From the IMG/VR virus record IMGVR_UViG_3300046674_000251, positions 1-38,423 of that record: 38,423 nt of DNA; one strand, written 5' to 3'. This document shows, piece by piece, positions 1 through 38,423 of this stretch (positions are counted from its first letter, which is position 1; every line of letters starts with the position of its first letter). The notes below the pieces were generated by a model that was not told the origin of the DNA, ran no database searches, and saw nothing but the letters and a program-made list of their open reading frames with translations. Made by a program: the position numbers and the translations under genes. Source of the DNA: a virus.

Positions 1-102
1 CTGATTGCCTAGATTGACCTGATACTGCTTTGCCTCTGATTGATTCAAAAATGAAACACTGAAACAACTGACACACCCGATCCATCTGATTCTCTGACTG
101 CT

Positions 103-130
103 TATATATATACATATATATATATGTATA
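103..130. repeat. AT-rich palindromic TA block
   Basis: Alternating T and A bases with TACATATA/TATATGTA symmetry form a self-complementary, easily melted block. It is directly followed by GGGGGG at 131-136. It stands out sharply from the GC-rich surroundings. It could be a protein-binding site, a promoter element or a DNA-unwinding site; no function is assigned. Confidence 0.5.
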
Positions 131-352
131 GGGGGGTATGTATTGTGTTTATTGTTTAATATGTATCATTGGATCTACTCAGAAAAGTTCCCGCAAAACC
201 GGAACAGCTGTACCACTTGTCAGTGGTGTCACGAAAGTCCCGGGAGACTGAGTCGGTCGTCCCGCCCTGACGGCGGATTCCCGGGGATTCTTCCCCAACC
301 CCTCGCCTCCTACCGATTCTCCCCGGAACGTCCAGGTCACCCGGGTGAGGCG

Positions 353-383
353 TTGAGCGAACCGGCGGAAACCACGACATAAT
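353..383 (+). promoter_or_regulatory. possible promoter for the giant gene
   Basis: TTGAGC at 353-358 and CATAAT at 378-383 resemble -35 and -10 elements. The 19-base spacer is longer than the usual 17. The predicted transcript would start about 25-30 bases before the GTG at 419 and include its GGAGG (410-414). This rests on motif resemblance only. Confidence 0.3.
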
Positions 384-418
384 AGAGGGGACGTGTATAA
401 AACCTACCTGGAGGTATC

Positions 419-3400
419 GTGGCACTAGAGTCGTTGCGTGGAGTTGGCGGGAACGACCCGGGAGCTCCCGATGGCCTAGCTCAGCAGCACGCGGAACCTT
501 CGGGCGTCCTGGAGTCGCTGACCGAGAAGTATGGTACCCAGGCGCCTCGGTGGCAGACCGGCGGCCAGAGCGGCAGCACCGACAACGGCTGGATGAACGA
601 CTTCTACAAGCGCATGTTCACGCAGCGGGACGACTTTACCAACCGCAACGAGATGGCTAACTGGTACGGCGACTCGAGGCTCACCACCGTGGCGACGCGG
701 GACCAGAGCGTCAACGGCCGCGACGTGAAGTTCGGTGACGTGTGGGACAACGGCCGGCTCAAGTACAACCTCCTGGACAAGAAGAGCGGGTTCAGCGAGC
801 AGGAAGCCTACACGATTCTCGGCGACCTCATGCTGGAGAAGTCGACTCGAGAGCACGCCTACAAGAACCTGGACGTGGATCCGCAGGCCCTCAAGCGCGA
901 GGTGCAGCGCGCCTACGCAGAGGAAGCACCGAGGCAGGCGGCCGCGATGGGCGCACAGGCCCACCAGCAGGAAGTCGATCAGCTCAAGGGCTCGTGGGAA
1001 GACTCGCCCCTGGGGAACGGCGTCGCTGCAACGCTCGCTGGTGCTGCTGGCGGCGCGGCCACCGGCCTCATCGCCGGCCCCTGGGGTGCTCTCGCCGGTA
1101 CCCTCATTGGTGGCATCGGCGGCTTCCTGAACCAAGACTCCCTGGAGGACCAGGCAGCGCGCGCCTCGATTCAGACGGGCCAGGCGCTCCGGCAGGGCGT
1201 GCCGGACGGCCAGGAAGACAACATCCTTGGCGCAGTCTCCACCGGCCTGAAGCAGTGGGGCGGCGTTGCCTTGAGCTCGGCGAGCCCCCTGACCAACCTC
1301 GTCCACGGCGGCGTAGACGCCACTCAGGGTAAGGGTATCGGCGACAACAAGGTCGGCTGGTACGAGATGGACCGCTCGACCCCCGGTGGTATGGCCCTCA
1401 CTGGCCTCGGCCTGGCGGCCACCCTCGGCGACAGCCTCCTGCAGTTCGGCTCCGGCGTGGGCCGGGCCGTCTACCTGGGTGCCACGGGCGCCTCGGTCGC
1501 CGGCGGCGTCGGCCAGCTCTCCTCGATGGGTGGCGCAACCTGGGACGACCGCCGTGGCGACTTCCACTCCCCAGAGAACTTCGGCCAGTGGGCCGCCGCA
1601 ATCGGCGGCGTCGCGATCGATGCAGTCCAGATGGGCGGCGGCGCGGCAATCGCGAGTGCGGCCCGCCAGGGCGAGAAGGTCCTCGGCCGCACTATCAGTG
1701 ACGACGTGGCCGCAACGGCTGCGCAGGCGCGCGGCTCTCAGCACCTCGCCGGACGCGAGTTCCGCTTCGACGAGGCGGGCCGAGTGGCGAGTGTTCGCCC
1801 GAGCCTGCAGATCGTTGCCCCGAGTGAAGCGGTCCAGTGGGCCAGCGTCCGCGTCCAGGCCAACACGATGCGTGCCAAGGCTGCCGGTGCCGGCGGCGAC
1901 GTCCGGGCCGTGAGCACGGACGACTTCAACCAGATGCTCTACACGGCGGCGCTCGACCTGTCACACGGGTCACGCACCGCAAAGATCGCTTTCGTCAACG
2001 CCTTCGGTGAAGGTACTGAAGAAGCCGTCCAGGCTGTCCTCGAGCCGATCAGCCACGGCTGGACTCCGGAGTACGGCAACGTCGCGGAGAGCTTCCTCAT
2101 GGGTGCCGCGGCCGGCGCCGGCATGAGCGCGGGTGCCCGCGTGGGCCGGATGAGCCAGGACACCAAGGACTACCACCGGGTGAACACAGCCCTCGGTCTG
2201 CAGGGCATGGGGAAGATCGAGGCTGACGCCTGGAAGCAGATGTCCCGGGAGCAGAAGCAGACCATGAAGATGCTGCCCGCGATCGTCGAGAAGGACCTGC
2301 AGGAGAGCGCGGCCCGCGTCGCCGAGAGCATGGTTCACGAGGTTGTGACGTCCGAGGCCGGCATCGACCGGCTCGTGAGTGCACAGATCGCGAAGCGCGA
2401 CCAGGAGCTCACGAATGCGAACCCGGCCCTGGAGGGCACGTACCGAATCAGTGGCCTGCCGACCGTCGAGGTACCGAACCACCACGTCCAGACCTCCCTC
2501 AACACCACGCTCAAGCTGCTCCGGGCGAACGAAGACGGCCTGACGCTACGGCTCCAGGACCAGTCGATCGAACCTGCTGAGCGGACCGAGATTGAGACGG
2601 TCCTGCAGGCGCACGGTGCCCTGAACGCGCAGCTGACCCCGCTGCTGCACGAGGTCGAGGCGACGACCTCCCGCGACGAGCTCGACACCGTCATCGGCAA
2701 GATCAACAGCCTCCTGCAGGCGGCGTGGGACAGCACCCAGGCCCAGGGCGGTGCGATGGCAAAGGCCGTCGGCGTGCTCCTGTCCCGCAGCCCGAACAAC
2801 TCTGACGGCTCGTTCCAGATGCTGCTGCCCCAGGTGCTGCCGGAAGCAACCGAGAGCGGCTCAGACGGCCTGCTGCAGGTGAGCCAGGCGATCCTCAAGG
2901 CGATCGACGGCGACTGGGACGGCGACACCATGAAGCAGCACGCGGCTCTACGGCCCGTGCAGTTCCGGAACGATATCGCTCAGGACGCCGTGTGGCGGAG
3001 CTTCCGGCTAGGCCAGAACTTCCTGTCCACCACGGACGGGACCCCGAAGATCGGAGTCCGTGCATACGAGGAGCGCGAGCTGCGCGCCGTCGCCGAGGAC
3101 CTGCTGTACGGTACAGACCTGCAGAGGGACAACGCCAAAGCCTTCCTCTCCAACATGGATGGCTGGCTGCGCGCCGCCTTCCGTCGAGTCCCGAACATCG
3201 ACGCGATCGCGAAGGACTACCTCGAGCTGGTCCGCACCGGCACCCCCAAGTCCAAGGAGTACCTGCTCCGCCGGCTGGCGACCGAGGGCGCAGACGCGAT
3301 CCTCGAGATCTCGCAGGACGGTGTGCCCGGCTACCTGACCCCGATGAGCAACCCGTACCTGGTCCTCGACCAGCAGCTGAACGTCCTGCTGCAGCAGTAC

Positions 3401-6400
3401 CAGGAGTCTTCGGCCCCGATCCGGACGGCAGACCGCGAGGTCAACCTGCACAGCAACCCGCAGCCCCTGCTGCCCGGCGCCCCCATCGCCGAGCGGGCAG
3501 CGGTCGAGGCCGCCCTGACCGGCATCACGCTGCACCAGGCGATCGTGGGAACCGATGGGTTCCGTGCCCCACAGCACCTCCACTACTCGGCCCTGCGCTC
3601 ACAGATCGAGGCCGCCGGTCACGATGTCCCGACCGAGCTCGACAGCCTCGTCATGCTCTACGAGCTGATCAACGCAGGCATGCGGACGCCTGCGAACGAG
3701 GAGATCTTTACCCACGACGACATCGGCCAGCGGGCGATGCGGGCCCTGCTCTCCTACACCAAGGAGTTCAACGCCAACACGCAGGTCTTCCAGACGGCCG
3801 CCCTGGTTGCCGGCCTGCAGGTACCGAACTACGTGCCCGACGACGCCGCGGGCTTCCGCATCGTCGATGGCCACCAGAGTATGGCACAGTTCATCCTGAA
3901 GCAGGTCGCGGACGCGGTCGAGATGGAGCACCGCGCCGACGGCACCTGGGGAGAAGACGAGAACCTCCAGACCGAGGTCGGCCAGCTGCGCGCGATGGCT
4001 CCTGGCGACGCGTGGTTTAGGATCCTCGGTGACGTGCGAGCCTTTGCCCTGACCGGCAACACGAGCAACGCGTTCGCCGCGAACCTTACGGCCAACCAGA
4101 TCCGTGCGGACTACCTGAACAAGACGCCCCTGGGCCGCGAGGACTACCGCGAGCGCATCAAGATGGACGTTCGGTACCCGCGTGGTGCGAGTCACAACCT
4201 GCCGTACTCGATGGATGAGGTCGTCGACAAGACCGTCAGCGAGTACTCGATCTTCGCCGACGCCCTCTTTGAGAGTGCCGACAACGAGCTGAGCTTCGAC
4301 TCGACGAAGGGAGAGCTCCACGGCCGGAAAGCTAAGCGCGACTCGGACATGCTGGACAACATTGAGAACTCGATGAAGTCCGCCCGCCTCGCGGTGCAGC
4401 GCCTGGCCGGCGAGCTCTACAAGAACCGCCAGCTGACCAAGAACGGCAAGCTCGACTACGACAACCTGGCCCGGATTCTCGACGCGAACCCGGACTTCGC
4501 CCGGAGCCTGCTGAACCTCATTCAGGACGACGTCGCCCACATCGTGCTCCGCCAGGAAGAAGGCGGCCGGATCGGCTTCCAGCGGTGGTTCCTGGAGATG
4601 TTGCTGGAGGAGAACCCGGCTGAACAGGCCATGATGTACTTCCGCGGCGTGTTCCTGGCCCAGCTCAGCGCACACAACGCTGTCGAGAACCCCCGCGACT
4701 CTGACGACCGCCTTGTCCGCCTGTACCTAGAGCTGCGGACGGAGCCGGCGCGGGCCGCCGAGTTCCAGAAGAAGCTGTTTGAAGCCAAGGACGTGCGGGA
4801 CTTCATGCGGTGGGTCAACATGACGCACCTCACCGGCGCCCCGCAGCTCGCCTGGTTCCGTGACGCAGCCGAGTTCGACTCTTCCCAGACGAAGGGTGGC
4901 TGGAGCCGGTCCCTGCCCGGAGCCGAGCTGCGCGAAGCGATCACGAAGTTCTCCAAGGAGAGCATGCGCTTCTACGCGTTCGCCGAGCAGGAGATCCTGC
5001 AGGACATGGAAGACGCGAGCATCATCACTCAGCTGGGCCAGGCGCTGTCTCAGCTCGAGGACGGCCGGCAGACCGACGCCGACCCGCTCGTGAAGGACGC
5101 GCTCCGCCACCTGGAGATGATTGGAGCTCTGCCCCAGGGCCTCGGCCCGATGGTGATGCGCCAGGGCCCTGTCGGGCTGACCTTTGGTATCTTTGGCAGC
5201 GCGACGGATAAGGGCAAGGCCGCTGATCCGATCGCCCCACTCGCCCACGACCAGGCTCGTGCCGAAGCCATGCACCAAGAGACCGGCTACGAGCAGCTGG
5301 TCGCACTCTTGACGAGCCACGATGCCGACTCTGTGGCACAGAACCCACAGGTTCTCGCCCAGCGCGATGTCCGCATGATGGACAACGAGGGTCGGACGGC
5401 AGAGTGGACTCCGCTCAAGCTCCAACAGCTCGTGGACCTATGGAAGGATCCGGAGAACCGCCCGGCACTCCGGGCTGCACTCTTCCCCTCGACGTGGGAG
5501 GTACAGCAGAGCGGGTCTCTCGCACAGCAGCACCTCACAGGCACGTCCCTCAAGGCTCTGCTCAGCGGCGAGACCTATGAGCGGATGCTCAGTGGCCGAG
5601 CTTTCCAGGACGACCTGAACTACGCGTCGATGGTCGACGCCCTGGGCAAGAAGCACGGCACCACCTACGCGATCCAGCGCCGGGTGACGGCCTTCGCCCT
5701 CGCCCAGCAGAGCGCTTCCCGCTACAAGCTCTCCATCGAAGACGTCGAGTCAATGGTGGACGACCTCTACCGCCAGTACACCAAGGCTCTCCGAGTCGCG
5801 GCAGAGTTCCGGGAAGACCCCAAGATCGCCGAGGCGATCAACGATGCCCTGGATGCAATGCAGCAGGAGCGCCAGTTCGGTCGGACTGACCCTGAGATCG
5901 TTAGCAGCATCAAGAAGTACCTGCTCACCAGCATGGAACCGGCGTCTATGCAGCTGTCTCCAGAAGAGATGTCCTTCTACGATGAGCGGAAGGACGCGCT
6001 GGAAGCCCTCTTCGCGACGGACACCTTCGAGAAGATGATCCGTGCGTACACGATTAACTGGGACGACCCCCAGGACGTCAAGTACAAGAAGCGGCTGCTC
6101 GCCCAGCTCGTCCACGACAAGCCGAACTACGTCGAGGCTATCGCCGACCGGCCTGAGATCTCCCACCTGCGCTCCCTGAGCATGACGGATGACCTCGACA
6201 AGACCATCATCCTCCACCCGAACCCGGAGGCTGACCAGGAGGCATGGGACGCTGTAGCCCAGCAGGTGCTCTCCGTCATGTTCGACACCGTGGAGACGAC
6301 TGCAAGCACGAACGTACCGAGTGCGCTCGCCGCGAAGCAGATGACGGCGAAGCTCATCAAGGCTACGGACGACACCCTGGACCGAGAGAACCTCGGGAAC

Positions 6401-9400
6401 GCCCAGTTCTGGGATCCTAGCTACCGCTACCTCATCGACCACCTGCTCAACCCGGACTCCGCAGAACTGAAGGCAGCCGAGGAGTTCCGCCAGGTCGTCT
6501 TGGGCAAGGAGAACTACGCCCGGATGTACTCCCTCAAGGACTTCACCGATGCGATCGGTGTCCTGATGGATCCCTCGAAGTACGGGCCCTGGACGAGTGA
6601 CATCGCGCGGATGAGCGTTGATGCGATGAACCGCTTTGACTCCTCCGGCGCCGGCCGGCAGGTCGCGAGCTCGGGCATCTCCTACTCCAAGCAGGCTGCC
6701 CTCTCCCGGGCTACCGGCCGTACCTTCCAGAATCCCGGAGCGACTGTTGCCCGGACCTACACGATCGATGAGCCTAAGCTGAAGCTGCTGCGCCAGGGTG
6801 AGGCGGATCTCTTTGCACCCGGCGGCATGGCGGCTGCGGCCCCGGGAGCTCCGATGGAGAACCTTGCCCTGCTGAATGGCCGGTTCGTCACCGAGGTTCA
6901 CCTGTCGTACCGTGAGAAGGGCGGCTCGCCTGTCGATGTGGACCTCCTCGCGGATCCCGCGGTCCGCGTCAAGGCAGCCCAGTCCTACGTGGGCCAGGGC
7001 GCGACCAAGAAGCTCCCGTACCAGGCGACGAACATCAACCTGCTCCTGGCTTCAATCAACTCGGTGCTTCCGGAGGACGCGACCGACCTGCAGCTGGACG
7101 TCTCGTTCTTCCACCCGCAGGACCAGCCGGCTCACCCGGACTTCGCCAACAACATCTTCTTCGAGGGCCTGGGTCTGCCGCCCAGTGCCGACCACTACAA
7201 CTCACTGATCGAAGCCCTCTGGCTCAGTGATGACGGCCTGAACGTCTTCGACCAGGCTGCAGCCCTGAAGGCGAACAAGAAGGGCGTGCTCTCCCTCCGG
7301 AACCCGGAGCTGGCCGCTCAGCAGGCTATCACGGCCTTGGAGGACCCGACCGACGTCTACGGGACTCTCCAGAGGAAGCTCGCGCACCTCATGACGACCA
7401 GCCTCGGGCACAAGGTGCTGGAGCCGATCTACGCGCCGGCCGTCTTCAAGGACCTCAAGATGCGGCACGCGCTCCGCGTGACGACGGGAGAAGTCACAAC
7501 CCTGCTCTCTGCCGACCAGGCGATCGAGCTGCAGAAGAGCGGCGGCATCACGGCGGACTCGCTCGAGCTCGTCACGATCAGCCCGCGCGTGCTGCGGACT
7601 CTGCTCGGCGAGCAGGACCTGCAGGGTGTGACCCGGCCGTTCACTGACGCACCGACCGTGAACAGCGCGGGCGTGACTGTCTGGACCAACGACCTGCAGG
7701 CACTCGCCGAGGAGCGGATGCCCGGCCTCCTGGAGACCGGCACGATGACCTTGGAGGAGGTCATCAAGGAAACCCGGATCGGCCGGCGCAGCGCCCTCGC
7801 GCAGTCCACCGTCCGTCCGGCCCTGACCCGCGAGCAGCGCGCTAAGTTCGCAGACCGAGCGGCTCGCTGGGAGCGCAAGGCCGAAGAGGTCGAGTACAGC
7901 CGCCTGCGGAACGACGCGACCCGGGCACGCCTAGTGGAGCATCGCGAGCAGGGCCTGGCCATGATCAACCAGGACCGCTCGATCCTGAGTGACATGGGCC
8001 ACTTCGCCTTGCGTGACATGGGTCTCAAGATCGATCTCCCCGTGGGCATCGATGTCGCTACCGACAAGCAGACGAATGAAGTCGTCCGGCGGAAGTTCAC
8101 CGAAGCCATCGCCTTCAAGGACACTGCAACGATCGTGGTGTACTCGCACGACGGCACTGTGAAGGGTGAGCGTCGCAACGGCGTGATCCACAATCTCAGT
8201 CAGTTCGAGGATCCGGGTGACCACGAGAGTAGGGCCTACTCGCTCATCCGCGGCGACGGTGCCGTCATCAGGATCGACTCGTTCGCGGGGACCGCGGACC
8301 CAGTGGAGCGCCTGCGAGAAGCCACGGCTGTTGTCAAGGCTGCGGCGGGACGAGGCGTCCACATTGCCCTCGCGACAGGCAACCCGAAGCACGTCGACAT
8401 CGAGCTCCGCTACCAGCTCGGCCCGGTCCTGGAGGCAATGGGCTACAAGTCGGTGGCCGGCGCCCCCGGCGTGTGGACCCCGCTCCAGGAGGCGGATCTC
8501 GAGTCCAAGACCCTGGAGGCCCGCAACTCACGGCTCGTCGAGGTCCGGCACCTGGACAGCGCCAGCCACGTCGCAGTCTTCAACGCGACGCGGGGTGTGA
8601 ACGTCGAGGAGAGCGCCGCGCTCATCAACAACATCCACCGCAAGGACGGCCGAGAGGTCGCGCTCGCCCGTGACCTCGCACCGACGATGGCCTTCAGCGG
8701 CTTCAACACGGCAGTCACCAACGATCAGAAGGACCTCGTCCGGCGTACCCTGGCCGCCTACCAGCAGCCGGAGAAGCTCGACCACCTGTTGAAGCTGACT
8801 GACAAGGTCACACCCGCCCCGAAGAAGAAACTCTTCAGCCGGGACAAGACCCAGGATGAGCGGAAGACCGAACTCGAGGCGGCTCTCGTCAAGGCGCTGG
8901 ACAACCTCGACACTAATGGCTTGCCCCGGCAGGACAGCGAGTTCGCTCCCGGTGACATCATCGCGCTCGTCGGCCCGAAGAATCAGGTCATCCTCTACCG
9001 TCACGGCTACGAGCCGATCAAGAGCGACAAGATGCTCCGAGAGATGCTGGCCGAGCCGGATGCCGACGGGACTGCCGGGAGGATCGCGATCTACGGCGCG
9101 ACACCTCTGGAAGACGCGACGACGCACACGGGCAAGGTCATCAAGTGGAACACGACCCCCGGCTACGGACTGGTCCTGGAAGAGCGCATTCCGCTCCAGG
9201 CACTCGGCAACAAGACCGTGCTGGAGCGGAACGGCATGAAGCTCGTCGGAATCAGCATGGACGGCAGTGGCGTCCAGCTCCCGGAGTTCGGCCCGCTTGC
9301 CCGCTGGGAAATCGACTACATCATGAGCTGGGAGGACTCGCTCAGCAAGGAGAACTACGACGGCACCATTCGGACAGCTCGGAACGCTATCGGCTACCTG

Positions 9401-12400
9401 GGCTTCGACTTCGTCGGGACCTACGCTAAGACCCTCTTCGGCGTCTCGGACCAGGATTACGCAGCGATGTCGCTCGAAGACAGGCGCTCGCTGCAGAGCC
9501 TCATCAAGGACTTCTTCACGGCTGTCGGCCGGCGGGAGAAGCTCTCTATCCTGCAGGTCGATCAGATGCAGCGGACGCTGTTTAGCTTTGATCCGATCGC
9601 TGACGCGACGGTCAAGACTATTCTGGGTGACTCGCTGATTGCACCGCTCCTGAAGAGCGACCGACTAGTCAAGCTCGAGCGGGCCGACTGGACACCGGAG
9701 GATACTGCCACAGTGGCAGCTATCCTGTACATGCAGAGCCCTGGCGCCACCGCCGATCACATCCTCGGTGCCGCCGGCTTCGGCCCGGAGGCACGAAAGG
9801 GAACCTACCAGTCGTTCCTGCCGCCAGAGCTCTTCACGAGTATCTTCGACAGGGCCCCGATGGGCAGCGAGCTCCGTACCTGGTTCTTCGACAAGCTGAA
9901 CCGCCAGATGTACAAGGAACCCGCTGCTCCAAAGAAGCGCCAGACAGGCTACCACCTGGCTCAGGACTGGACATTCACGGTCTTGAACGAGGATCCTGCA
10001 AAGAACCTCGAAGGCTACCTGCAGTTCTCTGAAGCCCACTCGACGGGCGACAACCCGACCTTGTCGAACATGGCGATGGACCGGAACCAGAAGCAGAACG
10101 TGAGCCGGCAGCAGACCCTCGTGGCCGAACAGTCTCTCGGGGCGGACTTCGCTAGTGCGAAGGGCCTCAAGAAGACCCAACGGTTCATTGCGCGTGAGGG
10201 CATCAAGGATGTCACCACGACGGCCGACTTGTTCGAGATGATGAACGGCGGAACCAGCTTTGCTCCGCAGCCCAAGCACTCTCGAGTGATGAACGTTGCG
10301 ACTCACATGGCCCTGGAGAACGGCCGGAAGGAGCGCCGGAAGTTCCAGCAGGTCCTCAACAAGACCAAGTGGGACGAGGCCCAGGTCGCAGCCTACGACA
10401 AGCGTGTTGCCGAGATCATGAACTCGCTGGGGCTCGCCCAGGAGTACGCGCACATGGCGGACTGGTGGGTCCGCATGTGGGCTCTCGCGCCTCGGGATCC
10501 CGAAGCAACGACGACCGCCGGCGAGGGCTGGGTCACTGCGGCGCACGCGATGGAGAGCCTCCAGAAGATCCAGCAGAACGTCGCGCAGAACCACTTCCCC
10601 ACGCACGGTAGCATGATGCCCTTCATGAGCTTCAACGAGACCTACCTGCTCGCGCAGGCAGCACTCAACAACAAGGGCAGCTGGCGGCCGGAGAACGTCA
10701 ACACGGAGAGCGACTTCTACCACGCCGCACTCGGCATGATCAAGAGCAAGTTCGATCCTGCCTTCCGCGTCGCGGCTGACGGCTTCCTCCAGAGCTTCCG
10801 CAACGCCGGCGAGGACTTCGCCTCCATGCAGATGACTGTCGATGAAGTGCGCGAGCTCGATCTCCTGGATCCGCGGACGAACGAGCTGATCCTGACTTGG
10901 AACCGGAACCAGGCGATGAACCTGGATGACCCGATCATCACGGATGCCTACAACGCGCTGCTGACGGACCTGTTCGACGGGCAGCAGACCCAGGATCCGC
11001 TGATTCGTAGCAACCGGAAGATGCGGAAGTGGCGCGAGGACACGGACCAGGCGCAGCCGGTGGCCCAGACCCTCGCGGACTACAAGGCACAGGGTGCACG
11101 GTTCGTCCACTACGGGACGACGACGAGCTCCCTGATGCGGATCCTGACCGACCTCCGCGCAGCGAACGGTATGTTCAACCCGTTCCTGTACGCTGTTGCG
11201 CCTCTCGAAATGGGCATCCGCAACATCCTGGAGGACGTCTCCTCGATCGTTACCGGCGACGGGACGACGGGCCTCGGAGCCAAGCTCAACCCGGACTTCG
11301 ACCCCGTACTCGCGAAGGCAGCGAACACCCTCTACAGTGACATGGGCCGGAACCAGGGCTTCAAGGGCATGATGTACCGTGAGCTGGTCACGCGGCCGCA
11401 CCTGCACAACGCTGGCCGGGTGGAGAAGTTCGCCCACATGCTCGCACAGGTGGGCGGCAGCTGGCAGGATCCCTCGTACGGCATGTTCCAGAAGACGATG
11501 GCAAAGCGGTACGTCGAGTCGGTTCTCCGGCACGTCGTAAGCACCGGCAGCCAGACGACTCTGACCCCACGTCGTGTCATCGAGATCCTCTCGATGGATC
11601 CTGAAGGCATTCAGAAGGCGCTGCCCGAGGCACACCGTTATGCGATGAACACGATCGCGAACGTTCGGAGCCTCAAGCCGACAATGGCCTCGCTCATGTA
11701 CAAGTCGGTCCTGGATCCGCTCAAGGCCAACGGAAACCTCGCGATCAACGTGCCGGCCAACCTGACGAACATTACGACCCTGTTCCTGCCCTACGCGATG
11801 AACGTCGCGACCAACATGCTCGGCCTCCAGGGGCTGAACGCGATGGCTGCCGTGCTCGCCAGCGGCAAGGGCGGCAAGAAGCTGGGCAAGATGCAGGCGT
11901 GGCTGCAGGGTGTCGAGTACGACCCTGCGATCCACGGTGTAGACTTCGCTGCAGAGACCCTGGAGAGCGTGGACCTGGCCGACGCCTTCATCCGGAGCGG
12001 CATGACCCACACTGCGCTCATGGGCCTGGGTCTGCTCGGCCAGTCTCTCGGCCTGACCGGCGGTGGAGACGAGGAAGAGCGTCGCCGGCGCCGGGCGGAG
12101 GAATTCGCTGGCGTCGGACACCTCTACGACCCGCGCGATATTGCGAATGACTTCCGAAACGCGGACGCAATCTTCTTCGACAACCTGCCGGAGTGGATCC
12201 CGTTCGCGGGAAACCTCAAGGAGCTCTTCGAGGTCCAGGGCCCGGAGGCCCCCGGTGGCTCCCGCAGCATGGCTCAGCTACACTGGACGCTGAAGCAGTT
12301 CATCAGCCCCATGATGGGCATGGAGCGGTTCATCCAGACGGGCGACTTCCGCCAGGTCCTGTGGGGCTTTGAGGACGCGCTCGGCTCGATGCCGCTCGTG

Positions 12401-13807
12401 AATGCCTCCTCGTGGGACGAGGCTGCAACCGTCAGTGCGGAGCTCGCGAGCAACGCGGCCAAGGAGGGTGCGTCAGGCAACCCCGAAGACATGGCCAATG
12501 GCTTTGGCTTCCTGTTCAAGAGCGTCATGACGCTGGAGCGGATGCTGTTCGAGAACGCCTTCGTGAACAGCATCTACCAGTCGATCGACAAGTACGACCG
12601 CGACCCGTGGACCGTCGTTGACGTTGACTCCGAGGGCAAGATCGTGCGTGACAACACTGATGTCCCGATGGACACCAAGGCGATGCAGCAGTACCTCGAC
12701 GACAACAAGAACGTCGCTCTCTCGGACATCCAGCACAGCGAGGGTGACGTCGCGTTCCGCCGGCTCGGCGAGCAGCGCGCGACCCTGGCGTTCTTCGGTA
12801 GCCTGTTCACCGGCTTTGACACCAAGGACTCCCTGTGGCGGTACGACATGGCTGTCAAGACCCGCAAGGTCGAGAAGCAGGAGCTCACTGTTGATCAGCA
12901 GGAAGCGCTGATCCTCAGCCAGTGGGACCCGAACTCGAAGCGCGAGGTCCTCACCATGAAGGGTGCGGAGGCAATCCTGAAGGGCCTCCACATGGGAACT
13001 GTTAAGCCGGGCGATCCTGCTCTGGATAACGTCTTCATCTCGTTCGAGGATCGCAAAGCGATCAGCGATCGCTTCATGGCCCGGATGAAACAGGATTACC
13101 TCGACGCCGGCATGGGCGAGGAGAAGGCACAGAAGACGATGGAAGACGTCTTCTACGGCCGGACCAACCCCTACGCAAAGAGCCTCTTCGAAGCCATCTG
13201 GAGCAAGGGCGACTTCGAGAAGTCCATCCCCTTCGAGTCGGTGAACCAATACCGCCAGCTCAACACAACCTACGTGATGGGCCCGGACGGTATGCCGTGG
13301 GCCACTGGCCTAGGCCGGAACATCCTAGGGAACTTCTGGGGCATGAATCCGCTCCAGCGGTACAACGGCAAGGGAGACGGATCCAACCTCACCCTCGACA
13401 ACCGCCTGAACGCGACCGACGAGCAAGCCAACCTGAACACCGGTATGCGGAACCTGGAGAAGGTCCACGCGTCCTGGGCGAACCCCACGGACGAGGACAT
13501 CCTCAAGGCGATCCAGGACGGTCTCGAGAAGGTCCGGCAGGAGGTCCGTCACCCTGGCTGGACCGACTACGCCAAGCGCGGCTACACCCCGTACAGCCGG
13601 AGCGGCTACAGCCGTGGCGGCGGCGGCGGCTACGGCGGCGGCGGTGGCGGCGGCTACGCCTACAAGCTCAACGGCCCGGAGCGCAACAATGCAACCTACG
13701 GCCACAACGAACCCTTTATCCGAGTCGACAACCCCATCATCCGACGCGCCTCGATCCGTCGAGAACGCTTCTCCAGCAACCGAGGAAGGCTGAACCAGTG
13801 GCAGTAG
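419..13807 (+). CDS. giant virion protein with beta-prime-like RNA polymerase catalytic motif
   Basis: A 4462-residue protein. GTG start at 419 with GGAGGT at 410-415. Visible layout: a polar N-terminus; glycine-zipper, membrane-like stretches at about residues 198-239, 321-367, 389-416 and 558-577; then at 786-876 a match to the beta-prime DPBB of multisubunit RNA polymerases (R790-x-P792, D832-W-D834-G-D836, M838, H841, N867-x-L-S, G874-x-P876). A long, mostly helical middle follows. Further hydrophobic stretches occur at about 3788-3816 and 3864-3883, with a short Arg-rich patch just after. A Gly/Tyr-rich tail begins at about 4398. Its overlap with portal places it in the structural operon. 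I infer an internal virion protein ejected with the DNA: pore-forming segments plus a single-chain virion RNA polymerase. The gene is in one uninterrupted frame. The beta-like barrel with its two lysines was not found. The virion role is an inference; the motif is directly visible. Confidence 0.9.
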   Translation: MALESLRGVGGNDPGAPDGLAQQHAEPSGVLESLTEKYGTQAPRWQTGGQSGSTDNGWMNDFYKRMFTQRDDFTNRNEMANWYGDSRLTTVATRDQSVNGRDVKFGDVWDNGRLKYNLLDKKSGFSEQEAYTILGDLMLEKSTREHAYKNLDVDPQALKREVQRAYAEEAPRQAAAMGAQAHQQEVDQLKGSWEDSPLGNGVAATLAGAAGGAATGLIAGPWGALAGTLIGGIGGFLNQDSLEDQAARASIQTGQALRQGVPDGQEDNILGAVSTGLKQWGGVALSSASPLTNLVHGGVDATQGKGIGDNKVGWYEMDRSTPGGMALTGLGLAATLGDSLLQFGSGVGRAVYLGATGASVAGGVGQLSSMGGATWDDRRGDFHSPENFGQWAAAIGGVAIDAVQMGGGAAIASAARQGEKVLGRTISDDVAATAAQARGSQHLAGREFRFDEAGRVASVRPSLQIVAPSEAVQWASVRVQANTMRAKAAGAGGDVRAVSTDDFNQMLYTAALDLSHGSRTAKIAFVNAFGEGTEEAVQAVLEPISHGWTPEYGNVAESFLMGAAAGAGMSAGARVGRMSQDTKDYHRVNTALGLQGMGKIEADAWKQMSREQKQTMKMLPAIVEKDLQESAARVAESMVHEVVTSEAGIDRLVSAQIAKRDQELTNANPALEGTYRISGLPTVEVPNHHVQTSLNTTLKLLRANEDGLTLRLQDQSIEPAERTEIETVLQAHGALNAQLTPLLHEVEATTSRDELDTVIGKINSLLQAAWDSTQAQGGAMAKAVGVLLSRSPNNSDGSFQMLLPQVLPEATESGSDGLLQVSQAILKAIDGDWDGDTMKQHAALRPVQFRNDIAQDAVWRSFRLGQNFLSTTDGTPKIGVRAYEERELRAVAEDLLYGTDLQRDNAKAFLSNMDGWLRAAFRRVPNIDAIAKDYLELVRTGTPKSKEYLLRRLATEGADAILEISQDGVPGYLTPMSNPYLVLDQQLNVLLQQYQESSAPIRTADREVNLHSNPQPLLPGAPIAERAAVEAALTGITLHQAIVGTDGFRAPQHLHYSALRSQIEAAGHDVPTELDSLVMLYELINAGMRTPANEEIFTHDDIGQRAMRALLSYTKEFNANTQVFQTAALVAGLQVPNYVPDDAAGFRIVDGHQSMAQFILKQVADAVEMEHRADGTWGEDENLQTEVGQLRAMAPGDAWFRILGDVRAFALTGNTSNAFAANLTANQIRADYLNKTPLGREDYRERIKMDVRYPRGASHNLPYSMDEVVDKTVSEYSIFADALFESADNELSFDSTKGELHGRKAKRDSDMLDNIENSMKSARLAVQRLAGELYKNRQLTKNGKLDYDNLARILDANPDFARSLLNLIQDDVAHIVLRQEEGGRIGFQRWFLEMLLEENPAEQAMMYFRGVFLAQLSAHNAVENPRDSDDRLVRLYLELRTEPARAAEFQKKLFEAKDVRDFMRWVNMTHLTGAPQLAWFRDAAEFDSSQTKGGWSRSLPGAELREAITKFSKESMRFYAFAEQEILQDMEDASIITQLGQALSQLEDGRQTDADPLVKDALRHLEMIGALPQGLGPMVMRQGPVGLTFGIFGSATDKGKAADPIAPLAHDQARAEAMHQETGYEQLVALLTSHDADSVAQNPQVLAQRDVRMMDNEGRTAEWTPLKLQQLVDLWKDPENRPALRAALFPSTWEVQQSGSLAQQHLTGTSLKALLSGETYERMLSGRAFQDDLNYASMVDALGKKHGTTYAIQRRVTAFALAQQSASRYKLSIEDVESMVDDLYRQYTKALRVAAEFREDPKIAEAINDALDAMQQERQFGRTDPEIVSSIKKYLLTSMEPASMQLSPEEMSFYDERKDALEALFATDTFEKMIRAYTINWDDPQDVKYKKRLLAQLVHDKPNYVEAIADRPEISHLRSLSMTDDLDKTIILHPNPEADQEAWDAVAQQVLSVMFDTVETTASTNVPSALAAKQMTAKLIKATDDTLDRENLGNAQFWDPSYRYLIDHLLNPDSAELKAAEEFRQVVLGKENYARMYSLKDFTDAIGVLMDPSKYGPWTSDIARMSVDAMNRFDSSGAGRQVASSGISYSKQAALSRATGRTFQNPGATVARTYTIDEPKLKLLRQGEADLFAPGGMAAAAPGAPMENLALLNGRFVTEVHLSYREKGGSPVDVDLLADPAVRVKAAQSYVGQGATKKLPYQATNINLLLASINSVLPEDATDLQLDVSFFHPQDQPAHPDFANNIFFEGLGLPPSADHYNSLIEALWLSDDGLNVFDQAAALKANKKGVLSLRNPELAAQQAITALEDPTDVYGTLQRKLAHLMTTSLGHKVLEPIYAPAVFKDLKMRHALRVTTGEVTTLLSADQAIELQKSGGITADSLELVTISPRVLRTLLGEQDLQGVTRPFTDAPTVNSAGVTVWTNDLQALAEERMPGLLETGTMTLEEVIKETRIGRRSALAQSTVRPALTREQRAKFADRAARWERKAEEVEYSRLRNDATRARLVEHREQGLAMINQDRSILSDMGHFALRDMGLKIDLPVGIDVATDKQTNEVVRRKFTEAIAFKDTATIVVYSHDGTVKGERRNGVIHNLSQFEDPGDHESRAYSLIRGDGAVIRIDSFAGTADPVERLREATAVVKAAAGRGVHIALATGNPKHVDIELRYQLGPVLEAMGYKSVAGAPGVWTPLQEADLESKTLEARNSRLVEVRHLDSASHVAVFNATRGVNVEESAALINNIHRKDGREVALARDLAPTMAFSGFNTAVTNDQKDLVRRTLAAYQQPEKLDHLLKLTDKVTPAPKKKLFSRDKTQDERKTELEAALVKALDNLDTNGLPRQDSEFAPGDIIALVGPKNQVILYRHGYEPIKSDKMLREMLAEPDADGTAGRIAIYGATPLEDATTHTGKVIKWNTTPGYGLVLEERIPLQALGNKTVLERNGMKLVGISMDGSGVQLPEFGPLARWEIDYIMSWEDSLSKENYDGTIRTARNAIGYLGFDFVGTYAKTLFGVSDQDYAAMSLEDRRSLQSLIKDFFTAVGRREKLSILQVDQMQRTLFSFDPIADATVKTILGDSLIAPLLKSDRLVKLERADWTPEDTATVAAILYMQSPGATADHILGAAGFGPEARKGTYQSFLPPELFTSIFDRAPMGSELRTWFFDKLNRQMYKEPAAPKKRQTGYHLAQDWTFTVLNEDPAKNLEGYLQFSEAHSTGDNPTLSNMAMDRNQKQNVSRQQTLVAEQSLGADFASAKGLKKTQRFIAREGIKDVTTTADLFEMMNGGTSFAPQPKHSRVMNVATHMALENGRKERRKFQQVLNKTKWDEAQVAAYDKRVAEIMNSLGLAQEYAHMADWWVRMWALAPRDPEATTTAGEGWVTAAHAMESLQKIQQNVAQNHFPTHGSMMPFMSFNETYLLAQAALNNKGSWRPENVNTESDFYHAALGMIKSKFDPAFRVAADGFLQSFRNAGEDFASMQMTVDEVRELDLLDPRTNELILTWNRNQAMNLDDPIITDAYNALLTDLFDGQQTQDPLIRSNRKMRKWREDTDQAQPVAQTLADYKAQGARFVHYGTTTSSLMRILTDLRAANGMFNPFLYAVAPLEMGIRNILEDVSSIVTGDGTTGLGAKLNPDFDPVLAKAANTLYSDMGRNQGFKGMMYRELVTRPHLHNAGRVEKFAHMLAQVGGSWQDPSYGMFQKTMAKRYVESVLRHVVSTGSQTTLTPRRVIEILSMDPEGIQKALPEAHRYAMNTIANVRSLKPTMASLMYKSVLDPLKANGNLAINVPANLTNITTLFLPYAMNVATNMLGLQGLNAMAAVLASGKGGKKLGKMQAWLQGVEYDPAIHGVDFAAETLESVDLADAFIRSGMTHTALMGLGLLGQSLGLTGGGDEEERRRRRAEEFAGVGHLYDPRDIANDFRNADAIFFDNLPEWIPFAGNLKELFEVQGPEAPGGSRSMAQLHWTLKQFISPMMGMERFIQTGDFRQVLWGFEDALGSMPLVNASSWDEAATVSAELASNAAKEGASGNPEDMANGFGFLFKSVMTLERMLFENAFVNSIYQSIDKYDRDPWTVVDVDSEGKIVRDNTDVPMDTKAMQQYLDDNKNVALSDIQHSEGDVAFRRLGEQRATLAFFGSLFTGFDTKDSLWRYDMAVKTRKVEKQELTVDQQEALILSQWDPNSKREVLTMKGAEAILKGLHMGTVKPGDPALDNVFISFEDRKAISDRFMARMKQDYLDAGMGEEKAQKTMEDVFYGRTNPYAKSLFEAIWSKGDFEKSIPFESVNQYRQLNTTYVMGPDGMPWATGLGRNILGNFWGMNPLQRYNGKGDGSNLTLDNRLNATDEQANLNTGMRNLEKVHASWANPTDEDILKAIQDGLEKVRQEVRHPGWTDYAKRGYTPYSRSGYSRGGGGGYGGGGGGGYAYKLNGPERNNATYGHNEPFIRVDNPIIRRASIRRERFSSNRGRLNQWQ
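2774..3046 (+). other. beta-prime-type RNA polymerase active-site segment (residues 786-876 of the giant protein)
   Basis: The order and spacing follow bacterial beta-prime. VLLSRSP matches VLLNRAP. A Gln sits 10 residues and a Pro 14 residues after the Arg, as in E. coli. DWDGDTM-x-x-H matches DFDGDQM-x-x-H, 42 residues after the Arg (35 in E. coli). QNFLS-x-x-DG-x-P then matches NNILS-x-x-NG-x-P about 31 residues later (about 25 in E. coli). In cellular enzymes the three Asp residues hold the catalytic magnesium and the Arg contacts the incoming nucleotide. All three Asp and the Arg are present here. A calcium-binding loop could mimic DxDxDG alone, but not the flanking elements. Confidence 0.8.
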
Positions 13808-15720
13808 TAGTAGAGAGCTTCGACGACTGGTACGTCGAGCGCGTCGAGGCCGGACGAGATGGCTGCCTGGAGTACCGGGGCATGTCTCCCAGCGCGGACA
13901 GGATGGACTGGCAGTTCCGCCAGTACAAGCGGGAGATGGAGGCCCGCATCAAGAACTACGAGAAGCTGGTCATGATCGCCGACGCGGAGGTGATCAGCCC
14001 CAAGAGCGACCTCCCGAACATCTCGTCCGGTGAGACCGCCGGCATGATCCGTCGCATGGCGCGCAACCTCGTGCAGCACACGCCCAACGTCGATATCGTC
14101 AGCAAGTTCGACGATGACAAGGCGAAGGGCGTCTTCGTCCGCCACATCCTCAAGGCGAAGATCATCGGCGACGACCACTACTCGAACGACATGCAGCAGA
14201 ACCTCTTCGCCAGCGCGAAGAACAGTCTGACACTCGGGTTCGACTGTGTCATCCCGGCCCTGCTGCAGGATGCTGCCGGCGGTTGGTTCATCAAGTACGA
14301 CAACATCCACTACCAGGATGTCTTTCCCGAGCCGGGTGCTAAGGACGTCCGGCACGCGACCGACGTGTTTGTGCGCCGCTACCTGACGAAGGGCGAGGTT
14401 ACTTCACTCGTCCGCAACAACGTCGCCGGGTGGGACATCCCCGCGCTGAAGCTCCTGCTCAAGAGCAACCCCGGATCCCGGGAGACGACGGACCACCAGT
14501 CCAAGAAGCACCACACCTCTCCCGACGGGTACGAGATTATCACCTGGTACTCGGACTCTGGGGCGCCGTTCCTGACCTTCGATGCCCGGCAGAAGCTGCT
14601 GCTGCGCATCGAGAAGAACAAGCACCCGCTGAAGTGGCACCCGGTGTTCTTCCTGGTCATGGAGAAGGACCTGAATCAGCCGCTCGGCAAGAGCCAGGTG
14701 GAGCTCGTCATGGGCCGGCAGGAGTTCCAGGACCTGATGCTCAACGGCGCGATGAAGATGTGGTACCGCAACATCAACCCGCCGCTCATCGGCTATGGCA
14801 CTGTGAACGCCATCCCAAACCTGTCTCCCGGCAAGTACACTCCCATCAGCAACCCGAACGCCAAGGTCGAGGCGTTCGAGGTCAACACCCAGACGCTCAT
14901 GCAGTACGGCCAGATCAGCCAGCAGAACGCCGGCAACATGGTCCAGCTCGTCGGCGCCGCGGATCAGCAGATGGCGATGCAGAACACCGGCGGCCAGATG
15001 AGCCAGACCCCACAGGGTGTCGAGGCGCAGCAACAGATGGTCGATATAACGACCAACAACTACCAGAAGGCGATCGAGTCCTTCTTTAGTAGGTACTGTA
15101 GCTACGCACTGACAATCTACTTCCAGGAGCTGAAGGGTATCAAGGAGGTCACGCCGACCGCTGACACCCGCCAGTCTCTGCTCAACGGCGGGATGTCCGC
15201 GGAGGACTTCGACCCTACCACCGGCAACATCAAGATCGACTTCAGCGACCTCGCCACCGAGTACTTCGTGCGCACCGTGCCGGGCTCTCTCGTAGAGATG
15301 GAAGACGAGAAGCAGCTGCGGATCCTGAACCAGATGTTCGTCCCGCTCAGCCAGGCGATGCCGGCGATCGCAGCGTCCCAGGATCCCGAGGCACTGAAGC
15401 ACGCCACGAAGGCAATGCAGTTCATCATCGAGAAGCAGCTGGAACTGAGTGGCAGTACTCACTCGAAGAGCATCCAGGAGATCTTCAGCGGCGGGGTGAC
15501 GCCGGAGATCACGGCACGGGAAGAGATGCAGAGCGTCTTTGACGCTAAGATCGAGGAAGTTTCGACCTCTCGGACTGCAGAGAGCGATCAGCTGGCAGCT
15601 GCAGTTCTCCAGATTCAGGAACAAATTGCTCTACTCGCGCAGAGCCAGGGAGCCATGATGCAACAAATAGGTATCCCAACTGAACAATCTGCACCTGTAG
15701 ACCAGGGGGTTCCTGTATAA
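13798..15720 (+). CDS. portal protein
   Basis: A 640-residue protein. The GTG at 13798 is preceded by GAGGAAGG (13782-13789) and overlaps the end of the giant gene by 10 bases. The open frame continues upstream, but that part only shadows the giant protein. The N-terminus is rich in charged helices, followed by a region about the length and look of short-tailed-phage portals (RNLVQHTPNVDIVSKF, a central beta-rich part, then 'NINPPLIGYG'). A long Gln/Met-rich helical C-terminus fits the portal barrel. The position directly before the capsid gene agrees. In the particle it would form the dodecameric DNA channel at one capsid vertex, binding the adaptor (27515) outside and the terminase during packaging. 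The family assignment is by general resemblance and context. Confidence 0.8.
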   Translation: MAVVVESFDDWYVERVEAGRDGCLEYRGMSPSADRMDWQFRQYKREMEARIKNYEKLVMIADAEVISPKSDLPNISSGETAGMIRRMARNLVQHTPNVDIVSKFDDDKAKGVFVRHILKAKIIGDDHYSNDMQQNLFASAKNSLTLGFDCVIPALLQDAAGGWFIKYDNIHYQDVFPEPGAKDVRHATDVFVRRYLTKGEVTSLVRNNVAGWDIPALKLLLKSNPGSRETTDHQSKKHHTSPDGYEIITWYSDSGAPFLTFDARQKLLLRIEKNKHPLKWHPVFFLVMEKDLNQPLGKSQVELVMGRQEFQDLMLNGAMKMWYRNINPPLIGYGTVNAIPNLSPGKYTPISNPNAKVEAFEVNTQTLMQYGQISQQNAGNMVQLVGAADQQMAMQNTGGQMSQTPQGVEAQQQMVDITTNNYQKAIESFFSRYCSYALTIYFQELKGIKEVTPTADTRQSLLNGGMSAEDFDPTTGNIKIDFSDLATEYFVRTVPGSLVEMEDEKQLRILNQMFVPLSQAMPAIAASQDPEALKHATKAMQFIIEKQLELSGSTHSKSIQEIFSGGVTPEITAREEMQSVFDAKIEEVSTSRTAESDQLAAAVLQIQEQIALLAQSQGAMMQQIGIPTEQSAPVDQGVPV

Positions 15721-15738
15721 CACCAGCGGGAAGTGGTA

Positions 15739-15765
15739 GAGCCCTCCATAATTTGAGGAGGGCTC
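15739..15765 (+). terminator. hairpin between portal and capsid genes
   Basis: GAGCCCTCC (15739-15747) and GGAGGGCTC (15757-15765) form a perfect 9-bp stem with a 9-base AT-rich loop. No U-run follows, so this may be a weak terminator, an attenuator or an RNA-processing or stability element ahead of the capsid message, rather than a full intrinsic terminator. Confidence 0.55.
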
Positions 15766-15805
15766 GCCATAGGGGCGGCCCATTCCAACGGAAGGAGGTT
15801 GCCTA

Positions 15806-17197
15806 ATGGTCGCTCCCGTCCAAAAGGACAGCCTGACTGATTACCAGGTTGTACTCGCAACCTACCTCCGTGTGACCAGCCCCGTGGCGGGCATGTTCAC
15901 CGGCAACGAGATCAAGCCGAACCCGAACGCTCGCTCGATCCGCGTTCCCGACATCCGCGTTGACGACTACATCGTCGATGCCGAGCTCGGCCGCATCGGT
16001 GCCAACCACTACTCCGGTAGCGAGTTCACCGGCGAATGGAAGAACGGCATCCCGCCGATCGAGTGGCGCACCTACTCGATGTCCCGCCACCGGTCCTTCG
16101 GCTTCGTGGTCTTCGACGAGCAGCTCCGCTACTCGCCGATCAAGAACATCGTGCAGGAGTATACTGCCCGCAAGATGCAGACCACAGTCCTTCGCGACCA
16201 CGACAAGTACTGCCTCCTGGCGGCCATCTCCGGCCACATGACCGGCAAGCTTGTCCCACGCGTGGCCGGCGTCGACACCGTTGGTCCGCAGACCGCCGGC
16301 GTCAACCGCATCGCCAACACCGGCAATGCGGCCGACTACAAGTGGATCGCCGAACCGGGCGAAGACTACGACAACCAGATCCAGCCCTCGTTCGCCACGA
16401 TCAAGGGCATGTTCCTGGACGACGCCGACCCGCTGAAGACCCTGGACGCGCTGACCCTGAACTTCAGCGACAACTGGTTCGACAGCAACTTCGGCAACAA
16501 CGAGCGGTTCCTGCTCATCACGTCCGCCCTGGAGCTCGTGTTCATCAACGCACTCATCGATGCCGGTGCAGGCACCGAGTCCGCGTTCAAGCTGCTCAAG
16601 GATGGCGACATCTCCGGCGCGAACGCTGCCGGCTACCTCGGCACCCTGAAGGGCTCGTGGAAGCTCGTCAAGATCCACCCCGAGTTCCTGCCCAAGGTCT
16701 TCACCGATGCTTCCCTCGTGGTTGACCCGGTGGCAGACACTTCGACCGGCAGCCGCACCCTGCGGCAGGTCGTTGGCCTGGCAGCCTACAAGGGAGCCAT
16801 CCAGACCTACGAGCACTTCTCTGAGAAGCGCCAGGAGGACGGTGGCGTTCGCTTCAAGGGCACCGAGTACGTGCAGGACTTCTCCTACGACGCCTGGGCT
16901 ATCGACCAGCTGTCCGAGGGTATCGTCCCGCTGTTCCTGCCGACCACCACGACCAACCTCAAGGTCGTCAACGACTCGTTCGTTGGCGTCGCTGCCAAGG
17001 TCGCTGCGGCTCGGGCCCAGAAGTCGGTCTCCCCGTCCACGTACCCGCTCTCCGGCGCCGACACCAACCTGTCTCGCCCGGCCTGGTTCCACCAGGAGAA
17101 CGGCTACGCGGCTTCTGCGGACGGCCTCGACGAGTCCCTGGCCATCCAGGAGACCGGCGACGTCGCCCACAACCACCGCATCGACACTACTCCGTAA
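15806..17197 (+). CDS. major capsid protein
   Basis: A 463-residue protein. ATG at 15806 with a strong GGAAGGAGG just upstream, as expected for a very highly translated gene. The N-terminus (residues 1-100) has beta-rich stretches with RVPDIRVDDYIVD and GIPPIEWRTYSMSRHRSFGF. The middle has helix-strand alternation, and a well-ordered C-terminus includes 'RFKGTEYVQDFSYDAW'. This pattern, the size and the position two genes from the left-end portal indicate an HK97-fold shell protein of a short-tailed phage. It is flanked by hairpins on both sides together with the 79-residue gene, suggesting a separately stabilised mRNA. The N-terminus looks uncleaved: no obvious delta domain or protease gene was seen. 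Confidence 0.85.
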   Translation: MVAPVQKDSLTDYQVVLATYLRVTSPVAGMFTGNEIKPNPNARSIRVPDIRVDDYIVDAELGRIGANHYSGSEFTGEWKNGIPPIEWRTYSMSRHRSFGFVVFDEQLRYSPIKNIVQEYTARKMQTTVLRDHDKYCLLAAISGHMTGKLVPRVAGVDTVGPQTAGVNRIANTGNAADYKWIAEPGEDYDNQIQPSFATIKGMFLDDADPLKTLDALTLNFSDNWFDSNFGNNERFLLITSALELVFINALIDAGAGTESAFKLLKDGDISGANAAGYLGTLKGSWKLVKIHPEFLPKVFTDASLVVDPVADTSTGSRTLRQVVGLAAYKGAIQTYEHFSEKRQEDGGVRFKGTEYVQDFSYDAWAIDQLSEGIVPLFLPTTTTNLKVVNDSFVGVAAKVAAARAQKSVSPSTYPLSGADTNLSRPAWFHQENGYAASADGLDESLAIQETGDVAHNHRIDTTP

Positions 17198-17209
17198 GGA
17201 CGGTAGCAC

Positions 17210-17449
17210 ATGGATCAGCTCATCGAGTTGCTCAAGCAGATTCAAGAGCTCTCTGGCGCTGGCCTGGACGCACTCCAGGGCGGCAAGGGGGGCGCACCCC
17301 ACGAGGGAGGCGCACCTCACCCCGGCGGCGGCGCACCTCACCCCGGTGGTGACGGTGGTCCGCCCAAGGAGGGTGGCGCACCGCACCCTGGTGGCGACGG
17401 TGGTCCGCCCAAGGAGGGTGGCTCCAAGCCACCGCCCTTCGGCCGCTAG
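17210..17449 (+). CDS. small Gly/Pro/His-repeat protein after capsid
   Basis: A 79-residue protein. ATG at 17210, with AAGGA at the end of the capsid gene. Residues 1-24 (MDQLIELLKQIQELSGAGLD) form a likely amphipathic helix. The rest is a low-complexity tail built of GGAPHPGG and GDGGPPKEG units. The family is not recognised. Its tight linkage to the capsid gene and the shared downstream hairpin suggest co-expression with the shell protein, for example as a decoration or capsid-anchored flexible protein, the helix anchoring and the Pro/Gly tail projecting. The regularly spaced His could bind metal, but nothing proves this. Confidence 0.7.
   Translation: MDQLIELLKQIQELSGAGLDALQGGKGGAPHEGGAPHPGGGAPHPGGDGGPPKEGGAPHPGGDGGPPKEGGSKPPPFGR
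17330..17419 (+). repeat. two tandem 45-base coding repeats
   Basis: Units 17330-17374 and 17375-17419 differ at three positions by eye, all synonymous. Both encode GAPHPGGDGGPPKEG. Shorter, more degenerate copies of GGAPH(P/E)GG lie upstream (from about 17287). This suggests recent duplication under selection for the peptide. Confidence 0.85.
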
Positions 17450-17452
17450 TAA

Positions 17453-17489
17453 TAGGGAAGCCCGCTCTCACAAGGGGCGGGCTTCCCTA
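17453..17489 (+). terminator. 13-bp hairpin after the capsid gene pair
   Basis: TAGGGAAGCCCGC (17453-17465) pairs perfectly with GCGGGCTTCCCTA (17477-17489) around an 11-base loop. It lies directly after the stop at 17447-17449. The downstream bases (GTATTCCC) are not a U-run, so it may be a partial terminator or a 3'-end stabiliser that isolates the capsid message from the tail genes. Confidence 0.65.
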
Positions 17490-17521
17490 GTATTCCCTAA
17501 CAAACTCTAAGAGAGGACGCC

Positions 17522-18703
17522 GTGGCGTACATCGGTAATTCCCCGCAAGCAACGACTGTCTTGCGACTGGAAGCACGCAAGAGCTTTGCGCTCAGCGTGC
17601 TAGTCCGCGATACCAGCGGTCGTCCTCTCGACATCTCCACCACTGAGCTCCGGCTCGTGATGAAGAAGTCTCCGGTGACAAACGACCTGGGAGACACTGC
17701 AAACCTCATCGTTAACTCTGTCGCAGAGATTGTTGACTCTGCAGCGGGTCTCGCCAGCTTCAACCTGCAGGCGACAGACCTCGACCAGAAGCCCGGCGAA
17801 TACCCCTTCGCCCTGGTGCTAGACGTCAACGGCTATACCACCGTTGCAGCAAAGGGTGTCGTTGACCTGCAGCAGAACACTGAGTTCAAGAGTCTGAACT
17901 CGTCGTACCTGCCGGCGCAGGCACCTGTAGCAGTGACCCTGACCATCAGCGAGCGGCCGCAGGTCACGCTCATGACGGGCCCGGCTCTCGCACCTGGTAC
18001 AACCTCGTTCACAGATGGCGACAAGGAGAAGCTCGACAGCATCGAGGCTGGCGCTCAGGTCAACGTCGGGGCCGACTGGCTCGCTGAGGAAGGCATGCCC
18101 GGGTATGTCCGGCACCGGCCACAGTTCGGGTCTGCTGCCTTCCGTGACTATGAAGACCTCCTCGGCATCCCGGCGGGGGGTTCCCCCGGAGAAGTCCTGG
18201 TCAAGCTGCGCAGCGACGACTACGCGGTCGGCTGGCAGCAGCCCACGGGTGGCGGCAGCGGTGGCGGCGGTATCCTGCCGGCGGCGGGCGTCACGGCAGG
18301 CTACGTCCCGACCTCCAACGGACTAGACAGCTGGGGCTGGGCAGAGATTCTCGCGGGCGTTCAGTCCGTGAACGGGGCAGGCGGTGATGTGCTCCTGACC
18401 CTCGATGACCTGGATGACACAGCGACCCGCCTGGCAATGACTCCGGAAGAGCGCGCCAAGCTCGCAGAGCTCACGAAGACTCCTTCCTACACAGACCTGA
18501 CCGACACGCCGGCCCTCGGGACGGCCTCGACACTGGACACCGAAGACGTCCTGCAGCCCAAGGGTGTCGATGCCTCGGATGTCACGACAGGAGTCTTTGC
18601 GTCTGACCGTATCCCGTCCCTCAGCTCGCTCTCAGGGTTCCGCTCGGGCACTGCAGCCCCGAGTGGAGGCTTTGACGGCGAACTCTACTTCCAGTACTCA
18701 TGA
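17522..18703 (+). CDS. minor tail / tail fibre protein
   Basis: A 393-residue protein. GTG at 17522 after GAGAGGA. The N-terminal ~130 residues look like a beta-sandwich (FALSVLVRDTSGRPLDISTT...) similar in style to BppU-type upper baseplate or fibre-attachment domains. At about 162-185 there is the motif SFTDGDKEKLDSIEAGAQVN, common in phage fibres, followed by a Gly/Ser linker (PTGGGSGGGG) and a second fibre-like part (MTPEERAKLAEL; YTDLTDTPALGTAS). It is the first of three consecutive fibre-type genes and overlaps the next by ATGA (18700-18703). A role in host attachment at the short tail is inferred. Confidence 0.7.
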   Translation: MAYIGNSPQATTVLRLEARKSFALSVLVRDTSGRPLDISTTELRLVMKKSPVTNDLGDTANLIVNSVAEIVDSAAGLASFNLQATDLDQKPGEYPFALVLDVNGYTTVAAKGVVDLQQNTEFKSLNSSYLPAQAPVAVTLTISERPQVTLMTGPALAPGTTSFTDGDKEKLDSIEAGAQVNVGADWLAEEGMPGYVRHRPQFGSAAFRDYEDLLGIPAGGSPGEVLVKLRSDDYAVGWQQPTGGGSGGGGILPAAGVTAGYVPTSNGLDSWGWAEILAGVQSVNGAGGDVLLTLDDLDDTATRLAMTPEERAKLAELTKTPSYTDLTDTPALGTASTLDTEDVLQPKGVDASDVTTGVFASDRIPSLSSLSGFRSGTAAPSGGFDGELYFQYS

Positions 18704-20346
18704 CGACTTCCTACGGAGCGATCTCCGGTCACTCCAGGATCCGGTTCGAGTTCACCACAACGCACTCCGCTACCACGACCACGGTCAGTGTCTCGGCCTA
18801 CCTGGACATGCTCGATGGCTGGTCAAGCAACGGCACATACCAGGCCGCATGGAGTGGTCAGTGGGGCTCTGGCAGCAACAACATCGCCCGCAGCATCGGG
18901 ACCAACGGCTCGAGCCTTGTCAAGAGCGGCACCTACAACATCGCCCGTGGCACGAGCGACTCGACCATTCACTTCCAGGCACAGGCGCAGAACTACACGG
19001 GCTACCCAGGGGCGACGATCAGCGTCGTGGTCCCGAAGAAGGTCGCTATCCCGCCGGCGCCGACATTCCTCAGCCTCGTCACGAACTCGAATACGAGCAT
19101 CACCGGCCGGTTCTCTAGCAACGGTGACGGCGGCTCCGCGATTACAAGGTGGGAGCTGCAGTACTCGAAGTCGAGTACCTTCTCGGGCGCAACAACTGTA
19201 GCTAGTAGCGGTACGTCAGTCCTAGCCGGGCTCACGCCGAACACGACGTACTACGCCCGGGCCCGCGGCGTGAACGCGATCGGTACCGGCGCGTGGAGCG
19301 TCACCAAGACGGCAAAGACCTACGACGTGCCGGGCACTGTCACAAACACGATCGTCGCAGGCTCGCCCACTTCCAATAGCTGCCAGCTCAGCTTTGTGGT
19401 GACGACAAACAACGGTAGCGCGGTCACGAACTACGAGCTACAACTCTCGGCGGACAGCTCGTTCACCAGCATCCTCCAGTCCGCGAGCGGCACAGGCTCA
19501 CCGCCCTCAAAGACCTGGACCGGGCTGTCCCGCGTGACGACCTACTACTCTCGTGCTCGTGTGAAGAACGCCTACGGGTGGGGTCCGTACACGAGTATCT
19601 CCTTCAAGACGGCCGGCCAGATCCCTAGCGCCCCGCGCGACTACACCCCGAGTGACGTAGCCTCCACGACAGCGTACTTCACCATCCCGTCTGTTACAGA
19701 CAATGGTGGGCTGGCACTCACCTCCTGGCAGTACATGCTGAACACTACTGCGAGTGATACTGGTGCGACCACGAGTGCCGTCTCGACCGAGTACATCGCT
19801 CCGTTCCTCCAGAACCTCACTCCAGGCACCAAGTACTACTTCAAGATGCTCGTGCGCAACAGCCTCGGTGCCAGTGCCTATGGACCGTGGATCAGCTTCA
19901 CGACCCGCAACGATGTGCCGAAGCCGCCGACCTCGGTCGCGGTGTCAGCCATCACAGAGACGACGGCGACTGTCTCCTGGGGCGCTCCCACAGACCTCCT
20001 TGGCAGCACTCTCTGGGGCTACACGGTCCGGTTCGCACAGAACACTACATTCTCGCAGGGACTACTCGAGTATACGAGCGATGACGAGACGGTCTCACAG
20101 GCGCTCACCGGGCTCTTGCCTGGAACGACCTACTACGTCCAGGTCAATGCGATCTCTGCGAACGGTCCCGGCTCACGCTCACCGATCGTCTCGTTCAAGA
20201 CCCTTGGAACTGCCCCTGCCCAGGACGATCTCTGGCTACGAGTAGCCGGCGCCTGGAAGGGCGGGACCTTGTGGCTACGAGTCGACGGCTCGTGGAAGAA
20301 AGTCACCTTGTGGCAGCGGATCAACGGAACATGGAGAAAGAACTAA
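18700..20346 (+). CDS. minor tail protein with four fibronectin type III domains
   Basis: A 548-residue protein translationally coupled to the preceding fibre gene (4-base ATGA overlap). Residues 1-115 form a Ser/Thr-rich beta-sandwich typical of the start of such tail proteins. Four fibronectin type III domains follow at about 118-208, 210-305, 308-405 and 406-505. Each has a YY-x-R-A or YYVQV strand and a preceding L-x-P-x-T-T/K motif. The C-terminus holds three 13-residue units (L-W-x-R-x-x-G-x-W-K). Such domains decorate many actinophage tails and are thought to help weak sugar binding on the cell surface. Confidence 0.8.
   Translation: MTTSYGAISGHSRIRFEFTTTHSATTTTVSVSAYLDMLDGWSSNGTYQAAWSGQWGSGSNNIARSIGTNGSSLVKSGTYNIARGTSDSTIHFQAQAQNYTGYPGATISVVVPKKVAIPPAPTFLSLVTNSNTSITGRFSSNGDGGSAITRWELQYSKSSTFSGATTVASSGTSVLAGLTPNTTYYARARGVNAIGTGAWSVTKTAKTYDVPGTVTNTIVAGSPTSNSCQLSFVVTTNNGSAVTNYELQLSADSSFTSILQSASGTGSPPSKTWTGLSRVTTYYSRARVKNAYGWGPYTSISFKTAGQIPSAPRDYTPSDVASTTAYFTIPSVTDNGGLALTSWQYMLNTTASDTGATTSAVSTEYIAPFLQNLTPGTKYYFKMLVRNSLGASAYGPWISFTTRNDVPKPPTSVAVSAITETTATVSWGAPTDLLGSTLWGYTVRFAQNTTFSQGLLEYTSDDETVSQALTGLLPGTTYYVQVNAISANGPGSRSPIVSFKTLGTAPAQDDLWLRVAGAWKGGTLWLRVDGSWKKVTLWQRINGTWRKN
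20230..20343 (+). repeat. three tandem 39-base units encoding Trp-rich repeats
   Basis: Units start at 20230, 20269 and 20308, and each encodes LWLRVxGxWKxxT or a close variant (the third is LWQRINGTWRKN). Similar WVKVGGVWK-type repeats close many actinophage tail proteins. The last unit runs up to the stop codon. Confidence 0.8.
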
Positions 20347-20347
20347 C

Positions 20348-23300
20348 ATGCCTAGTAGAATAGCTATAGTAGATGCGGATGGCGTTCTCGAGCGAGATAT
20401 CCAGATCCCTGAAGAGAGCCTGCCTTCGTGGCTCAATGAAGCAGCGATGGCGACGTACATGCGGGTCAATGACCTGACTGACCCTGACTCGCCGGCCGGC
20501 AAGGCACTCTCCAAGGGGTATGCTCTCCTGGACGAGGACCAGAAGATCGCTGAAGCTAACCTCCCGGAATACCTCTCGGAAGAAGAGCTTGCCGGGAAGT
20601 CTGACACTGCTCACACCCACCCGCTTGCTACTGCAAATGTGCCGGGGTTTATGTCCCCCGCGGACAAGATCAAGCTCGACACTTACGGCCTTAAGGGTGA
20701 CAAGGGTGATACCGGCGCGACTGGTGCTACCGGCTTGCAGGGCCCTACCGGCGCTACCGGCCCGCAAGGTCCTGCAGGTCCCCAAGGTCCGAAGGGCGAC
20801 AAGGGCGACACGGGTGCTCGTGGCGCTGACGGAACCTCTGTCAAGATCAAGGGTAGCGTCGCCTCCTCCGCGAGCCTGCCGACCTCGGGCAACGTCGCGG
20901 GCGACGGCTGGGTAGCCCAGGATACCGGACGCCTGTGGGTGTACGGCACGACCTCGTTCTCTGACGTAGGACCGTTCAAGGGTGACAAGGGCGACACCGG
21001 CCTCACCGGTGCTACCGGCCCTGCCGGACCTGCCGGTGCGACTGGAGCAACCGGTGCCCAGGGACCGGGCGGCCCGCAGGGTGTGAAGGGCGACACTGGG
21101 CCCCAGGGCCCGAAGGGTGACACGGGTGCGACCGGTCCTGCTGGTAGCGGCACTAGCTCTGCCACCTGGAAGCCTACCACCGCCTACATTGCCGGCCAGG
21201 TGACTGTAGCACCGGATGGCAACCTCGTCACCGCCAAGACCGCGCACACCTCGGGTGCGACGTTTGATGCGACCAAGTGGAACACGCCTCCGCTGTCCGC
21301 GGTCGTGGCTGCGGCCTCCCCTGATGCGGACACCATTGTACGTACCAACCTCTGCGATACTCCCAGCTTCGAGTACGGCACCGGCTCTTGGGCCAAGGGT
21401 GCCAACGTCACGATGGCGACCAGCACGACCAAGAAATACGTCGGCTCGCAGTCCCTTGCCCTTACTCGATCTAACACCACCTCTGGCAACGGATACGCCC
21501 GCTACAACTTCACGGCACAGGCGGGTGTCACGTACACACTCAGTGTCTACGTCTATGGTGGAACCGGTGCGGCGAACACTTACACCATCAAGGCCACGGG
21601 TGTGTTCACTTCAACCACCGTTACCTTCACTCCGAGCGCCACTTGGCAGCGGGTGTCTGTGACGGTCACGGCTAACTCCGCGGGTACGGCGAGCTTCTAC
21701 ATCACCGATGACAACAACACGACACCTACCGTCGGGTCGGTGCTCTACATAGACGCAACGCTGATCGAACAATCCTCCACGCTGGGAGATTACTTCGACG
21801 GCAGCTCGGGCCTGGCCGGCAACGCCTACCACCGGTGGCTCGGTGCGCCCGGCGCTTCCCTCAGCGTGGAGTGCGTCAGCGCCACCCTGGCCCAGAGGGA
21901 TGCCAATGGCAACCTCTCTGTCACAGCTCCACTCTCCGCAGAAGCTGCAGCGAACAAAGCCTACGTGGACGGCCTCATTGCAGCACGTACCGGCTCCACT
22001 CGTGTCACCACCGCCAACGAACTGGTGGTCAACGTTCGGGACTTCCTGGATCCCAACCGCGTTGAGGGTACCACGGATGACCTGCCTGCCTTCACTGCTG
22101 CGCTGGCGACGGGCGGTAGGGTCTTCGCGCCGGCCGGCGAGTACTGGATCAGCAGGGCCATCCTCATGCCCAGCTACTCAGAGCTCTATGGTGCAGGCAT
22201 CGACAAGACAAAGATCCTGCTCCTGGCCTCAGCTCCCAACGATACCTGGGTTATCTCCAACTCCACCCCCACCGCTGGCGGCAACAAGTACATCTCTGTC
22301 CACGACCTCACGATTGACTGGCGGCAGAACGCTAGCCGGCCAGGCGCGGCCGGTGGTACTCGGTCTTCCTGCCTAGCCTTCCGTGCTGTGGAGTACTTCT
22401 GGATCGAGCGCGTGAAGGCAATCAACTCTGGCCTGCACTGCTTCGACATCGCCCAGGGCTCCATCGACTACCCCTACAACGGTGACGGCTCTGCTGAGCC
22501 CTCCGATCCTTCGCGCTTCGGCTGGATTCGGAACTGCATCGGTACCGCGTGGGGTGACGATGGTATCACGACTCACCACAGTGAGTTCATCACGATCGAA
22601 GACAACTTCATGTACGACCCGCGCGAGCGTGGGAACTGCAACGGTATCGAGATCGATGATGGCTCCCGCCACATCACCCTCGCTAACAACATCACCCGGG
22701 GCTGCTACGGCGGTGTCGAAATCAAGGCCCACGAGGATGCCAACGCAGCGAAGAACGTTATCATCAACGGTCACTACGATGACTGGTCCTGCCGGTCCTA
22801 CAACTTCCGGCACATCGGACACCACACGGGCACCGATACGCCGTCCAAGTCAGCGTTCGACATCATTGCCACGAACCTTGTGTCGGTGAGTGCGAACAGC
22901 TCCAAGGGCTTCCAGGATGATACCAGCCCTCGCGCTCTGTGCATCAGTGCGTACCGGCGTGTGAGCATCAACGGTATGACGATCATTGGTACGGGCAGCT
23001 ACGGGGCGGGCGACCTTGCCGTTGCGATCCAGTATTGGGCCAGCAACATCAGCATCTCGGGCATCAACATCACGGGCTGGAACGGCGCGGACCAGGACAT
23101 CTCCATCACCTCTGGCGACAACATCAGCGTCAATGGGGTGAACATCGTGAACTCCGCCAAGAAGGCTTTCTACATCGGAGCCACTGTTGTTGCAGCGCAG
23201 GTCTGGGGTGTCAATGCCGTGGCTCCGGCCACTGGCTCTCTCTACGGCATGGACATCTACAACTCCATGATGGTAGATGTCTCTGCTGTCTCCTGCAGCG

Positions 23301-23653
23301 GATACCCCTACGTGATCAAGGCTGACGGTGTGCTCTACCCGAGCGCGGTCAAGTTCTACAACCGTGTGGGCATCCAGCCTGCCGGCACGACCAGCATGAA
23401 GGCCCTGGACCCGGGCCGGGACTACTACTTCAACACGAGCGAGTTTGCCGCGCTCGGTGCTGACCGTCCAGGACCTGCCGCAGCAGCGGGCGGCGGGTAC
23501 TTCGTGACCCACAGCTCCCTGAGTTCGGACAGCGTGATCCAGACAGTGACCCGCAACACCAGCAGTACGTCTCAGGCCCAGTACTGGCGGATCCTGAACT
23601 GGGTGAACCAGACTGCGGGCCCCTGGAACCAAGCCTCGTTCGCCCAGGTGTAA
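20348..23653 (+). CDS. tailspike with collagen-like segments and beta-helix
   Basis: An 1101-residue protein. ATG at 20348, one base after the previous stop. Residues 1-110 include a fibre-type HTHPLATANVPGFMSPADK motif. Two collagen-like Gly-x-y segments (about 115-160 and 210-268) flank a short beta domain. A CBM5/12-like segment follows at 271-315 (TTAYIAGQVTV...TSGATFD). Next comes a jelly-roll carbohydrate-binding-like domain at about 330-500 (NLCDTPSFEYGTGSW). From 565 (FLDPNRVEGTTDDLPAFTAA) a pectate-lyase-type right-handed beta-helix runs to about 1000, with a Trp-rich C-terminal cap. This is the architecture of receptor-binding spikes. Polysaccharide-degrading activity is possible, but no catalytic residues can be named from sequence alone. 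Confidence 0.85.
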   Translation: MPSRIAIVDADGVLERDIQIPEESLPSWLNEAAMATYMRVNDLTDPDSPAGKALSKGYALLDEDQKIAEANLPEYLSEEELAGKSDTAHTHPLATANVPGFMSPADKIKLDTYGLKGDKGDTGATGATGLQGPTGATGPQGPAGPQGPKGDKGDTGARGADGTSVKIKGSVASSASLPTSGNVAGDGWVAQDTGRLWVYGTTSFSDVGPFKGDKGDTGLTGATGPAGPAGATGATGAQGPGGPQGVKGDTGPQGPKGDTGATGPAGSGTSSATWKPTTAYIAGQVTVAPDGNLVTAKTAHTSGATFDATKWNTPPLSAVVAAASPDADTIVRTNLCDTPSFEYGTGSWAKGANVTMATSTTKKYVGSQSLALTRSNTTSGNGYARYNFTAQAGVTYTLSVYVYGGTGAANTYTIKATGVFTSTTVTFTPSATWQRVSVTVTANSAGTASFYITDDNNTTPTVGSVLYIDATLIEQSSTLGDYFDGSSGLAGNAYHRWLGAPGASLSVECVSATLAQRDANGNLSVTAPLSAEAAANKAYVDGLIAARTGSTRVTTANELVVNVRDFLDPNRVEGTTDDLPAFTAALATGGRVFAPAGEYWISRAILMPSYSELYGAGIDKTKILLLASAPNDTWVISNSTPTAGGNKYISVHDLTIDWRQNASRPGAAGGTRSSCLAFRAVEYFWIERVKAINSGLHCFDIAQGSIDYPYNGDGSAEPSDPSRFGWIRNCIGTAWGDDGITTHHSEFITIEDNFMYDPRERGNCNGIEIDDGSRHITLANNITRGCYGGVEIKAHEDANAAKNVIINGHYDDWSCRSYNFRHIGHHTGTDTPSKSAFDIIATNLVSVSANSSKGFQDDTSPRALCISAYRRVSINGMTIIGTGSYGAGDLAVAIQYWASNISISGINITGWNGADQDISITSGDNISVNGVNIVNSAKKAFYIGATVVAAQVWGVNAVAPATGSLYGMDIYNSMMVDVSAVSCSGYPYVIKADGVLYPSAVKFYNRVGIQPAGTTSMKALDPGRDYYFNTSEFAALGADRPGPAAAAGGGYFVTHSSLSSDSVIQTVTRNTSSTSQAQYWRILNWVNQTAGPWNQASFAQV

Positions 23654-23681
23654 CCCCTACAACCCGTAAGGAAACCCGATT

Positions 23682-24368
23682 ATGACTACCTTTACCCAGT
23701 ACCTGAAGCCCAACCCGAGCACTCCCTGCCGGCCCGGCTGGTGCCTGGAGTACGTTCGCAAGGCGTTCAACCTGCCGATCAAGTACCCCACGGCTGACGC
23801 TGCCTGGGAAGCATCCCGGTTCAAGCACCGGGACTGGAACTTCCCGGCCAACGTCGCCGTGCCAGTCTGGTTCGACGTCAAGGGTGTGCCGGCCGGCCAC
23901 GTCGCTCTCCGCATGAGCGACGGATCCGTGTACTCCAGCACCAACCCGAACTCCAACGTCGCGCGCCGCCACCCCAGCATCGCCGACCTCATGGCCGTGT
24001 ACGCTTCCGCCGGGCTGCCGCTGACCTACCTGGGCTGGACCGAGGATGTGTGTGACTTCACCGTGGTGAAGCCTGTCCCCGCCCCGCCGAAGCCGGTCCA
24101 GGCGCCGAGCGGGAAGCTGCTCAAGGTTACTGCGCCCGTCGCTCGAGTCCGTACGTCTCCCGCGGTGCGCAGCAACAACATCGCCCCCGGCTACCCGGAC
24201 GGCATTGCAAAGGGTGCCACTGTCGCCGCCGTCGGCTACGTCCGTGGCGAGGATCCGTTCCCGAGCGACGGCAGCACCGATGACGCCTGGATCAAGACCA
24301 AGAGCGGCTACTACATCTGGGCCAACAACGTCGGCAACTCGCTTGCCGGTCTCAAGAAACTAAACTAG
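23682..24368 (+). CDS. endolysin, Cys/His peptidase plus SH3b domain
   Basis: A 228-residue protein. ATG at 23682 after AAGGAA. The N-terminal domain (about 1-125) has GWC21LEYVRKAF and AGH73VAL, the spacing of a CHAP/NlpC-type Cys-His amidase or peptidase. A Pro-rich linker (about 127-145) leads to an SH3b-type wall-binding domain (LLKVTAPVARVRTSPAV...). It would cleave host peptidoglycan at lysis. There is no signal peptide, so release depends on the holin encoded two genes downstream. The bond cut cannot be told from the sequence. Confidence 0.8.
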   Translation: MTTFTQYLKPNPSTPCRPGWCLEYVRKAFNLPIKYPTADAAWEASRFKHRDWNFPANVAVPVWFDVKGVPAGHVALRMSDGSVYSSTNPNSNVARRHPSIADLMAVYASAGLPLTYLGWTEDVCDFTVVKPVPAPPKPVQAPSGKLLKVTAPVARVRTSPAVRSNNIAPGYPDGIAKGATVAAVGYVRGEDPFPSDGSTDDAWIKTKSGYYIWANNVGNSLAGLKKLN

Positions 24369-24381
24369 AAGGAGGTACGGC

Positions 24382-24795
24382 GTGAGTGACGAAGTGACGA
24401 TTGCCATCATCTCGGCACTCAGTGCCGTGCTTATTGCAGTCGTGAGTGGGGGGTCAGTGCATTTGCGCAGACAAAAGAAGCGGGACGAACACCTCAACGA
24501 TAAGCTCGACGTTGTAAAATATCAGGTGGCGAATGATCATGGCACCAACCTGCGCCATGACCTCGATCTAGTCACGGGGCTCGTCGGCTCCGTGAAAGAC
24601 CTGCTTGAAACGCTCGGCCCGCAAGTCCACAACCTCCAGGCCACGATGAACAACATGGACCGGCGAGTCAGCGACACTGACGGACGAGCAATCAAGGTCG
24701 CTGAGCAGCTTGCCGAACACATTCTCACCGCGCAGCGGCGAGACGATCGTATCACTATCCTCGAAGACAAACTCATCACGAAAGAGATCATCTAA
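24382..24795 (+). CDS. DUF2746-like membrane protein, possible lysis accessory
   Basis: A 137-residue protein. GTG at 24382 after GAAGGAGG. One N-terminal transmembrane segment (about residues 5-27, IAIISALSAVLIAVVSGG) is followed by a basic patch (RRQKKR) and a long helical, probably coiled-coil part. This resembles DUF2746 proteins found beside lysis genes in actinophages. It lies between the endolysin and a three-helix holin, and its stop overlaps the holin ATG by one base. It may act as a second holin component or membrane regulator; the role is inferred from position. Confidence 0.65.
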   Translation: MSDEVTIAIISALSAVLIAVVSGGSVHLRRQKKRDEHLNDKLDVVKYQVANDHGTNLRHDLDLVTGLVGSVKDLLETLGPQVHNLQATMNNMDRRVSDTDGRAIKVAEQLAEHILTAQRRDDRITILEDKLITKEII

Positions 24796-25130
24796 TGGAC
24801 GTCACCCTCCCAGTCATCCCGTCAGGAATTACCGTCCTGCTCGCGTTCTTTTCACCGTACGCGATCGCAGTCATCAATCATCCTGCCTGGCCAACGAAGT
24901 ACAAGCGACTCGTGGCGCTCATCGTCACGGTTGTCCTGGCAGCTGTGAGCATGCTCTTCTACTCTCTGATGACAGGCTTTATCTTCCCGGATCCGGCGCA
25001 GTTTATCGTGCTGTTCCTGATCATCAGCCAGGCCTCTTACGCACTCATTCTAAAGCCCAGTGCGAAGGCTGTTGAAGCTGCTGTCGGAACGCGCGACAAA
25101 GTCGGCGAACACGTAGCTTCCGAGGGATAA
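24795..25130 (+). CDS. holin
   Basis: A 111-residue protein. The ATG at 24795 overlaps the previous TAA by one base. Three hydrophobic helices lie at about 8-27, 38-62 and 68-87, with a charged C-terminal tail (KAVEAAVGTRDKVGEHVASEG). Size, topology and the position after endolysin indicate a holin that permeabilises the membrane to time lysis. No named family is recognised. Confidence 0.7.
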   Translation: MDVTLPVIPSGITVLLAFFSPYAIAVINHPAWPTKYKRLVALIVTVVLAAVSMLFYSLMTGFIFPDPAQFIVLFLIISQASYALILKPSAKAVEAAVGTRDKVGEHVASEG

Positions 25131-25157
25131 TAAACAGTAACAACGAAAGGAGGGGCC

Positions 25158-26432
25158 GTGGACTTTCTTGGCTTCCTGAGAGACCTGTTTGGCGGCGGTA
25201 AGTCCGCGGCCCCTTCCGAGCAAATCCCTGCATCCATCCGGCGTCCTGCTGAACAGGCCCCCCAGTCGAGCTTCTTCCAGAATGCTGTTCGGCAGTCGTC
25301 GGCACCGGCTTCACCTTTCGCCGGTGCCCAGGCAGCACCCGCTCCACAGAGCTTCCAGTCTTACATGGCTGCAGCGCCGGGAATTGGGGCGCAACACGCG
25401 CCTGAACCGCAGCAGCAGCAGGCACCAGCCTGGAACTCGCAGCAGGCCAACTGGATGTCTCCACCGCTCAATAAGACACCCCAGCTCCCCGAGAACGTCT
25501 TCCCGAACGGGCAGCAGAACTACATGGTCTCGCCGAACCCGGGTGCAAAGGAGCAGGTAGACGAGCGGGCGCAGACCGCAAAGGCTGAAGCAGAACAGAA
25601 GAACTGGTTCGGTGACGAAGGCCAGTACGCTCCACAGGAAATGAGCGTCGACCAGTACCTCACGCTGACTCCGCGACAGCGTGCTGCGATCGATGCGAAC
25701 ACTGCCTTAGTGCAGGCTGCAGAGCAGGACAAAGCCTCCTGGTCCAAGCAGCAGCTAGCCGGCAGCACGGCCTGGGACGAGGACTACTTCAACCAGGTGA
25801 AGCAGTCGTTCGGCGACAACGGCGGCAGCGACACCTACGCACCGCGGACGATGGCCATCCTCAAGGACCTGGGTCTCAACCTGAACGGCAAGGACCTCGA
25901 CCAATACCTGAACTACTCGGCGCTCGTGACGGCGGACGATCTGAAGGGGTTGACGCCTGCTGCGACGACCGCGCCGACGGACGATCCCCGGCTGCAGAAT
26001 GCCGTCGCGTTCTCGGCAGCGGCGAGCACCCGGCTGAGTGAGACCCTCGCGATGGGTCAGAACCTCCTGGACAGCCTTCAGTCGGCGCCGAACGGCAAGG
26101 AGCTCTTCGGTGCCAATACAGCCTCGCCCCAGGTCGGCTTCACCGACAGCGCACGAGACGCAGAGCTCCGGCAGGCGTTCGACATCTTCTCCCAAGTCCG
26201 GAGCCAGGAAGATCTGACCCCTGATATCGTGAGCAAGACCTACGCGGAGCTCGAACAGAAGCACGGCGTCACCCCGAACGAGGTAGCACAGTACTTCGAG
26301 ACGCGCCTCCAAGCGAAGGAGTATGAGGGTGCCGCGACGGGAGCGCCAACCTCCCTGAAGCCCGAAGGCGTCTCCTACGATTACCTCACCCCCGAAGATT
26401 TCCGCGCCAAGTTCCTGACGAGAGGCAAGTGA
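25158..26432 (+). CDS. putative internal virion protein
   Basis: A 424-residue protein. GTG at 25158 after AAAGGAGG. It begins with a hydrophobic MDFLGFLRDLFGGG and a low-complexity Gln/Pro/Ala stretch (about 20-125). A mainly helical part follows, with 'SVDQYLTLTPRQRAAIDANT' near 160-180 and alternating charged helices to the end. It lies between the lysis genes and the tail adaptor and shares the short hydrophobic start style with the next gene (MGLLDYL). This fits internal or ejection proteins of short-tailed phages. No catalytic motif was seen, and the assignment is by context. Confidence 0.5.
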   Translation: MDFLGFLRDLFGGGKSAAPSEQIPASIRRPAEQAPQSSFFQNAVRQSSAPASPFAGAQAAPAPQSFQSYMAAAPGIGAQHAPEPQQQQAPAWNSQQANWMSPPLNKTPQLPENVFPNGQQNYMVSPNPGAKEQVDERAQTAKAEAEQKNWFGDEGQYAPQEMSVDQYLTLTPRQRAAIDANTALVQAAEQDKASWSKQQLAGSTAWDEDYFNQVKQSFGDNGGSDTYAPRTMAILKDLGLNLNGKDLDQYLNYSALVTADDLKGLTPAATTAPTDDPRLQNAVAFSAAASTRLSETLAMGQNLLDSLQSAPNGKELFGANTASPQVGFTDSARDAELRQAFDIFSQVRSQEDLTPDIVSKTYAELEQKHGVTPNEVAQYFETRLQAKEYEGAATGAPTSLKPEGVSYDYLTPEDFRAKFLTRGK

Positions 26433-26433
26433 C

Positions 26434-27513
26434 ATGGGACTCCTCGACTACCTCGTAAACTGGAAGCAGCCCACACCCCAGCAGCAGATGGCGAACTTCG
26501 CCAATGCTCTGCGGCCCGCTCCCCCGCCCATGCTGGCCCGGCCTGCAGCAGCCCCGAAGACGGTCTACACCGCACCGCGTGTGACGTGGGCGCCCCAGGT
26601 CGCCGCGGGCCGCGTCGCTGCGCCTGCAGCTCCAGTGTACCGGGGTGGCGGTGGAGTCTCGCCACAGGTCGCGGCAGCGAATGCGGCCCAGGCGAAGGCT
26701 GACGCTGCAGAGGCAAAGGCCAAGAAGGAAGCCAAGGACCGCAGCCGCAAGGAGAATGCGGCGACCAAGGCCCTCGTAGACCAGCAGGTCGGGCTGAGCG
26801 CCGCCTTCGGAAAGCAGCGCGACAAGAAGCTAGCGAACATCTCCAGCACTTTCACGACGAGCGACGCGAACCTCCTAAAGGGCTACGGCCAGGCCCTGGG
26901 AGGCTTGCGCGAGTCTGCGAAGGACAACGACAAGAGTGAAGGCGACTCGAGCTTTCAGAACGTCGCCAATGCAGCCCGCGAGCGTAGCGATGTCGTCTCA
27001 CAAGTCGGCGACAACGGTGGCGGCGAGACCGACATCCTGAAGGCTCAGCTCGCGGCTCTGCGGAACTACTCGACCAACCAGAGCGAGATCAACCGCTCGT
27101 TCTTCGATACACTCGGCAGTATCAACCGCTCGATCACGTCGCTGAACGTCGACACGGCGACGAGTCGCAATGGTCTGTGGAGCCAGTCTGAGGCAGACCG
27201 GGAAGCTGCGTGGGCGAACTACTACAACCAGCAGGCCGACACCTGGACACAGATCACGAACATCGAGAACAGCAACAACAACACCGACAGTGACACCAGC
27301 GTCGCATACAAGAAGACTCAGCCAAACTCCGGTAAGACAGCCGCCACCTACGCCGGTGCAAACTACTCGAAGAAGGCCAACTCCACCCTGGACAAGTGGA
27401 GTGGCAAGGGGGCGGCCGAGATACGGAAGCCCACGAGTATCAACGCTGCAGCGACCGTCAACCTCGGTGGGCCCATGAAGCGCGCTGAAGGCGCAACCTT
27501 GAGGAAGTGGTAG
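26434..27513 (+). CDS. putative internal virion protein
   Basis: A 359-residue protein. The ATG at 26434 comes one base after the previous stop, with AGAGG upstream. It starts with MGLLDYLVNW, then a Pro/Ala-rich stretch (about 20-75), an Ala/Lys/Glu coiled-coil-like helix (about 85-115) and an Asn/Ser-rich C-terminal half ending in a basic tail. The family is not recognised. Its context among adaptor and nozzle genes and the low-complexity, helical make-up suggest a structural, perhaps ejected, component. Confidence 0.5.
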   Translation: MGLLDYLVNWKQPTPQQQMANFANALRPAPPPMLARPAAAPKTVYTAPRVTWAPQVAAGRVAAPAAPVYRGGGGVSPQVAAANAAQAKADAAEAKAKKEAKDRSRKENAATKALVDQQVGLSAAFGKQRDKKLANISSTFTTSDANLLKGYGQALGGLRESAKDNDKSEGDSSFQNVANAARERSDVVSQVGDNGGGETDILKAQLAALRNYSTNQSEINRSFFDTLGSINRSITSLNVDTATSRNGLWSQSEADREAAWANYYNQQADTWTQITNIENSNNNTDSDTSVAYKKTQPNSGKTAATYAGANYSKKANSTLDKWSGKGAAEIRKPTSINAAATVNLGGPMKRAEGATLRKW

Positions 27514-27514
27514 G

Positions 27515-28306
27515 ATGAACCCCGACGTAGCCGTGACCCTGGATGAGGCTGTACAGGAGATCCTGAGCACCCTCACCGGCCTGGACATCTCGTACCGCCC
27601 GGAGCTCGATCGCTATCGGGCAGTGACTCGTCACCTGAACAAGGCCCTGCGCCTGACCGCGCTGGACTCCGAGTGGAGCTACTACAGCTCTGTCGAGAAC
27701 GTCGGCACTGCAGTCCTGGGTGACACCGAGGTCTCGTTGCGCTCCACGCTACGGCCACGAATCATCAACGACGATGCTGTCCGGCTCGTCGACGACAAGG
27801 GCGTGCCCCGGGTGTGGGCGTACTTCCTGCCGCGCGACTCCCTGCACAAGTACAACGGTCGCCGGCAGGGCCTGTGGTGTGCGCACACCAAGAGCACGCT
27901 GCTGTTCTCCCGTGCCCTCGGGTACGCCGAGGAAGGGCTCACGATCCAGGTACCTGTGATGCGCGAGCCCCGGATGTTCCGGCTACCTACTCTTCCGGAG
28001 GATACGAATGAGCCTGTACCAACTGTCCCCCAGGACGTGCGAGAGCAAATCCTCGACTTCGACTACCCGGATCTCGTCCTCGCTCGTGCAGCTTTCCTCT
28101 ACGCGCAGAGCGACCCCGTGGCGCAGCCTCGCGTCCAGACGCTGGAGGATCAATACAAGACCATGATGTACGCCCTGGTCGAGCGCGACGAGCGCAACAC
28201 GGACAGCGCGTATCAGAACGACTTCTTCGTCCCGATGGACGGCGATCTCTTCGGGCAGACTGGCCACCACTCGCACCCGCACTCCGCTGAGCGGGGCTGG
28301 TCGTAG
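27515..28306 (+). CDS. head-tail adaptor (tail tubular protein A-like)
   Basis: A 263-residue protein. ATG at 27515, one base after the previous stop, with GAGGAAG upstream. It starts with helical 'VTLDEAVQEILSTLTGLD' and 'AVTRHLNKALRLTALDSEW', has a beta-rich middle ('VWAYFLPRDSLHKYNG'), and ends with a helix (LDFDYPDLVLARAAFLYAQSDP ... QTLEDQYKTMMYALVERDE). This is the layout of T7 gp11 / P22 gp4-type adaptors, which ring the portal and receive the nozzle. The nozzle gene follows at once, with a one-base overlap, as in many podoviruses. Confidence 0.75.
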   Translation: MNPDVAVTLDEAVQEILSTLTGLDISYRPELDRYRAVTRHLNKALRLTALDSEWSYYSSVENVGTAVLGDTEVSLRSTLRPRIINDDAVRLVDDKGVPRVWAYFLPRDSLHKYNGRRQGLWCAHTKSTLLFSRALGYAEEGLTIQVPVMREPRMFRLPTLPEDTNEPVPTVPQDVREQILDFDYPDLVLARAAFLYAQSDPVAQPRVQTLEDQYKTMMYALVERDERNTDSAYQNDFFVPMDGDLFGQTGHHSHPHSAERGWS

Positions 28307-30693
28307 TGGCGGGGCCGAAGACGCGGCCGCCGGCGCCGATCGATCGACCGCTCTCCAAGGCGTTCCTCCGAAAGTTCAGTGGCTGGAGCACAGCCTCTGC
28401 GCCGGGCCTCAGCGAACCGACGTCGCTGCGGATCCTGGAGAACATGCAGGTGACTCGCGAGGGCGCGGTGGCAATTCGGCCGGCGCTGCGGTCCATCATG
28501 ACCGAGCACCAGTGGCTGACAACAAACTTCCAGTCCACGATGGTTGGCGGGTTCGAGCACTTCTTCCTGAACGACGGGCGCAAGGCATTCCTGTTCGCTA
28601 CCCGCCTGACGAGTGGTGTCGTGGCCTTCAAGGTCGCGAGCGAGAATGCAGCGACCAAGCGGTACGACATCGGCAGTCTTGCTCAGGCAGGGTTCAGTGT
28701 ACCGCAGGGTGAGACGACCCTGAACTTCAGCAGCGCAACGACCTTCGTCAAGTACCTCCAGATCGACAACAAGATCTTTGCCCTCAGCGACGGGGGCGAG
28801 GCCCTGCGCCTCTTCAACGTTGGCACGACAAAGACCGCCAAGCGGATTACGCCCATCACCCAGCCCGCCTGGACCGGGACTGATGCGCTGACCATCCGCC
28901 ACCCGGACGCTGCCTGGATCAATGCGACGAACAAGATCACGATCCCGGCTGCAGAGACTGCAACCGCCTCGACCCTGATCAGCAGCACGGCGAGCGCGAA
29001 CGAGTACAGCTACGGGTTCTTCTACACCTTCGAGAACGAGGTGGGAGAGAGTGCTGCCAGCCAGGTGACGATCATTCGTGCGGCAAAGCCCTGGAGCCAG
29101 TGGCGCTTCATCGCACCAGGAGCCGCCGGCGAGGAGACCTCGACCAGCGTGACTGAGCCCGCAATGGCAATGGACCAGCTCGTTGCGATCATCCCGGCCG
29201 CTACCTTCACTGCAGCCCTCGCACAGGGCGCGACAAAGTGGAACCTGTACATGTTCACCTGGAGCAACCAGGGGTCTGTCCCACCCGAGGGGATCCAGGT
29301 CGCGAGCCGTCCACTCTCGAGTACGAGCACCAAGGACAAGGACAGCTGGCTCCAGTGTACCGCCGCGATCAGCGTGAACAGCGGCTCGGCGGTCCTCCCG
29401 ACAGCGCTGAACCGCTTCAACTTCTCGGATCCCTCCAACGCCGGCCAGGGCCTCGTGGCGGGCGACCGGCTCATCCTGGCGAACGATCGTAGCAACGGTG
29501 CGCTCATCCGGTGGAGCAGTAACCAGATCAGTGAGTACACGAACTTCTCTCCGAGTAAGGGCGGTGGCCAGAAGACGCTCACGTCCGGCAACCTCCACGT
29601 CCCTGTGTCTATCAAGCTGTGGCAGAACCCGCAGTCTGTAGACACAATCACCATCCTCTGCATGGGTGTCGACGGGTACAGCACAAGTTACTACATGGCG
29701 CCGGCCGAGGTCTCGGGCCAGAGCACCAGTACACAGATCATGGGCTTTGAAGAGACGACTGCAACACCTGGTACAGTGAGTCCGTATGGTGTAGAGGTCC
29801 TGAATAACGCTCTATACCACCCGCTCGACACCATGCTCATGAAGAGTACGGCTGCCAACTACAACATCAACCACTCGCCGATCACAGACAATATCGCGAA
29901 CAAGTGGACCGAGCTGCTCAACAAGCAGAACATCATCAGCAGCCAGCACGACAACCGCCTCTACTACCTGGTACACAACCCGGACGGCGCTGCCCTGGAG
30001 GAGAACTGCAAGGGCAACGAGATCTGGGTCTACGACGGCGCGAAGGACCAGGGTAGCTGGAGCCGCTGGCTCGTGCAGGGCATCACCATGAGCAAGGTGG
30101 AGGTGGCCGGCAAGCTGTACCTTGGGCTCGCGCGGCCCGAGGGGCTCTTCGTGTTCGACTCGGACAAGGTGACAGACGATACGGCCGCGAGCGGAACGAC
30201 CGTACAGAAGCCGATCCCCTTCAAGATGGAGACGAACACACAGGGCGCGAACCGAGGGCACGACGCCTGGGCCTACCTGAAGCAGATGAACGTCGTGCTC
30301 GCCAACTGGCGCGGCTACCTGCGCTACGGGCTCCGAGGCTTCGACAACAACGGCCTGGAGGTGGAAGTCTACAAGGACTACCGCAGCAAGGAAGCGGGGC
30401 CATACGAGCCGATTCCGCGGATGGCACCCTTCGATATCCATGACTTCCTGCAGGTCGGCCGGACGATGAAGGAGTGGTACTTCTTCATCGAGAACCGGAC
30501 AGACGGCAGCGGGCCCTTGCCTGGCTACGGTCAGATCAACTACGTCCAGTACGCCTACACGCCGGCGTCCGTGAACATCGGCGGCGAGTACGGGTCGGTC
30601 GAGACGTTCGACTACTCTCGAGATGTCTCCGGCTACCCGTCAACCTCTTTTAACGGAGTACCTGAACCGTATCTCGACTCACGGCAACCATAG
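28306..30693 (+). CDS. tail nozzle (tail tubular protein B-like)
   Basis: A 795-residue protein. The GTG at 28306 overlaps the previous TAG by one base. The N-terminus shows the typical 'LRILENMQVTREGAVAIRPALRSI', seen where gp12-type nozzle proteins begin. It continues with repeated beta-rich blades (GFEHFFLNDGRKAFLFA; KIFALSDGGEALRLFN; GLFVFDSDKV) that fit a beta-propeller. The length matches T7 gp12. It would form the hexameric end of the short tail and carry fibres. Confidence 0.75.
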   Translation: MAGPKTRPPAPIDRPLSKAFLRKFSGWSTASAPGLSEPTSLRILENMQVTREGAVAIRPALRSIMTEHQWLTTNFQSTMVGGFEHFFLNDGRKAFLFATRLTSGVVAFKVASENAATKRYDIGSLAQAGFSVPQGETTLNFSSATTFVKYLQIDNKIFALSDGGEALRLFNVGTTKTAKRITPITQPAWTGTDALTIRHPDAAWINATNKITIPAAETATASTLISSTASANEYSYGFFYTFENEVGESAASQVTIIRAAKPWSQWRFIAPGAAGEETSTSVTEPAMAMDQLVAIIPAATFTAALAQGATKWNLYMFTWSNQGSVPPEGIQVASRPLSSTSTKDKDSWLQCTAAISVNSGSAVLPTALNRFNFSDPSNAGQGLVAGDRLILANDRSNGALIRWSSNQISEYTNFSPSKGGGQKTLTSGNLHVPVSIKLWQNPQSVDTITILCMGVDGYSTSYYMAPAEVSGQSTSTQIMGFEETTATPGTVSPYGVEVLNNALYHPLDTMLMKSTAANYNINHSPITDNIANKWTELLNKQNIISSQHDNRLYYLVHNPDGAALEENCKGNEIWVYDGAKDQGSWSRWLVQGITMSKVEVAGKLYLGLARPEGLFVFDSDKVTDDTAASGTTVQKPIPFKMETNTQGANRGHDAWAYLKQMNVVLANWRGYLRYGLRGFDNNGLEVEVYKDYRSKEAGPYEPIPRMAPFDIHDFLQVGRTMKEWYFFIENRTDGSGPLPGYGQINYVQYAYTPASVNIGGEYGSVETFDYSRDVSGYPSTSFNGVPEPYLDSRQP

Positions 30694-30698
30694 CGCCG

Positions 30699-30747
30699 AG
30701 GTAGCCCAAAACTAGGTATAATCATCTTTATGTGCTTTGGGCTACCT
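30699..30747 (+). promoter_or_regulatory. 12-bp hairpin with TATAAT in the loop
   Basis: AGGTAGCCCAAA (30699-30710) pairs perfectly with TTTGGGCTACCT (30736-30747). The 25-base loop contains TATAAT (30717-30722) inside AGGTATAAT. No good -35 is seen 17 bases upstream. The right arm ends two bases before the GGAGGA of the 30759 gene. It may be a promoter for the packaging genes, an RNA-processing site or a leader structure. The loop is far larger than that of an N4-type hairpin promoter. Confidence 0.5.
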
Positions 30748-30758
30748 ACGGAGGAACA

Positions 30759-31472
30759 ATGAGTCAAGCGGAGAAGGCGGCTCTCTGGCGAGAGCTGAAG
30801 GAGCGGGGCGTGGAATTTCCGCTCCACTACCGGGAGTATTCACAGACCCAGCTGGAAGAGGCACTCGATGCCCTCGTCGCTGAGGAGCCTCAGAATACCA
30901 CCCCCGCCGCCCCGGCACCCGCGCCGCGCACTGCAGCCTCGCAGCCCCGGAAGAGTCTGAATCTTCCTCTCCGCGAACCCGACAAGGTTGCGGGCCTGCG
31001 CCTCAACACGCACGCCGAGGACGAGCCGCTGCGTGTCGACGAGAATGGTCTGATCTGGTACCAGGACGAGGTGCGCAAGGCTGCGTTCCCCAAGCCGCGC
31101 GGCCGGCGTGTGCTCGACTACCTCGATCCCGGCGTGCGCACCGAGACTGCGCAGACCGGCAACGGCTACACTGAGACGTTCGAGATGCCCGGCGATCAGG
31201 CACGTCCCTCGCAGGTGAAGATCACACTCCCGACTCACCAGGTCGGGATCTACCGGGATCCGAACATGCCGTTCAAGATTCACCTCTACAACGACAACCG
31301 TGGCTTCGACCTGTTCGAGGTCCGGGATTTCTACGGTGGCGCTGACCTCGTTCCCGAGGACATCAAGACCGTCTACGTCGGGCAGAGCCTCTGCTACGAC
31401 ATCCGCACCACCCGCCGCGCGATCGAGGCGGAGTACCGAGAGAAACTGCTCAAGAAGGAGATCAGCGAATGA
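30759..31472 (+). CDS. hypothetical protein, first gene of packaging block
   Basis: A 237-residue protein. ATG at 30759 after GGAGGA (30750-30755); an upstream start at 30732 would run through the hairpin and is not favoured. Residues 1-45 look like a small helical DNA-binding-type fold of the LEM/SAP kind (ALWRELKERGVEFPLHYREY). A Pro/Ala-rich linker follows, then a beta-rich domain with 'FKIHLYNDNRGFDLFEVRDFYGG' and a charged C-terminal helix. The family is not recognised. The ATGA overlap with the next gene (31469) indicates coupled translation. Confidence 0.65.
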   Translation: MSQAEKAALWRELKERGVEFPLHYREYSQTQLEEALDALVAEEPQNTTPAAPAPAPRTAASQPRKSLNLPLREPDKVAGLRLNTHAEDEPLRVDENGLIWYQDEVRKAAFPKPRGRRVLDYLDPGVRTETAQTGNGYTETFEMPGDQARPSQVKITLPTHQVGIYRDPNMPFKIHLYNDNRGFDLFEVRDFYGGADLVPEDIKTVYVGQSLCYDIRTTRRAIEAEYREKLLKKEISE

Positions 31473-32044
31473 CCGAGAACCCGACACCTGTCGAGGACCT
31501 GCCCGAGCTGCCCGAAGACCTGCAAAAGGAAGTCGATGCCGCTCTGGGCACCTCGCCGGCGCTAACGCACACGATCCTCCAGATCTGGGCGAGCGTGCTC
31601 TCCAACATCGAGGCGAACGAGGGCGAGCACATCTCCCCGCGCTACGCGAACTCGATCGTGAGCAACTGGCCGCGACTGAATTTCCAGGAGGTCAGCGCCT
31701 ACACTCGCCAGTACTTCACCTACCTCAAGGCCCTGCGCGAGATCCTGACTGCCGAGATCGACAAGGATCCGGCCGCCCTGGAGCGCGTGGAGAACGACGC
31801 CGAGGACAACCGCGAGCACTACCTGGAGCTCATCGGCGCCTGGCAGGAGCAGATCGAGCAGTGGGAGCAGGACTGGGACAGCGACGATCACGGATCCCAC
31901 ATCAGCCTGGCTGCGCTCGCCGACGCCACGAGCTTCTTCGTCGGCGCACAGGGACTCGTGGAGCACCTGTCGCAGATCAACTTCCAGTTCTCCGATGAGG
32001 ACCGTGAGGCTCTGCGCCTGCGGCTCCTGGCTGTTAAGGGGTAG
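31469..32044 (+). CDS. hypothetical acidic protein
   Basis: A 191-residue protein coupled to the previous gene by ATGA. It is strongly acidic and helical (LPELPEDLQKEVDAALG; EQIEQWEQDWDSDD), with a hydrophobic helical core (ILQIWASVLSNIEA). No family is recognised. Its place directly before the scaffold-like gene suggests a role in assembly or packaging. Confidence 0.65.
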   Translation: MTENPTPVEDLPELPEDLQKEVDAALGTSPALTHTILQIWASVLSNIEANEGEHISPRYANSIVSNWPRLNFQEVSAYTRQYFTYLKALREILTAEIDKDPAALERVENDAEDNREHYLELIGAWQEQIEQWEQDWDSDDHGSHISLAALADATSFFVGAQGLVEHLSQINFQFSDEDREALRLRLLAVKG

Positions 32045-32046
32045 CA

Positions 32047-33114
32047 GTGAGTGATGGTGCGACTCTGGAAAATACTGGGGGTGTCCCGCTTCCTGCTGAC
32101 GGTGAGGCGCTCTTTGCGACGCTCATGGACCAACTGGTGTCTGACGCGGATGGCGAAGCGTCAGGCGAAGGCGGCACGGAGGGCGCTGCTCCTGCAGCTG
32201 GAGCTGGAGAGCCAACTGCTCCGGTGCAAGGAACTGGAGCAGCAGCACCAGGTGCTCCTGCACAGGCAGCAGGAGACGCGGGAGTCGGAGGCGTTTCACA
32301 GCCCACCGGCGCAGGAACTGCGGGAGGCGCTGGGACTGGAGCCGCCGGCGAAGCTGGGCAGGCCCCCGAAGAGCCTAGTGGAGTAGATGCCGCTACCCTG
32401 GAGCCGCGCTTCGGGGAGATGCTGACGGCTCTCGAGACCCGACAGGCCGACGAGCTTCGACAGGCTGCGCTTGCAGAGGTCCAGACGGAGTACTCCAAGT
32501 ACTTCGATGCGATCAACCAGCACCCGCGCGCACTCGTCGGCCAGGAAGTGCCGAGCATGGTGGGCGAGGGCATGGAGGTCTTGCGGGACTCCGCGGATGC
32601 CCGGGACTGGCAGGATGCTGCCAAGCAGCAGCTTGCCGCCGAGGTCAAGGCTCGTGCCGAACGTCAGTCTGACGCGGTCAAGCCGATGATGCAGACGCTG
32701 CACGCCAGCGTCGAACTCTTCCGGCAGAACCACGACCTCATCCCGAACACGCGGCAGTTCGACCGTGAGCTTGCTGATCGCTTCGCGGCGCTCAGCAAGC
32801 CCTATGAGCTGCGTGTTGAGGGAAAGCTCAGCGGGTTCTCGATCCCGGTCCAGCCGCTCGTCGACTCGGTGCGGGCCCAGCTCGTTGCCGAGAGGGCAGC
32901 CAAGGTCACTCCGCCTGCCCCGCCGGCACCCGCCGGCCAGCCGACTGCGCAGCAACAGCGAGCCGCAGAGCAGACGCGGAACGATGTCGGACAGTTCCAC
33001 AACCCGGACGCTCCCCAGGCAGGGATCCAGAGCAAGGCTGGGATGTCCGGCGAGTCTGCCGAGGACTACTCGGCCCTGTGGGGAACCCTGGGACTGCCGA
33101 ATCTGAGGCTCTGA
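32047..33114 (+). CDS. probable scaffolding protein
   Basis: A 355-residue protein. GTG at 32047 after AAGGGG. Residues 30-120 are an acidic Gly/Ala/Pro low-complexity stretch. The rest is helical and charged (LETRQADELRQAALAEVQTE; AKQQLAAEVKARAERQSDAV), with a Pro/Gln-rich hinge (about 280-315) and a short C-terminal helix-like end. This is the usual look of capsid scaffolds. The position before terminase rather than before the capsid is unusual: capsid lies about 15 kb upstream. The call rests on composition. Confidence 0.55.
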   Translation: MSDGATLENTGGVPLPADGEALFATLMDQLVSDADGEASGEGGTEGAAPAAGAGEPTAPVQGTGAAAPGAPAQAAGDAGVGGVSQPTGAGTAGGAGTGAAGEAGQAPEEPSGVDAATLEPRFGEMLTALETRQADELRQAALAEVQTEYSKYFDAINQHPRALVGQEVPSMVGEGMEVLRDSADARDWQDAAKQQLAAEVKARAERQSDAVKPMMQTLHASVELFRQNHDLIPNTRQFDRELADRFAALSKPYELRVEGKLSGFSIPVQPLVDSVRAQLVAERAAKVTPPAPPAPAGQPTAQQQRAAEQTRNDVGQFHNPDAPQAGIQSKAGMSGESAEDYSALWGTLGLPNLRL

Positions 33115-34581
33115 GTGAGCAACCGGTTCCCGGTGCATTACCGGCCACGCCCATACCAGGCGGAGCTCCACCAAATGTGGGACTCCAAGCGGGTGGGCGT
33201 GGCTGTGTACCCGCGCCAGAGTGGTAAAGACGTCGCGATGGGCATGCAGTCCATCACCCGACGGCTGAAGATCGCCCAGAGCACGGGCACGTACATCTCT
33301 CTGAACAACCCGATGATTCGTGATATCATCTGGCAGAAGACGTACTTTGATGCTACCGAGAACCGGATGCTCCACCTCCTCTCGGACAACACTCCGAAGC
33401 ACCTGGTCAAGTGGAAAGATACCGTGATGGAGGGCGTCTTCACCAACGGGAGTCGCCTGAAGTTCCAGGGTTACTTCCAGAGTGGCCAGGACAACAACGG
33501 TGTCGGCACTGCGTTCCAGGACTACGCGATCACCGAGCTCGCGCTGTTCTCCCGTGAGGATCCGATCCCTCGACTCATGCCGATCATCACCGGCGAGCAC
33601 GAGGAAAAGAAGCTCATGATCGCCAGCACTCCTCGTGGCAAGCGGCGGAACCCGCTGTGGCAGCTGATGGAGTCCATGAAGGGCGATCCGAGCTTCCAGG
33701 TGATCGTGCGGACGATCGACGACCTGAACCAGATGATGAAGCGCGCCGGCCTCCCGCCTGTGCGTAGCCAGCAGCAGCTCGACATGGACCGTGAGGCGTA
33801 CTTCAAGCGGTTCGGCAACGACCGCATGTTCGAGCAGGAGTACTACTGCTCGTTCGAGGAGATGGATGCCGCCGCCGTCTATGGTGAGGCATACACCAAG
33901 CTGATCGAGGAGAAGCGGGACGAGGTCTTCAACCTCAACACCGCCCATCCTGTGTACGTGGCGTTCGACATCGGTGCGTCGGGCATGCACAGTGACGCGA
34001 CGAGCTGGATCGCGTTCCAGTGGTACAACGGCAAGTTGTTCCTGTTCGACTGTGGTGAGGGCCACGGCAGGGCCCTGCCGGAGTATGTGGACGTGCTGCG
34101 TGAGAAACCCTGGTTCTCGCAGATCCGCCAGATCATCCTACCCTGGGACGGCGACCACCACGAGAAGGCTGTCAACACGACCCCGGCCGACATGATGCGG
34201 CAGAAGTTCCCCAACGTCGCTGTGCTCGCGAAGAGCAACAAGGTGTACAAGATCCCGGGCAGCCGTGCCGGCGACTTCGACATCATCACCGACATCCAGC
34301 AGGTGCGAATGCAGCTGTACAACACAATCATCCACAAGGCCAACTGTGACTGGCTCCTGGAGTGCCTGGAGAACTACAAGTACGAGTTCAACACCAAGAT
34401 GCAGGAGTGGAGCGAGAAGCCGCTGCACGACAAGCACTCACACATGATGGATGCACTGCGCTACGTGGTCCAGTCAACCAAAGAACTCGACTTCTTTGGC
34501 GGAAATTTTTTCGATGAATCGAGTTCAGTCCCGCGCAAGAGCGCGAACTATGAGGAAGATTGGAGTGGAGTGTGGAGCTGA
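33115..34581 (+). CDS. terL: terminase large subunit
   Basis: A 488-residue protein. GTG at 33115, directly after the previous stop. The ATPase part has a Walker A-like YPRQSGK38D, a Walker B region DYAITE141L and a coupling motif I-A-S-T172-P-R-G-K. The nuclease part has AFD285IGASGMHSDATSW, PWD345GDHH and a late H-S-H-M-M-D446-A-L. These Asp residues are the expected RNase H-fold metal ligands. It packages DNA into proheads through the portal and cuts concatemers. Genes at 34572-35336 follow in overlapping frames, the last a candidate small subunit. Confidence 0.9.
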   Translation: MSNRFPVHYRPRPYQAELHQMWDSKRVGVAVYPRQSGKDVAMGMQSITRRLKIAQSTGTYISLNNPMIRDIIWQKTYFDATENRMLHLLSDNTPKHLVKWKDTVMEGVFTNGSRLKFQGYFQSGQDNNGVGTAFQDYAITELALFSREDPIPRLMPIITGEHEEKKLMIASTPRGKRRNPLWQLMESMKGDPSFQVIVRTIDDLNQMMKRAGLPPVRSQQQLDMDREAYFKRFGNDRMFEQEYYCSFEEMDAAAVYGEAYTKLIEEKRDEVFNLNTAHPVYVAFDIGASGMHSDATSWIAFQWYNGKLFLFDCGEGHGRALPEYVDVLREKPWFSQIRQIILPWDGDHHEKAVNTTPADMMRQKFPNVAVLAKSNKVYKIPGSRAGDFDIITDIQQVRMQLYNTIIHKANCDWLLECLENYKYEFNTKMQEWSEKPLHDKHSHMMDALRYVVQSTKELDFFGGNFFDESSSVPRKSANYEEDWSGVWS

Positions 34582-34877
34582 AGCGACACAAGAGCATCGC
34601 TGAGGCGCTGCAGTACGTGGCGGACCACCCGGTCGGAAGTACTGCTGCGCCGATCGATGCCCCCGTATATGAGCTCGTGTGCCATGCCCTGTTCCAGGTT
34701 GCGAACAGCCCGGACGCCAGCGTCCGCGGATCCTACGCCAAGGCGAACCGGGCCCAGAAGCTGATCTTGAACCGAATGGTCGGCCGGCGCCGGCCAGGCA
34801 CCCACCCGGCTCAGACTCGCACCGAGGAGATCGAGTTCATTGACCTCACCGTCTCGACTGAGGCGGTGCAGGCATGA
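34572..34877 (+). CDS. hypothetical protein overlapping terminase
   Basis: A 101-residue protein. GTG at 34572 is preferred: GGAG at 34562-34565 gives better spacing than a TTG at 34560. It overlaps the end of terL by 10 bases. Helical N-terminus (HKSIAEALQYVADHP), a basic middle (KANRAQKLILNRMVGRRRPG) and an acidic end. No family is recognised. The location suggests a packaging accessory or DNA-binding role, unproven. Confidence 0.6.
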   Translation: MELKRHKSIAEALQYVADHPVGSTAAPIDAPVYELVCHALFQVANSPDASVRGSYAKANRAQKLILNRMVGRRRPGTHPAQTRTEEIEFIDLTVSTEAVQA

Positions 34878-35062
34878 GCGACTTGCAGCCCGTGGTCCTC
34901 CAAGAGATCAGGATCCGGCAGATCATGGTCGAGGACCGGAACAGCCCCGTCGTAGAGGTCCTGATGGACGACGACGCTTCGCTCGTCCAGCAGCTCGGGC
35001 TCCTGGAGTTTGCCAAAGACACCGTCATTCGGACAGCAAGGGGGGAATATGATGACAGTTGA
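34874..35062 (+). CDS. small hypothetical protein
   Basis: A 62-residue protein starting in an ATGA overlap with the gene before and ending 11 bases into the next. It shows alternating beta-like strands (VVLQEIRIRQIMVED; SPVVEVLMDD) and an acidic character. No family is recognised. Tight coupling on both sides argues that it is real. Confidence 0.55.
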   Translation: MSDLQPVVLQEIRIRQIMVEDRNSPVVEVLMDDDASLVQQLGLLEFAKDTVIRTARGEYDDS

Positions 35063-35336
35063 GATTGTTGAGCGGCGCCACTTCCGCAAGGAGGTTCCGA
35101 AGGAGCACCGCCCGTCCCTGGACACCCGGCTGCGCTGGCTCTGGAACCAGCGGTTCGGGACGGTTCAGACTGTCTGGAAGGACAGTCCCGACATGCTGGA
35201 CAAGACGGCAGCGACACTGATCCTGCAGGCCATCATGGCGAAAGATCTCGACTCGATTTCGCTGCTCTTTCAACGGCTTGAAGGAGGTCCGCAGGTAGAT
35301 GAGGAAGTGCTGGAACAGGCTTCGATGCGGGTATAG
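35052..35336 (+). CDS. possible small terminase subunit
   Basis: A 94-residue protein. ATG at 35052 is chosen for spacing from AGGGGGG (35039-35045); the preceding ATG at 35049 is also possible. Basic N-terminal half (RRHFRKEVPKEHRPSLDTR), then helices 'TAATLILQAIMAKDLDSISLLFQRLEGGP'. This resembles the C-terminal part of small terminases that ends in a R-L-E-G-x-P-type motif. It is the last rightward gene and lies near terL. No clear helix-turn-helix was confirmed. Its 3' end overlaps the leftward gene 35233-35547 by 104 bases. Confidence 0.45.
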   Translation: MTVEIVERRHFRKEVPKEHRPSLDTRLRWLWNQRFGTVQTVWKDSPDMLDKTAATLILQAIMAKDLDSISLLFQRLEGGPQVDEEVLEQASMRV

Positions 35337-35547
35337 CCGGATCCTTTGTCTCTAGGACTCGGTACCGCTTGAGGCGCATAGCCTCGGGCAGCGCACAGGC
35401 GGCACACTCACAGGTATAGGGGTGCCAGTACATCTCTGCCAGGCCCCAGGTCTCTGGCATAGAGCGCTGATCGTCCGGGAGCAGTGGCAGCGGTGGAAGC
35501 TGCCGCCACCGGCTGATACTCGAGTGTTGCGTGCCGGGCCGTCCCAT
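35233..35547 (-). CDS. small Cys-containing hypothetical protein
   Basis: A 104-residue protein on the - strand. Its ATG (35547-35545) overlaps the TAA of the upstream leftward gene by one base (TAATG), a sign of coupled translation. It contains HPYTCECAACALPEA, a C-x-C-x-x-C cluster that could bind metal, and a Pro/Leu-rich C-terminus. The last third is antisense to the end of the + strand gene at 35052-35336, so it may be truncated or partly non-functional there. No family is recognised. Confidence 0.5.
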   Translation of the reverse strand: MGRPGTQHSSISRWRQLPPLPLLPDDQRSMPETWGLAEMYWHPYTCECAACALPEAMRLKRYRVLETKDPAIPASKPVPALPHLPADLLQAVERAAKSSRDLSP

Positions 35548-36080
35548 TACGGGTTCAGGACTCCCTCATTGTATTCCAGGTACAGAGTGATCGTCATGGG
35601 CCGGTGCCGGCGGATGTAGTAGCCGCTCTTCACCTTGTAGGCGCGGGGCACCTTGCGGCCGCCGATGTACGTCTGGTACGGCTTGCCGAAGTAGTGACGC
35701 AGACACTGGTTGATCTTGCGAAGGTCTGGGCTGGCGGTACCGCCCTGCTCCAGGAGCTCCTTGACCAGGATCCCGGTCGCCCACTCGTAGACCATGACGG
35801 CGCTGATCCGGTGCCCGTGTGACGGGCTGAGATTGCGCAGGAACTTGCGTGTCTCCCGCTCCCACTGCACGAGCTGAGGGTTCTCGCGCACGACGTACTT
35901 ATCCTTCGTGAAGGGCATCCGGCCCCGATCTTCATCGGGAAGTACAAGCTGGTTGATACGGGTTGACGCCGTGGCGGGGCCAGCTATGCTGGGCACGCCC
36001 GAGGTAGGTGCATTCTTATCAAACTTACCCTTGAGAAATTCCTCTACCTCAGAAATTCCATTGTCACTTATAGTTCCCAT
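35547..36080 (-). CDS. hypothetical protein
   Basis: A 177-residue - strand protein. The ATG at 36080 is preceded (- strand) by AGGAGG about 12 bases away and by AGGGG closer in. Residues 1-50 are polar and perhaps flexible. The rest is a compact mixed fold with QLVQWERETRKFLRNLSPSHGH and a basic C-terminus (YYIRRHRPMTITLYLEY). No family is recognised. The position after a terminator and a candidate promoter suggests its own transcription unit with the 35233 gene. Confidence 0.65.
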   Translation of the reverse strand: MGTISDNGISEVEEFLKGKFDKNAPTSGVPSIAGPATASTRINQLVLPDEDRGRMPFTKDKYVVRENPQLVQWERETRKFLRNLSPSHGHRISAVMVYEWATGILVKELLEQGGTASPDLRKINQCLRHYFGKPYQTYIGGRKVPRAYKVKSGYYIRRHRPMTITLYLEYNEGVLNP

Positions 36081-36086
36081 CCCCTA

Positions 36087-36105
36087 ATTATACCTCCTAT
36101 ACAGT
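36087..36105 (-). promoter_or_regulatory. possible leftward promoter element
   Basis: On the - strand, TGTATAGGAGGTATAAT lies between the terminator and the ATG at 36080. It contains TATAAT (36092-36087) and shares AGGTATAAT with the loop at 30714-30722. No good -35 was found. If used as a -10, the transcript would start close to the ATG, nearly leaderless. The AGGAGG inside it could instead be the ribosome binding site. Confidence 0.35.
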
Positions 36106-36124
36106 CCTATTCCTGGTAAAAAAT

Positions 36125-36156
36125 AAGGGGAACAGTCCGAGTGGACTGTTCCCCTT
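36125..36156 (-). terminator. intrinsic terminator for the primase-helicase operon
   Basis: A perfect 14-bp stem, AAGGGGAACAGTCC (36125-36138) and GGACTGTTCCCCTT (36143-36156), with a 4-base loop. On the - strand it is followed by TTATTTTTT, a good U-run. It lies 9 bases after the stop of the prim-pol gene, so it ends leftward replication transcripts. A + strand U-run is weak (TTCTC). A further copy of ACAGTCC at 36101-36107 could allow alternative pairing. Confidence 0.9.
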
Positions 36157-36164
36157 CTCACGCG

Positions 36165-37037
36165 CTATGGCGCGTCGTACCTTCCGATGTTGCGAACGAT
36201 ACGGTCAGTCTCGTCCGTCGACAGTCCCAGGTCATCTGCCCTGGCGGTCAGGTGTCCTTCCCAGCCCGGCACGCCGGCGGCCTTGAGCTTGTGTCCGATG
36301 GCGAACAGGCTCGTGTTCCGCTTTCCAGCGGGGATCGGCTTGGCGAGTTCGTCCAAGAGTTCTGCGTGCATGATGAGGATCTCCGTTTCGTCGAGTGTAT
36401 CTAGTTTCATTGCTTGCGCCGTGAAGATGGCGCGTCGTGCCTTGCGCTCAATGAGCTTGTCCAGGAACCAGTCCGGGATCTCTGCGATCTCCCGCTCGTT
36501 CCATCGCTGACTCGGGTAGTGGTAGACGCACCCCACTGCCCGGATGTCCACGCCGGTGACGATGCCGATAGCGTCGGCCAGGAGGCCGAAGCCTTCGTCC
36601 TCTGTCCACGGCTCTTGTACTGCGTAGAACAGGTGGTACCCGTTCCCGCTCTTACTCGTCTCAGCCAGCGTCAGGGGCAAGGCCCCCAAGCTGCCTGCAT
36701 GCTCCAGCCCTCCATTCTTGCCGTCGATATCGACGCACAAGAGCCGAGTGCTGCGCATCACGAGTGCGGCTGCGTGCGTGCCCTTCTCGTACCCGTACTC
36801 CGTGCGCCGCGGCAGGAACTCGCCTCGCGCGTACCGGGCCATGAAGCCCTCGTCGCTGCCCTGTGGAGGCGTGAGCCCCCAGCCAGACTGTGTGGATCCG
36901 TTCTCATACGAGCGCACGAGTGCCGGACCCTGCGGCCCCCACAAGGAGGGCTCGTTGATCGCTTGCGGCGCCAGGAGTGCGTCTACAGTGTAGGCGTCAG
37001 TCTCCCACCAGTTCTTCGTCTGGATGTTCAGTCCCAT
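36165..37037 (-). CDS. bifunctional primase-polymerase (prim-pol)
   Basis: A 290-residue protein. ATG at 37037 with AGGGAG upstream. The archaeo-eukaryotic primase core is visible: L-C-V-D103-I-D105-G-K for metal binding, then S-K-S-G-N-G-Y-H135-L-F-Y, the typical prim-pol SGxGxH nucleotide-binding element. The C-terminal third is helical (IPAGKRNTSLFAIGHKLKAAG), as in primase C-terminal domains. It would make primers, and may extend them, for phage DNA synthesis. Its start overlaps the end of the helicase gene by 41 bases, suggesting coupled expression with it. Confidence 0.8.
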   Translation of the reverse strand: MGLNIQTKNWWETDAYTVDALLAPQAINEPSLWGPQGPALVRSYENGSTQSGWGLTPPQGSDEGFMARYARGEFLPRRTEYGYEKGTHAAALVMRSTRLLCVDIDGKNGGLEHAGSLGALPLTLAETSKSGNGYHLFYAVQEPWTEDEGFGLLADAIGIVTGVDIRAVGCVYHYPSQRWNEREIAEIPDWFLDKLIERKARRAIFTAQAMKLDTLDETEILIMHAELLDELAKPIPAGKRNTSLFAIGHKLKAAGVPGWEGHLTARADDLGLSTDETDRIVRNIGRYDAP

Positions 37038-38397
37038 GTGAGTCTCCCTTCATAAGTTCAAGGGCCGCTTGGGTCTCAGGCTTGAGTCCCTTCAGCACCT
37101 TCTGATTCTTCGGCTTCCCGTTGACCCGGGTAGTCTTCCAGCCAATGTCGAAACTCGACTTCAGCAGCAGCAGGAAGTCCCCGTCACTACGGTCTTGCAT
37201 GTTCTGGCTCTCAGCCCAGGGCTTAAAGGATGCCAACAGACTGTCGACGGGATACCCGCCGGCCTCGAGCTTCGCGATCGCACTCGGGTCTGTGGTGAGC
37301 AGGTAGTCCAGGTACTGCAACACAGGGCTCGTGACCCAGACCTGATCCATCTGCAGCTCCAGCGACTTCTCAGTCGGCGTGAGCTTGAGGGCAATGTCCT
37401 TCTCCTCGACGTAGTGGTCGATGAGCAGGGACAGTAGGGCCCCGAGCATCTGCTCACTCGTCATGAGCCTGAAGAACTCCTTGTCCTGCTGGTACACATT
37501 CGGGAACTGGAACCGGACCAGGCGCTTCTGCAGGGCAGAGCTCTTGTCCCGAGCCTTCGGCTCCTGGTTCAGTGCCTCGATAAACAGGGCGTTCGTCTGG
37601 ACAGTCGTCATGCCGTTCTCGTAGAGCATCCGCACAGTGCCGGCCTCGCCGGCGATGAGCGTCTTCTCCATCGAGCTGTCCTTGATGTAGGTCATCTCAC
37701 CGTCGAAGATCACGTTGAGCAGCTTGTCGTTGAGCTCGACACAGGTCGGGCTCCGCTCCGCCATGAGCTGGCGGCTAACGCTGCTGACGTTCTCCTTGCC
37801 GAACAGTCCTGTGAGCATGCTCAGGAGCACACTCTTACCGTTACGTCCTTCTCCGAGGAGCAGGATGTACTTGACGGCGCTGTACCCTGGTGCCAGACAG
37901 GTTGCAAGGTGGTTGAGCAGTGAATCAGCTTCCCGCACGGAACCCCCCAGCCACTCCGTGATGGTGTTGAAGACGAACTGCTTGTCTTCGAGATCCTCAT
38001 TCAACAGTGGCTTCACATAGTTGGGGGTGAACGAGTCGTCGTGCTCGATGAGCTTTCCCCGCTCGTCCAACTGCCGCATCCCCTCCTTCGTCTTCACCAG
38101 GATCCGGCTGATATCCTCTGAGTTGTGGCTTGCCAACTGCCTGACCATGAACTCAAAGCTGCGTAGCTCTCCGTCGTTCGCGAAGAGGATCTTGCTCTTG
38201 ATGTTTGCCAGGCGACGCTTGTCGTCACGACTGAGCGGTACCCAGATGCGCTCCCCGGGCGCTGGCGGCGGCTCAGGGTTCCCCGACTCCCAGTGAACTG
38301 GGATGAAGGTTGTCGCTTCTCGTTGTACCAGATCGTAACTCGTTGCGAGGGTCATCGCAGCGTCGGCCAGCTGTTGCTTGTTTTTCAGATCTGGCAT
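36997..38397 (-). CDS. SF3 helicase (D5/P4-like replicative ATPase)
   Basis: A 466-residue protein if started at the ATG at 38397, which sits 9 bases after GGGGG (38411-38407). The ATG at 38406 would abut that site and add three residues. Walker A G-E-G-R-N-G-K-S lies near residue 188, and Walker B V-I-F-D-G-E-M about 45 residues later. A conserved SF3-like N-terminal domain and a basic C-terminal part follow the pattern of phage/plasmid P4-family primase-helicases, but the primase half is a separate gene here. It would unwind DNA as a hexamer at the replication fork. Confidence 0.85.
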   Translation of the reverse strand: MPDLKNKQQLADAAMTLATSYDLVQREATTFIPVHWESGNPEPPPAPGERIWVPLSRDDKRRLANIKSKILFANDGELRSFEFMVRQLASHNSEDISRILVKTKEGMRQLDERGKLIEHDDSFTPNYVKPLLNEDLEDKQFVFNTITEWLGGSVREADSLLNHLATCLAPGYSAVKYILLLGEGRNGKSVLLSMLTGLFGKENVSSVSRQLMAERSPTCVELNDKLLNVIFDGEMTYIKDSSMEKTLIAGEAGTVRMLYENGMTTVQTNALFIEALNQEPKARDKSSALQKRLVRFQFPNVYQQDKEFFRLMTSEQMLGALLSLLIDHYVEEKDIALKLTPTEKSLELQMDQVWVTSPVLQYLDYLLTTDPSAIAKLEAGGYPVDSLLASFKPWAESQNMQDRSDGDFLLLLKSSFDIGWKTTRVNGKPKNQKVLKGLKPETQAALELMKGDSHGTEHPDEELVGD

Positions 38398-38423
38398 AGA
38401 TATCATCCCCCTTAAGGACTGGG

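Follow-up and report, generated by a model that had tools for sequence, protein, structure and literature searches.

A likely two-barrel RNA polymerase with permuted barrel order in the giant virion protein of actinobacterial podoviruses

In this study, we report that the giant protein of an Arthrobacter-type short-tailed phage, encoded on a 38,423-base IMG/VR virus record (the window, that is, the whole stretch of DNA analysed here), carries the beta-prime-type catalytic barrel (DPBB-A) of multisubunit RNA polymerases (RNAPs) and, some 2,100 residues downstream, a probable beta-type barrel (DPBB-B). We consider it likely, with a probability of about 0.8, that this protein is a virion-packaged and ejected DNA-dependent RNAP of the two-barrel (multisubunit-type) class; its polymerase activity, its ejection and its transcription of early genes are inferred. 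This reading is a proposed answer to a question raised for phages of the Microbacterium cluster EK and of the Burro type: their largest gene, of 13 kb, occupies a quarter of the genome, and its role has been called unclear or unknown (PMC7302621, PMC8281081).

The giant ORF runs uninterrupted over 4462 codons and its product has a predicted mass of 491 kDa. Its nearest cultured relative is gp30 of Arthrobacter phage MissAmericana, with which it shares 67% identity across 4420 aligned residues; the giant proteins of Microbacterium podoviruses of the Eekayvirinae (Akonivirus, Tinytimothyvirus) and of Burrovirus follow at 25-30% identity. In MissAmericana and in these relatives, a gene of 13.3-13.5 kb lies immediately 5' of the portal gene. 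With the conserved C-terminus as query, 37 IMG/VR loci and one MAG contig labelled Propionibacterium were recovered. We therefore regard the giant protein as the product of an old, very diverged family carried by phages of ~54 kb. The C-terminal part, which is the most conserved, is inferred to be a packaging or portal-docking part, a role that we find likely. The MAG contig (CALMKG010000117.1, binned as an uncultured Propionibacterium) encodes a homologue of the C-terminus at 39% identity and is in all likelihood a phage contig within that bin. The coordinates of the features discussed here are collected in the table.

Table. Features of the giant ORF, with positions in the window and the evidence on which each rests
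Feature	Position	Strand	Evidence or remark
Giant ORF	419..13807	+	Opens the rightward virion operon; portal gene directly downstream; synteny with MissAmericana gp30
Region with RNAP beta-prime-like predicted fold, residues ~671-1004	2429..3430	+	Against E. coli 351-637 and T. thermophilus ~622-949
DPBB-A, beta-prime-type catalytic barrel, residues ~782-880	2762..3058	+	Motif; invariant columns in 32 sequences; PDB profile search
R790-S-P792	2786..2794	+	Invariant R and P; counterpart of the nucleotide-contacting Arg R425 (E. coli beta-prime, VLLNRAPT)
D832-W-D834-G835-D836, metal-binding triad DxDGD	2912..2926	+	Invariant in every homologue checked
Region with RNAP second-largest-subunit (beta/Rpb2) predicted fold around the DPBB, residues ~2705-2997	8531..9409	+	VIA; Foldseek weak
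Candidate DPBB-B, beta-type barrel, residues ~2843-2996	8945..9406	+	PGDII...YRHGYEP...YGL...LGNK(2932)TVLERNGMK(2941)LV...SK(2977)ENYDG
Invariant lysine pair K2932, K2941	9212..9241	+	34/34; counterparts E. coli beta K1065/K1073 and yeast Rpb2 K979/K987
C-terminal ~660 residues	11819..13804	+	Most conserved portion of the giant protein; terminus RRERFSSxRGRLNQWQ

Several observations concern the rest of the window. Upstream of the giant ORF, a palindromic AT-only stretch, TATATATATACATATATATATATGTATA, is found at 103-130. A tail protein of 1101 residues (20348-23653) combines collagen repeats, a carbohydrate-binding domain and a part resembling a pectate-lyase-like pre-neck appendage, and is likely the host-recognition tailspike. 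At the right end, primase/polymerase and primase genes are oriented leftward (36165-38406, minus strand) and correspond to the MissAmericana left end, and the window is likely an incomplete linear piece of a genome of ~54 kb.

In public records, the giant proteins of three relatives (PQ184795 gp30, NC_048860 gp27 and NC_048801 gp27) are named 'tape measure protein'. We did not retain this name for the giant protein because the relatives have short tails, and the label is probably misleading; MissAmericana encodes a nozzle protein and the phage group is described as podoviral. Domain scans of the giant protein against Pfam and PHROGs gave no useful match and no Pfam RNAP domain. PF00623 and PF00562 did not match on the window, whereas the controls matched in 14 cases out of 14. 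PF00940, the domain of T7/N4-type single-subunit RNAPs, gave no match in ten relatives, yet no control genome matched it either, and the window protein is without any Pfam match. No other RNAP gene was seen in the stretches of the MissAmericana annotation that were examined.

The evidence for DPBB-A comes first from its active-site motifs. The first-pass annotation, made from sequence alone, had claimed that residues 786-876 reproduce elements of the beta-prime barrel in order, with the three catalytic aspartates and the nucleotide-contacting arginine kept. Both claims held, and all spacings agree with those of E. coli beta-prime. Positions 2774-3046 translate as VLLSRSPNNSDGSFQMLLPQ...AIDGDWDGDTMKQH...QNFLSTTDGTP, for which the E. 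coli counterpart reads VLLNRAPTLHRLGIQAFEP...NADFDGDQMAVH...NNILSPANGEP, with R790 paired to R425. Counted from this arginine, Q occupies +10 and P +14 in both proteins; counted from DGD, M occupies +2 and H +5, again in both. The giant protein also contains the element N-x-L-S-x-x-x-G-x-P.

The same annotation had proposed two checks, namely the conservation of D832, D834, D836 and R790 among homologues and the presence of a DPBB fold in a structure model, and the claim survived both. With regard to conservation, these four residues are invariant in all homologues checked. Across the DPBB-A region of 32 aligned proteins that share only ~20% identity, the fully invariant positions are N763, R790, P792, S798, D832, D834, G835, D836, R863 and G865, and all of the further IMG/VR records that include the DPBB-A region (23/23) keep RxP and DxDGD. 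Within DPBB-A, family-wide conservation is limited to the Arg, the Pro, a GS[FYW] block, the Asp triad and R863-x-G865, and does not extend to the M, the H or the NxLS element. In shuffled copies of the giant protein, DxDGD alone arises in 10%, and its combination with an RxP further upstream in 0.6%. The motif alone is therefore modest evidence, and it is its conservation that turns it into strong evidence.

The second line of evidence is the predicted fold. An AlphaFold2 model of residues 560-1330 was obtained with a pLDDT of 73.6 and a pTM of 0.46; it should be kept in mind that this model and the one described below for DPBB-B rest on merely 25-26 sequences each. When compared with the PDB using VIA, all of the 50 best rows were RNAP largest subunits, with Z-scores of 11.0-10.3. 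The matches involve model residues 112-445, with ~220-245 residues aligned in the well-fitting rows. Foldseek gave a probability of 1.00 and a best E-value of 5e-4 for the same model, with the beta-prime subunit of phage AR9 among the structural matches. In a viral structure library, the model retrieved the giant proteins of Burro, Truong and TinyTimothy, followed by viral RNAP subunits.

An hmmsearch of the family profile against the PDB (E-values of 0.016-0.053) retrieved the non-virion RNAP (nvRNAP) of phiKZ (E=0.016) and the beta-prime subunit of the AR9 nvRNAP (E=0.049), and these alignments cover exactly the RxPT..GS..LKA..DFDGD block. The best row of this deeper-profile search was a de novo designed helical protein that matched on a helical tail, and was discarded. 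With an earlier profile of 640 residues, helical noise came on top and AR9 beta-prime was found at an E-value of about 2. By hhalign, the family aligns in register with residues 421-542 of E. coli beta-prime and 764-821 of P23-45 gp96. Shuffled controls scored lower in 59 of 60 cases; the remaining seed scored ~130 against every target and was treated as an artefact. Among the tblastn rows listed, the rpoC of a Staphylococcus jumbo phage was the only other named protein (E-values of 4-8). Altogether, by computation on sequence, predicted fold and conservation, we regard DPBB-A as established at the level of its fold and of its active-site residues.

Two alternative explanations bear on this barrel. 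The first is a chance resemblance or a convergence, in favour of which it can be said that DxDGD alone is expected in a tenth of the shuffled giant proteins. Against it, the motif is conserved by all homologues, every one of the 50 structural matches is an RNAP largest subunit and the Foldseek result contradicts it as well, so that this explanation is all but excluded. The second is that the domain descends from an RNAP but now serves as a non-polymerase part of the ejection machinery. That it is embedded in a giant virion protein whose C-terminus is strongly conserved would be compatible with such a fate. However, the invariance of the catalytic Asp triad, of the Arg and of the Lys at ~20% family identity is that of an enzyme under selection for catalysis, and we hold this second explanation to be very unlikely.

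The active site of two-barrel RNAPs includes two conserved lysines, K979/K987 in Rpb2, that come from DPBB-B (PMC4996933). In the giant protein, residues ~2843-2996 likely form this second barrel, an assignment of moderate strength that is carried by conserved lysines and by structural rows but weakened by a low Z-score and by a profile score that does not exceed those of shuffles. In the aligned homologues, K2932, K2941, K2977 and G2995 are each present in 34/34 sequences, G2845 in 33/33, D2846 in 30/33 and G2939 in 31/34. The local order PGDII...YGL...LGNKTVLERNGMKLV...SKENYDG parallels that of beta, GGDILVGKVTP...PGDKMAGRHGNKGV...PSRMNIGQ, in which the GDILVGKVTP strand is taken from a Staphylococcus-type beta row. 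The elements GD(I)...GxK...GxK...SK..G are thus collinear with GDIL...GDK...GNK...SRMNIG of beta, with a spacing of 9 between the two lysines as against 8 in beta. Both barrel regions occur in one chain across the homologue family.

The structural support for DPBB-B comes from a model of residues 2420-3080 (pLDDT 71.7, pTM 0.39). Among its 50 best VIA rows, 46 are beta/Rpb2-type chains from bacteria, plastids, archaea, eukaryotes and viruses, with Z-scores of 5.5-4.2 and mostly ~185-205 residues; rows were counted as RNAP from entry titles, chain letters and chain lengths. The four others comprise one p97 double-psi barrel and three matches on another part of the model. From the ends of the aligned ranges only, we estimate that K2932 lies no more than a few residues away from K1065 of E. 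coli beta and K979 of yeast. A Z-score of 5.5 is below the level that would be safe on its own, and Foldseek was weak for this model (E-values of 0.4-0.8). While hhalign placed DPBB-B in the correct register against a profile of nine beta sequences, its score of 14.0 was not above the shuffle maxima of 15-18, and an hmmsearch of the DPBB-B profile against the PDB gave no RNAP match, only an unrelated thioredoxin-like one.

These weaknesses leave room for a further alternative, in which DPBB-A is genuine yet pairs with something other than the K2932/K2941 region, DPBB-B being supplied by another gene, by an unrecognised region of the chain or by a dimer. The profile score that does not rise above shuffles, the structural Z-score of only about 5 and the weak Foldseek result speak for it. 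Against it stand the three invariant lysines in the right context, the fact that 46 of the 50 structural rows correspond to the same beta/Rpb2 region and the lack of a conserved basic residue upstream of DPBB-A. A partner located elsewhere thus appears unlikely, and we retain residues ~2843-2996 as the candidate DPBB-B.

The order of the two barrels is unusual. DPBB-B precedes a connector and DPBB-A in P23-45 gp96, gp64, QDE-1 and gp66 (PMC10770324), and the lysine barrel likewise comes first in PolD (PMC4996933). In the giant protein, the Asp barrel (782-880) comes first and the likely Lys barrel (2843-2996) follows ~2,100 residues downstream. A conventional DPBB-B upstream of DPBB-A was considered and rejected: upstream of R790, no position is basic in at least 90% of the aligned homologues, and the usual place of DPBB-B is therefore empty. 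As the B-then-A order of the known single-chain two-barrel RNAPs (QDE-1, YonO, gp66, P23-45 gp96/gp64) was tested and not met, we kept the giant protein out of this group. It would rather be, as we think likely, a new permuted variant of the two-barrel RNAP class with an A-then-B order, with the reservation that the identity of DPBB-B is moderately supported and that polymerase activity is inferred. In the literature that we searched, from which bioRxiv and most subscription papers were left out, we found neither a permuted two-barrel RNAP nor an RNAP assigned to these giant genes.

Other RNAP elements were sought. No bridge helix or trigger loop motif was recognised after DPBB-A; some structural alignments of the 560-1330 model extend to T. 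thermophilus ~1056, just short of the bridge helix. Further along the chain, K1598 (nt 5210-5212) is invariant in 33/33 homologues and in most of them precedes a Gly, within a [DT]KG context. The bridge helix of RNAPs starts with AGSKGS in Pol II, of which this context is reminiscent, and the remainder of the helix was not recognised. Between the barrels, residues ~2226-2250 (nt ~7094-7168) form a strongly conserved block, FHPxxQPxxxxwaNNxfFEG.

With regard to promoters, the intergenic regions of the family genomes showed no convincing motif common to all, and a sigma-70 scan of 440 bases around the giant ORF start found none. In some relatives, the noncoding stretch that separates the giant gene from the leftward genes contains repeated short hairpins (CCATG-TCTCG-CATGG with variants), interspersed with GGTTACG or CGGTTCGC repeats, at L003:10719-11018, L008:10369-10735 and also L004:11003-11028; the giant proteins of the hairpin-bearing phages are less than 30% identical to each other. 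These hairpins could possibly be a replication origin or promoters of the virion polymerase. The virion RNAP of phage N4 uses hairpin promoters.

The link to the virion comes from phage Burro. Jacobs-Sera and colleagues assigned a ~250 kDa protein seen on SDS-PAGE of Burro virions to gp27, because no other product is that large, and left its role unclear (PMC7302621). As the giant protein, of a family detected in virions, appears to carry both halves of an active site, the phage probably brings a transcription enzyme of its own into the cell along with its DNA; by analogy with the crassvirus cargo and with P23-45 gp96, the likely role is that of a packaged polymerase ejected with the DNA. In the mechanism that we propose, the catalytic Mg ions would be held in DPBB-A by D832/D834/D836 and the nucleotide contacted by R790, while K2932 and K2941 of DPBB-B, on the same chain, would face this active site, the joint packing of the barrels being inferred. 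The protein would be carried in the head beside the portal, be ejected ahead of or together with the DNA, then refold in the cell and transcribe early genes.

A bolder reading is that of a reverse-order two-barrel RNAP in one ejected virion protein of ~490 kDa, perhaps cut mid-chain; as a whole it is likely, with the cleavage being speculative. A cut near residue 2250 might, speculatively, release two halves of ~245 kDa, one beta-prime-like and the other beta-like, with one barrel apiece, that would rejoin in the host. A band of ~250 kDa for Burro gp27, whose predicted mass is 488 kDa, would fit such a cleavage, but gel sizes at such a mass are rough.

It is also conceivable that the two barrels form an enzyme with another job: it might make primers, work on RNA templates as QDE-1 does or synthesise DNA as PolD does. 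Indeed, the same two barrels serve the QDE-1-type RdRPs and PolD (PMC7281927, PMC4996933). On the other hand, the best matches by sequence and by structure are cellular and jumbo-phage DNA-dependent RNAPs, PolD retains two of the three aspartates (PMC4996933) where the giant protein has all three, and the phage family already encodes a DNA polymerase I and a primase/helicase. We thus consider another job improbable and favour a DNA-dependent RNAP. If this is true, cell-type RNAPs are packaged in the virions of actinobacterial podoviruses and, with regard to the reversed order, the universal transcription enzyme still functions when its two halves are joined the other way round. This order would bear on the origin of single-chain polymerases and on the threading of a very large enzyme through a short tail. 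As actinobacterial podoviruses are cultured and easily grown, the claim is testable now.

Among known systems, gp96 of Thermus phage P23-45 is the nearest precedent. It is a 5,002-residue tape measure protein with a two-barrel virion RNAP in its N-terminal part and DFDGD at 779-783 (PMC10770324). Like the giant protein, it is thus a giant virion protein with a highly diverged two-barrel enzyme, and DxDGD lies at a similar distance from the N-terminus in both (832-836 in the giant protein), with profiles that align over DFDGD. It differs in that DPBB-B precedes DPBB-A within ~800 residues (327-1124) and in that its phage is a long-tailed siphovirus, whereas the relatives of the giant protein are podoviruses; similarity between the two proteins was seen only in the DxDGD region, without a whole-protein comparison. 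The first-pass annotation had proposed a new setting for a multisubunit-type virion polymerase, which held only in part as gp96 makes it less unprecedented (PMC10770324). The beta-prime active site that it described held too, but is only half of the picture, the likely DPBB-B ~2,100 residues further on having been overlooked.

The gp66 of the Crassvirales phage phi14:2 is likewise a giant virion cargo of a short-tailed phage with a two-barrel RNAP, and is thought to be ejected (PMC10172136), but its order is B then A (PMC10770324). No sequence similarity to the giant protein was detected (hhalign score of 19.4), and the gp66 record is without a literal DxDGD. The virion RNAP of N4 is also a very large podovirus virion protein that is ejected with the DNA, and is of the T7 type; no similarity or shared motif was reported between it and the Microbacterium giant proteins (PMC7302621). 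YonO of SPbeta and the QDE-1-type enzymes carry two barrels on one chain, as does the giant protein, with DxDGD in YonO. They differ from it in that they are not virion proteins and, for QDE-1, in the order B then A (PMC10770324), and no clear sequence similarity was found (17 columns aligned with YonO by hhalign). Finally, the nvRNAPs of the jumbo phages phiKZ and AR9 provide the best natural PDB sequence matches of DPBB-A, through RxPT...GS...LKAxxADFDGD, but are made of several separate split subunits where the family described here has one giant virion protein.
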